Virus record (IMG/VR): IMGVR_UViG_3300044996_000126
Span: 1-43,581 of that record
Reading direction: 5' to 3' (one strand)
Source of the DNA: a virus
Length of the DNA: 43,581 nt
The translations under genes and the position numbers were made by a program. This document shows positions 1-43,581 of this stretch, one piece after another; within the stretch, counting starts at the first letter, position 1; every line of letters begins with the position of its first letter. The notes beneath the pieces are model-generated. The model did not search any database. It was not told the origin of the DNA and saw only the letters and a program-made list of their open reading frames with translations.

Positions 1-98
1 AAGTGCTTGAGGCCCCACACGACCGCGAAGACGAGGCCACCAGCCACGTAGTCCTGCAACTGCTTTGACGCAAGGAACTCCTGCAGGAAGTCGATCAT
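1..98 (-). CDS. N-terminal part of a small membrane protein (possible holin), runs off the window
   Basis: Only the first 32 codons are inside the window. The ATG at 96-98 follows a strong ribosome binding site (GAGGAGG, 106-112 on the plus strand as its complement). The visible protein begins with an amphipathic stretch (MIDFLQEFLASKQLQDYV) followed by a hydrophobic run (AGGLVFAVVWGL) that could be a membrane segment. Its position a few genes after the amidase and other small membrane proteins makes a holin or lysis accessory protein possible, but this is inferred from context and one hydrophobic segment only. Confidence 0.55.
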   Translation of the reverse strand, partial: MIDFLQEFLASKQLQDYVAGGLVFAVVWGLKH

Positions 99-116
99 GT
101 CAGTCCTCCTCGGTCG

Positions 117-362
117 TCAGTCCGGCTGCGGTCTGTGGGCGAGCGCCGCCGCGCATACGTCTGCGGTCGTGCTTGCTCGCCCGAATGCGATAACCAGCGC
201 CGTCCTCAGCGCCGTCCGGTGCGCCTTGCCTGCCTCGTCCGCTGGTTCCGGCGCGAGGTCGAGCGCCTCGATGTCCTGGTCTGCCAGCCCGCGCGTTGCC
301 TCGGCATTCCGGCGTTTCTGCCGGAGCCACTCGGCCAGCGGGCACGTCGCGCAGTCAGGCAT
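117..362 (-). CDS. Small hypothetical protein with an N-terminal CxxC
   Basis: An 81-residue protein of unknown function starting MPDCATCPLAEWLRQKRRN, with a Cys pair at positions 4 and 7 and a basic, helical first third. The start overlaps the stop of the upstream gene by 8 bases, the tight coupling seen throughout this operon. A second open frame over the same bases (100-345) is Arg/Gly-rich in the manner of shadow frames in GC-rich DNA and was not chosen. A single CxxC is not enough to call a zinc site. Confidence 0.6.
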   Translation of the reverse strand: MPDCATCPLAEWLRQKRRNAEATRGLADQDIEALDLAPEPADEAGKAHRTALRTALVIAFGRASTTADVCAAALAHRPQPD

Positions 363-561
363 ACACCGCCTCGGTGCTGTCCGTTGTCACGATGCACGAT
401 CCGTAGTAGCCCATTTCGAGAAGAACATTGTAGCGGTACTCACTCCAGGACATCCGCATAAGTCTCCGCGCCCGGTCGATTTTCGGGAACCAACGCCTGA
501 ACTCATGCGCGGTCATCCCTGCCAGCTCGACAGCGTCGATATGTCCGTATTCGTCGGGCAC
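355..561 (-). CDS. Small hypothetical protein
   Basis: A 68-residue protein beginning at a GTG (559-561) that lies 6 bases after a GAGGAGG ribosome binding site and just after the stop of the gene at 573-794. A longer reading from an upstream start would run through that neighbour, so the GTG is preferred. The protein is mixed charged/aromatic (EFRRWFPKIDRARRLM, EYRYNVLLEMGYYG) with no membrane segment and no motif I recognise. It sits in the run of small genes after the lysis cassette. Confidence 0.65.
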   Translation of the reverse strand: MPDEYGHIDAVELAGMTAHEFRRWFPKIDRARRLMRMSWSEYRYNVLLEMGYYGSCIVTTDSTEAVYA

Positions 562-572
562 CGGCAGCCTCC

Positions 573-794
573 TCACAGGCCCAGCGTCTCCTTCACCTTC
601 TCCGGAGTCGGCGTCCCGTGTTCTACCACCCACTTCGCGGCGGCCTTTGCGAGCTTCAGCGCCTTCGCTGGAGTACCCGCGTTGTAGCCCTGCGCCAGCG
701 CATAGACTACGAACAGCCCCGCGTCCTCACACTCCTTGACCACATAGTCCTTTGCAGGGGTCCACAACACATTGAATAGCTTAGTCAGCGGCAT
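573..794 (-). CDS. Small hypothetical protein
   Basis: A 73-residue protein starting MPLTKLFNVLWTPAKDYV. The ATG at 792-794 is preceded by GGAGGAGG (804-811, complement), which decides this start over an upstream in-frame one 12 codons earlier that would lie inside the repeat-bearing leader. The sequence is rich in Ala/Lys helices (AKALKLAKAAAKWVVEHG) with no signal peptide. No function is recognised. Upstream are two copies of a 14-base direct repeat (810-854). Confidence 0.65.
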   Translation of the reverse strand: MPLTKLFNVLWTPAKDYVVKECEDAGLFVVYALAQGYNAGTPAKALKLAKAAAKWVVEHGTPTPEKVKETLGL

Positions 795-809
795 GGTCTT
801 CGGCCTCCT

Positions 810-854
810 CCGAATTGTACTCTGCGTCACATCCGCCCAGCCGAATTGTACTCT
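810..854 (-). repeat. Pair of 14-base direct repeats in a leader region
   Basis: The sequence CCGAATTGTACTCT occurs at 810-823 and again at 841-854, 31 bases apart, in the 78-base gap between two genes. Read on the coding (minus) strand each copy contains TACAAT, which resembles a -10 box, and the downstream copy abuts the ribosome binding site of the gene at 573-794. No convincing -35 boxes are present. A regulator binding site or duplicated weak promoter is possible. Confidence 0.45.
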
Positions 855-872
855 CGCGCCCGAGACGGCAAT

Positions 873-1304
873 TCACCAGGTGGCCCGTTCGTCCTGGGCC
901 GGTTGTTCGTCGCCATCCGGCTCGGCCTTCACCACGAATTCCTCTATCGCCTGGAGGCGCATTTCCAACTCGACGACCTGTTCCTCCGGTGGCGGCAGGT
1001 CCGGAGGCTTTGGCGTCTCGGCGACGGCAGGTTCCGGCGCGGCCTCCCCTGCGGGTGCTCCCGAGGTCTGCGGCGCTTCGTGCGTCTCTGGGTGCGCTCG
1101 CTCTGGAGGCTCTGGGGCAGCCACCTCGGTCGGAAGTTCGGCGGGGGCATCGACAGTCTTCAGGGCCCCCTGGGCGGATGCCTCTACCCCCGCGTCGAGC
1201 ACGATGGCCTCCTCCGGCATCGGCGCGACTCGCCAGCCCGCCAGCGCCGCCAACGCCGCCAACGTGACCGCTACAACCGACAGGAAGACCGTTGACCCCT
1301 TCAC
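873..1304 (-). CDS. Membrane-anchored Pro/Ala/Glu-rich protein, spanin candidate
   Basis: A 143-residue protein with an N-terminal hydrophobic anchor (residues 5-23, VFLSVVAVTLAALAALAGW), then a long Pro/Ala/Glu-rich segment (about 25-110) and a short C-terminal helix. It starts at GTG 1302-1304, which overlaps the stop of the preceding gene (GTGA) and has GGAGGAG upstream. One N-terminal anchor with an extended periplasmic rod is typical of inner-membrane spanin subunits and of some cell-wall-spanning phage proteins. The assignment rests on topology and on the amidase upstream, not on a family match. Confidence 0.55.
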   Translation of the reverse strand: MKGSTVFLSVVAVTLAALAALAGWRVAPMPEEAIVLDAGVEASAQGALKTVDAPAELPTEVAAPEPPERAHPETHEAPQTSGAPAGEAAPEPAVAETPKPPDLPPPEEQVVELEMRLQAIEEFVVKAEPDGDEQPAQDERATW

Positions 1305-1570
1305 GGTGTGCGCTCCTCCGCAGACCGTTGGTTCCGGTCGGCGTTCAGTCTGCGCTCAATCGACTGGAGCCGCGCTGTGAGCGACTCCAGTAACATCCGG
1401 TTGGTTGCGATGTTCTCGGTTTGCAGGACATGCGCCGCCACAGCGTCTGATCGGTCATGCGCCGACAGTTTCCCGAGGTATGAGACAAGCACAAGGTTCA
1501 AGACAATGCACACCACCACCACAAGGAGGAGGATCTTGCAGAAGCGGGCCGGGCAGGTGTGTCCAGTCAT
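1301..1570 (-). CDS. Small membrane protein with coiled coil
   Basis: An 89-residue protein: a short basic/Cys-containing N terminus, one strong membrane segment (residues 13-32, ILLLVVVVCIVLNLVLVSYL), then a charged helix likely to form a coiled coil (LLESLTARLQSIERRLNADR). ATG overlaps the previous stop (ATGA), and its own stop overlaps the next GTG. With its two neighbours it forms a translationally coupled trio of single-pass membrane proteins beside the endolysin, so holin/antiholin/spanin roles are likely, although which is which cannot be told. Confidence 0.6.
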   Translation of the reverse strand: MTGHTCPARFCKILLLVVVVCIVLNLVLVSYLGKLSAHDRSDAVAAHVLQTENIATNRMLLESLTARLQSIERRLNADRNQRSAEERTP

Positions 1571-1833
1571 CGGGTCCCATCCCTCTGGTCAAGCTCGCCC
1601 TCGATGCGCGCCAGGATACGCATAACCTCATCCAACCGTGCCTGCGTCGCCTCGCGGTTCATGTAACGCTGGTCAAGGTCCCGGTCTGTATGGTGCGCGG
1701 ATTCGTCGCCGACGTGCAGTTCGACTCGCGCCCAAGCCGACGCGAGCCCTGCCACAAGGACGATGAGGGAGATGATGACCCCAAGCTGCAGCTTGATCGG
1801 CGTCTGCTGTCCGATCCCGTTATCCTTCTGCAT
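1567..1833 (-). CDS. Small membrane protein with coiled coil, lysis cassette
   Basis: An 88-residue protein starting MQKDNGIGQQTPIKLQLG, with one membrane segment (about residues 16-35, LGVIISLIVLVAGLASAW) and a C-terminal heptad-like helix (REATQARLDEVMRILARIEGEL). This ATG was preferred to an in-frame start 11 codons upstream because of the AAAGG upstream and the immediately hydrophilic N terminus. It is the first of three coupled small membrane proteins directly after the amidase. A holin or spanin part is inferred. Confidence 0.6.
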   Translation of the reverse strand: MQKDNGIGQQTPIKLQLGVIISLIVLVAGLASAWARVELHVGDESAHHTDRDLDQRYMNREATQARLDEVMRILARIEGELDQRDGTR

Positions 1834-1874
1834 GGTGCTGCGCCTTTCGCTTGAGGTACACGCCACCGAGCCGC

Positions 1875-2570
1875 CTACTCCACGTACAGCTTCCCCTGGT
1901 CCGCGATGTGGTCGCCGCCCGCCACCATAACATAGGTTTCCAGTACGGGTCCAGACGGGTGCTTGACGATCTTGATTGGTTGCCCTTGCCCCGTTGAGTC
2001 GCCGCTAATGCGCCTTGAGACCTCCGACCGGAACCAATCCAGTGAGACCTGAGACCCCGGGCATGTCTTGTCCTCAACCATCCGGTGGAACAGTAGGTTC
2101 GGCAGCGGGATGGCGTAGAGTCGGTGCATGACCGCAAAGAGGTCGAGGGCCAACATCATGCTGTCTGATGAGGTCGGGTCTTCGATGTCGAAGTTCCCGA
2201 CTATCTCAACCCCGATAGCGTGACGGTTCAGCCACATACGGTCGCCGCCGCAAAGACGCTTTGCGTCGGGGTGTACTTGCGCCCACGGTCTACCGACTAG
2301 GCCATGCGCCCAATTAGACCTGTCGAGGGGCCGGGCGGTCCAGACCTTCCCGTCTGGACCAGCGTAGAGGTTAGCGCCAATGTCGGACCATCCAAGGCTC
2401 ATGTGATACTGCCGGATGGCGCGCATTGAGTTCAGCCCACGCCACTGCTCCGAGGTCGGGCTCCAAGTGTGGTGAGCGCAGGTCGCCAGGACCGGGTTGG
2501 CAGGGACCTGCGAGTGGAGGTAGGCCTCAACCTCTTCAATCCCCAGCGGCGTCAGCGTCGAGAAACTCAC
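1875..2570 (-). CDS. N-acetylmuramoyl-L-alanine amidase (endolysin)
   Basis: A 231-residue enzyme of the amidase_2/PGRP family, which cuts the bond between N-acetylmuramic acid and the peptide stem in peptidoglycan. Visible family marks are the first zinc ligand region CAHHT (His33/34), the family stretch MRAIRQYHMSLGWSDIGANL (49-68), GVEIVGNFD (120-128) and the second zinc region FHRMVEDKTCPG (His162, Cys170). The start is GTG 2568-2570 behind GAGGAG. There is no signal peptide, so export would depend on a holin. It is followed by three small membrane proteins, making a lysis cassette. The last 45 residues may be a short wall-binding tail. Confidence 0.9.
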   Translation of the reverse strand: MSFSTLTPLGIEEVEAYLHSQVPANPVLATCAHHTWSPTSEQWRGLNSMRAIRQYHMSLGWSDIGANLYAGPDGKVWTARPLDRSNWAHGLVGRPWAQVHPDAKRLCGGDRMWLNRHAIGVEIVGNFDIEDPTSSDSMMLALDLFAVMHRLYAIPLPNLLFHRMVEDKTCPGSQVSLDWFRSEVSRRISGDSTGQGQPIKIVKHPSGPVLETYVMVAGGDHIADQGKLYVE

Positions 2571-2628
2571 CCTGCTCCTCCTGCCCGTCGTTCTATTCTC
2601 TTATACCAACATCACCCGCACCGCTACT

Positions 2629-2970
2629 CTACCCTACCGCAGGCACTTCGTCAACCGACTCGAAGACTACTAGACCACGTTCCTTCGCCTCCGCCAGTTC
2701 CCGGTCTGCCCCAGGCGAGTGCCCGAGGAACAGAAACCACTCGCACTTGCCCACCCACGCGAGGTCTATTCGCATGAAGTCCTCGTAGCAGAATCGCGAG
2801 TCGTTCTCCCAGCCCGCACTCTGCGAGATCGGGCTGAACGGGTAGTGTCCCTTCGCCGCCAGCGCCCGCGTCGCCTCGTCGGCCCGCTCGATGTTGGCCG
2901 CGACCTTCAGGGGGTCTGGGCTGCTGTAGGGTCCGCTAATGTAGATAAAGTGGGGCCGAATTTTCGACAC
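2629..2970 (-). CDS. Nucleoside 2-deoxyribosyltransferase-like protein (DUF4406 type)
   Basis: A 113-residue protein starting at GTG 2968-2970, one base into the stop of the upstream metallophosphoesterase (TAGTG), with GGAGGT upstream. The pattern YISGPYSS near the N terminus, NIERADEATRALAAKGHYPFSP in the middle and the acidic/serine stretch near HSPGADRELAEAKERG match the nucleoside 2-deoxyribosyltransferase-like fold, as in DUF4406 proteins common in phages. Such proteins act on nucleosides or nucleotide sugars, but the substrate here is unknown. Confidence 0.75.
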   Translation of the reverse strand: MSKIRPHFIYISGPYSSPDPLKVAANIERADEATRALAAKGHYPFSPISQSAGWENDSRFCYEDFMRIDLAWVGKCEWFLFLGHSPGADRELAEAKERGLVVFESVDEVPAVG

Positions 2971-4319
2971 TACGCACCTCCAATCTTCGGCATCCCGAAC
3001 GGCAACGGTTGCACGAGGTGCTTGTCCGCGTACAGCCGCACGAGGTTCGTCCCCAACACTGCGGGCGGCATGTTCCGGTCCCGCGCATAGCTCCCCGGCA
3101 CATACCGCAGCCAGCATCCAATCGCAATCATCTGAATGCCGGATGGACTCCACCACCACACGCCGTTATCGTCCTGGCTGGCAGCCATTACCGCACGTTC
3201 CTGGTTCCCACGAACATGCCGGTGCCCCGCAATCGCCGCGTCGCACTTGTTGTTCTCGGTGAACCGCTGCATCGTGTTCCAGAGGTGCCCGTAGGACTGG
3301 CCGCTCCCCGTCCCGTGGTGGATGTAGAGCGTGTAGGTCTGATCGCCGACCTGTACGATCATCGGGAAACTGCTCGACGAGTAGGGCACGTTCAGCCTTT
3401 CTGCTACGAACTGCGTCGGGCTGACGTTCTGCCCAAGCTGCCGCACCCAACGCGCCTCGTGGTTCCCGTCCGCCAGCACCAACAACCTACCGGCGTCGGC
3501 GATAGGCCGAAACAGTTGCGTCATCACAGCGGCGGAGGGCATGATGTCCAGCAGTTGCGCCCCAAGGTTCATCCCCTCCACGCTGTTCAGTGTCGCGTTG
3601 TTCAGGCAGTCCCCGAGAGTAAACGGATACAGGCCATCCTTGGTCGCCGCCCAGGTCAACGTCGCCGCGATCTCCCTGAACGCGCACCCGACCGGACCAA
3701 TATGCACATCGCTGATCGGGAGCAGCGTTGCATAGGGCTTACCCGGAGCACACTTCAAGCGCACCGCGTGGATTCTCTCCCGAACGTCGGTCGCCTCCAT
3801 GTAGTAGCCGAACCAGTCCGAGCCCGCCCCGTCCTCCCCTGGTCTACGCGCCGCGCCCCCAACAAGCCCCCCCCCAAACACCCGAGGGATACTCTCCTCG
3901 AAGGCTGACGGCGGCAGGTCTAGCTTACCCTTCGGCTTCGGGGAGTACGGGTCATCATCTATCAGCCGCGCTGCCTGCTCAACAGCCTTCACGTCCGACT
4001 TCTCGACCGGCAGCTTCCGGCCCGACGCCCTATCTACCTCTGTCTCATATTGGGCCTGCAGTTCCCCTTCTGTCACGTTGCCCGGCATCGGCTCTGCTAT
4101 CGCCGATTCGTCCGCAGAACCCTGCCCAACAAAGTCCCGCCAATCCTTACCCGTCTCCATCCGCGCTTCCGCGATATTGTGCTCCCAGGTTGTGGGCTTT
4201 CCCCCATAACGTTTGGCGGCACCCGTAGGCCCCCCATGAGAAGCCACCTCGCGGAGAAACGGCTCCGATCCTAGCTGTTCGCGCAGTTTTCCTGCTACAC
4301 TGGTCCGTGGGGCCGACAT
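2970..4319 (-). CDS. Calcineurin-like metallophosphoesterase with N-terminal extension
   Basis: A 449-residue protein. Residues 195-370 carry the full metallophosphoesterase set: SDVHIG (203-208), GDCLN (236-240), GNHEARW (285-291), HHGTGSG (334-340) and GHRHV (365-369), the ligands of a two-metal site that hydrolyses phosphomono- or diesters. The first 190 residues are a separate, mostly polar region that begins with a helix-turn-helix-like stretch (GPTGAAKRYGGKPTTWEHNI). ATG 4317-4319 follows GAGAGG and is downstream of the previous stop. It is coupled to the deoxyribosyltransferase-like gene. The substrate may be a nucleotide or nucleic-acid end. Confidence 0.85.
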   Translation of the reverse strand: MSAPRTSVAGKLREQLGSEPFLREVASHGGPTGAAKRYGGKPTTWEHNIAEARMETGKDWRDFVGQGSADESAIAEPMPGNVTEGELQAQYETEVDRASGRKLPVEKSDVKAVEQAARLIDDDPYSPKPKGKLDLPPSAFEESIPRVFGGGLVGGAARRPGEDGAGSDWFGYYMEATDVRERIHAVRLKCAPGKPYATLLPISDVHIGPVGCAFREIAATLTWAATKDGLYPFTLGDCLNNATLNSVEGMNLGAQLLDIMPSAAVMTQLFRPIADAGRLLVLADGNHEARWVRQLGQNVSPTQFVAERLNVPYSSSSFPMIVQVGDQTYTLYIHHGTGSGQSYGHLWNTMQRFTENNKCDAAIAGHRHVRGNQERAVMAASQDDNGVWWWSPSGIQMIAIGCWLRYVPGSYARDRNMPPAVLGTNLVRLYADKHLVQPLPFGMPKIGGA

Positions 4320-4323
4320 GCAA

Positions 4324-4692
4324 TTATCCTCTCGGGGCACTGAAGACGGGTTCTTCCGCTGCTTCGATCTGGCGGTATAGGTCAAGTACCCGTTCCACGA
4401 GGTCGGCGTCTATCACCGCGTCGGCATCTTCATCCTTCACGGTCTCGGCGCAGACTTTGTGGTGGGCAATCGACCAGGGGATGAGGGCTATGTAGTTCAG
4501 CGTGTCGATCTGTTCTTCTAATGCGTGGGAGGTGAGTTCGGCGGGGGAGAGGGAGAGATGATTCCACGGCCCGTAGGTCCGGCGACCCCTCTCGAAGGTC
4601 GCGACCGCCGCCTCCGCAATGTCGTGTGGAACTCCGAGGCGTTCACACAACCTCAAGAGTTTCTCGGCGAGCCCGTCTTGGCAAATCTCCAC
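4324..4692 (-). CDS. MazG-like nucleotide pyrophosphohydrolase
   Basis: A 122-residue, mostly helical protein. The segment FERGRRTYGPWNHL followed by EEQIDTLNYIAL resembles the all-alpha NTP pyrophosphohydrolase family, in which acidic residues of an EExxD-like helix bind magnesium to hydrolyse (d)NTPs. GTG 4690-4692 is preceded by GAGGG at the right distance, and an upstream TTG lacks this. It is the first gene after a strong promoter (4743-4771), so it heads the operon for the metallophosphoesterase and probably the lysis genes. The family call is tentative because the motif is partial. Confidence 0.6.
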   Translation of the reverse strand: MEICQDGLAEKLLRLCERLGVPHDIAEAAVATFERGRRTYGPWNHLSLSPAELTSHALEEQIDTLNYIALIPWSIAHHKVCAETVKDEDADAVIDADLVERVLDLYRQIEAAEEPVFSAPRG

Positions 4693-4742
4693 GTTCGACC
4701 CTCTGGTCCCCAAAATCGCGGGGAAGTGGGGTTCCGATATTG

Positions 4743-4771
4743 ACTATAGCGAACGAGGGCCGGAATGTCAA
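4743..4771 (-). promoter_or_regulatory. Sigma70-type promoter upstream of the pyrophosphohydrolase/lysis operon
   Basis: On the minus strand TTGACA (complement of 4766-4771) and TATAGT (complement of 4743-4748) are separated by exactly 17 bases. This is a near-perfect -35/-10 pair placed between the capsid terminator and the gene at 4324-4692. Confidence 0.85.
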
Positions 4772-4795
4772 CACTTCGCGCCGCTGCCGTAAAGC

Positions 4796-4827
4796 ACGAC
4801 GGGCCTCCATAGTCGGAGGCCCGTCGT
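4796..4827 (-). terminator. Hairpin terminator after the capsid gene
   Basis: A 13-base perfect inverted repeat (ACGACGGGCCTCC at 4796-4808, its complement at 4815-4827) with a 6-base loop lies 24 bases after the stop of the capsid fusion gene. On the minus strand it is followed by GCTTTACGG, a short T run. It separates the head operon from the next promoter. Confidence 0.75.
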
Positions 4828-4850
4828 TAGCCGAAGAGGCTGTAGGTCTT

Positions 4851-7628
4851 CTAGTAGTTGGTGAGCGGAGTGCCATCCGCGTCCTGCAGCGTGATCGTGG
4901 AGAAGCAGTCCCCGTTCGTGATGACCCAGGTTCCGCGCCATGAGACCGACCGCTGGTAGGTGTTCGTCTCTGCGTCATAGTGCTCGGGGGAGACGTACAG
5001 CGGAATGTACGGAGCATACACCGCTCCGGTCTCACTCCAGGTCGGCGGCCTGAACCCGAACAACATCTTCAGGCGGCTGAACCATGTCGCTTCGTAGACG
5101 CGGATGGTGCCGCCGAGCGCACCGAGGTAACTCAGGCCGGTGCCGAACTCGATCCGGTCCTCGTACCGAATCCCGCCTGCGTTCATGCCCTTGAGACCGA
5201 GCGCTGCGCCAGGGCCGCACACAACCCAGTCGGCAGGGCGGTTGGTCTTCTCGGCGATCTGCGACGACGCCTGCGCGACGTACATGCCCAGGTGGTTCTG
5301 CCACTCCTGGACGGCATAGTTGGTCTCGCCGGTTGGGCGACGGGTTCCGAAGGTCGCCGTACCGGCGGTCGCGCCGTTCAGGAGGTCATCGAGCAGCGTG
5401 TAGTTCAGTTCGCGGGCGATCTCGTCGGTCGCTGCCGTAATCATCTCCTGGTCGGCGTCAAGGTTGTGGACAGACCGGAGGTCCTGGCGAAGCTCCTGCG
5501 AGAAGTGGTACCGCAGGGACTTCGTGCGGGCCGTGATGGTCGTCGGGACGATCCGAGGCTCGATCTGTGCCTTGGTCGCCGACTCGGTGTGGTCCGCGAA
5601 GGTCGAGTCGAAGTTCGAGGAGTCGTTGAGGTTGTACTGAGTCGGAGTCGTCAGGAAGGACAGCGTATGGATGGTCGCGGACGGCCCGTTCATCGGCTGC
5701 ACGCTAACGATGCCGTCGTACGCCACCAGCTTCGGATAGATGTCCCTCAGGGTCGGCATGATAAGCGGTGTGATCGTGCCGAGCGCAGAAGTGCCTGTTG
5801 CAGCATCCTCGATGACACGTCGCGCACCGGCCCTGGTCGCGGCGCGGAAGTAGTGGGCGGTGTCGCTGTGCTCGAACATGGCGTCCATCATCTCGGCGAA
5901 GACGTTGCGCGGGTCGTTGCGGCCCGGCTTCCCGTTGCTCGGGATGGAGTCGATGAGCGCCTGCCGAACACCCTCGGCGGTCTCGGGGCGCGGCCTGATC
6001 TCGCCAGCGAGGTACCACGAGTCCTCGTACTGCTTCTCATGGCGCTGGTCGGTGATGACGCCAACTCCGGTCGGAACCTCGCCAGTCAGACGGGCCTTCA
6101 GCGCGTCGGCGAAGATGGAGAAGCGAGCGTCGGCGTCCTCGATGGAGGTTGCGGCATCAAGGTGCGCCTCAATCGGGGCGCGCATTGCCTCATCAGTGAC
6201 GGTGGCGAGTAGCTTGGCCTTGTGATCCTCTAGCTTCTGCGCGGCGACCACGGCCTTCGCGGCCTCGCGGGCCATGTCGGCGACCTCGGCCTTCGTGTCG
6301 CCGATCTCAGCCTTGACCTTGGCGGCGATGTCCGCAACATCCACGACCGGAGCCGGAGGCGCAGGCGGAACGGGCGGAGTCACGGGCTCGGGCGTCTTGT
6401 TGTCCTGAACGACAGTCGGCTCGGGCATTGGAGCACCTTCGGAAGCATCCTCCACTGCGGGAGGCGTGATTGCGTCGTCAGTCTGTGGCTCTTCGGTCTC
6501 GGCGCTGTCCACGGTGACGCTGAGGGTTTGTGTGGCGTCCGCGCCGTCGGTCACGATGTCCACGCCCCGCAAGATGTAGTCGCGGATGACAGCGTGGCTG
6601 TATGTCCCCTCGTCTATGTGTAGAGCGACTTCTGCGTCCTCGATGATGTTGTCGTCGATGTCGTGGTGCTCTTCGCGACCATAGCCGCGCTTTGACCACT
6701 CAAGCTCTACACCGGCATCGAGGCAAGCCGCGTAGGACTTTCCGGCTTCCGAGGCCACGACTTCCCCTTCGGCGAGGCAGTCGATGTCCTTGAGCATGGC
6801 CTTGTCCCACACGATGCCGATGTCACGGGCTCCGACCGTTCGCGTGAACGGCGGCATACCGGGGTGTCCGTCAAGCCCCAACAACCGCCCGCGCTTCGCA
6901 AGCCGGTTGGCCTTGGCGATGGCGTCGAGCATCTCCGCTTTCGGGTAGATTCGGTCGTTGGCGTTCTTGGTATCGACCTGCCCGAAGACGACCCGGACGC
7001 GCATCTTCTTCCCGTCGCCAGCCTGGATCAGTTCGGGCTTCGCAAAGAACGAGTCGCAGAGCGGGACGCGCCCGACCTGCGCCAGGGAGTCCCACTTGGT
7101 GTTCGCGTCGTGCAACACCTTGCGGGCTTCCTCGCAGCCATCCGCCAGCAGCTTTGCGGCCTTGTCGGCCAGGGTCTCGCAGGCGTCGAGTTCCTCGCAG
7201 CCAGCGAGTTCGGCCTTCAGGTCCTCAATCGGGTCGGCAGAGTCCTGCTCCGGGAAGTCCTTCCCGAACTTCTTGTAGTACCGCTTGAGGTGGTTCTTCA
7301 CGCTGGCCTTGTCGGTGGTCGGGATGTCTGTCGCGTCAAGCCGCTGCAGCGCGGCATGAACACCGCCCCAAACCGCAGCCATCCGACCGTCTACGACATC
7401 GGCAATCGGCAGCTTGTAGGACTCCATCTTGTCCGGGGCGCTGGAGTCTACCCACAGGTGCCCCTTGGCGAACTTCTCCCAGTCCATAGTGCCCATGCCG
7501 TTCGGGCCGCCGTTGCCCCCGCAGAGCTTCTTCATGCGGGCGCGCGCAGCCCCGGCATCCCAGGTACGGTCCTCGGGAGCCAAAGGAAGATCGGCGAACT
7601 GGGTAGCTCCGTCCATGATCTTAGGCAT
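4851..7628 (-). CDS. Prohead protease-scaffold-major capsid fusion protein
   Basis: A 925-residue polyprotein. Residues 1-125 resemble the N-terminal region common in phage protease fusions (KLPIADVVDGRM at 72-83). Residues 205-380 look like a gp21/S80-type prohead protease: NDRIYPK (224-230), GLDGHPG with His255, and WSKRGYG with Ser311 as the likely nucleophile. Residues 385-425 are Pro/Ala-rich, and 425-500 form a charged coiled coil expected of a scaffold. From about 520 to the end is the major capsid domain. Self-cleavage during head maturation is expected. ATG 7626-7628 follows GTGAGGGG. Its own promoter, structured leader and terminator make it a single-gene, presumably highly expressed unit. 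Confidence 0.85.
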   Translation of the reverse strand: MPKIMDGATQFADLPLAPEDRTWDAGAARARMKKLCGGNGGPNGMGTMDWEKFAKGHLWVDSSAPDKMESYKLPIADVVDGRMAAVWGGVHAALQRLDATDIPTTDKASVKNHLKRYYKKFGKDFPEQDSADPIEDLKAELAGCEELDACETLADKAAKLLADGCEEARKVLHDANTKWDSLAQVGRVPLCDSFFAKPELIQAGDGKKMRVRVVFGQVDTKNANDRIYPKAEMLDAIAKANRLAKRGRLLGLDGHPGMPPFTRTVGARDIGIVWDKAMLKDIDCLAEGEVVASEAGKSYAACLDAGVELEWSKRGYGREEHHDIDDNIIEDAEVALHIDEGTYSHAVIRDYILRGVDIVTDGADATQTLSVTVDSAETEEPQTDDAITPPAVEDASEGAPMPEPTVVQDNKTPEPVTPPVPPAPPAPVVDVADIAAKVKAEIGDTKAEVADMAREAAKAVVAAQKLEDHKAKLLATVTDEAMRAPIEAHLDAATSIEDADARFSIFADALKARLTGEVPTGVGVITDQRHEKQYEDSWYLAGEIRPRPETAEGVRQALIDSIPSNGKPGRNDPRNVFAEMMDAMFEHSDTAHYFRAATRAGARRVIEDAATGTSALGTITPLIMPTLRDIYPKLVAYDGIVSVQPMNGPSATIHTLSFLTTPTQYNLNDSSNFDSTFADHTESATKAQIEPRIVPTTITARTKSLRYHFSQELRQDLRSVHNLDADQEMITAATDEIARELNYTLLDDLLNGATAGTATFGTRRPTGETNYAVQEWQNHLGMYVAQASSQIAEKTNRPADWVVCGPGAALGLKGMNAGGIRYEDRIEFGTGLSYLGALGGTIRVYEATWFSRLKMLFGFRPPTWSETGAVYAPYIPLYVSPEHYDAETNTYQRSVSWRGTWVITNGDCFSTITLQDADGTPLTNY

Positions 7629-7668
7629 GGTCGGGAGCCCCTCACTGCATCGCGCGAAGCTGGTGACG

Positions 7669-7695
7669 CCCCGATATGGGGTCCCCGATAGGGGG
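7669..7695 (-). promoter_or_regulatory. Two tandem GC hairpins in the leader of the capsid gene
   Basis: Two nearly identical mini-hairpins, CCCCGATATGGGG (7669-7681) and CCCCGATAGGGGG (7683-7695), sit side by side in the roughly 85-base untranslated leader between the promoter and the capsid start codon. They may stabilise the mRNA or bind a regulator. Confidence 0.5.
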
Positions 7696-7718
7696 CAGCG
7701 CCGCTGGATTCGTCAGGG

Positions 7719-7747
7719 AGCATAGCGATAGAGTACAGGTTTGTCAA
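7719..7747 (-). promoter_or_regulatory. Sigma70-type promoter of the capsid gene
   Basis: TTGACA (complement of 7742-7747), 17-base spacer, TATGCT (complement of 7719-7724). It lies about 90 bases upstream of the capsid fusion start and directly after the end of the ligase-like gene, giving the capsid its own transcript. Confidence 0.85.
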
Positions 7748-7785
7748 GGGTCTTGTGGGCGGACCTAGACAGTGGATGCAACACA

Positions 7786-10077
7786 CTACGGACAGCAGAA
7801 GTCAGTGAACGGGGCGTCATCATAAGGTATGAGGCGGCTATCCCAGTTCATCGGGAGGATGTTCGCGAGCGCCGACGCGGCCAGGGCACGAATGCCTTCG
7901 GGGTTCCAGCAGACCCAACCCGACTCGGAACGGGCGCTGCCAACCTCTGTCTCTTGATCGTGACGGAAGAGGTAGGGCATCTGTTCCTTGGGCTTGCGCC
8001 CTACCCAACGGTCGATACCGTTCACGGTGATGAGGTTCCAGACATAGCGCCCCGAGTTCTCCGGCATCCCTTGGAAGAGGAGGAAGACCTCATGGAAGCG
8101 TGGCTTCTGAGTCCCGAGGATCGCACGGCCAGAGGCGCGGAGTTCAAGCACCTCCCCCGGTCCGGCCAGGACAGAGAGGTCAAGGGTACTCTCGATAGGC
8201 CACTGTTGGTCTGCGGGCCACTGTGCGTTCCCGTCTGGAGAGATGAAGTCGTCCGCTCCGACCTCAACGATCTTCTCAGGGTCCTGCGCGAACTGGATGG
8301 CGTCCGCGACAACCTCCTGGCGGAGCACCAACCGAGTCGTTGCGTCGGGAGGGGTGCCGATGAGGAGTTCTCCGTAGGCACTCAACGGAACCACCAGTCG
8401 TGCGGGGTCAGTCGCGAGTTCGTGCCGGGTCAGCGCGGCGGCCATGATTGCGGGACGGCGCTGGAAGTCCGCGAGACGGTACCGTTCCACAAGGTCCTGA
8501 AACGGCATCTTCAGAGCCTTCAGGCGCGACGAATGCAGAGGGTCTGCATCTACCCCAACGTACCGCCGCAGGTAGATGAAGTCCACCGGCGCGTCTTCCT
8601 GCCGTACCGGCGTAAGGTCATCCGGCGGACCCTGCACTACCCACAAGCGGCTGAGCGCGTTGTGCGCCGTCTCCGACACTACGACTTCGGCCGCGTCCTC
8701 GGCCTCGCGTTCGTCCTCCACTACCCCCGCCTTGGCATCCTCGCACACCACCCTCCAGTCGCAACCAACGCCGGTCACATCATAGGCCGAGTCTCTCCCC
8801 CTGGCGAGCGCCTCCGTTTGCGTTGGTTCCTCGGAGAAGCGTACTGACGCAATCCGGCCCGAATGCGTCAATAGCGCAGAGAGCCTCTGTGCCCTTTCGC
8901 ACAACGGCTCCTCGTGCAAGTCCTCCCCGTCCAGGTGCAGGCAGTCGAAGGCGACAAACCGCAGGTCGGCATCGGACAGGTCCTTGCGACGGCTCAACGC
9001 ACGGCGTATCACCGAGGAGTCCAACGCTCCGAGAAGTTCGCCGTCCAGGACGAATGACTCGGCCTCAATCGCCCTCGCCGCCTCTGCGATTTGTCCGAGG
9101 AAGTGGGAGACGTTGTGCGTCCCGCCCTGATCGGCAAAGACCCACACCTGTTCGCCGTGCTTGTGCACCTGGGTTCTAACGCCACCGGCCAGTTCGCAGA
9201 ACAGGTCATCAGGCCCGCTCTCTCCCCGCAGCACCTTCTGGTACTCAACGTACTGCCCTGGACGTGCCGCACCGGCATCGTACCGGAACCACAATGGACA
9301 TGCGAGGTCAGACACGTCCCCTTCCCAGCGGACCAACCATGACCCGCGCGGCAACCTCAACAGGTCCTCTGGCGTCTCCAGGTAGACCGACTCTCCATCG
9401 GGCAGGAGGGCCGAGCGCTCAGACAACGGGCGCTTCCAGACTTGCTCGAAGCCGTCCACCAACACGTCAACAGGCACGAGTTCGCTGCCAACGTCGGCGA
9501 CGACCCAGATACCTCGTTGGCGGTCTTCGAGTCCGGCTGGAGCAGGGCAGGGTACCCCTCCGGTCTCGTTCAGCGCCCACTCCCCGTTGAGACAGTGGGC
9601 AATGAGCAGGCCATCGCCCAGCGGGTATGCAAGGGCGGGGAAGCGGAAGTTCCCTGACTCGCATACCGACCCAATCAGTACCGGCTCGCCAGGGACGAAC
9701 CCTCCCTCATCCTGCGAAGTCCTCGTCGTCCTCCGCACGAGACAGAGGTCATAGACCGGGACGCACTTCCCGTGCGGTTCGCCGGGCTCTATTCTCAACC
9801 CCTGTACCTGTCTACAGAGGTCAAGACGCCCCACCAGTTTCCCTGACGATTCGACAATCACCCCGTCCTCTACACGCAGAACGAGAGGGTATCTCCCCAA
9901 CGGTTCTTCGCCAGAGCCATCGTCCAGGCCGTCAAGCACCATGTGCTCGATACCAACCATTCCCATGAGACGCACGGCCAGACGGTGCAGTATACCGTCT
10001 GCCCGCGCGTGGGCAGCGTCGTGAGCCGCCACGGCCTCGGCGGTACCAAGGAACTCGACCGGAGTCTTCTCTGGCAA
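7786..10077 (-). CDS. Head-module protein with a degenerate ATP-dependent DNA ligase domain
   Basis: A 763-residue protein encoded between portal and capsid. Residues 270-402 read like the adenylation domain of archaeal-type ATP-dependent DNA ligases: VQ(V)HKHGEQVWVFADQGG-like spacing (303-320), FVLDGELLGAL (342-352), and FVAFDCLHLDGEDL followed by PLCERAQRLSALL (374-403). At motif I, where family members have KxDG, this protein has CELAGG (294-299), so the nucleotide-accepting lysine and aspartate are gone. The later lysine motifs are not recognisable. It is therefore probably not a ligase, but a virion or head-assembly protein that kept the fold. The flanking 1-270 and 410-763 are unassigned. 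TTG start with GGGAGGT upstream. Confidence 0.65.
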   Translation of the reverse strand: MPEKTPVEFLGTAEAVAAHDAAHARADGILHRLAVRLMGMVGIEHMVLDGLDDGSGEEPLGRYPLVLRVEDGVIVESSGKLVGRLDLCRQVQGLRIEPGEPHGKCVPVYDLCLVRRTTRTSQDEGGFVPGEPVLIGSVCESGNFRFPALAYPLGDGLLIAHCLNGEWALNETGGVPCPAPAGLEDRQRGIWVVADVGSELVPVDVLVDGFEQVWKRPLSERSALLPDGESVYLETPEDLLRLPRGSWLVRWEGDVSDLACPLWFRYDAGAARPGQYVEYQKVLRGESGPDDLFCELAGGVRTQVHKHGEQVWVFADQGGTHNVSHFLGQIAEAARAIEAESFVLDGELLGALDSSVIRRALSRRKDLSDADLRFVAFDCLHLDGEDLHEEPLCERAQRLSALLTHSGRIASVRFSEEPTQTEALARGRDSAYDVTGVGCDWRVVCEDAKAGVVEDEREAEDAAEVVVSETAHNALSRLWVVQGPPDDLTPVRQEDAPVDFIYLRRYVGVDADPLHSSRLKALKMPFQDLVERYRLADFQRRPAIMAAALTRHELATDPARLVVPLSAYGELLIGTPPDATTRLVLRQEVVADAIQFAQDPEKIVEVGADDFISPDGNAQWPADQQWPIESTLDLSVLAGPGEVLELRASGRAILGTQKPRFHEVFLLFQGMPENSGRYVWNLITVNGIDRWVGRKPKEQMPYLFRHDQETEVGSARSESGWVCWNPEGIRALAASALANILPMNWDSRLIPYDDAPFTDFCCP

Positions 10078-10110
10078 AGCCTACACCTCCCGATCCGTTC
10101 CGGCGCTGCG

Positions 10111-11586
10111 TTAGATCGACCGGCGCAGGGACCACCGCGCGAGGTCCTCTTCGGCTTGAGGTTCGCGAGGCTCTTCCTGCCCCGCCGCAATCATCGCCGC
10201 GCGCTCTGCCGCTTCCTTCCGCGCCTCAATCCACTTGTCGATGTCCTCTGGAGACAACTGCAACGGTATCGACCCTATCAGGTCCTCCGGCAGGCCAAGT
10301 TGCGACCACAGGACTGCGGTGTTCGCCCGCTGGAGGTCGATCTTCGCCGCGATCTCGGCCTCACGCGGGCTGATGCGCGGGCCAACTACTCGGTACGAGG
10401 TCTCACTCGGCATCTTGCCCCACAGGAGCCACTGCAACTCCAGGATGGACTTGACTCCCGCCAAGTACGCCTGCGACAATGACGCGCAGAGGTACAGGAA
10501 CCCCTCACGACGCTCCGAACTCATCTTGTCGATGAAGGCCCGCTGCCCGACACTCAGATTCAGGAAGTCGGCGGGGACTCCTGTCCCGCAGAGGACCTCT
10601 CTAACCAGCAGGAACACGTCTTCGAGGTTCTGGAGGTTGGCGTTGTCGGCGGGAAGGTTCACAACGTCCCCGTCGATCATCTTCCCGTCATCGGTGTAGA
10701 TACGCAAGGTGTAGAGGTCTGTGCAGGCCATGTTGGGCGTCTCGCGCCCGGCCAGTTTGAAGTCTGCCGTGTCCGTGTCATAGGGGATGGTCAGGTCCTT
10801 CGTCATCGTCAACTTGTAGGCGTCAACCTTGTCCTGGGCCTCCTTGGGGTTCAGGCCCTTGGGGACTGGAATGCGATGCAGGCGCGTCTGGTAGGCGCGG
10901 TCGAGGCGCGCAATCGAGAGACCATCCCGCATGGCCCGCAACCGCTTGCTGGCGCTGACAATGCAGGCCATCATCGGCTCGGCATAGGGCAAGCCCTGCT
11001 TGCTGCCAAAACTGAACTGAGTGATCTGATATGGATGGAAGGCCGCGATAAGGAACCCGTTCTCGTCCACTTGATCGTAGGCGGCGATCCCCGGCTTCCT
11101 CTCCCTCATGGCCTGGGCGGGGTCCCCCGTGAGCATCCTGCCGAATGAATCGGTGTTGACGTTGATCTGGTAGGAGTAGGGAAACATCTTCACTCGGCGC
11201 AGGTTTCGCTTCTCGTCGAAGATGTTCTCGGCGAAGAGGTCTCCAAACTTCACCATGTAGCGAACGAACTCGGCGGCGTCGGCCTGAAGCATAGCCGCCA
11301 ACGGACCGAGAGGGCCGATCTCATCTTCCGGTCCGTCCAGGTAAAAGCCGGTCTCGGTCCGGTCATCGGTAAAGGTCGTCGAGAACCGGGCCAGGAAGTC
11401 GGCAGCCGTATGCACAATCGGCTCGTTGCGGTCCATCGCCTGGAGGTCGCGCCAGAGCGCCTTGCGCTCCCCGAACCGCACCCACGGAGACTCAAACTGC
11501 GAGATGCGGTTGTGCTTCGGGCCGACCTCTGTCGTGACCTTGTTTTCCTTCACGAACCATGCCCTGATGCGGTCCCATGCGCTCAT
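10111..11586 (-). CDS. Portal protein
   Basis: A 491-residue protein downstream of the terminase, in the standard place for a portal. It starts MSAWDRIRAWFVKENK at ATG 11584-11586 behind GGAG. The body has the usual portal features: alpha/beta wing (KMFPYSYQINVNTDSFGRML), a stretch reminiscent of the portal core (YAEPMMACIVSASKRLRAMRDGLSIARLDRA), a long clip/stem region (LEDVFLLVREVLCGTGVPADFLNL) and an acidic/helical C terminus. It forms the dodecameric ring at the capsid vertex through which DNA is packaged and the tail attaches. It resembles T4 gp20-type portals more than HK97-type, but only by eye. Confidence 0.85.
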   Translation of the reverse strand: MSAWDRIRAWFVKENKVTTEVGPKHNRISQFESPWVRFGERKALWRDLQAMDRNEPIVHTAADFLARFSTTFTDDRTETGFYLDGPEDEIGPLGPLAAMLQADAAEFVRYMVKFGDLFAENIFDEKRNLRRVKMFPYSYQINVNTDSFGRMLTGDPAQAMRERKPGIAAYDQVDENGFLIAAFHPYQITQFSFGSKQGLPYAEPMMACIVSASKRLRAMRDGLSIARLDRAYQTRLHRIPVPKGLNPKEAQDKVDAYKLTMTKDLTIPYDTDTADFKLAGRETPNMACTDLYTLRIYTDDGKMIDGDVVNLPADNANLQNLEDVFLLVREVLCGTGVPADFLNLSVGQRAFIDKMSSERREGFLYLCASLSQAYLAGVKSILELQWLLWGKMPSETSYRVVGPRISPREAEIAAKIDLQRANTAVLWSQLGLPEDLIGSIPLQLSPEDIDKWIEARKEAAERAAMIAAGQEEPREPQAEEDLARWSLRRSI

Positions 11587-11621
11587 CTCGCTCTCCGCCT
11601 TCCGTCCGGCTGCTGCCGCCG

Positions 11622-13235
11622 CTACGCGATACGCCGTTGCATCCCGAAGCGTACCTCGCGCATTGAAGCGCCGCCGATGACTGGTATGTCCCCAAAGCTG
11701 TTGCGGTCCTCCATCGCTGTCCAGGACAGCCACCACGCCATGATCGTATCCTTGGTCACGCGCTTCCCATTCAGGTCGTGTGTCTTCCCCCAGAAGATCA
11801 TCTCGTTGAGCCATTCGCAGACCGGACAGGAGTGGAATGGCTCTTCGTGTGCTCCCCCGAATGGGATGCGCCAGAGGCGCTGAATGAGTTCGGCATTGAG
11901 GGCCGGAAGCCCGACCTCAGGGCTCCACTTCTGCTTCCCCGTGTGCCTACAGTCTATCGGGATGTCGCTCATCCCATACTGCGGGGCCAGGAGTTGAATC
12001 AACGTCGCGAAGGTCTCCTGGGTCGCGTTGTTCTCGACAAGGATTCGGGTCGGTACGCCGAAGCGGTCTAGGCAGGAACGGTACTCTTGCAGAACGCCAT
12101 GCGTGAGGACAAGCGGGTCTACCCGTCCAGGGATGATTGACAGGGGCACTTTGTCCCCGTTGTCCAGCGTTGCCGATGTGAAGATGCACGAACGCGAACC
12201 GCCCTCCTGGCGAGAGGTCGCCGGGTCAAGCCCGATACCAATGCGAACGACCTGCCGTCCATCCGGCACCTCGCCCAGCAACGTGAACAGGCTCTTGCAG
12301 GCGTTCACGGTGTCAGAGTCGAAGAGTTGCGACCTCTGCGTAGCGCCGCGCAGCAGGTACTGTTGGTAAAAGGCCGCGTCCTTCACCTGCCGCCGCCGAA
12401 CTTCGAGTTCTTGGAGCGGCCATCTGTCCTCCCACAGGACCGGGCCACACAACCGACCATTCTCGTCGATGCTGCAAGCTGGCTTCACCCACCGCGTCCA
12501 ACCGCTGTCCATGCTGTACTCGACATACAGGTCCGGCGGGTCGAAGCACCAGAAGGTCCCGATCATCCAGACGCGCCCCCCTGGGAAGAGGGTCGGGAAC
12601 CAGTCGTTCTCGATGAAACGCTTCGTCCGTGCCATGAAGGCCGGTGTACCGTAGGCGTCGGTTGCGTCGATGATGTCGTCCAGAATGAGCAGGTGGCAAC
12701 GACCGCCGGTCCCGCCCGATCCTACCGATGCCGCCTCGATGGTTGCGTCCTGGAGCCCCGCCGCCGCCGAACGCTCGACGGTCAGCTTGTGCTTCGTCCA
12801 TTCGGCAAGCCCAGCGGGCCGGATGTGTGGGAAGACCTCATGGAAGCGATCATTCTGCACAAAGTTGCGGCGGAAGAAGTTCAGCCGGTCAACGGCCTTC
12901 GCGTCGTTACCGCAGACGTACTTGACGCAGAGGTTGGGGTCCCTTCCGACCTCCCAACAGATACGGTTCTGGAGCGTGGTGGACTTCGCCGACCCGCGAG
13001 GTCCGACCATCAACAGCAGCTTCACCCCGGTATCGTCCATCAGTTCCGACCACTCGTACTGGTGCGGGGCGAACTTCCAACTCTTCCCCTGTTCGTCCTG
13101 CGCCACGTACTCGCAGTAGTCGGGGAAATACGACCGCGCCTTCTCAAGCTGGGCCTCGGCATACCCGGCCTTGAAGGCTTCGAGTTCCGCGAGGAGCGGC
13201 TCGGGCCTAGTCGTCACCGTCGGGGTCAGGTTCAC
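11622..13235 (-). CDS. terL: Terminase large subunit
   Basis: A 537-residue DNA packaging motor. The ATPase domain has Walker A GPRGSAKST (78-86) and Walker B LLILDD (182-187), followed by a coupling region. The RNase H-like nuclease domain begins near GIGLDPATSR with Asp337 as a likely metal ligand, and a later acidic residue lies at LVENNATQE. GTG 13233-13235 lies 8 bases after AGGTGAG and overlaps the end of the small-subunit gene. It pairs with the small subunit to cut concatemers and drives DNA into the prohead through the portal encoded next. Confidence 0.95.
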   Translation of the reverse strand: MNLTPTVTTRPEPLLAELEAFKAGYAEAQLEKARSYFPDYCEYVAQDEQGKSWKFAPHQYEWSELMDDTGVKLLLMVGPRGSAKSTTLQNRICWEVGRDPNLCVKYVCGNDAKAVDRLNFFRRNFVQNDRFHEVFPHIRPAGLAEWTKHKLTVERSAAAGLQDATIEAASVGSGGTGGRCHLLILDDIIDATDAYGTPAFMARTKRFIENDWFPTLFPGGRVWMIGTFWCFDPPDLYVEYSMDSGWTRWVKPACSIDENGRLCGPVLWEDRWPLQELEVRRRQVKDAAFYQQYLLRGATQRSQLFDSDTVNACKSLFTLLGEVPDGRQVVRIGIGLDPATSRQEGGSRSCIFTSATLDNGDKVPLSIIPGRVDPLVLTHGVLQEYRSCLDRFGVPTRILVENNATQETFATLIQLLAPQYGMSDIPIDCRHTGKQKWSPEVGLPALNAELIQRLWRIPFGGAHEEPFHSCPVCEWLNEMIFWGKTHDLNGKRVTKDTIMAWWLSWTAMEDRNSFGDIPVIGGASMREVRFGMQRRIA

Positions 13236-13776
13236 TGAACACGCTCACCTGTACTTGACCTAGCAACGTCTTACGTTCCTCCGCCTGACGCATGACCTCT
13301 CGCGCCGCCTCGATATGCGCCAAGAGTTCCTCACGGAGGTCGGTCGGCATTGCGCGCATAAACTCCCGCTGCTTCTCGGCCTCGGTCGCCTCACGAGGAG
13401 CGATCTCCAGTTCCTCCGCCAATCGCACATGCGTCCGAAGCAGCGAGTCGGCAAGGCGCGGCACCGCCGTCACCTTCCCGTCTGTCTCCGCAATGTCCAT
13501 ACACCTCACGAGTCGGTCGCAGAGACCGTCAAGCTCGATGATGCGGACAACCGGGTTCCCGCGCGTGATCTTCTTCAGGAACTCCGGTCCGCGCTTCGCC
13601 AGTTCGTTGTTCGTCTGGGCGACAAGCTGCGCCCGCTTGTCCCTGACGGCATCAAGCGAGAGGTCCATGCCGTGTTCTTGCGACAGGGCCAACACGTCCT
13701 CGTCGAGTCGGCCCTCGGCGAACCATATCGCCAGCTTCCGGTCGCGCTCAACCATCAGTTCACGGTCTGTAGGCAC
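13207..13776 (-). CDS. Probable terminase small subunit
   Basis: A 189-residue, highly helical, charged protein immediately upstream of and overlapping the large terminase gene. Residues 1-50 could form a DNA-binding helix pair (ALSQEHGMDLSLDAVRDKRAQL). The middle and C terminus are long helices ending in an acidic tail (FSEPDPDGDD). This is typical of small terminase subunits, which bind pac/cos DNA and activate the motor. GTG 13774-13776 has no ribosome binding site but lies exactly where the promoter at 13783-13811 should start transcription, which suggests a leaderless message. Confidence 0.7.
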   Translation of the reverse strand: MPTDRELMVERDRKLAIWFAEGRLDEDVLALSQEHGMDLSLDAVRDKRAQLVAQTNNELAKRGPEFLKKITRGNPVVRIIELDGLCDRLVRCMDIAETDGKVTAVPRLADSLLRTHVRLAEELEIAPREATEAEKQREFMRAMPTDLREELLAHIEAAREVMRQAEERKTLLGQVQVSVFSEPDPDGDD

Positions 13777-13782
13777 GATAGG

Positions 13783-13811
13783 AGAATACAGACAGACGAG
13801 AAGGTTGTCAA
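13783..13811 (-). promoter_or_regulatory. Sigma70-type promoter for the packaging operon, apparently leaderless
   Basis: TTGACA (complement of 13806-13811), 17-base spacer, TATTCT (complement of 13783-13788). Only six bases separate the -10 box from the GTG at 13774-13776, so the predicted start of transcription coincides with the start codon. Confidence 0.8.
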
Positions 13812-13827
13812 CTTCTACCTGGAGAAG

Positions 13828-14493
13828 CTATGCAGGGTTAGACTCTTCGATGTCAACGTCACCGGCGGAAAACGCGGTCTCATCGGCCTGGGCCACTGCG
13901 TCTGAAGCCGCTCGACCCGCCGACCGAAGGCCCGTAAGGGCCTCCAGCATCATCTTCTCGCCGCCCGCAGCACCCTTCGCCATCTGGCGTAACGTGCAGA
14001 GTATCTTCTTCGCGACCGCAGGAGACAAGCCTCTCTCGTAGAGCGTGTCGGCGACGGTCCCCGCGTCGAGTCCGATTTCCTTCATCCCCTTGGAGTAGAA
14101 GAGTTCCCTGACAAGACGCGCCGTGTCGTTCGGCGGGAGGAGCCGCAGGAACGGACGGTAGGAGCGATTCCTAAGTAGTGGCAGGAGTTCCCTCCGCACA
14201 ATCCCCGCCCACTCCCCGATCCCGGTGGCGTAGTTGAAACGACCAACAGGCGTCGAGCGGCACTCGTCCGCCCAGTAGTAGGCCCCAATGGAGCGTCCGC
14301 TCACTTCGTGCTCGACCATGAGTTGAGCGGCGGTCAGGGCGCAGAGTTGTTCCAACACCATCCGACCCGCGTGGAGTTCGGCGAGCCGGTCGAGCAAGTC
14401 CTGGGCCGACTGGCCCTCGAACTCCTCCTCCACCTTTCCAGTCAGTCGGGCTTGCCAGCGACGAATGTACCGCAGCAGGTCTGGAGTCTCCAA
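13828..14493 (-). CDS. Hypothetical protein upstream of the terminase
   Basis: About 221 residues. The start is uncertain: TTG at 14491-14493 (just after the epimerase stop) is used, and another TTG lies at 14503-14505 in the same frame. The protein is helical with a charged N terminus (LLRYIRRWQARLTGKVEEEF) and an acidic C terminus (DVDIEESNPA). It shows no membrane segment and no motif I recognise. It is the last gene of the sugar operon before the terminase promoter, and could belong to either module. Confidence 0.65.
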   Translation of the reverse strand: METPDLLRYIRRWQARLTGKVEEEFEGQSAQDLLDRLAELHAGRMVLEQLCALTAAQLMVEHEVSGRSIGAYYWADECRSTPVGRFNYATGIGEWAGIVRRELLPLLRNRSYRPFLRLLPPNDTARLVRELFYSKGMKEIGLDAGTVADTLYERGLSPAVAKKILCTLRQMAKGAAGGEKMMLEALTGLRSAGRAASDAVAQADETAFSAGDVDIEESNPA

Positions 14494-14497
14494 TTGG

Positions 14498-15520
14498 CTA
14501 CTCAACCCCCAACAGGCGCTTCTGGACGCGGACGTTGTAGTACAGGTCGTTTGGGAAGTCCGCGCACTCGCCAGCACGGATATGCTCCAGCATCTCGTCA
14601 AGCGCCGGGGTGATCCCGGTCGGGCATAGGAACCCGGCGTGCTGTAAGCGCGTGGCATCCATCGTGTAGTCTCTCCGGTCTGGTGTGCCGAGACTCTCCC
14701 GCACCATCTCTGCCTCGATCCCGCGTTCCTTCAGCAGAATCTGCATCCACCAAACAAGCTCGCTGATACGGTAGGGCTTGGTGCGGTTTGCCTCGTGGTG
14801 TGCGACGTTGAAGACCGGACAGGCATGTTGACAGGCCCACCACTTGTCGGTACGACTCTCGGCCAAGTCAAGCCACACGTTGGCGAGGTCCCCGACGTAG
14901 ACCAGCGGACGCCAGACCTCCCCTCCGCCCTGCGCCACCATGCGCCCTTCGTCCAATGCCGACTTCAAGAGGGCGTTGACGACCAGATCGTATCTCATGC
15001 GCGGGGACCAGCCGAAGACCGTTGCTTGCCGCAGGATGATGCACCGGAGACCACGCTCCATTGCCAGTTCGTTGAGCGCCTCCTCGGCCTTCACCTTCGA
15101 CTCCGCGTATAGCGACTGTGGGTTCAGGCGCGAGTCTTCGCAGGACAACTCGAACCAAGTTGATCCGTAGACGCTGGCGGTGCTCGCGAAGATCATCGGC
15201 GTATGCGTCGCGGCGCAGGCCTCGGCGATGGTCCGCGTCCCTCCGACGTTGACGCGGTAGGTGATCCTCTCGCTGATGTCGGCGGAGCCGTCGTTACTGA
15301 TCCCGCCGAGATGGAATGCCCATGCCACACCTTCGAGGTCGGAAGGCGTGACTTCGCAGAGGTCCGACTCGATGACCTCCGCACCAGCGACCGCGCTCTC
15401 GACCAGTGGAGTCTTGTAGTGGCCCAGGTCAAGCACCTTGACCTTGTGCCCTCGGTCCAACGCCTTCCGCGTCAGGACGGAGCCGATGTACCCTAGACCT
15501 CCGGTGATGAGTAGCTTCAA
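14498..15520 (-). CDS. NAD-dependent sugar-nucleotide epimerase/dehydratase
   Basis: A 340-residue extended short-chain dehydrogenase. It has the Rossmann motif TGGLGYIG (6-13), Ser in STASVYGS (113-120), and the catalytic YAESK (Tyr138, Lys142). These are the marks of GalE/RmlB-like enzymes that epimerise or dehydrate NDP-sugars. TTG start overlaps the stop of the glycosyltransferase upstream. With that enzyme, the radical SAM protein and the methyltransferases it forms a coupled sugar-modifying operon. The exact NDP-sugar is unknown. Confidence 0.9.
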   Translation of the reverse strand: MKLLITGGLGYIGSVLTRKALDRGHKVKVLDLGHYKTPLVESAVAGAEVIESDLCEVTPSDLEGVAWAFHLGGISNDGSADISERITYRVNVGGTRTIAEACAATHTPMIFASTASVYGSTWFELSCEDSRLNPQSLYAESKVKAEEALNELAMERGLRCIILRQATVFGWSPRMRYDLVVNALLKSALDEGRMVAQGGGEVWRPLVYVGDLANVWLDLAESRTDKWWACQHACPVFNVAHHEANRTKPYRISELVWWMQILLKERGIEAEMVRESLGTPDRRDYTMDATRLQHAGFLCPTGITPALDEMLEHIRAGECADFPNDLYYNVRVQKRLLGVE

Positions 15521-16488
15521 CGCCCACGCTCCTCAAGGCACTGTCGCAGTAGAAGGTCCCACTTGTCGCAGACGGCCTTCCTCGTGAATTGGCAACTGAG
15601 CTTCTTCGCTGCCTCGCCTATGCTCCTGCGGAACTTGGCATGCCGAAGTTGTTCGATGCCCTCCCGGAACTCGGTAGGCGTCACGGCCAACAGTCCCGTC
15701 TTCCCATGCTCGATGACCTCGCGATACTGAGGGAGACTCGACGCGAGACAGGGGAGCCCTAACGCCGAGTAGGACAGGACCTTGTGGCTACCCTTCGACC
15801 GCGTGAAGTGCGTGTCTGGCAGGATGACCAGCCCGCCGTGCGCCGTTGCGACCTCCCGCACCCATGTATCACGTTCCCAAACCACGAAGTCCACGGGAAC
15901 CGGCCACTGCGCGACGCGCTCGCGGTTGCTGCGATGGCGCGAATCTCTCTCCGGCATGATGATCCGCAGCCGAAAGTCCGGTATCGCCCCGAGTTCCATG
16001 ATGACCGGCTCGACGTACTGGAGGTTGTCGCCAAGGCCATGCCAGGACAAAACCAACGGCGAATACGGCAACTGAGCAGGTTCTGTCTGCCAGAACTCGT
16101 CCTCCAGTATCTCGGGCATCGCCGCGCAATTCGGGTTGACGCGCGAGTACAGCCGCTGCATGTGGCGCGTCGCCGTCACCACCATGTTCGCCGCCGCGAC
16201 GGTCTCGCGCTCATGCGGAATGTGGAAGATGGAGCCCTTCGTCAACAGGTCGTCGTTCTGCTCGAAGACGACATACTGCCCTCGCTCCCGGTGGCGGCGA
16301 ACCTCTGCCGGGTTGGCGATCCGTTGCAGGATGACCAACGGCGCGGTGCCATCGTCCTGGTGATCCACCTGCCAACCGAGACGCCGCAGACCGTCTGAGA
16401 CGAACAACCCTCGCCTGCGTCGCGTGGGTTCGTTGTCGTTCGGAGCCGGGTACAGTTTGAAGTACAGGTGCTTGCGAGCTTCAGGCAT
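15517..16488 (-). CDS. Glycosyltransferase, GT-B type (group 1-like)
   Basis: A 323-residue protein starting MPEARKHLYFKLY, with the ATG nested in the stop region of the radical SAM gene (8-base overlap). The C-terminal half has the sugar-nucleotide-binding layout of group 1 transferases: ILPDTHFTRSKGSHKVLSYSALGLPCLAS, then EVIEHGKTGLLA. The usual EX7E pair is not seen, since Lys/Ser occupy the first position. It probably transfers a sugar supplied by the neighbouring epimerase. The acceptor is unknown. Confidence 0.75.
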   Translation of the reverse strand: MPEARKHLYFKLYPAPNDNEPTRRRRGLFVSDGLRRLGWQVDHQDDGTAPLVILQRIANPAEVRRHRERGQYVVFEQNDDLLTKGSIFHIPHERETVAAANMVVTATRHMQRLYSRVNPNCAAMPEILEDEFWQTEPAQLPYSPLVLSWHGLGDNLQYVEPVIMELGAIPDFRLRIIMPERDSRHRSNRERVAQWPVPVDFVVWERDTWVREVATAHGGLVILPDTHFTRSKGSHKVLSYSALGLPCLASSLPQYREVIEHGKTGLLAVTPTEFREGIEQLRHAKFRRSIGEAAKKLSCQFTRKAVCDKWDLLLRQCLEERGR

Positions 16489-17731
16489 TGATCCTGTCCG
16501 CCTCCCGCAGGACGCCACGCCACTCGTCTTCAGAGCAATCCTCCAGCCCCATGCCCGCGCTCTGGTGGAAGTACTCCGACCAGTTCTCTGATAGTCCTCC
16601 GGCCAGCGCCTTCGCCAGCGCGTAAACTCGGGTACCCGGGTAGGGCGTCAATACCGAAATGTGGGGTTTGGCTCCAACCTGTTTGAGGTGCCTACCAAGG
16701 TTCAAGGTCGCCTCAAGTTCATGTGCGGTCTCTCCAGGGAATCCGATTAGCAGATATACAACACACCGAAGCCCTCTGCCGAGGGTTAGGCTGATCGTCC
16801 TTTCAATTTCGGTGTCCGTTACTCGCTTGCCGCTCAGTTCTCGCCAACGAGGACTCGCGCTCTCCAGCCCGATGTTCACACACCGGCACCCGCCTTCGAG
16901 CAGGGCGTCAACGAGTTCCTCGTCCACGTTCTGAAGCGCAGCGTCACAAACCCACTGGAAGCCCGTCTTCGCCAACTCGCGACAGACGGCCAGACCGTGC
17001 TTCCGTACCACGCCGAAGGAGTCGTCAATCACGCGGCCCTGCTTCGTTGTCAAGCATTCTACCTCCTCGCGGACATGTCCAGGGTCTCGCGTCCGCACCT
17101 GCTTGCCGAAGACGGTCGGTGCCGCGCAGTAGGAGCAGGCGTATGGGCACCCCCTCTGCGTCTGCACCATGCCGGTGATGTAGGGGCTGTAGCGTTCGCC
17201 GCCGATGACGCATCCCCTGTCGGGCACCACCGCGTCAAGGTCTGTGACAAGCGGGGGGCGCACGATCTCGGTCCCGAAGTCCTCGAAGGCCGCCGCCGCC
17301 GCCGGATGGTCCCCCTCTCCGACGACCACGGCATCAAAGACCTTGGCCTCTTCTTCGGGCAGCAGACTCGGATGAACCCCTCCCGCCACTACTCGAATGC
17401 GTCGTTGCCGCGCGAAGGCCGCGAACTCCCGCGCCGTCTGTGCATCAACCGTGCGGTAGCTGATCCCCACAACCTCCGGCGCAAAGTCGTCAAGCGCCTT
17501 CAGGAACGGAAGGTACACGCTCTCGTCCATCCCGCGCTGCGCCGCAACCCCAAGACGCACCGGCCCGGACGGGATAGGCTGCGGGTTGCTTACGTCGTCG
17601 TGGTAGATGAGAACCTCGTGCCCACGCCCCTTCAACATCGCCGCTACCAACATCGGCCCCAAGGGGTAGGTGCAATAGACCGAGTTCGCGTAGAGACGGG
17701 CGAATGGAGGCTGGACAATCAGAACGCGCAT
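16481..17731 (-). CDS. B12-binding radical SAM enzyme
   Basis: A 416-residue protein with an N-terminal cobalamin-binding-like Rossmann domain (about 1-160; LIVQPPF, YPLGPMLVAAMLKGRGHEV, VVAGGVHPSLLPEE) and a radical SAM core with the iron-sulphur motif RGCPYACSYC (Cys195, Cys199, Cys202). Later core stretches are VNIGLESASPR and YLLIGFPGET. Family members methylate unreactive carbons or rearrange sugars, lipids or natural products. Its coupling to a methyltransferase upstream and a glycosyltransferase downstream suggests methylation or rearrangement of a sugar. This is unusual cargo for a phage. Confidence 0.9.
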   Translation of the reverse strand: MRVLIVQPPFARLYANSVYCTYPLGPMLVAAMLKGRGHEVLIYHDDVSNPQPIPSGPVRLGVAAQRGMDESVYLPFLKALDDFAPEVVGISYRTVDAQTAREFAAFARQRRIRVVAGGVHPSLLPEEEAKVFDAVVVGEGDHPAAAAAFEDFGTEIVRPPLVTDLDAVVPDRGCVIGGERYSPYITGMVQTQRGCPYACSYCAAPTVFGKQVRTRDPGHVREEVECLTTKQGRVIDDSFGVVRKHGLAVCRELAKTGFQWVCDAALQNVDEELVDALLEGGCRCVNIGLESASPRWRELSGKRVTDTEIERTISLTLGRGLRCVVYLLIGFPGETAHELEATLNLGRHLKQVGAKPHISVLTPYPGTRVYALAKALAGGLSENWSEYFHQSAGMGLEDCSEDEWRGVLREADRINA

Positions 17732-18123
17732 GGTTGATAGGTTCCCTTGACCTGTCCGGCGATACTTCCGATTCGGATGAACACTGCAGCCTGCCCTGGT
17801 GCGAGATGAGAGCCAACTTCGTCAAGCACATCCTCGGCGGTCTTGAATGTCCGAACGTGACGCGGGTTGCGATCTTTGCCTTCCGCCAGCGGGATAGAGA
17901 AGACCAACAGGCCGAAGTCCGACAGCCGCTCGCGTATCTGCCCCAAGAGTCGCTCTCCCGCTTCCTCCTCCAGGTGTTCGTATACGTCCGTCATCACTGC
18001 CACGTCGAACGGGCCTTCCGGCAGGTCGTCCTTGGCCAAGTCGGCCTCGATGTACTCGACCTCCGGCGCACGATAGAGCGCCTCCGCTAGACGGATTGAT
18101 GATGGTCTGTCAACCGCGACCAC
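17719..18123 (-). CDS. C-terminal half of a split SAM methyltransferase
   Basis: A 134-residue reading frame starting at GTG directly after an in-frame TGA (18124-18126). It carries the second half of a class I methyltransferase fold: VVAVDRPSS (end of beta 2), EYIEADL, FDVAVMTDVYEHL (motif IV/post region) and GLLVFSIPL. It is in the same frame as the piece at 18124-18399, so together they would make a normal 226-residue enzyme. It could be made by TGA readthrough, by re-initiation at the GTG, or be one part of a broken gene. Its end overlaps the radical SAM start. Confidence 0.7.
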   Translation of the reverse strand: MVAVDRPSSIRLAEALYRAPEVEYIEADLAKDDLPEGPFDVAVMTDVYEHLEEEAGERLLGQIRERLSDFGLLVFSIPLAEGKDRNPRHVRTFKTAEDVLDEVGSHLAPGQAAVFIRIGSIAGQVKGTYQPCAF

Positions 18124-18399
18124 TCACCCCTTCGTCTTCAGACGGTAGAGCCGCGTCGCAAACCCGCAACCGCAGCCGATGTCCAGTACGTTGTCGTGTC
18201 GGCCGATGTACTGGAGCACTTCGCGGTAGTGGCCGAAGTGACTGGCGATGTTTCCTATCCCGCCCGGGCTAAAGACGTTTGCGGTGTCTGCGTAGATGAC
18301 GAAGCACTCGGGGACCATGCACTCTCCGCCAGCAGCATTGTCTACCAGTGCCTGCAATTCGTCGGCGGTGATTTCCAGGGCGTCGCCCAACACTCGCAT
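18124..18399 (-). CDS. N-terminal half of a split SAM methyltransferase
   Basis: A 91-residue frame ending LKTKG at an in-frame TGA. It holds the SAM-binding motif I of a class I methyltransferase (VLDIGCGCGFATRLY, residues 71-85) but stops before the acidic residue of beta 2, which lies in the next frame. ATG overlaps the stop of the upstream methyltransferase (TGATG). Without its continuation it cannot fold as a complete enzyme. See the finding on the in-frame TGA. Confidence 0.7.
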   Translation of the reverse strand: MRVLGDALEITADELQALVDNAAGGECMVPECFVIYADTANVFSPGGIGNIASHFGHYREVLQYIGRHDNVLDIGCGCGFATRLYRLKTKG

Positions 18400-19052
18400 C
18401 AGACAGGATACCCCCCGTGGAAGAGAGACGAATCAATCCCAGGCGTCTCGTGCGGCGCGATCTTCTTTGGGCGACACGTCACCCACAACTGCTTCCGCAC
18501 CCCGTTGAGGAGACGACCGCAGTCCTCGTCTTCCATGTTCGGGAACCACAACTTCGCCCGCGCCAGCCCGTCTGTGTCAAACTCCCACCGAAGCTCCTCA
18601 ACCGTGAACAGCGCATCAAAGACCCAGTTGATCGCGAAGAATGACTCCGTGATCTGGTGCCTATGATTCACTTCGTAAGACAGCGGGTGCTGCCACGCGG
18701 GGACGACGAACCTCACCCGCGCCTCGGGTTGGCAGACGCGGTAGACTTCCGCGACGAAGTACTCCGGGTCGTCTACGTGCTCAAGAAAGTGCGAGCAGTA
18801 TACCTCCCTGACGCAATTGTCATCCAACGGGATGCCAAGGTTCAGGTCACAGAACACGTCGGCCTTGGCGTCCGGGTGCTGGTCGAAGTGGAGATACTCA
18901 TTCCCGAACTCATCAATCCCGTGGGGGAACTTCCCGCATCCCAGGTCAATACATAGGTCCTTCTCTCCGACGCGGACCCGCTCCGTCACGAGGTTCTCGG
19001 CAACCCTCTGTGTCTTCAGGGCCTCATAGTAGTGGTTTGTCTGGCGATTCAT
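18399..19052 (-). CDS. Class I SAM-dependent methyltransferase
   Basis: A 217-residue protein with motif I LCIDLGCGKFPHGID (33-47), an acidic position after beta 2 (YLHFDQHP), CDLNLGIPLDDNCVREVYCSHFLEHV (motif II/post region) and a strand near RVRFVVPAW. This is the Methyltransf_11/23 layout found in many polysaccharide operons. ATG overlaps the glycosyltransferase stop (ATGA). Methylation of a sugar is the likely role because of the surrounding glycosyltransferase, epimerase and radical SAM genes. Confidence 0.8.
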   Translation of the reverse strand: MNRQTNHYYEALKTQRVAENLVTERVRVGEKDLCIDLGCGKFPHGIDEFGNEYLHFDQHPDAKADVFCDLNLGIPLDDNCVREVYCSHFLEHVDDPEYFVAEVYRVCQPEARVRFVVPAWQHPLSYEVNHRHQITESFFAINWVFDALFTVEELRWEFDTDGLARAKLWFPNMEDEDCGRLLNGVRKQLWVTCRPKKIAPHETPGIDSSLFHGGYPV

Positions 19053-20416
19053 CGCTCGCCCCCGATCTTCAGCAGCAACTTCTCGAAGAAGTGCGCGGTT
19101 CTCTGTGGGGTACGGTGTCGCGCAGTTCTCAGTCCTTCGCGGATGAGACTCCGGCGAAGGCCATCATCGGCATAGACTCGCAGGATGGCTTCCGCCGCCG
19201 TTCTGGGGTCGTCCCCATCTACGGCCAGCCCGTTCTTTCCGGGCTCCAGGTACTCGTCTGTACCGACTGGCGTCACAACCGGGATGCACCCGCAGGCCAT
19301 AGCCTCCAACGGCGGCAATGGCGACCCCTCAATCTTGCTCCCCGAAAGGTAGAAGTCGGCCCCTGAGTAGAAGAGTGCCATCTCCTCGCGCGTCGGGTTA
19401 CAGAGGAACGTATCGACTCCGGCGTGGGAGAAGCGGCGGAACCCAGCCATCGCCAGCTTCACGTCCGGCCTCTGTTGGCGCACACGCTCCATGACCTGCA
19501 GCGGGAAGAGGTCGTTCTTGAACCAGACCCCACGGTAGATCGCGCAGACAGTGCCACGTAGATTGAAGTCGTTGATCCTGGGGGAGAAGTCGATACCGTC
19601 TACTCCGTTGCCCCCGATGTCCCCCGCGAGGTGTGTGCCGTAGTTCCTGGCGCAGGACTCCGCGACGTGACGACTAACGGAAATGTATGACAACCTCGGT
19701 TGAGTGAATGCCCGCACCGCGTCAGGTCGCGATCTCTCCTCTGGTTTCATCCATGTGGGCTCGTCGCTTTGTAGGAACCCGACCTTCCTCCCTGACACTG
19801 CCGCTTCTGCAACCTCGTTGATGGTCGGCCAGAAGGTCCCGATCACGAAGTCCGCGTCTTCGATTCCGCGAGACAAGCGCACGGGGATTGGTGCGAGGTC
19901 CGTTGCAGTCAGCAGACAATTCGGCGTTGAGATGGTGACGGTGTGCCCACGTTGCAGGAGGTACCCGCAGATCGACAGAATGACGCGCGTCCCTCCGTTG
20001 AGTTCGGTCAGCCCGTGCAGTCGGAAGGTCACAGAGAAGGGGCGGTGCGCGCGCTCGATGGGATCAAACTCATCGGTGAGGCAGGGGGACACGTCGCGGT
20101 TGAACTCCCGCAACCAATGCTCCGAAGGGAGGTCGGGCCAGATGGCCGAACGGACCTCCTTAGCGAAGGCCAATACCTCCTGTGACCGATCAATGGACGC
20201 GGGTGGCATCCCCGGCGTCGCTATGCGGCCATCGTGCCGCGCAAGGTCTTCCTCTGTCGCGAACTCGAAGGACGCAAGCAGCACGAGGTTCTTAGCCTGG
20301 AAGTCGGGTACCTCTTTGATCTCGCCCGGCTGGAAGGTCATGTTGCCGACCGAATGCTTGACGCGCCCGACATTCTTGACCTTCAGGAACCGCGTGAGCT
20401 TGCTCTCTCCCGCCAA
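19049..20416 (-). CDS. Glycosyltransferase family 4-type with N-terminal extension
   Basis: A 455-residue protein. The last 350 residues form a GT-B transferase: LNGGTRVILSICGYLLQRGHTV in the acceptor domain, and KIEGSPLPPLEAMACGC with an EX7E pair, followed by GTDEYLEPGKNGL, in the donor domain. The first 100 residues (VGNMTFQPGEIKEVPDFQA) resemble a small beta domain and could bind the acceptor or a virion protein. TTG start behind GGGAGG. It follows a virion protein gene and leads a chain of coupled methyltransferase/sugar genes. Confidence 0.85.
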   Translation of the reverse strand: MAGESKLTRFLKVKNVGRVKHSVGNMTFQPGEIKEVPDFQAKNLVLLASFEFATEEDLARHDGRIATPGMPPASIDRSQEVLAFAKEVRSAIWPDLPSEHWLREFNRDVSPCLTDEFDPIERAHRPFSVTFRLHGLTELNGGTRVILSICGYLLQRGHTVTISTPNCLLTATDLAPIPVRLSRGIEDADFVIGTFWPTINEVAEAAVSGRKVGFLQSDEPTWMKPEERSRPDAVRAFTQPRLSYISVSRHVAESCARNYGTHLAGDIGGNGVDGIDFSPRINDFNLRGTVCAIYRGVWFKNDLFPLQVMERVRQQRPDVKLAMAGFRRFSHAGVDTFLCNPTREEMALFYSGADFYLSGSKIEGSPLPPLEAMACGCIPVVTPVGTDEYLEPGKNGLAVDGDDPRTAAEAILRVYADDGLRRSLIREGLRTARHRTPQRTAHFFEKLLLKIGGER

Positions 20417-20441
20417 CCTTCGCCTCCCTCTACTCCTGCGC

Positions 20442-21266
20442 CTACAACACCTTGTCGCAGTACCGTCCGCGAACCACGACGCCGAGGTCCGTCGCGCTCG
20501 TGCCGACTTGGTCTACCTCAATCACCAAGACCTGCCCGGCCGTCAGGGTGCGGTTGGTATCCGGCGTCCCGCTGGTAGCTACCGTGTAGGGGTCGGACCC
20601 GCTGGCGACGGACGGGCGCAAGTTCTGATCGGTGAAGATGGTGGCAATCGCGCCGCCGGAGTCCCCGACATGCACGTCAACGATGTTGTTGGTGTAGAGT
20701 CCAGAGTCACCGAGCACGATCATCACGTCTTCGATCCAAAAGTCTCGGTCAACCGGGATGGTCTTGATGACTCCAGTCGTGACGACGCCTCGCACAGCCG
20801 ACTCGACCTTCGCATACTCTATCCCACGCGCTGCGACCGTCACGGTCAGCGTGTCATAGCCGTCCGAGGTGTACGTGCAGAGGAGGAACGAGGACTTGTT
20901 CGCCGGTGCCGTGTTGTCGTCGTCTACGTGCCATGTCCCGTCCTGGCAGAAGAAGACGTAGCCTGGATTGGAGGAGGCCAGTACCGCGACGCTCTGTGCG
21001 GCGACCTCGATGGAGTAGCCGATGAGCGCGACACCCTCCGCAATGTCGAGCGAGAGCCCTCCATAGACCGGGATGCTCGGTTCCATTCCGGCCAGGACAC
21101 CGCTACCCTTCGCGTCGTACCATGTGTCCTCGAAGCGGTCCTCGGCATCCTGGTCGTTCGACTCCAGGAGATCCATGTTGTCGTTCAGCTTCGAGGGGAC
21201 GACCTCTTTGCCGTCTGCCCCGAAGGTCGAAGGCGCGTCAACGGTCAGGTGGTATGTGAGCGGCAT
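20442..21266 (-). CDS. Probable tail or head appendage protein
   Basis: A 274-residue protein, acidic and beta-rich, starting MPLTYHLTVDAPSTFGADGK, directly after the stop of the sigma-like gene with CAGGAGGT upstream. The pattern SKLNDNMDLLESNDQDAEDRFEDTWYD near the N terminus, followed by a Gly/Val/Thr-rich body (GDSGLYTNNIVDVHVGDSGGAIATI), is what is seen in tail fibre or appendage subunits. No enzyme motif was found. It is placed between the giant tail protein and the sugar genes. Confidence 0.6.
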   Translation of the reverse strand: MPLTYHLTVDAPSTFGADGKEVVPSKLNDNMDLLESNDQDAEDRFEDTWYDAKGSGVLAGMEPSIPVYGGLSLDIAEGVALIGYSIEVAAQSVAVLASSNPGYVFFCQDGTWHVDDDNTAPANKSSFLLCTYTSDGYDTLTVTVAARGIEYAKVESAVRGVVTTGVIKTIPVDRDFWIEDVMIVLGDSGLYTNNIVDVHVGDSGGAIATIFTDQNLRPSVASGSDPYTVATSGTPDTNRTLTAGQVLVIEVDQVGTSATDLGVVVRGRYCDKVL

Positions 21267-21794
21267 CTACCCGACCTCCTGTGCTTCGGATGTTGCCGAG
21301 GCCACCTTACGCAGTTTCAGGATGGCCTTGTACATCGCGTTCTGAAGTCGCATTCCCTCGCGGGTCTTGTCGCCATTCCCCCACAGGTCACACCTCTCCC
21401 CGTTCAGGAAGGCATCCACATGGAACTGTTGGTTCGGGCTGAGGTTCGCACGATCCAGTATAGCGGCCAACGTCAATTTATCATCCGTCACCGCCCAACA
21501 CCCACGCCTAGTGCGACACCTCTCCGTTGACTCACTCGTCAGGCTCTCGAAAGACACCTCCCGGAACCTCGCTCGCATTATGCGCCGACTCGCGCGCATC
21601 AATTCCATCAGCCTCCGACGCCCCGCCGTGATGAACAACCCGCTACGGCGCGTGTCTCCGCCCACGGCGTCCAGCCCGGCAAACACGAACTCTCCTACAA
21701 GGTCCTCATGCTCGTACCTATCAACAAACCACCCGAGGCTTCGCAGGTACCGCGATGCCCACTCCCAAAGACAGTCTTCCTGAATAGCATACAT
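21267..21794 (-). CDS. Sigma-factor-like protein
   Basis: A 175-residue protein whose layout resembles small sigma factors. The region EHEDLVGEFVFAGLDAV (29-45) followed by FITAGRRRLMELMRASRR (54-71) is like region 2 helices that bind core polymerase and the -10 box. The C-terminal stretch LSPNQQFHVDAFLNG...LQNAMYKAILKLRK is like a region 4 helix-turn-helix, though the usual turn is atypical. It may redirect host polymerase to late genes, but the match is weak and could be chance. ATG 21792-21794 with CGAGGAG 12 bases upstream. Confidence 0.45.
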   Translation of the reverse strand: MYAIQEDCLWEWASRYLRSLGWFVDRYEHEDLVGEFVFAGLDAVGGDTRRSGLFITAGRRRLMELMRASRRIMRARFREVSFESLTSESTERCRTRRGCWAVTDDKLTLAAILDRANLSPNQQFHVDAFLNGERCDLWGNGDKTREGMRLQNAMYKAILKLRKVASATSEAQEVG

Positions 21795-21858
21795 GCTATC
21801 GGCGTTTGCTCCTCGTCATCGCGTGATCTGTGGGGCACTACATTCCTCCACCGGCAGC

Positions 21859-24800
21859 CTACACCGCTCCGACCTCCGCCCAGACGCCGTTCGCGCTCAT
21901 GGAGTAGCAGTAGATGGTACCGGCCTTGAAGCAGTAGGCATAGATGAACCCGTCCTGGCCCTCATACAGGTCACACCCGCTGGAGTCAACCCCGGTTGTG
22001 ATTGTGCTACTGCCGTCAACCGTTGTGAAGTGGTCGTGGGAGTAGGCATAGACGAAGCTGCCACCAGATATGTAGACCATGTGCTGACGGCTGCGGTCCC
22101 CAGACATACACACGGCCACGGCTTCTGCGCTTGTGATTGGTGTCGCCACGGCACTTGCTCCCCAGGCCGCACCCCAGTTGTGGCTGTCCTCGCGGACCAC
22201 TGCTCCGTCGCGGATCAAGTATAGCCGTATTCGGCCCGCGTTGTCAACGTAGCCGGTGTGAGAGGAGTCGCCGGAGGTTGAGTCCTGTTTGGGCTGCGCG
22301 TAGTGAGCGCGCGTGATGTGTGTCTGGAACCAGTGCCCAGGCCCGCTGGTATAGACGTGCTTCGTACCGCCGTCCGAGTAGAAGACGTAGAGGAAGTGCG
22401 GGAGTTGGTCGAAGCAACAGAGTCCTCTCCCGCCGGAAGGTATGGCAATTGTACGCCAGACGGCCTCGCGATTGCGGAACTCGCTGCCGGAGGTCGGTGC
22501 CGACGTGTCGCTGTCCGTGACCCCATAGTACCAGTCCTTCTCCTTGTCCGGGCCAAGGTCAAAGCGCCCAAAGCGGTCGGGCGTTGCGCTTGAATCCGCC
22601 AGCACCCACGCCCCGCCGGACAGGGGGCGTTTCCACAGGTACAACGTACCATCTCGGCGCTTCCGGTCGGTGCGGTCGCTCTTGTAGGCCAGCCCGTGAT
22701 ACCGCCCCTGCGGGTACTTGTCGTAGTAGATGACCACGCCCTCGTCGTTCTCGTCGCCCTCAAGCCCGACTATGCCAAGCGGGACCTCGATACTAACCGC
22801 CTTTGGGCAGGCCGTCACAGTTACGGAACTGTCACTTTGGAACACATGGACGTGCCGCACGTCGAAGGCGCGGAAGGTCCCGAGCATGTAGTCGTCGTTC
22901 GCGTCCTTGTTGTCATTGTCCTCCTCGGGATCGTGGTACGTGCAGTCGAGGCCCTCCTGGTACCCGATCTCGCCAGCCGTGGTCTCGGCGGCCTTGACGT
23001 AGTCAAAGACTAAGCCCGACGGGTACCCGACGTTCATCTGCCTGATCTTCAGACTACGTTCGACCGTCTCCCGTCCCTCCATCCCGTAAGGTATCGCGAA
23101 GATGCGCCTGCCGGACATACGCCCTCGAAACCCCGTGAAGTCAGAGGCCCATTGGTAAGGGTCGTAGTGCTGGAAGACATGGTGATCGTTCTCGTTGCCC
23201 TCTTTCGATAGGGCGTTGGGGTCATTGGCAAGCAGCGTCACCTCCGAGAAGGCCCACTGTTCGTTCTCCGCTGCGGAGGGAAGCACTACTTCGATGCTGG
23301 TGACGACGTGGAGTTGCGGGTCGTAGTTCCCCGCATGAGGTAGCGCAAGATCGAAGGCCACTTGGTTGACACCCGACGCAACCTCTATGTCCCAGTAGAC
23401 GGTACCCGTGCTCCATGAGAGCGTAGAAGGACTATCCGGCCCCCAGTTGTACCCTGCGTTCGTCGTATAGGGGAAGTCGAAGACCGGCTCCTTGTAGTTC
23501 ACAGTGAGACGGACGGTCCCGGCCTTCGGGGCCGTGATGTCCAACCGTCCAGCGCCCCGGTTCTTCCAGTGCCAGATGTTCTCGGGTATGCGGTCTTCCT
23601 CGGGGTCTAGAAGCTCTTCGATGTCCGTCGGCGGGTTGGCGCGGTTGTAGATGAACCCGAACTCGGCATGGTAGGCATACCCTGTCCCCGAGTCGTCGGC
23701 GTGATCGAAGAACCGCTCCATCCGTCCCGTGTAGCGCTCCGCCAACGTCAGCGTAGCCTTCGGCGCGGATGACCCTCCGACCACATCCCATACGTCGTTG
23801 TCTCCCCCGGTCGGCGTCAATCCTCCGCTGCCAACCCAATCGGCCGGTCGCGAGACGCCACTTGGTTTGACGACGCCAATGTCCCCTTCGGGGGACACAG
23901 TGAATGCGTCGCACCACTCGCTATGCGGGTCGCCAGTAAGGTCCGCAGCCGTCAACGGGTGAAGCAGCAGCGCGCACTTCTTGTCGTCTTGGTCATCTTC
24001 CGAGTCTCCAACGTCCTCGTCGTTGTCTGCCCGCCAGTCGTCAGTCACCGCCAACTGCATCACCGAGGATGAGAGTTCCTGCCACTCATAGTCGAAGCGG
24101 GAGGTGTCGTGATTGTCCTCGGTACAGGTCTTTGTCCCGGTGAATGGTTCCATCGAGGAAGACGGAGGGTCTCCGGTCCACTGGATAGGAGTCCCCTCAA
24201 CCTCAACGGCTGGGGAGGCCGACACAGAGTCGTCGAAGTGACCTGTAGCGGACTTGAATGTCACAATGCGCGGAGGGTAAATGACCCAACCGTAGTCAGC
24301 GGGGTCGGTTGACGCCGCCTCACACTGCAGCGCGATGTTTCCGTCAGGAGTAATGCGGAAGTCTGTTCCGGCGCTCCCCTCTCGCTTCCAATCTGGCTCC
24401 CCTGCGTAGGGCGCGTCCCCGCTTCCTGGGTTATAGAGGTCTGTCACGGACTGCAACGCAAACTCGCCCCACTTTAGGCCCGAGACGCGAGCGTAGCTGG
24501 TGTTGGCAGCGGGGAAGTAGTTAGACGACAGGATGCACGAGCACAGCCACGGTATGTCGCCAAGTTCCAGTTCCCCGGTCTCGGACAACGTGCGCGAGGC
24601 CGAGATAGCGCCGACGCCGGGGACCGTGGCCGTTACTGTGGCCGTTGCGTCTTCATCGGCGTACCAGGTGTAGCCCGCCGTCCGGTCCCCGAACCACAAG
24701 AACCCGCGATCAGCAGGCGCATCGTCTTCCGTCCATGCTTTGAGGTAGACACCCGAGAGGGTGATCTCCACATCTGCGGAGACCGTGTTCACCACATCAT

Positions 24801-25185
24801 GCGGGAGGTCTGGCGGGAACGGCGGAGGTTCAATCGGGGACCACTGCCAAGTATCGCCCAACCACTTGACATAGTTGACCTCGTCCGTGTCGCCACCAGC
24901 GGCAACTGAGACCTTCCAATGTGCGTAGGACCCGGTCCACTCGCCAACCCCGGATGCTCCGTCGGGCGGCGGGTCGCCGGGGTCATGCTCTACGGGCGGA
25001 CCAGTATGAAGATCACCGGATGACTGAACCGTTGCAGTTGCAAGTCCGCCGCCAATCTGGGAAGACGCTTCCAGGGGGACATAGGGGTCGGGCTCCGGCC
25101 AACTTGGGTCCGGCACAGGGAAGTTCGGAAGCTCTATGGTCCCTGACCATGCCGCAGAGAGATTGATCGCCGTTCGCGCTGCCAT
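21859..25185 (-). CDS. Very large tail/receptor-binding protein
   Basis: A 1,108-residue acidic, beta-rich protein starting MAARTAINLSAAWSG. It is rich in Asp, Gly, Thr and aromatic residues. From about residue 780 it shows repeated blades such as GTLYLWKRPLSGGAWVLADS, GRIRLYLIRDGAVV and GFIYAYCFKAGTIYCYS, suggestive of a beta-propeller/sialidase-like sheet. No enzyme active site was seen. A tail spike, fibre or baseplate wedge that contacts the host is likely. ATG 25183-25185 lies about 10 bases after the promoter -10 box with no ribosome binding site, so the message is nearly leaderless. An upstream TTG start would lie within the -35 box. Confidence 0.7.
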   Translation of the reverse strand: MAARTAINLSAAWSGTIELPNFPVPDPSWPEPDPYVPLEASSQIGGGLATATVQSSGDLHTGPPVEHDPGDPPPDGASGVGEWTGSYAHWKVSVAAGGDTDEVNYVKWLGDTWQWSPIEPPPFPPDLPHDVVNTVSADVEITLSGVYLKAWTEDDAPADRGFLWFGDRTAGYTWYADEDATATVTATVPGVGAISASRTLSETGELELGDIPWLCSCILSSNYFPAANTSYARVSGLKWGEFALQSVTDLYNPGSGDAPYAGEPDWKREGSAGTDFRITPDGNIALQCEAASTDPADYGWVIYPPRIVTFKSATGHFDDSVSASPAVEVEGTPIQWTGDPPSSSMEPFTGTKTCTEDNHDTSRFDYEWQELSSSVMQLAVTDDWRADNDEDVGDSEDDQDDKKCALLLHPLTAADLTGDPHSEWCDAFTVSPEGDIGVVKPSGVSRPADWVGSGGLTPTGGDNDVWDVVGGSSAPKATLTLAERYTGRMERFFDHADDSGTGYAYHAEFGFIYNRANPPTDIEELLDPEEDRIPENIWHWKNRGAGRLDITAPKAGTVRLTVNYKEPVFDFPYTTNAGYNWGPDSPSTLSWSTGTVYWDIEVASGVNQVAFDLALPHAGNYDPQLHVVTSIEVVLPSAAENEQWAFSEVTLLANDPNALSKEGNENDHHVFQHYDPYQWASDFTGFRGRMSGRRIFAIPYGMEGRETVERSLKIRQMNVGYPSGLVFDYVKAAETTAGEIGYQEGLDCTYHDPEEDNDNKDANDDYMLGTFRAFDVRHVHVFQSDSSVTVTACPKAVSIEVPLGIVGLEGDENDEGVVIYYDKYPQGRYHGLAYKSDRTDRKRRDGTLYLWKRPLSGGAWVLADSSATPDRFGRFDLGPDKEKDWYYGVTDSDTSAPTSGSEFRNREAVWRTIAIPSGGRGLCCFDQLPHFLYVFYSDGGTKHVYTSGPGHWFQTHITRAHYAQPKQDSTSGDSSHTGYVDNAGRIRLYLIRDGAVVREDSHNWGAAWGASAVATPITSAEAVAVCMSGDRSRQHMVYISGGSFVYAYSHDHFTTVDGSSTITTGVDSSGCDLYEGQDGFIYAYCFKAGTIYCYSMSANGVWAEVGAV

Positions 25186-25195
25186 ATCGTCACGA

Positions 25196-25224
25196 ACGGT
25201 AGCAGGTTTGCGGCGGAAGGTCAA
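25196..25224 (-). promoter_or_regulatory. Promoter of the giant tail protein gene
   Basis: TTGACC (complement of 25219-25224), 17-base spacer, TACCGT (complement of 25196-25201), placed just after a terminator hairpin. Predicted transcription starts 3-4 bases before the ATG at 25185, leaving no room for a ribosome binding site. Confidence 0.65.
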
Positions 25225-25232
25225 GCAGAAGA

Positions 25233-25252
25233 CCCCCGACCGGAGCCGGGGG
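25233..25252 (-). terminator. Hairpin terminator closing the TIGR-Tas-like unit
   Basis: An inverted repeat CCCCCG (25233-25238) / CGGGGG (25247-25252) with an 8-base loop is followed on the minus strand by TCTTCTGCTT. It lies just beyond the downstream repeat array and directly before the next promoter, so it isolates the array-gene-array transcript. Confidence 0.65.
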
Positions 25253-25279
25253 CCTCTACTTTGTGGCGCTACCTTAGTG

Positions 25280-25666
25280 CGGCGCTCTCTACAGGTACGG
25301 CTCGCTCTAGCTCATCGGTACTCTCGCAGCACTCGGCTCGCTCTTCCAGAGCGGTACTCTCTGGGCCGAAGGCTCGCTTTACCTCCTCGTCACCATCGCA
25401 TAGCCCGGATCGTTCTACAGACGCGGTACTCTCTGACATCACGACTCGCTCAACAGCCTCGGTACTCCCGACGAGTTCGGCTCGCTATGCTGCATCGGCA
25501 CCCTCTCAAGGAACGGATCGCTTTACACTCTCGGTACGCTCATGGTCGGCGGCTCGCTCGGATACATCGGCACTCTCCTCACTAGCGGCTCGCTTCACCA
25601 TTGCGGTACTATCCAATCATCCGGCTCGCTTAGCTACTACGGCACTCTTCCGACACACGACTCACC
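25280..25666 (-). repeat. Downstream TIGR-like array (alternating 9-base repeats and 9-base spacers, 36-base period)
   Basis: Eleven copies each of two repeats alternate with a perfect 36-base period. Plus-strand consensus A is CGGCTCGCT, starting at 25298, 25334, 25370 and every 36 bases to 25658. Consensus B is CGGTACTCT or CGGCACTCT, starting at 25280 and every 36 bases to 25640. Between them are unique 9-base spacers; no spacer recurs. On the transcribed minus strand the repeats read AGCGAGCCG and AGAGT(A/G)CCG. Known TIGR arrays are cut into 36-nt dual-spacer tigRNAs, the same length. The A repeat nearest the gene (25658-25666) contains the gene's stop codon. A degenerate A-like copy (25262-25270) marks the far end. 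Confidence 0.85.
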
Positions 25667-26738
25667 CTTCAACGACCGGCCAGTTCGGGATCGCGACCAA
25701 ACCCACATGCCCAAGATGCTCGATGCTGAACGGCCTCGGCGGCTCCTTCCCGAAGTGCTCGACATAGGCCACATGATGCCAGTGGCTCAGGAAGAGCTTC
25801 ACTGCCCATCGCCGCGCCCGGAGGTCGATCCTCCCGTCCGGCAGCCTCCCTTCGCGGTAGGTTGCGGCCTGGGCGTGTTTCGGAGTCCGCTCCAACGTGA
25901 CGGCCGCCTGACCGGCGAAGGCCCCTTCCGCGTTACGCGAAATCTCCTGGGCCTTTCGCTCCAGATACAGCCGCCCATACACGCAATCCTTGTGCCCACT
26001 GAGCTTGACGAAGCAGTCCCCAGCTTTCCAGCACAAGACCTTCAGGTCGTGGTTCCAGGGCTTCCGCGAGGCGACCTTGACAAGCTGCGCGACGGTCTGC
26101 GGCGGAGCAGACCCGTCCTTGCCCGGCAGCGCCATCAGCCGATGGAACGTATCGGCGCGGCGGTTGCAGGCCAGGGCCACGGTCTCGATGTCGCCCTCCT
26201 TCAGCGGGCCGGAGGCACGACCGAGGGCATCCTTCACGACTCCTGCCGCGCCCTCCTTTCCCAGCCACTCGCAGGTCGGGTCCAGACCGGCGAAGCGCCA
26301 GATTGCCCCGGCAGTCGGGGCCTTCTCGATGTCGATGTGCGCCATGAGCCCAGCCGAAATGACCGGCCCAACTCCGACGAGGCTCTTAGACCAACGCCCC
26401 ACCAGACGGCTGCTGCTCCAGTGGTCGAGCAGCGTCTTCGTCTGCGACTCCAGCGTGGCGAGGTTGCCCTTGAGCCATGCGAGGACGTTCGTCTCCGCCC
26501 CCGACCGCGCCTGATTCGCGACGGCCTTGCGGAACTCCTGAAGCTGGTAGTAGGCATCGACGAGGAAGCGGGCGTCCTCCCCGATGAGGTCCGCCGCGTC
26601 GGCCTTGAGTGCTGCTGTCAGCCGCGCGGCGCGGTCCCGGTCAACGAAGTCTCGGAACTCCTCGGCTATTGTTTCCGCTGTCTCTGGTTTGTGGGATGTC
26701 TCTGTGTCCTTTGTCTCTGTGTCCTTTGTCTCTGTCAT
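25662..26738 (-). CDS. tasA: TIGR-associated (Tas) protein without nuclease domain, IS110/Nop-like
   Basis: A 358-residue protein. Residues 1-20 are a Thr/Glu/Lys repeat tail and 20-118 are helical. Residues 119-154 (SLVGVGPVISAGLMAHI, then WRFAGLDP) match the helix-hairpin-helix region of the IS110 transposase C-terminal domain (Transposase_20), which is related to the Nop domain of box C/D proteins. The C-terminal helix RRWAVKLFLSHWHHVAYVEHFG (309-330) is basic-aromatic. No DEDD/RuvC or HNH residues are visible, so it should bind an RNA guide and DNA without cutting, as TasA is described to do. ATG 26736-26738 follows GGGAGG; an earlier GTG lies in array-like sequence. It is flanked on both sides by the repeat arrays and likely shares their transcript. 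Annotation pipelines would call it a transposase. Confidence 0.8.
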   Translation of the reverse strand: MTETKDTETKDTETSHKPETAETIAEEFRDFVDRDRAARLTAALKADAADLIGEDARFLVDAYYQLQEFRKAVANQARSGAETNVLAWLKGNLATLESQTKTLLDHWSSSRLVGRWSKSLVGVGPVISAGLMAHIDIEKAPTAGAIWRFAGLDPTCEWLGKEGAAGVVKDALGRASGPLKEGDIETVALACNRRADTFHRLMALPGKDGSAPPQTVAQLVKVASRKPWNHDLKVLCWKAGDCFVKLSGHKDCVYGRLYLERKAQEISRNAEGAFAGQAAVTLERTPKHAQAATYREGRLPDGRIDLRARRWAVKLFLSHWHHVAYVEHFGKEPPRPFSIEHLGHVGLVAIPNWPVVEG

Positions 26739-26778
26739 GTGGGCTGCCTCCCGTTTGTTTGTTGGCACTCTGGCTGTT

Positions 26779-27130
26779 CGGAACTCTCACTAGTCACGGC
26801 TCGCTTACTTGTCTCGGTACTTTCTGAGGCCACGGCTCGCTCTTGCTTCTCGGCACTTTCCTCTGTCAAAGGCTCGCTCCGAGCCAACGGTACCCTCGAG
26901 CCTGTCGGCTCGCTCGTGCAACGCGGCACTCTCTCGGTTGAAGGCTCGCTTCCCATCCTTGGCACTCTCCCTAGCCACGGCTCGCTCTGTTGAAGCGGTA
27001 CTCTCCTCGGATATGGCTCGCTTCTCGTCCTCGGTATGCTTTGGTTCGGTGGCTCGCTCTGCCTCTTCGATACCGTTCTCTACGACGGCTCGCTTTAGCA
27101 CCTCGGCACTCTCGATGAACGCGGCTGCGA
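26779..27130 (-). repeat. Upstream TIGR-like array (same repeats as the downstream array)
   Basis: Ten B repeats (26779, 26815, 26851, 26888, 26924, 26960, 26996, 27032, 27068, 27104) alternate with nine A repeats (26797, 26833, 26870, 26906, 26942, 26978, 27014, 27050, 27086) and one degenerate A (27122-27130, CGGCTGCGA). Spacers are 9 bases and all different from each other and from the downstream array, except that one spacer (26860-26869) has 10 bases, giving a single 37-base unit. A second B-like sequence out of register (26763-26771) lies at the gene-proximal edge. The array sits between the promoter/hairpin and the tas gene, in the leader of its message. Confidence 0.85.
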
Positions 27131-27154
27131 ATCAAAATGCCCCACGTCCGGTGG

Positions 27155-27218
27155 CTGAGGCAGCAGCCTACCGTGCGCGGGGCAAAGCGCGAACGACGGG
27201 TAGTGACTGCTGCCTCAG
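27155..27218 (-). ncRNA. Long hairpin at the 5' end of the array transcript
   Basis: A 12-base perfect inverted repeat (CTGAGGCAGCAG at 27155-27166, complement at 27207-27218) encloses a second pair CTACC (27168-27172) / GGTAG (27199-27203) and an inner GCGC pairing. The promoter at 27228-27256 would start RNA at about 27221, so the hairpin is the first thing transcribed. It could protect the array RNA, attenuate transcription or be a structural RNA of the system. Confidence 0.6.
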
Positions 27219-27227
27219 TCAAGAACC

Positions 27228-27256
27228 AGGATACCACACCTGCGGCCAGTTGTCAA
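27228..27256 (-). promoter_or_regulatory. Sigma70-type promoter of the TIGR-Tas-like unit
   Basis: TTGACA (complement of 27251-27256), 17-base spacer, TATCCT (complement of 27228-27233). It precedes the hairpin, the upstream array, the tas gene and the downstream array. No other promoter was seen before the terminator at 25233-25252. Confidence 0.85.
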
Positions 27257-27272
27257 CAAACAAAAAGCGCGG

Positions 27273-27350
27273 GAGACCCGTCGGCGGTTGCCTGGGGAGG
27301 GCAGGCAGACCACCGCAGAGGAGGAGGCGGGCCTCTGTTGTACGGGTCTC
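27273..27350 (-). terminator. Branched RNA structure with T-run, probable terminator of the tail operon
   Basis: An outer 9-base inverted repeat (GAGACCCGT 27273-27281, complement 27342-27350) encloses two further hairpins: CAGAGG/CCTCTG (27316-27337) and GCGGT/ACCGC with inner GCCTG/CAGGC. On the minus strand it is followed by CCCGCGCTTTTTG. It lies 16 bases after the stop of the gene at 27366-28055 and before the TIGR promoter, so termination is the likely role. Confidence 0.6.
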
Positions 27351-27365
27351 AACCGCGCAAACCGC

Positions 27366-28055
27366 TCAAGCCGGTACCGCAACGGGCACGAGGCGCGTCC
27401 TGTGGGCGGGCTTCGACGGCCTCTGCACCACAACGCCCCCCGCTGGCTCTGTGGCCCCGTCTGGCGCGTCCTCCGCGTCTTCTGCAGCAGGAGTGCCCGA
27501 AGCCTCTTCGAGGCCCGCAGAATCGATTGTAGCGGCTTCCGCGACGGCATCCGCTTCGGGCAGCACCGCTACCAACGCAGGCCCCAACACCTCCCACACG
27601 ATCACCTCGTCACTCATCCCCCCCGGCGCAGGCCACTGCTCCTCGTACACCTCGCAGTGCCGCGCCGCCACGTAACACCGAGGCTTCCCCTGCCTCGGCT
27701 GCCCATTCGCGAAGTTCCGCGCCACAATCCTCTCGTACCCCGCGAGGGTCTCTGCCATCTTCTCGGTCATCGTAGCGTACATGGGGTCGTGGAAAGCCGC
27801 AATCGGTACCATGCACGTACCGCCGAGGAACGTGCCGTCCTCGAAGTCCTCACCCTCCAGCATCCCCTCCAGCACAGCGTAGGCCGCGAGGCTCGCCTTC
27901 GGAGGAACGTCACCGCACCCGTCCATCAGTGTCGGTTTCAGGTGGTCCGGTATCTCCTGCTTCGGGAGTTCGCCTTCCCACTCCCCGACACGCTCCAAGA
28001 AGAGATACCGGCCCAGCGCCTCCTCGTCGATCACTTCCAGGTAGACGGTTCCCAC
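27366..28055 (-). CDS. Hypothetical protein following the lectin-like tail gene
   Basis: A 229-residue protein starting at GTG 28053-28055, 8 bases after GGAGG and 4 bases after the upstream stop. Residues 1-150 look globular (VYLEVIDEEALGRYLFLERVGEWEG; YVAARHCEVYEEQWPAPGG). Residues 160-229 are Ala/Glu/Pro-rich and end in a basic tail. No motif is recognised. It is the last gene of the tail operon before a terminator-like structure. Confidence 0.65.
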   Translation of the reverse strand: MGTVYLEVIDEEALGRYLFLERVGEWEGELPKQEIPDHLKPTLMDGCGDVPPKASLAAYAVLEGMLEGEDFEDGTFLGGTCMVPIAAFHDPMYATMTEKMAETLAGYERIVARNFANGQPRQGKPRCYVAARHCEVYEEQWPAPGGMSDEVIVWEVLGPALVAVLPEADAVAEAATIDSAGLEEASGTPAAEDAEDAPDGATEPAGGVVVQRPSKPAHRTRLVPVAVPA

Positions 28056-28059
28056 TACG

Positions 28060-29499
28060 TTATCCTCCTGAGTCCGGCAGCAGTATCCAGTCCTCGCCGT
28101 TCGTGAACCCGTGCTGCCCAAGGATGAATCGACCAACTGGCCGGTTTGATGGCTTGACCACAACCCGCGCTACGTGTAGGAAGTCCAGTGTGCCTTCGAA
28201 GGACGGCACAGAGTTCCACGCTCTCCCGAGGTAGACGGTATCGACCGGGACATTCGCCGAACCCGTGGCCGCGACCGTCCCGCGCTTCTGCCCGTTCACC
28301 CACAACTGCTTCTCAGCGCCCGTGTAGACCAATGCCAGATTGTACCATGTGTCCAGGTCAGGCGTCCACACAGCGAGGTTGCTGTTGGGGTTCGTGACAC
28401 CGTTGAGCGTAGACCGGAACGCGCTCCCCGTGTAGTAGAGGTTGAGTCCGTCCTCCTGGTCAAGCAATGTGTGAGTCCCGAGCGCCGCCCACTTCAGCGT
28501 CATCTCGATGCTGAGTTCCGCCGCCGTGTAGGCCGCGTGTGGGGTGAAGGTCGCATATCCATTCGCGCCATCGAAGACCACCGCGTTCCCCTTCCAACCC
28601 GTCGCCCACGAAGTCCCCACCAGCGCGACTGTTGGCCCGATGAAGTCCTGGTGGTACTCTGCGCTTCCGCTCCCGATGTCGAAGGTGCAGTAGAGCACCG
28701 ATTCCTCCTGCGCCCGGTACCAACGCATACCCCAGTCGTCGTGGACCACCACATCCGCGACCAGCCGCACCTCGTCCATCAACCCCGAGTAGTAGGTCGA
28801 GTCGCGCTTCCCGACCGTCACAGCCCAGGCAGGTATCGTGAGCACAGGGTTGGGATGAGAGAACGACCAGATGGTCTCTCCGACCCCCACGAATACCTGC
28901 CCGTCGAAGACCTGAACGTGCGCCAACTGCCAAGACCCTGCCGCAATCGCCGGTCCAGTGTAGGTCTGATCCTCCACCTGCGCGACGAGGTTTCCGCTTC
29001 CGTCGATATAAACCTCCAGCACGTCCTCCCACTGGAAGAGAGGCCCGCTAGTCGGGTTGATCCACGCCGCGAAGTACAAGTAGCGGCGCACCGGCTCCAC
29101 GCTCGTCAACGTCACCGAGCCGACCGACGAAGACCCGTTGAAGCGGAGACCGTCGGTGCTGAATACCCCGCTGTCCCATGTCACGTTCGCCAACGTGAGG
29201 TCGTTCGCGTTGTCCGTCGTGTCCGCCGCCTCGCTCCCGCTCCCCTCGTCGCAATGCCACAGGGCGATGGTCTGCGCGGTCGGCGTGAATACCTCCGTCG
29301 GCGTCGTGAACGAGAAGGACCCGTTGAAGGCATCCGGCCTCATCCGTACCGGCCCATAACACGCCTCCAACACCGCCGCGATCTGTCTGGCATTGCTCAC
29401 CGCACGCTCGACGCGGATATGCGTCCCGTGCGTCGCCGCCGACCGGCCCTCACGCACGGCATTCGCCAGTTCGTTCAAGACACCAGCCGGTAGTGGCAT
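28060..29499 (-). CDS. Tail protein with two LamG/concanavalin A-like lectin domains
   Basis: A 479-residue protein. After an N-terminal helical attachment region (1-60), residues 75-255 and 285-455 each show the LamG_3-type jelly roll: TIALWHCDEGSGSEAADTTD...LRFNGSSSVG...ATWINPTS-like strands in the first; VVFDGANGYATF...LSIEMTLKWAALGTHTLLDQEDG...WYNLALVYTGAEKQLWVNGQK...VYLGRAWNSVPSFEGTLDFLHVARV pieces in the second. Such domains bind carbohydrates. As a tail protein it probably contacts surface glycans of the host. It is located after the tail-tip gene. Confidence 0.8.
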   Translation of the reverse strand: MPLPAGVLNELANAVREGRSAATHGTHIRVERAVSNARQIAAVLEACYGPVRMRPDAFNGSFSFTTPTEVFTPTAQTIALWHCDEGSGSEAADTTDNANDLTLANVTWDSGVFSTDGLRFNGSSSVGSVTLTSVEPVRRYLYFAAWINPTSGPLFQWEDVLEVYIDGSGNLVAQVEDQTYTGPAIAAGSWQLAHVQVFDGQVFVGVGETIWSFSHPNPVLTIPAWAVTVGKRDSTYYSGLMDEVRLVADVVVHDDWGMRWYRAQEESVLYCTFDIGSGSAEYHQDFIGPTVALVGTSWATGWKGNAVVFDGANGYATFTPHAAYTAAELSIEMTLKWAALGTHTLLDQEDGLNLYYTGSAFRSTLNGVTNPNSNLAVWTPDLDTWYNLALVYTGAEKQLWVNGQKRGTVAATGSANVPVDTVYLGRAWNSVPSFEGTLDFLHVARVVVKPSNRPVGRFILGQHGFTNGEDWILLPDSGG

Positions 29500-29547
29500 G
29501 GTCTGCTCGCTTCCTTTGCTTCCTTCGTTCCACGCATTCTACGCGCT

Positions 29548-31821
29548 TTACGCGATTGACGCAGGGTACTCAAGCGCCTCGACCCGGCACCCATACGCCG
29601 CCCCGTCGTGTGCGTCGCTATCGTTGGGGAGAGAGATACGCCCCACGGCGAGTTCCTGGTCGGTAGACAGCACCTGGAAGACCGCGCTGATCCCCCGGAA
29701 CTTGATGAAGTCCCCCGGCATGAGCAACGGGTCGTACTTCGTCTCGAAGCCGACGTGACGGCGGATATGGCTGAAGACCTTCTTCAGTTCGTTGAGGTAT
29801 CCAGAGACTAATGCCTCTGTCGGCAGCAATGTCACCGCCACCATCAGTCTGCGTTCTCCGACGTAGTAGAGGTAACTCTCGTCCGTCTGACTCTGCTTGT
29901 CCAACCACATAGAGACAATCGGCTCTTTCGTCTGCGGGTCAAGCCCCACGACCCATATCTCGTTCCGGTACTCCTCATGCTTGACCCGCACCTCCGGGTT
30001 GCCGCAGAAGTAGGGGTTCGTCTCCCCAGCCGCGTCCGCCTGCGCGAGACTCAGGTAGTAGGTGCGCTTGATGTTGGCCGGGTCCAATGGGTCCAACGGC
30101 TCCGCTACCCAGAACTCTCCAACCCCGTCAAACCCGGTCGGGTAGGTGCTGAAGTACTTCTCTCGCATGTCCGCCACGAACTCATCGGCGGTGCTTCCGT
30201 CCTGCGGTTTGCAGAGCGGTTCTTCCTTGTTCGGAGAGTAGGGGAGGAACACCTCGTCCAGCGAGTCGGCGATATGCACCTTCGTCGTGTCGAAGCCGAT
30301 GTTCTCGAAGTAGTCGGTCAGGGCGTCCTTGATCGACTTGTTGCCGTAGTCGGGATGGCCGCTGATGTAGATGCTCTTCATCCGCTGCCAGAAGTCCCCG
30401 CACTGCCATTCAATACGAAGCGCTGAGTGCGTCGGCGTCTCGTACCACTTGTAACCAGGGTCCGTCGTGTAGAGCACGGCACGATCAACGCCCTGCACCT
30501 TCAACGTGATCTCGTTCAGGATACGGGAGACGAGGTGATCGTACTGGCCGTTGCGGTTTCGCAGCGTTACCCGCGCCGAGTAGCCGGTGAGGTCATCGGA
30601 CATCGACTCATGGATGGTCACGTCGTCCGAGATGTCGAGTTCGTCCTGGGCGCGGTCCTCTGTCGTCCCCTCCAACGACGGCTTGACGTTGTAGATGACC
30701 GGAGTCTCGTTGTCGTCGGTGCTGGCCTGCAAGCTGACTTGAACTCGATACTGCTGGAAGGCGTCCCCGACCGGAATCGCCAACGGTGTCGGGTAGGAGT
30801 CGGCGGGCCTCACCAACTGGTAGCCGACGGCGCTCCCGGTGGGCAAGTAGAGGTCCGAGTCCACGGTCGGACGTTCGGTGTCTTCCTCCCGTTTCGAGAA
30901 CGTCTGCGTCACGAAGTACCCGTCGGTCGGGTACCAGATTGGCGCGATGCTCAGGCAGCACAGCCCGCCGACGCGGCTCGCAATCCCAGGACACCCATAC
31001 GGGAAGAGCGACGTGGCGGTGCGCTTTACCTTCGTCCGGTAGCAGAACCCTCCGTTGCGAAGCTGCGGGCTATGCACTACGAAGTCGTGGTAGCGGTAGG
31101 TTAGCCCGTCATCCGCGCTAGTCCACTTCTCCAGCACCGGCAGTACCTTCAGGCTCAACCAACCTCGACTCAGGCCCATTGCCCCTAGTTCGAGCTTGTG
31201 CTGGTAGAGCGGGCGCATCATCATGGCCGGTTGGGAGTAGAACTGGTCGTAGCTGTCGTACTCGTACTCATGCACCGTGAGCGTCATCAGTTGCGCGTTG
31301 ATGTTGAAACTCAGCGGAGCGAAGAAGTACGTGTACCCGTTGAAGGTCGCGTACTTGGTGAAGTCCACACGCGGCCAGATTTCGACCTCCGGCACAAGGT
31401 CCCCGCCCGGCGGAGACCAGTAGAGCACGATGTTGATGCCCTGGTTCTCCAGGATCGGATAGGACGGTGTACGGTAGGCGGTCCAGGGCGTCGTTGCCGG
31501 GTAGGTCGCGTTCCCCGCGAACCCGACATACATCCCGGAGTCGCCGAAGGCCCCCTCGCCTTCGGTCCAGGCGTTCGGCGCGTAGACCGACGGGTTGCCG
31601 ACGTACAGTGAGTACCCCGCCTTCGGGTTGACGAACGCCGACGCCTCCGGGTCGATCTGAGGGTTGAGCATCACCGCCCGCGCGTAGGGGTCAAAGTAGC
31701 TGTTCGAGAAATCCTTCCCCCGCGAGTTCCTCCCCGACGCCTCGATGTACGCCTCCCACGGGCGAGTCAGTACCCGCGTCGGCTTGCGGACCTTCGCGAC
31801 GAGAGTGAATGGGGACCCCAC
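29548..31821 (-). CDS. Tail-tip/baseplate protein
   Basis: A 757-residue protein directly after the tape measure, where siphoviruses carry distal-tail and tail-associated proteins. GTG 31819-31821 has GGAGGAGG nine bases upstream, and one base separates it from the previous stop. The middle (residues 400-560) resembles hub-like repeats (ARVTLRNRNGQYDHLVSRILNEITLKVQGV; FWQRMKSIYISG; SIKDALTDYFENIGFDTTKV), a layout shared with gp27/gpD-type baseplate hubs. The C terminus (PGDFIKFRG) is typical of hub or tail-tip domains. No lysozyme domain was seen. Confidence 0.7.
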   Translation of the reverse strand: MGSPFTLVAKVRKPTRVLTRPWEAYIEASGRNSRGKDFSNSYFDPYARAVMLNPQIDPEASAFVNPKAGYSLYVGNPSVYAPNAWTEGEGAFGDSGMYVGFAGNATYPATTPWTAYRTPSYPILENQGINIVLYWSPPGGDLVPEVEIWPRVDFTKYATFNGYTYFFAPLSFNINAQLMTLTVHEYEYDSYDQFYSQPAMMMRPLYQHKLELGAMGLSRGWLSLKVLPVLEKWTSADDGLTYRYHDFVVHSPQLRNGGFCYRTKVKRTATSLFPYGCPGIASRVGGLCCLSIAPIWYPTDGYFVTQTFSKREEDTERPTVDSDLYLPTGSAVGYQLVRPADSYPTPLAIPVGDAFQQYRVQVSLQASTDDNETPVIYNVKPSLEGTTEDRAQDELDISDDVTIHESMSDDLTGYSARVTLRNRNGQYDHLVSRILNEITLKVQGVDRAVLYTTDPGYKWYETPTHSALRIEWQCGDFWQRMKSIYISGHPDYGNKSIKDALTDYFENIGFDTTKVHIADSLDEVFLPYSPNKEEPLCKPQDGSTADEFVADMREKYFSTYPTGFDGVGEFWVAEPLDPLDPANIKRTYYLSLAQADAAGETNPYFCGNPEVRVKHEEYRNEIWVVGLDPQTKEPIVSMWLDKQSQTDESYLYYVGERRLMVAVTLLPTEALVSGYLNELKKVFSHIRRHVGFETKYDPLLMPGDFIKFRGISAVFQVLSTDQELAVGRISLPNDSDAHDGAAYGCRVEALEYPASIA

Positions 31822-31822
31822 T

Positions 31823-34800
31823 TTACCGGCCTCCTCCGCGCAATGCAGGGATAGCCGACTGGAATGCGCTTGTCACCTCGTGCCGGATCAACCTCGCCCC
31901 CTGCCCCTGCGTGATCTCGTACTTGAACGACTCCTTCACCCCGTTGCCGAAGTTGAAGTTGAAGGTTTGGTACTGGACAATGTTCCCCGGTCCGCCCGGC
32001 ATTCCCATGAGGGTTCCGATGCTCGGAGTGCCCGTCGCCAACGCGAACGATGCTGGTGACACGTAGCGGTTGATCGTCTCCATCGGAGCGCCGATGATCT
32101 TGGCGATGATCCCATCGAAGGCCCCCAGCACAGAGGTGTTGTCCTTCAGCGCTTCCGTGTTCTTCTGCGTGGCGTCGGTGCCGTCCTGCAACTCATGCGC
32201 GATGGCGTCGGGGTCCTGCTCGCCCTTGAAGAACATGCCATCGCCGCCGCCCGGAAGAGCCCCGCCAGCCCATGCCTGCTTCAAGCCACGCTGGAACGAA
32301 CCGATGATGTTGTTGGCCCCGCCAGCCACCGCGCTTGCTACCGGCAAACCCATAGCCAGCCCGCCCCCGCGAATGTCACGCATCTTCCCAAGCCAACCTT
32401 GATACCCCGACTTCGCCGAGGACCACACACCCCTGAAGACGTCGGTTCCAGCGGCGCTCAACATCTCCTTGCGCTGTTCCTCGGTAGCCGTTTGCCACTC
32501 TGGAGACCCCATCACTTCCATTCTGCGTTGCTGCTCGCGGACGCGAGCAGCAAGATGTTGCTCATCATAGACAGCACGGAATCTGCTTGAGGAATTGGAT
32601 AGTATGTCTTTGGCCCAGTCCGTACCCTCAATGCTGGCCGCCTCCCTCAATTGCTTTGAGCCATAGCGCACCAACGATTCCGGGTTGTAGCCGAAGAAGA
32701 ACTTCCAGAGGTCGTTACCGCTCATCCATGTGGCGATAATATCCCCCATGTCCGCAACGCCGTACATCACCACCTGTCTCGCCTGACTCATCGCCTCGGC
32801 AATCAACGCAACGAAAGTTGTCCCCCACTCCTCCGTAGCCTGCGTCATGTCTTTGCTGAAGAGGTTGGCGAGAAGCTGTTTGAGACCGGCGATCCCACCG
32901 GCGATCAATGCGGTAGCCTGCTCAACAGACCACACTACGAAGTCCCAAAACGACGACCACAGCATCCGCAGCGGACTGTTCTCGTCCGCGACAGACCTGA
33001 ACGCATACTCAAAGACCGCGACTACCCGCACGATCACGTCCGCCGCCCTCCGCATGTACCCCACCAGCATGTCGATGAACTGTGGGAACGCCTTGCGAAT
33101 GTCCACCATCTTCAGCAGGCCGGTCGCCAGACGCGCGACGGCCCACGCCGCCTCCCCGATGGCGTTTGCCAACGCCTTCACCTGCGGCGTATTGCCCAGC
33201 GAGTCCAACCAGTTTGACAACGTGCCCAACAGCCACTTCAGCGGAGCCCGCACCTTGTCCCCGATAGTGATCCCGAAGTCTCGCAACGTAGACTTGAAGC
33301 GGTCCCACTGGCCCGACACCGTGTTCAGCATGATGTCGGACTGCTTCTGCGCCTGATTGGTGCCGGTGATAGCCTGGGTCAGCCGGTCGTGTTCGACCAC
33401 ACCCTGCTTGACCAGAATGTTGAGGGCGATAAGACCGTTGCGGTTACGGAAGGTCGCGATCTCGGTCGGGTCGAGGCCAAGGCTAACGAGGTTCTGTAGC
33501 GCCTTGCGGAACCCGACGACGGCCGGGTTCACTGTGGCGTAGGCAACTCCGTGAGACTCGATGACCTTCTTGAACTCCTCGGTCGGAGAGATCAAGCGCA
33601 CGATCAAGCCGAGCAGCGCAGAGCCAGCCTGCTCCCCCGACAGACCCGCGTTGTAGAACTGCGAGAGGGTCCCGACCAACTCCTCCATGTTCATCTTCAC
33701 GAGGTTGGCCGCCTGCGCCGCCTTCGGCATCGAAGTGAAGAGTTTCTCGAAGGTCGCCGCCGATTGCGCGTTGGCCGCCGCAAGCAGATTGGCGACGCGC
33801 GTGGCCTCCTCGGCTGGCCGCTGCCACACCATCAGCATCCGCGCGACAACCTCCGCCGAACGCTCCGTGTCGGCGCGACCTCCCGTCTCTCCAGACGCCG
33901 ACCGCGCCAGCAACGTCACGCCGGGCAACATCGCCCCCGTCTGCCGCGTCGAGTACCCGAAGGAGGCAAGCTGGAAGGCGGCCTGCGCGATCTCCTCCGC
34001 TGCCATGCCGAACCGCTTCCCGATCTCGCGGACCGAAGCGGCAAGCTCGGGCATCTGTTCCAACGTCTTTCCGACAACCCCGCCCACACGGGCCATCGCC
34101 GTCTCAAACCCAATCGCGACCTTCGTCGCCAGGGCCAGACCTCCAGCCAATACCCCGCCAATCGCAGCCCCCAACTTCAGCGCACCAGCTACCACGTTCA
34201 CCCACGTCTTTATCAACGTCACGAAGGCGTTGATGACGAAGCGAACCGCGTCGCCAACCCCACGCATGAAGTCCATCAGAATCCAGCCCCAGTATCGGAA
34301 CATACGGACGATAGAGGTGACCCCGAAGGCCGCTCGCAGGGCTCTGTTCCATAGGCTGTCATTGGCCCTCAACCGAGAGTCCGTGCTCATCTTACGGGCG
34401 TCGGAACCTATGTCGCGGTAGGCTTGGCCGAGTTCACGAAGGGCCTTTGTCTGTTCCTGTTCGCGCTTGACGGTGTTCTTGATCGCCTGCGCCGCCTTCA
34501 TCTGCGCCTGATATGCCGCTTTGGCCCCGGCGATCTGCGCGTCAATGGACTTTCTCTGATCTTGCGTTAGCCACATATAGCCCTTGCGAATCTCGTGTTG
34601 CATCGCGACTTCGGCGCGGCCGGTCCTCCTCTGAACTGTATCCCGCGCGTTCGTCCGTGCGATAGAAGCATCGGCATCTCTCCGTTCCTGCGCGGAGGCC
34701 CTCCGCTTCGCCATCTGGTAGCTGGCATTGTCGGCGTTCTGCTTCTTGTTGGCGTCAGAAAGGCGCTTCTGCCTAACCTTTTCGGCCTGCTCCATCTGGC

Positions 34801-35236
34801 GCATGGCCGCCTCCACGCGCGCATTCTCTTCCTTCTGCTCCTTGGCCCGTTGGGCGGCAATCCGGTGCGCCTCGGCATAGGCGCGTTGCTCCTCGCGCGC
34901 ACTCAGCCGACGGGCCTCGGCCCCCCAGGCGATGGCCTTCTTGATGTTCGCCTGCTCCCATTTCCACTGCGACTCTGTAATACCACGGTGCTGCTTCACG
35001 GCCCACTGGTGATTCGCGATTCGATTCTTCATCTCCTCGCGTTGCCGCTTGGTAAGTGCAGCCCACCACGCCGCCTCCGGGCCAAGGTCTCCAGGCGGCT
35101 TCTTCCCCCCGCCCCCCGCCTTCGCGATCTCCGCCCCCGCATTCTTCGCCATCCGGCGGAGTTCTTCGATACCGGCCCGCGCCTTCGACAACTCGGCGAC
35201 GAACTCGATGACTACACGGTCCCTCTCGTCTGCCAC
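31823..35236 (-). CDS. Tape measure protein
   Basis: A 1,137-residue protein that sets tail length; at about 1.5 angstrom per residue the tail would be near 170 nm. Residues 1-330 are Lys/Arg/Ala/Glu-rich coiled coil. A membrane-like stretch is near 355-375 (LKLGAAIGGVLAGGLALATKVAIG). The TP901-type core follows (about 375-680: FETAMARVGGVVGKTLEQMPE; SFGYSTRQTGAML; LSQFYNAGLSGEQAGSALL; NTVSGQWDRFKSTLRDFG). Start GTG 35234-35236. It lies after the frameshifted chaperone, the standard order in long-tailed phages. Confidence 0.95.
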   Translation of the reverse strand: MADERDRVVIEFVAELSKARAGIEELRRMAKNAGAEIAKAGGGGKKPPGDLGPEAAWWAALTKRQREEMKNRIANHQWAVKQHRGITESQWKWEQANIKKAIAWGAEARRLSAREEQRAYAEAHRIAAQRAKEQKEENARVEAAMRQMEQAEKVRQKRLSDANKKQNADNASYQMAKRRASAQERRDADASIARTNARDTVQRRTGRAEVAMQHEIRKGYMWLTQDQRKSIDAQIAGAKAAYQAQMKAAQAIKNTVKREQEQTKALRELGQAYRDIGSDARKMSTDSRLRANDSLWNRALRAAFGVTSIVRMFRYWGWILMDFMRGVGDAVRFVINAFVTLIKTWVNVVAGALKLGAAIGGVLAGGLALATKVAIGFETAMARVGGVVGKTLEQMPELAASVREIGKRFGMAAEEIAQAAFQLASFGYSTRQTGAMLPGVTLLARSASGETGGRADTERSAEVVARMLMVWQRPAEEATRVANLLAAANAQSAATFEKLFTSMPKAAQAANLVKMNMEELVGTLSQFYNAGLSGEQAGSALLGLIVRLISPTEEFKKVIESHGVAYATVNPAVVGFRKALQNLVSLGLDPTEIATFRNRNGLIALNILVKQGVVEHDRLTQAITGTNQAQKQSDIMLNTVSGQWDRFKSTLRDFGITIGDKVRAPLKWLLGTLSNWLDSLGNTPQVKALANAIGEAAWAVARLATGLLKMVDIRKAFPQFIDMLVGYMRRAADVIVRVVAVFEYAFRSVADENSPLRMLWSSFWDFVVWSVEQATALIAGGIAGLKQLLANLFSKDMTQATEEWGTTFVALIAEAMSQARQVVMYGVADMGDIIATWMSGNDLWKFFFGYNPESLVRYGSKQLREAASIEGTDWAKDILSNSSSRFRAVYDEQHLAARVREQQRRMEVMGSPEWQTATEEQRKEMLSAAGTDVFRGVWSSAKSGYQGWLGKMRDIRGGGLAMGLPVASAVAGGANNIIGSFQRGLKQAWAGGALPGGGDGMFFKGEQDPDAIAHELQDGTDATQKNTEALKDNTSVLGAFDGIIAKIIGAPMETINRYVSPASFALATGTPSIGTLMGMPGGPGNIVQYQTFNFNFGNGVKESFKYEITQGQGARLIRHEVTSAFQSAIPALRGGGR

Positions 35237-35259
35237 GGGGGCTCACCACCTTCTCCGGC

Positions 35260-35655
35260 TTATCGGCGCTTCCGCTTCCGCGCCTGCGCGATACCCTGCG
35301 CCGCGTATGCCTGTATCTGCTGCGTCACCGGGGAGTCAGGGTTCCCGATGTCATCCGGCCTCAGTTCCCGCACCAGCTTCCCGTCGCCGGGTACCACCAC
35401 CACACCCTGCGCCTCGTACATCTTGAGCAACTGCTCGCTGCGCGCGGCCTTCTCTTCCTCGGTCTGCGCGTCCTCGATCCCCATGTACTCCTTCAGGCTC
35501 GGAGGGCCGCCGACACCGTACTCGTCACTGAAGTCCTGCCCACACCAGTAACACTCCTGGTTCGCCTTCCGAACCTCTTCCTTGCACTCGGGGCAGATAC
35601 GATCCCGCGCCCGCTTCGCTCGGTGATAGGTGAGCAGTTCCCGCTTCTGAACCAA
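35260..35655 (-). CDS. Downstream part of the tail assembly chaperone, made by -1 frameshift
   Basis: This frame continues, without a stop, from the slippery site at 35736-35742 in the -1 frame of the upstream chaperone gene. The fusion would be 349 residues. The visible part after the shift has two CxxC pairs, CPEC and CYWC, near a possible zinc ribbon, then Lys/Arg-rich helices and an Arg-rich end (ARKRKRR). The TTG at its nominal start has no ribosome binding site, so it is probably expressed only as the fusion, analogous to the lambda G-T product that binds the tape measure. Confidence 0.8.
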   Translation of the reverse strand: MVQKRELLTYHRAKRARDRICPECKEEVRKANQECYWCGQDFSDEYGVGGPPSLKEYMGIEDAQTEEEKAARSEQLLKMYEAQGVVVVPGDGKLVRELRPDDIGNPDSPVTQQIQAYAAQGIAQARKRKRR

Positions 35656-35708
35656 GGTCAGGTTCGCCTGCGAAGGCAGGACCTTCAGGTGCTCAAGACA
35701 CGCATCGG

Positions 35709-36308
35709 CTAACTCATAGAGCCAGCCGTAGCGTCGAAAAAAGCCTCCTGGGCCTCGGTGTCCAGCACGCCAAGACGACTCTCGATCCTCGACGAAACAC
35801 CGCCAGTAGACATCTCCATGCAGAAGGCCATGAGCGCCACGAACAACAGCGGGTAACTCTCCATGAGGTCCGTCAGAAACTCATCATCGACCTCCGGCTT
35901 GACGACGCATCGCTGCACGAACATCTTGATGAAGGCGCGGTCTACGTTCTCCTCAGCCATGTCCCTGTCGATCTTCCCCTTGAAGATCGCGTCCTCGTCC
36001 CCGAACACCTTCGTATAGATGTCCAGCCCAATCGCCGGAGACACCATCAGTTCGATCCCCAGTTCCGGCAACGGGAAAGGCTTTGCGTGCTTCAGGCGGC
36101 CTTCCGCACTCTTGGCCTCCTTCAGGCGCTGCTTTGCCTCGGCCAACGTCACGACATTCGGCTTCTCATACTCGATCCTCGGGAGGTCCTCCAGGTCAAC
36201 GTCCTCCTCAAGCACCTCGCGCACAACGTCCGCTTCGGCCTGCGTCCCTGTTTCCTGCGGGACCGCTTCGGTCCCAACGACATCTACAACTGAATCCCGT
36301 TCCTCCAC
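35709..36308 (-). CDS. Tail assembly chaperone
   Basis: A 199-residue acidic protein starting at GTG 36306-36308 with AAGGAG upstream, located between the tail tube gene and the tape measure. The C-terminal two thirds are helical (DEEFLTDLMESYPLLFVALMAFCMEMS). Just before its stop it contains the canonical slippery heptamer T TTT TTC. By analogy with lambda gpG it coats the tape measure during tail assembly, and a fraction of ribosomes shift to make the longer product. Confidence 0.8.
   Translation of the reverse strand: MEERDSVVDVVGTEAVPQETGTQAEADVVREVLEEDVDLEDLPRIEYEKPNVVTLAEAKQRLKEAKSAEGRLKHAKPFPLPELGIELMVSPAIGLDIYTKVFGDEDAIFKGKIDRDMAEENVDRAFIKMFVQRCVVKPEVDDEFLTDLMESYPLLFVALMAFCMEMSTGGVSSRIESRLGVLDTEAQEAFFDATAGSMS
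35736..35742 (-). promoter_or_regulatory. Programmed -1 ribosomal frameshift site
   Basis: TTTTTTC on the minus strand in the register GCT TTT TTC of the chaperone gene fits X XXY YYZ. The -1 frame after it is open through 35260. Its place near the end of a tail chaperone gene upstream of a tape measure is where such sites are known to occur. Confidence 0.85.
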
Positions 36309-36327
36309 GGGAGTCTCCTTCCTCTCG

Positions 36328-36723
36328 TTAGGTGATGGTCGGCGCGATCCCGTAGCCCGTCACGGTGATGTTCTGTGCGTTCGGCTTACCAGTCGCGTGA
36401 GAGGCGTTCGTGATGATGCCAGGGCAGTAGAACGTCTCACCGCTATCCAGGTTGGCCGACACCAGAACCGAACCGCCGGTGTTTATCATCGCGATGAAGC
36501 TCTTGGCCGCCGTAGTACGCAGCGTGCCGAGCGTCAGCGTCCAGTCCTTCGGTCCACACTGTTCCTTCTGCGCCCAGGTATCCTGAGCCGCCGGAACACC
36601 GACCTCGGGGGCTTCGATGGTCAACGTGCATTCGGTGAACGTGCCGAGGAAGTCCTGGCCGCCAACAGACAGAATCGTAGCTTGGCAGTCATACTTCCTG
36701 CCGGTGAAGGTGGTGCCGGGCAT
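36328..36723 (-). CDS. Probable major tail (tube) protein
   Basis: A 131-residue beta-rich protein (MPGTTFTGRKYDCQATILSVGGQDFL) placed just before the tail chaperone. ATG 36721-36723 is used, with GTGGGG nine bases upstream; a GTG 5 codons earlier is possible. Short tube proteins of this size and position are common in siphoviruses. It has its own promoter (36867-36895) and a 137-base leader, as expected for an abundant structural protein. No clear family motif was seen, so the name rests mainly on context. Confidence 0.7.
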   Translation of the reverse strand: MPGTTFTGRKYDCQATILSVGGQDFLGTFTECTLTIEAPEVGVPAAQDTWAQKEQCGPKDWTLTLGTLRTTAAKSFIAMINTGGSVLVSANLDSGETFYCPGIITNASHATGKPNAQNITVTGYGIAPTIT

Positions 36724-36866
36724 TGGAAGACACCCCACGCGGGAGGACCCGCTGGGTTCGCTTCACGCAGGACGGCGCGGGGTATAGTGCGCTCGCCTAC
36801 TCAGCCGATGACGCTGGCCGTTGTCCGTCACAGACGCGGGGCAGCTTGGCCTACGAAGACGGTGTG

Positions 36867-36895
36867 AGGGTAGCAGATTGGGGAATGACTGTCAA
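36867..36895 (-). promoter_or_regulatory. Sigma70-type promoter of the tail tube/tail operon
   Basis: TTGACA (complement of 36890-36895), 17-base spacer, TACCCT (complement of 36867-36872), right after the GT2 gene. The leader ends with a GCGGG/CCCGC hairpin (about 36736-36752) just before the tube start. Confidence 0.85.
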
Positions 36896-36915
36896 GCACT
36901 CTTCGGGGAGTCTTC

Positions 36916-37743
36916 TCAGACCCAACGCGAACTCCGCAAGTAGGCGTCCTCGCGTTCGCACCAGAGGCGGATGTCGTTGGCCACGCGAACCTGAGCCTCG
37001 CCCGGCGCGGTACCGAGTGCCGTATTCGACGGATGCACAAAGGTTATCGGCTTGTACCGAACCGACCAGCCCTTCGTCCAGGCCCGCAAGCAATACTCCT
37101 GGTCGCTGACGAAGTGCCAGTAGTCCTCGTCAAGAAGGCCGATCTCCTCTACCATGCTCATCCTCAAGGCACACAGGGCAAAAGCGGCCCACGGAACCTC
37201 ACGTTCCTCCGTGTAGTCAGTCGGCCCACCGACCTCCTGTGACACGCGCGACCATCCGAGAAGCGAAGGGCACAGGACCTCCGAACCGATCCCGATGCTA
37301 CGCCAGAGTGACCGCACCAGCGGCATCTTCGAGGGGTTGATGACTCCGCCGCCGAGGGTCCTCATTCCATCGGTCAACCGCGCCCCGACAATCCCGCAGT
37401 CCCCGGGCACGTTCAACAGTTCCGTAACCCAACCGTCCTGTTTGGCGCGCACGTCCGGGTTGGCGATCACGGCCCACTCCACACGGTCGGCTTCGTCACA
37501 CACGGCGTTGTGCTCGACCAGCCGCACCAACAGGAGGTTCATGCCCGCTGTGAACCCGAGGTTCGTCGTCAATGCCAGCGGACTAACACAAAGATGCAGC
37601 AGCCGCGCCACAGAATTGTCGCGTGAGTCGTTGTCCAATGCAAGCACCGGAAGGTCCTCGCCAGCCGACAAGACCAACGCAGGCAGGTGCTCAATGTCCG
37701 CAGAGGAGTTGTAGGTCAGATACAGGAGGTTGGCTCTCGGCAT
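36916..37743 (-). CDS. Glycosyltransferase family 2-type
   Basis: A 275-residue GT-A enzyme starting MPRANLLYLTYNSS. Family marks are DNDSRDNS (37-44), NLGFTAGMN (61-69), the NPDV metal-binding strand (95-98), PWAAFALCALRM in the acceptor region and the catalytic DQEYCLRAWTKGW. These resemble rhamnosyl- and similar sugar transferases. It precedes the tail promoter and follows two small genes, and may act on a virion protein or surface glycan. Confidence 0.85.
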   Translation of the reverse strand: MPRANLLYLTYNSSADIEHLPALVLSAGEDLPVLALDNDSRDNSVARLLHLCVSPLALTTNLGFTAGMNLLLVRLVEHNAVCDEADRVEWAVIANPDVRAKQDGWVTELLNVPGDCGIVGARLTDGMRTLGGGVINPSKMPLVRSLWRSIGIGSEVLCPSLLGWSRVSQEVGGPTDYTEEREVPWAAFALCALRMSMVEEIGLLDEDYWHFVSDQEYCLRAWTKGWSVRYKPITFVHPSNTALGTAPGEAQVRVANDIRLWCEREDAYLRSSRWV

Positions 37744-37759
37744 TCGTTGTCCCGGCCCC

Positions 37760-37963
37760 TCAGTTCTCGCAGGCGTTCCAGACAAACTTCTGACAGTCTC
37801 GCGCGTCCTGCGTCTTCTTGCTGGCCCGCGAGCAGTAGCGTTTGGCGTGTGCCGCCCGCTCCTTCGCCATGCAGCCGCAGCCGAATGACCCGTTACTGAA
37901 GAGCGCGTGGTACACGCAGGAGTTGCAGGTCTTCTTATCGTCCACGGTAGGAGGATCAATCAT
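37760..37963 (-). CDS. Small Cys-rich protein
   Basis: A 67-residue protein with seven cysteines, including CNSC (13-16) and CGC (29-31), and a basic C-terminal half (KRYCSRASKKTQDARDC). Zinc or iron-sulphur binding is possible. The ATG overlaps the stop of the gene at 37956-38189. Function unknown. Confidence 0.6.
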   Translation of the reverse strand: MIDPPTVDDKKTCNSCVYHALFSNGSFGCGCMAKERAAHAKRYCSRASKKTQDARDCQKFVWNACEN

Positions 37964-38189
37964 CGAGCCTAACCCTCCCCTCCCCGTCCGTCTCCTTCAC
38001 GTCAACCCGAAACACGGCCTTCCCGTTCTCCTCCCCAAGCGTCACTGTAGCCGTCTGCCCGCGCCTCCCCTTCGCCACGGCCTTGTGCTTCTGCGCCTTC
38101 GTGACCTTGACGGTCTCCTCGTCCCCGTTCTTCGCAATCACGATCTCATCCCCATTCCGCAACGGCAGGTTCCCGAGTCTACGTGGCAT
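37956..38189 (-). CDS. Small basic hypothetical protein
   Basis: A 77-residue protein starting MPRRLGNLPLRNGDEIVIAK just before the stop of the GT9 gene. It is rich in Lys/Glu with short beta-type stretches (VTLGEENGKAVFRVDV), perhaps a small beta-barrel or SH3-like fold. No family match is recognised. It is coupled on both sides to its neighbours. Confidence 0.6.
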   Translation of the reverse strand: MPRRLGNLPLRNGDEIVIAKNGDEETVKVTKAQKHKAVAKGRRGQTATVTLGEENGKAVFRVDVKETDGEGRVRLDD

Positions 38190-39282
38190 CGGCCTCTGAC
38201 TCCTTCGTCTGATCCAGGATAGCCAACACGGCACTGACGATCTTCTCCGGCTCTATCCCCCGTAGCGCAGAGCAGTCCTCTTCCCCCAGGGCGCAGCAGT
38301 CATTGTTGGCCCAGCACGGGGAACAATCCCAACTGCTTGCTCCATCCGCACCGTCAAGCCCGAACAAGCACGGCGTGTACGCCGAACGCGACGCCGCAGA
38401 GGTAGGCCCGAACACCCCAACCACCGGCATCCCCAGCACCAACCCCATCTGCATCAGGCCGCCGTCCGGCGCGATCATGGCGTCCATCTGTGACAGCAAT
38501 GACGCCAGTTCCTCGTGAGTGTAGAAGAGACCAGAGACATCGTAGATGCCTCCGCCCCACAAGCTGACGAACTCCCCGTCCTTCTTGAAGTGCAGGCGCT
38601 TCGTCGCATTCCCCACCACGAAGCAGTCGCACCCGGCGTTCACCAAATCCTGCATGACCTGAATGGCGCGGTCCGGCATCCACGACCGATAGTGCGACTC
38701 CGCGTAGATGGCAACGGCTACACGCGGTCGGTCGTTGTCCGGCAACATGGCCTTCACCGCGTCGAGCATACCACCTTCCTGAGGCACCATGATTGCCATC
38801 TGATCGGCAGTCACCGAACAGGTGGCTCCGAGCGTCTGGAACATGGCGTCACTCGGGTTGGTCAGAGGGTCCTCGCGGACGTTGACCTCCGTCCAGGCAT
38901 CATACTGCCGAGCCTGCCGCAACGTGATTGGGTACTTGAAGACCGCTACGTCATCGGGCAGCGGGAACGTGTCCTCGGTCGCCAACACGAAGGCAACCTC
39001 CGTTTTCTCGCCTACGTCGAGCAGAGGTTGCATGGCACACGCCAAGTCGCCGTCCTCCCCATAGAAGAAGACCAGACGACGACGCGGGTGCAGGTCGAAC
39101 GGAGGGTACTCCGGTTCCTCGATGGTAGCCTTGGTCAGCCCGGCATTGATGCGCTGCTGAAAGAGCGCCGCCGTGCCGTCGTTCACCAAGTACGGCTCGC
39201 CTCCTCGCAGGATACGGTGGACGAGTTCGTGGTTGCGTCGGATGGGGATACTGATGTCGGTCGCGGGGGTCAGGACCTTCAA
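38179..39282 (-). CDS. Glycosyltransferase family 9-type (heptosyltransferase-like)
   Basis: A 367-residue GT-B protein. The C-terminal donor domain MIAPDGGLMQMGLVLGMPVVGVFGPTS matches the GT9 family pattern. A Cys cluster follows (CSPCWANNDCCALGEEDC), perhaps a metal site, which is unusual. The start is TTG 39280-39282, six bases after GAGAGGAG; an upstream start would overrun the preceding gene. GT9 enzymes add heptose or related sugars in LPS. Here the acceptor is unknown. Confidence 0.85.
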   Translation of the reverse strand: MKVLTPATDISIPIRRNHELVHRILRGGEPYLVNDGTAALFQQRINAGLTKATIEEPEYPPFDLHPRRRLVFFYGEDGDLACAMQPLLDVGEKTEVAFVLATEDTFPLPDDVAVFKYPITLRQARQYDAWTEVNVREDPLTNPSDAMFQTLGATCSVTADQMAIMVPQEGGMLDAVKAMLPDNDRPRVAVAIYAESHYRSWMPDRAIQVMQDLVNAGCDCFVVGNATKRLHFKKDGEFVSLWGGGIYDVSGLFYTHEELASLLSQMDAMIAPDGGLMQMGLVLGMPVVGVFGPTSAASRSAYTPCLFGLDGADGASSWDCSPCWANNDCCALGEEDCSALRGIEPEKIVSAVLAILDQTKESEADAT

Positions 39283-39308
39283 GCAGGACTCCTCTCTTCT
39301 TTCTTCGT

Positions 39309-39965
39309 TCAGCCGTTGATAATCCAGTCGGCGATGGCCTTCAGGTGCGGTCGGTACGGCTGGGCGAGACGGGCGTAGGGGGCGAGACCGTTGGGCCAAC
39401 GGGGCCTCATCTCTCGTCTACCACCACACCAGCCGTGCTTCAGGTAGTACATGATCGGCTTCGTGTCTCCGGCGGCCTTGGAGTAGGGGGTCATCGTAGC
39501 CGCCGTCTGCACCTGCACACTGCACGTTCCGCCACCCGACGACACTACTGGCCCAATTTGCTTCATGCTCAGGAGGAACGGAGGCCCCTGCTTGCTGAAG
39601 ACCGGCGCGTTGCTCGGGTCCTTCTGAATCATCAACTTCGTGATCTGCGCCTGACCGAGGTTCTCCCAGGCGTTGATGATGTGATCCGGGGCCGGAGCGT
39701 TCCCCTTGCCGTACATTCCCACGTTGTGATCGAAGTAGTACAGCAGTTGGTCAACCGGCTTCGCCCGCCCGCTGAAGAACTCCCGCTCAACCCACGCCGA
39801 CATATCGCCCCACAGGGCCTTCGCGATCTTCTCCGGAACTCGCGCACTCGCGCACCGCGCCGCCCGTTCCTCCAGCTTCTTCTCCCACTCGTGCCACGAC
39901 ATTCCACCACCCGGAGAGTGGTAGTCGAGGTTGACGTGGAATCCGACGAGAGTGCCTTCGTCCAC
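39309..39965 (-). CDS. Probable virion or tail-completion protein
   Basis: A 218-residue protein. GTG 39963-39965 overlaps the previous stop by one base (TAGTG). It is basic and aromatic: EEWEKKLEERAAR-like helices early, QLLYYFDHNVGMYGKGNAPAP in the middle and QPYRPHLKAIADWIING at the end. The position among head-tail joining genes suggests a neck or tail-completion protein, but no motif is recognised. Confidence 0.6.
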   Translation of the reverse strand: MDEGTLVGFHVNLDYHSPGGGMSWHEWEKKLEERAARCASARVPEKIAKALWGDMSAWVEREFFSGRAKPVDQLLYYFDHNVGMYGKGNAPAPDHIINAWENLGQAQITKLMIQKDPSNAPVFSKQGPPFLLSMKQIGPVVSSGGGTCSVQVQTAATMTPYSKAAGDTKPIMYYLKHGWCGGRREMRPRWPNGLAPYARLAQPYRPHLKAIADWIING

Positions 39966-40492
39966 TATGGGCGCACCGCGTAGGTGATGGCCGTGAAGTC
40001 CGTCTGTGACGCAAGGTAGGTCGCCCCGAGTCCGTCCTGCGACTCGGCACTCAACCGGAGGAACTGGTCTAGCGTGTTGTTCGACGGCTGCACCGACGGG
40101 TATGGGATGTACGCGATCCAATCAAGCCCGACGAACACGCCTTCCTCGTCAAAGCTGCGAATGATGTTGTCGATCATCCTTCCCGTCAAGTCTTCCAGTT
40201 CCGTCTCCGGGCTTACATCGGCCCCGACCTCGATCTTGGCAATGATCGACACGCGAACCGAGAAGCGTATCTCCTGCTGCTGCCCATACTCGCGACCCGT
40301 GCTGTACTCCACTTGCACTGCGACAGCCGGGTAATCCAGTTCCGGTCGGTCGAGTAGATCGGTCGGAGCCGCCTCACGCTTCGTCCCGAACGTCACGGCA
40401 TACGGGGCATAGGCGCTGCCGTTCCAGTCCACGTACTCCAGGAACGCGGCGACCAGTTCCCTCTTCCCGTCGAGCAGGTTGCTGTCGGCCAT
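39965..40492 (-). CDS. Tail terminator-like protein
   Basis: A 175-residue protein with alternating helices and strands (LVAAFLEYVDWNG; YPAVAVQVEYSTG; FSVRVSIIAKIEVG; ELEDLTGRMIDNIIRSF), a pattern seen in tail terminator (gpU-like) proteins. It lies between the head closure candidate and the tail genes. ATG 40490-40492 with AAGGAG upstream. The assignment is by size, fold pattern and gene order. Confidence 0.6.
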   Translation of the reverse strand: MADSNLLDGKRELVAAFLEYVDWNGSAYAPYAVTFGTKREAAPTDLLDRPELDYPAVAVQVEYSTGREYGQQQEIRFSVRVSIIAKIEVGADVSPETELEDLTGRMIDNIIRSFDEEGVFVGLDWIAYIPYPSVQPSNNTLDQFLRLSAESQDGLGATYLASQTDFTAITYAVRP

Positions 40493-40505
40493 GCGACTCG
40501 GCTCC

Positions 40506-40901
40506 TTACGCGAGCTTCTGCGTATCCGGGTTCACGCGCTCGACCGCGATCTCGATGTGGTGCTTGACCTTGCGCCCAACGTTGTAGAGGGCGGGGTTCT
40601 CGAAGGTGTTCCCCGGCTTGATGGCCTTCCACACGTTGCCGTTGTCTTCGTCTTCAAGCAGGTCCCCCGCCTGCACGACACGATCATCCCCGTCGTCGTC
40701 AACCGGCTCCAAGTACAGGGTGTCCTCCATCTGCTCGAAGACACCGAACTCGCTCGGGATGGCCCGCGTACCGGAAGGGCTGAAGAGCCCCGGCACACCC
40801 GTCTCGATGGTCGTCGGCGTCGCCGGAATGGTCCGCCCACCTGCGCTGATAGTGGAGGTCGGCCTCATGTGCGTGAACGTCTTCGGAGAAGGAACCTGCA
40901 T
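40506..40901 (-). CDS. Head closure/adaptor protein candidate
   Basis: A 131-residue acidic beta-rich protein (MQVPSPKTFTHMRPTSTIS; LEPVDDDGDDRVVQAGDLLED). Its size and position between the connector candidate and the terminator-like protein fit a head-tail closure protein. ATG 40899-40901 with GAGG upstream. No family motif was confirmed. Confidence 0.55.
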   Translation of the reverse strand: MQVPSPKTFTHMRPTSTISAGGRTIPATPTTIETGVPGLFSPSGTRAIPSEFGVFEQMEDTLYLEPVDDDGDDRVVQAGDLLEDEDNGNVWKAIKPGNTFENPALYNVGRKVKHHIEIAVERVNPDTQKLA

Positions 40902-40919
40902 CAGTACGCCTCGTTCCTG

Positions 40920-41639
40920 CTACCACGTTGGAATGTTGAGAGACGGCCCGCTGCGCTCCGCGTGATAGGAGTTCGCCAGTTGGTTCAGCATCTTCTCGCG
41001 CAACCGCTCCCCCGACCGCAACATCTGGTCGGCAATCTTCGAGTTATCAACGGCCAACGTACCGGCCCGCCAACTCCCCTGCTTCTGCATGTCCTGCCCC
41101 ATGCGAATCCAGATCGCTCCCTTGACGAGATTCGCAAACCGTTGATCTTTGACGGCCTGCAAGTCGGCGAGCGTCTTCTCCCGCGCATAGATCACAGCCA
41201 CATGATCCCCGCTCTGCGTCGGGGGAGGCACCAACCATATCTCGCTGTTCACAAAACTCCAGTGCCCCGCGAAGAACCGCCGGTACTCGGCCAACCGCTG
41301 GTGAATGACATGCAGTTCGGACGGGAACTCCTGGTTGAACCCGCCACCGAAGAGGTTCAGATAGAAGTCGTCAACCGTCCCGTCAAACTCCGAAGATGTG
41401 AGGTCGGGGTTCCAGGCCACGTCGATTACCCACAGGGAATCATCGGGGGCGGCGTAGTTCGGTTGGTCGGAGACGGTCGTGATCCCATCCGCTGCCAGGG
41501 TCAGCACGACCTCCGGCTTGTAGAAGCAGTATTCGTTCAGTTCTGCGGCGATGATCTGTAGCATGTCGGCATCGCTGATGTCGTCATCCGTGCAGCCCGC
41601 TGTCGCCCGCAGTTGCTTGATGAGTTCGTGGGAGGTCAT
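40920..41639 (-). CDS. Head-tail connector candidate
   Basis: A 239-residue protein starting MTSHELIKQLRATAGCTDDD, with the ATG overlapping the glycosyltransferase stop (ATGA). The acidic N terminus followed by DADMLQIIAAELNEYCFYKPEVVLTLAADGITTV and DSLWVIDVAWNPDL is like phage connector/neck proteins. The C terminus is helical (LRSGERLREKMLNQLANSY). It precedes the closure and terminator-like proteins, in the usual order. Confidence 0.6.
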   Translation of the reverse strand: MTSHELIKQLRATAGCTDDDISDADMLQIIAAELNEYCFYKPEVVLTLAADGITTVSDQPNYAAPDDSLWVIDVAWNPDLTSSEFDGTVDDFYLNLFGGGFNQEFPSELHVIHQRLAEYRRFFAGHWSFVNSEIWLVPPPTQSGDHVAVIYAREKTLADLQAVKDQRFANLVKGAIWIRMGQDMQKQGSWRAGTLAVDNSKIADQMLRSGERLREKMLNQLANSYHAERSGPSLNIPTW

Positions 41640-42676
41640 CGTGTTGCCCGCCCCCATGCCGCGCGGATTTCGCGTTCCCACGTATCGGCAACGCCGCCCA
41701 TCGACCACTGCCGATACTGGTGCTCCACAGCAGGAGCATGATACACCCACTCCCGCAACTTCTGCAAGAGGTCTGCAAGACTCGGCTCGTACCAGTGGGC
41801 TCCGATGGCCCGCATACCCTGTGCTTCCGACAGCCCCGCCACATCAAGCCCGTACACCCCCCGGTCGTCGATGTAGTCTGCCGGACCCGAGGCCCTCGTC
41901 ACCAAGGCGGGGGTCCCGCAGGCTACGGACTCAAGCGGGCACAGCCCGAAGCCCTCCCCCCTCGTCGGGAACACCGTCAGGTCGCACGACCTGTAGAACG
42001 AGGCCATCATCGAGTCTGTCCAGTCCGCGTCGATGACGTGGCACCCCTGGCCGATCTCTCCCCGCGTGTCGCGGGACTTCACCACCAACACCGCCCCTTC
42101 CGGCGCGAGTTCGTTCCAGGCCCGCAGCAGCAAGTCAATCCCCTTGCGTGGACCGATGACGCCCGCCGTCCCGACAACGCGGTTCCCGAGCGCATCGGGG
42201 CAAACCCGAGACCAGAACCTCTCCCTGTCCTCATGTGACCACTGCTCCCGGCGGTACACCGTCTCCTCATACCCGATGGGCACTATGCGAGGGCGCGGAG
42301 TGTCGCTCTCCCGCCCATGTAGCCCCCGGTTGATGTCGAAGACCTCCCGGCAGAAGGTCGTAGGGACCCACACCTCGTCCGCCCCGCGCAACCGCAGGTT
42401 CCACTCGGACGGAAGCCCCGAAGCCTCGTACATCGTGAAGAGGACCTTGTAGCGCATCGGGAACTGTAACAAGTGGGTTGGCTCTCCGACAAGAACACCG
42501 AAGAAGCGATTGTGGGTGACGGCATCAACCGGGAGAGGGTGTCCTCCGTCCGGCACTCGATTGTCCGTCGCCATGATCTCGCAACGGAACCGCTCCCGCA
42601 ACCTCGAAGCGAGGCCAAGGAAGACCTTCCCCATGCTGGAGAAGTTCGTGCAGGGACCCTTGAGGGTGACGACCAC
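41636..42676 (-). CDS. Glycosyltransferase family 4-type
   Basis: A 346-residue GT-B enzyme. VGTAGVIGPRKGIDLLLRAW and GEGFGLCPLESVACG (with the EX7E pair) followed by GTPALVTRASGPADYI form the nucleotide-sugar binding half. GTG start overlaps the stop of the small basic gene (TAGTG). It sits at the head of the structural operon, which is unusual for a sugar enzyme; glycosylation of virion proteins is possible. Confidence 0.85.
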   Translation of the reverse strand: MVVTLKGPCTNFSSMGKVFLGLASRLRERFRCEIMATDNRVPDGGHPLPVDAVTHNRFFGVLVGEPTHLLQFPMRYKVLFTMYEASGLPSEWNLRLRGADEVWVPTTFCREVFDINRGLHGRESDTPRPRIVPIGYEETVYRREQWSHEDRERFWSRVCPDALGNRVVGTAGVIGPRKGIDLLLRAWNELAPEGAVLVVKSRDTRGEIGQGCHVIDADWTDSMMASFYRSCDLTVFPTRGEGFGLCPLESVACGTPALVTRASGPADYIDDRGVYGLDVAGLSEAQGMRAIGAHWYEPSLADLLQKLREWVYHAPAVEHQYRQWSMGGVADTWEREIRAAWGRATR

Positions 42677-42798
42677 TATGCGGGCTCCTTACCCTGCTTG
42701 ACGCGCAGCGCCTTTGCCCTCGCCCGCCTCTGCGCGTGAGACCAGTACCCCTTCGGCGTTGGCTTCTGCTTCTCAGACGGGTGCTTCTTCTTCGACAT
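42676..42798 (-). CDS. Small highly basic protein
   Basis: A 40-residue protein starting MSKKKHPSEKQKPTPKGYW, with Lys/Arg making up about a third. ATG 42796-42798 follows GGAG at the right distance. It lies between the tRNA cluster and the glycosyltransferase gene. It might bind nucleic acid; no family is known. Confidence 0.6.
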   Translation of the reverse strand: MSKKKHPSEKQKPTPKGYWSHAQRRARAKALRVKQGKEPA

Positions 42799-42815
42799 TG
42801 CCGACTCCTGGTTCG

Positions 42816-42893
42816 TGGTACCAGCGGCGCGATTCGAACGCGCACTGTCCCGCTCTTGAGGCGGTCGCCTCTGCCGAGTTGGGCTACGCTGGC
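42816..42893 (-). tRNA. tRNA-Leu(CAA), short variable arm
   Basis: Cloverleaf on the minus strand with acceptor GCCAGCG/CGCTGGT, anticodon loop CTCAAGA, T-arm GCGCG-TTCGAAT-CGCGC, and encoded ACCA. The variable region is only 5 bases, not the long arm of bacterial leucine tRNAs. The outer pair of the anticodon stem is A-G. Confidence 0.8.
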
Positions 42894-42896
42894 GAC

Positions 42897-42974
42897 TGGT
42901 AGGACGGGCAGGATTCGAACCTGCACTGACACGGCCCTGAACCGTGTGCCTCTGCCAAGTTGGGCTACCGTCCC
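42897..42974 (-). tRNA. tRNA-Leu(CAG), short variable arm
   Basis: Acceptor GGGACGG/CCGTCCT, anticodon loop TTCAGGG, T-arm GCAGG-TTCGAAT-CCTGC, and encoded ACCA. It is closely similar in D arm and variable region to its two neighbours. The variable region is 5 bases, so it is class I. Confidence 0.8.
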
Positions 42975-42978
42975 ATAT

Positions 42979-43056
42979 TGGTGCAGGCGAGAGGATTCGA
43001 ACCTCCACTGAACAGGCCCTCGACCTGCTCCCTCTGCCAAGTTGGGGTACGCCTGC
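42979..43056 (-). tRNA. tRNA-Leu(GAG), short variable arm, C33
   Basis: Acceptor GCAGGCG/CGCCTGC (perfect), anticodon loop TCGAGGG, T-arm GGAGG-TTCGAAT-CCTCT, and encoded ACCA. Position 33, normally U, is C. It shares its body with the two other leucine tRNAs. Confidence 0.75.
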
Positions 43057-43058
43057 TT

Positions 43059-43144
43059 TGGTCCGAGAGGAGGGAGTCGAACCCCCACAGCCGAAGCGGG
43101 TGATCTACAGTCACTTGGGCTCCCCACATGCCCAATGCCCTCGG
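43059..43144 (-). tRNA. tRNA-Tyr(GTA) with long variable arm
   Basis: Anticodon loop CTGTAGA in a GTGA/TCAC stem, variable arm CCG-CTTC-GGC, T-arm GGGGG-TTCGACT-CCCTC, and encoded ACCA. The acceptor stem reads CCGAGGG/CTCTCGG, giving a C1-G72 pair rather than the G1-C72 pair of bacterial tyrosine tRNAs. There are two extra bases before the D stem. Confidence 0.7.
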
Positions 43145-43146
43145 AT

Positions 43147-43221
43147 TGGTGTGCCCTCCGCGAATCGAACGCGGGTCTGCTGCTCTTCGGACAGCCGCTA
43201 CACCGTCTCAGCTAAGGACAC
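43147..43221 (-). tRNA. tRNA-Phe(GAA), C33
   Basis: Acceptor GTGTCCT/AGGGCAC, anticodon stem GCTGT/GCAGC, loop CCGAAGA, T-arm CCGCG-TTCGATT-CGCGG, and encoded ACCA. C replaces the usual U at position 33. Confidence 0.75.
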
Positions 43222-43223
43222 AT

Positions 43224-43312
43224 TGGCGGAGAGTGGAGGATTTGAACCTCCGACCCCGTAGGGCGCACTCCTTAGCAGGGAGGCCCGTTAGACCGGACTC
43301 CGGCAACTCTCC
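43224..43312 (-). tRNA. tRNA-Ser(GCT)
   Basis: Class II tRNA with acceptor GGAGAGT/ACTCTCC, anticodon loop CTGCTAA, long variable arm, T-arm GGAGG-TTCAAAT-CCTCC, discriminator G73 and encoded CCA. All features are normal for serine. Confidence 0.9.
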
Positions 43313-43314
43313 GT

Positions 43315-43403
43315 TGGAGGAAGGGACAGGGATCGAACCTGCAAGGCCGTAGCTCGTCGGTTTTCAAGACCGATGCCGTCGCCATCCGTCGGCTTGCCCT
43401 TCC
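43315..43403 (-). tRNA. tRNA-Ser(TGA)
   Basis: Class II tRNA with acceptor GGAAGGG/CCCTTCC, anticodon stem TCGGT/ACCGA, loop CTTGAAA, T-arm GCAGG-TTCGATC-CCTGT, and encoded CCA. The discriminator base is U73 instead of the G73 usual in serine tRNAs. Confidence 0.8.
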
Positions 43404-43405
43404 GA

Positions 43406-43479
43406 TGGGAGCGGGAGCGAGATTCGAACTCGCGATCACGGGGTATGAGCCCGCCGCCTTGCCTCTTGGCTATCCCGCA
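43406..43479 (-). tRNA. tRNA-Met(CAT), with initiator-like traits
   Basis: Acceptor TGCGGGA/TCCCGCT with a mismatched first pair (U1-U72), anticodon stem GCGGG/CCCGT with three G-C pairs next to the loop CTCATAC, T-arm GCGAG-TTCGAAT-CTCGC, and CCCA end. The unpaired 1-72 position and the GGG/CCC pairs are traits of initiator tRNA. The D stem is of elongator type. Confidence 0.8.
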
Positions 43480-43581
43480 GTTTGCCTGCTCTCTGCTACG
43501 ACTGTTGCCCGTTGCCGTGGTGTGCTGTTACGCCAAAGGGGGCAGCGGTTTCCTGGTTCCGGCCACGGGTCTTACCCGCTT
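43480..43581. other. End of window, no feature recognised
   Basis: These 102 bases upstream of the first tRNA contain no open frame with a ribosome binding site, no -35/-10 pair that I can defend and no complete cloverleaf. The promoter of the tRNA cluster is probably outside the window. Confidence 0.5.

What the first reader, a model, noticed from the sequence alone, without database searches (positions are those of the whole stretch)
25233..27256. TIGR-Tas-like RNA-guided system with a nuclease-less effector in a phage tail region
Seen: two arrays of alternating 9-base repeats (CGGCTCGCT and CGGTACTCT/CGGCACTCT on the plus strand) and 9-base unique spacers, with a 36-base period, flanking a 358-residue protein whose residues 119-154 match the IS110 transposase helix-hairpin-helix (Nop-like) region and which lacks RuvC/DEDD or HNH residues. 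Known: TIGR-Tas systems, described in phages and parasitic bacteria, use TIGR arrays processed to 36-nt dual-spacer tigRNAs and Nop-domain Tas proteins. TasA lacks a nuclease, while TasH and TasR carry HNH and RuvC. Inferred: this is a TasA-type system giving programmable DNA binding without cutting, perhaps silencing competing phages, plasmids or host genes.
Basis: partly seen in the sequence, partly recalled or inferred. Interest (0 to 1): 0.95.

Follow-up and report, generated by a model that had tools for sequence, protein, structure and literature searches.

The report
Phage TIGR-TasA guide system, 21 guides
A bacterial virus carries a small RNA-guided DNA-binding system of the recently described TIGR-Tas kind, a cutter-less protein flanked by two arrays of 21 guide RNAs, and comparison with its relatives shows that such guides are inherited as pairs and replaced quickly while their targets are still unknown.

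Summary
On the minus strand lie, in order: a near-consensus sigma-70 promoter, a leader that can fold two ways, an array of 10 guide units, a 358-residue Nop-domain protein, an array of 11 units, and a terminator hairpin. A profile of the protein and 45 relatives finds solved TasR (7e-23) and TasH (7e-10) ahead of IS110 recombinases. The predicted fold (pLDDT 91) is all-helical, with no HNH or RuvC domain, so it is TasA-type. Across 55 distinct edge/loop consensuses the box C/D pair covaries in both repeats and the extra pair only in the edge repeat, as in the TasR structure. The edge repeat nearly equals that of Salicola phage CGphi29 TasH, whose 36-nt guide RNAs are proven. Correction: the register is 10-base repeats and 8-base spacers. 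New, from relatives: spacers A and B stay paired across the loop repeat (94/133) but not the edge repeat (27/138), guide sets turn over faster than the gene, and an internal mini-domain comes and goes. Guides match neither their own nor related phage genomes above chance; targets and function remain unknown. New member of a known kind.

The parts
27228..27256 (-). sigma-70-type promoter TTGACA-17-TATCCT with a TG before the -10 box; the likely start of the array 2 - tas - array 1 transcript
   Evidence: 10 of 12 consensus matches; 1 found, 0.2 expected in shuffles
27131..27222 (-). leader with two mutually exclusive folds: a terminator-like hairpin followed by UUUUGAUU (27137-27184), or a long helix (27152-27166 with 27207-27221); attenuator-like, function inferred
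   Evidence: z -3.3; -43.3 versus -40.6 kcal/mol
26761..27130 (-). TIGR array 2: 10 tigRNA units, edge RAGCGAGCCG, loop GAGAGTRCCG; begins and ends in truncated edge repeats
25665..26738 (-). tasA: 358-residue Nop-domain protein without nuclease (an in-frame upstream GTG would give 368 residues)
   Evidence: TasR 7e-23, TasH 7e-10; pLDDT 91, all helical; only TasR and TasH below E 0.001
26052..26276 (-). optional ~69-residue mini-domain inserted in the Nop region (residues ~158-227); present in 20 of 46 aligned proteins, replaced by exactly 7 residues in the other 26; folds alone at pLDDT 92
25262..25667 (-). TIGR array 1: 11 tigRNA units; the first truncated edge repeat overlaps the tasA stop codon
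25231..25253 (-). intrinsic terminator hairpin ending the transcript
   Evidence: -32.2 kcal/mol over the 61 bases folded, z -3.9; the plus strand folds only at z -0.8

Best explanation
The stretch is a dual-repeat TIGR-TasA system in a tailed phage. One minus-strand transcript runs from the promoter at 27256-27228 through array 2, tasA and array 1 to the terminator at 25253-25231 (inferred from the sequence). By homology to systems proven in Faure et al. 2025 (PMC12045711), Tas and a host RNase cut it inside each edge repeat into 36-nt tigRNAs (half edge, spacer A, loop, spacer B, half edge). A TasA dimer holds each tigRNA by the box C/D-like pairs of edge and loop repeats. Spacer A pairs with one DNA strand and spacer B with the other at adjacent half-sites, i.e. 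a target reading 5'-A-rc(B)-3' of 16 bp with a gap of 0-2 bp. Having no HNH or RuvC domain, the complex binds, unwinds and probably bends DNA without cutting it, blocking transcription or replication of whatever the 21 guides match. The guides most likely act in trans: they match neither their own nor related phage genomes above chance. Shown here: the arrays, covariation, protein family and fold, absence of a nuclease domain, pairwise inheritance and fast turnover of guides in relatives. Inferred: expression, processing, DNA binding, silencing, targets.
For: Arrays, promoter and terminator on one strand. TasR 7e-23, TasH 7e-10, IS621 2e-5 by profile. Foldseek: only TasR and TasH chains at E <= 0.001, best 1.9e-5. 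Model all-helical at pLDDT 91. 78 of 98 fetched loci carry a well-formed 36-base array. Pairing across 55 consensuses: edge 3-8 51/55 versus 33.5 shuffled, edge 4-7 54/55 versus 41.0, loop 3-8 39/55 versus 28.1, loop 4-7 not above chance; last base of edge and loop the same in 51/55 versus 32, matching the TasR structure. Nearly the same edge repeat and 8-base spacers in Salicola phage CGphi29 TasH. A-B kept across the loop repeat 94/133, across the edge repeat 27/138. Self-target counts not above controls.
Against: No RNA data. The window is one linear metagenomic record with no known host. Targets were sought and not found, so the silencing role rests on analogy. The shuffle tests ignore the relatedness of the sequences. 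Some units in the window are degenerate (a1_8), which may mean partial decay.
Confidence: 0.85

Rival explanations
1. A TIGR-TasA whose job is DNA architecture or recombination (an RNA-guided aid to a phage integrase, or to replication or segregation), not silencing of competitors.
For: The TasR complex bends DNA by about 180 degrees, and the original paper proposes integrase help and a ParB link for TasA. Large arrays are kept in long phage genomes.
Against: Such a role predicts conserved target sites in the phage's own genome or host; guides are not enriched in their own contigs, guide sets turn over quickly, and no ParB_N domain is found in the window.
Confidence: 0.15
2. An IS110-family transposase with its bridge RNA or decayed repeats, not a Tas protein.
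For: Weak Pfam match to Transposase_20; the PHROG family is labelled 'transposase'.
Against: No N-terminal DEDD/RuvC domain; Foldseek E for IS621 0.25 versus 1.9e-5 for TasR; IS110 elements have one bridge RNA, not arrays of units.
Confidence: 0.02
3. The repeats are coding repeats of a repetitive protein, or chance periodicity.
For: 36 is a multiple of 3, and part of array 2 is open in one frame for about 90 codons.
Against: Array 1 has 10, 8 and 4 stops in its three frames; array 2 has a frame-shifting extra base and stops in every frame. Repeats covary as RNA pairs across relatives.
Confidence: 0.01
4. A decaying system: the genes remain but the arrays are no longer used.
For: Unit a1_8 is degenerate, some edge repeats have lost the inner pair (AGCGATCCG), one spacer is a base too long.
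Against: Most of the 21 edge repeats keep the consensus core AGCGAGCC, the open reading frame is intact, and promoter and terminator are in place.
Confidence: 0.08

Closest known systems
TIGR-TasH of Salicola phage CGphi29 (SpTIGR; PDB 21kl, 9w04 and others)
   Same: Edge repeat AAGCGAGCCA versus RAGCGAGCCG here, 8-base spacers, 36-base units, array next to the Nop-domain gene, tailed phage; sequence and fold match
   Different: SpTasH has an N-terminal HNH nuclease; the window protein has none. The loop repeat differs (AAGACAACCA).
TIGR-TasR (PDB 9mty)
   Same: Best profile hit (7e-23) over coiled coil, helix-hairpin-helix and C-terminal box C/D-binding region; best Foldseek hit among solved structures
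   Different: TasR has an N-terminal RuvC nuclease and 9-base spacers with UG...CCA boxes; here AG...CCR boxes and 8-base spacers, no nuclease.
TIGR-TasA (Flavonifractor plautii FpTIGR, and TasA loci with a tasParB gene, Faure et al. 2025)
   Same: Solo Nop-domain protein with flanking dual-repeat arrays; the tasParB loci also have 10-base repeats (PMC12045711)
   Different: No ParB-like gene in the window; the window protein carries an extra ~69-residue mini-domain. FpTasA itself was not at hand for alignment; FpTIGR has 9-base spacers.
IS110/IS621 RNA-guided recombinases
   Same: Related Nop-like RNA-binding region (IS621 1.7e-5 by profile)
   Different: IS110 has a DEDD/RuvC domain and a single bridge RNA; neither is present here.

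Membership tests
TIGR-Tas (dual-repeat type) | Array of two alternating 8-12-base repeats with ~8-9-base spacers, 36-base unit | tested here: met
TIGR-Tas (dual-repeat type) | Nop-domain Tas protein next to the array | tested here: met
   profile; fold
TIGR-Tas (dual-repeat type) | Arrays begin and end in truncated edge repeats; terminator downstream | tested here: met
TIGR-Tas (dual-repeat type) | Box C/D pair in edge and loop repeats, further pair in the edge only, boxes covarying between edge and loop | tested here: met
   over 55 distinct consensuses including the window's; shuffles do not correct for relatedness
TIGR-Tas (dual-repeat type) | Processing to 36-nt tigRNAs bound by Tas | not testable with these tools
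   no RNA data; shown for a near-identical edge repeat in SpTIGR (PMC12045711)
TIGR-Tas (dual-repeat type) | Spacers A and B act in tandem on opposite DNA strands | tested here: inconclusive
   no target found; indirect support from pairwise inheritance of A and B
TasA subtype | Solo Nop domain, no HNH or RuvC nuclease | tested here: met
   all-helical model and no nuclease family hit; alignment to compact ~285-residue relatives leaves no room for one
TasH subtype | N-terminal HNH nuclease | tested here: not met
TasR subtype | N-terminal RuvC domain | tested here: not met
TasA-TasParB operons | parB-like gene in the operon | tested here: not met
   no ParB_N match in the window; the record is a fragment
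IS110 transposase | DEDD/RuvC catalytic domain plus a bridge RNA | tested here: not met
Box C/D snoRNP (Nop56/58, Nop5) | Fibrillarin-recruiting N-terminal domain, L7Ae K-turn partner | tested here: not met
   no N-terminal domain in the model; no snoRNP protein among sequence or fold hits. L7Ae itself was not searched.

The most novel reading that the evidence does not exclude
TIGR-TasA arrays in phages form a fast-evolving guide repertoire in which each spacer A-loop-spacer B unit is the heritable module, gained, lost and traded between related phages without any adaptation enzyme, while the Tas protein gains and loses an internal mini-domain that changes how the bound DNA is handled. That would make TasA an evolving, non-cutting counterpart of CRISPR carried by phages against rivals outside their own lineage.
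Probability: 0.35. Interest if true: 0.75.

Novelty: new member of a known kind. Interest (0 to 1): 0.5.

Why it matters
TIGR-Tas was described only in 2025; what TasA does, what its guides target and how arrays change are open questions. This locus adds a clear case with 21 guides in a phage structural region. Its relatives (316 stretches in IMG/VR) give data on two of those questions: guides are inherited as A-B pairs, and arrays turn over by whole units while tas stays 95-97% identical. A compact nuclease-free guide protein of a family that needs no flanking target motif would also interest people building DNA-binding tools.

Tried and rejected
Self-targets in the window: best matches to A+rc(B) average 13.5 of 18, shuffled pairings 13.7. 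Self-targets on 20 records including the window: 129/8/0 hits at 14/15/16 of 16, controls 170/14/0 and 147/11/1. Exact targets in 2.3 Mb of related phage DNA: 4 after removing three search-derived hits, 3.9 expected. IMG/VR scan of one of the most widely shared guide pairs: 3 unrelated hits. Two window guides against IMG/VR: 44 and 11 contigs. Guide a2_6 hits the STECN motif of a conserved ~750-residue protein in 12 contigs, but other guides show no clear excess there over control orientations, so I treat it as a conserved-motif coincidence and only a weak lead. One Halomonas prophage guide against 90 genomes of its genus: none. A ParB partner: none in the window. The idea that the inserted mini-domain is a helix-turn-helix: only weak Lac repressor/KorB/Xre-like hits and no fold match, so not claimed. 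IS110 element and coding repeats were rejected (see rivals).

Full report
OBSERVATION. The window is one IMG/VR virus record of 43,581 bases, linear, i.e. probably a fragment. All relevant features lie on the minus strand. Array 2 (27130 down to about 26761) has 10 units, array 1 (25667 down to about 25262) has 11. Identity at lag 36 over 288 bases is 0.56, at most 0.42 for ten other lags; no other place in the window scores above shuffled sequence. [quoted passage not shown] the other (AGAGTRCCG) is the loop repeat. The last base of spacer A is G in 18 of 21 units, and in relatives the G is part of the repeat, so the register is 10-base repeats and 8-base spacers. A sigma-70 promoter (TTGACA-17-TATCCT) precedes array 2 and a terminator hairpin follows array 1. 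Array 1 has stops in all three minus frames.

PROTEIN. The 358-residue product has a sub-threshold Pfam hit to the IS110 family and matches PHROG 4285, labelled 'transposase' (3e-31). By single sequence its best solved relatives are TasR (9e-7) and TasH (4e-6); with a 46-sequence profile TasR 7e-23, TasH 7e-10, IS621 2e-5. AlphaFold2 gives an all-helical model at pLDDT 91, and the only PDB chains at E <= 0.001 are TasR and TasH. There is no HNH or RuvC domain; compact relatives of about 285 residues align over the whole Nop part. It is TasA-type.

RELATIVES AND REPEATS. 316 IMG/VR stretches and 15 genome stretches encode relatives; 78 of 98 fetched loci have a well-formed 36-base array. Over 55 distinct edge/loop consensuses, edge positions 3-8 pair in 51 (shuffled 33.5) and 4-7 in 54 (41.0); loop 3-8 in 39 (28.1) while loop 4-7 does not pair; the last base is the same in edge and loop in 51 (32). 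This is the pattern of the TasR-tigRNA structure: a box C/D pair in both repeats, one more pair in the edge only, boxes covarying between edge and loop (PMC12045711). The shuffles ignore relatedness. As a positive control, the Salicola phage CGphi29 TasH array (proven 36-nt guides, 16-nt spacer total in the paper) reads AAGCGAGCCA - 8 - AAGACAACCA - 8.

HOW THE ARRAYS EVOLVE (relatives, not the window itself). Between different phages, a shared spacer A keeps the same spacer B across the loop repeat in 94 of 133 cases, whereas a shared B keeps the same next A across the edge repeat in 27 of 138. So the A-loop-B unit is what is inherited, as expected if the two spacers work in tandem. Phages whose tas genes are 95-97% identical share only part of their guides (for example 5 of about 25 between L013 and L014, 12 of about 20 between L039 and L044), largely in conserved order. 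Most change is by whole units: 141 unit indels against 97 aligned units, while retained spacers differ at 40/1408 bases and repeats at 46/1940. The spacer figure counts only units with at most 4 differences and is biased low, and the compared pairs overlap.

OPTIONAL DOMAIN. Between residues 158 and 227 the window protein carries a mini-domain. In 46 aligned proteins this stretch is either 7 residues (26 rows) or 55-80 (20 rows), and on the tree the trait changes about 12 times, at least 5 on supported branches (the insert's own columns were left in, which should favour fewer changes). The inserts are alike and the window's folds alone at pLDDT 92, but nothing in the PDB clearly resembles it. 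It may alter handling of the unwound DNA; this is a guess.

TARGETS. From the published cut geometry (8-nt 3' overhangs, C-5 rule) I derived the target as A-rc(B), gap 0-2; this is my inference. No excess over controls was seen in the window, in long records of 19 relatives plus the window, or across 2.3 Mb of related phages. Searches of IMG/VR with three guides and of 90 Halomonas-genus genomes with one gave nothing convincing. The guides therefore do not look self-directed, at least within the fragments at hand, and the true targets are unknown.

CONTEXT. Tail genes flank the locus (tape measure at 31823-35236). A record that shares the 1121-residue neighbour (54% identical) has no Tas protein or array, so the system looks like an optional cassette. 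A 7-kb contig from another sample has an identical terminase region.

VERDICT. A TIGR-TasA system: a new member of a known kind, well supported as to identity, unproven as to function.

Noticed in passing
27131-27222 (-): The leader between promoter and array 2 can fold as a strong terminator-like hairpin followed by UUUUGAUU or as an exclusive long helix (-43.3 versus -40.6 kcal/mol), which looks like an attenuator controlling the guide transcript.
   Followed up: partly
42816-43479 (-): Eight tRNA genes in tandem (Leu x3, Tyr, Phe, Ser x2, Met), typical of a large phage genome.
   Followed up: no
window 26052-26276, and 19 other Tas proteins (alignment A3): A homologous mini-domain is present or absent at one exact point of the Nop region, scattered over the tree.
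   Followed up: partly
L102-L107 (contig of L002), L176-L178 (contig of L058): TIGR arrays occur not only next to tas but also about 5-25 kb away in the same phage record.
   Followed up: partly
L185, L191, L203, L205, L208, L210, L214, L215 and others: Guide a2_6 of the window matches exactly, without gap, the STECN motif of a conserved ~750-residue protein in 12 phage contigs; not above chance when other guides are used as control.
   Followed up: partly
4851-7628 (-): One 925-residue open frame matches both a head maturation protease and a major head protein family, a fused protease-capsid gene.
   Followed up: no
16481-17731 (-): B12-binding radical SAM protein amid glycosyltransferases and a nucleotide-sugar epimerase (14498-20416).
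   Followed up: no
7786-10077 (-): Large protein with an ATP-dependent DNA ligase domain among the head genes.
   Followed up: no
26697-26726 (-): Exact 15-base tandem duplication near the start of tasA (KDTETKDTET), so the N-terminus may be variable.
   Followed up: no
L183: A 7-kb contig from another sample encodes proteins 100% identical to window 7.8-14.7 kb: the same phage elsewhere.
   Followed up: partly
L089 10001-10798: A TIGR-TasA prophage in a Halomonas isolate sits just upstream of a dUTPase-like gene (my reading of the sequence); a possibly cultivable host for experiments.
   Followed up: partly
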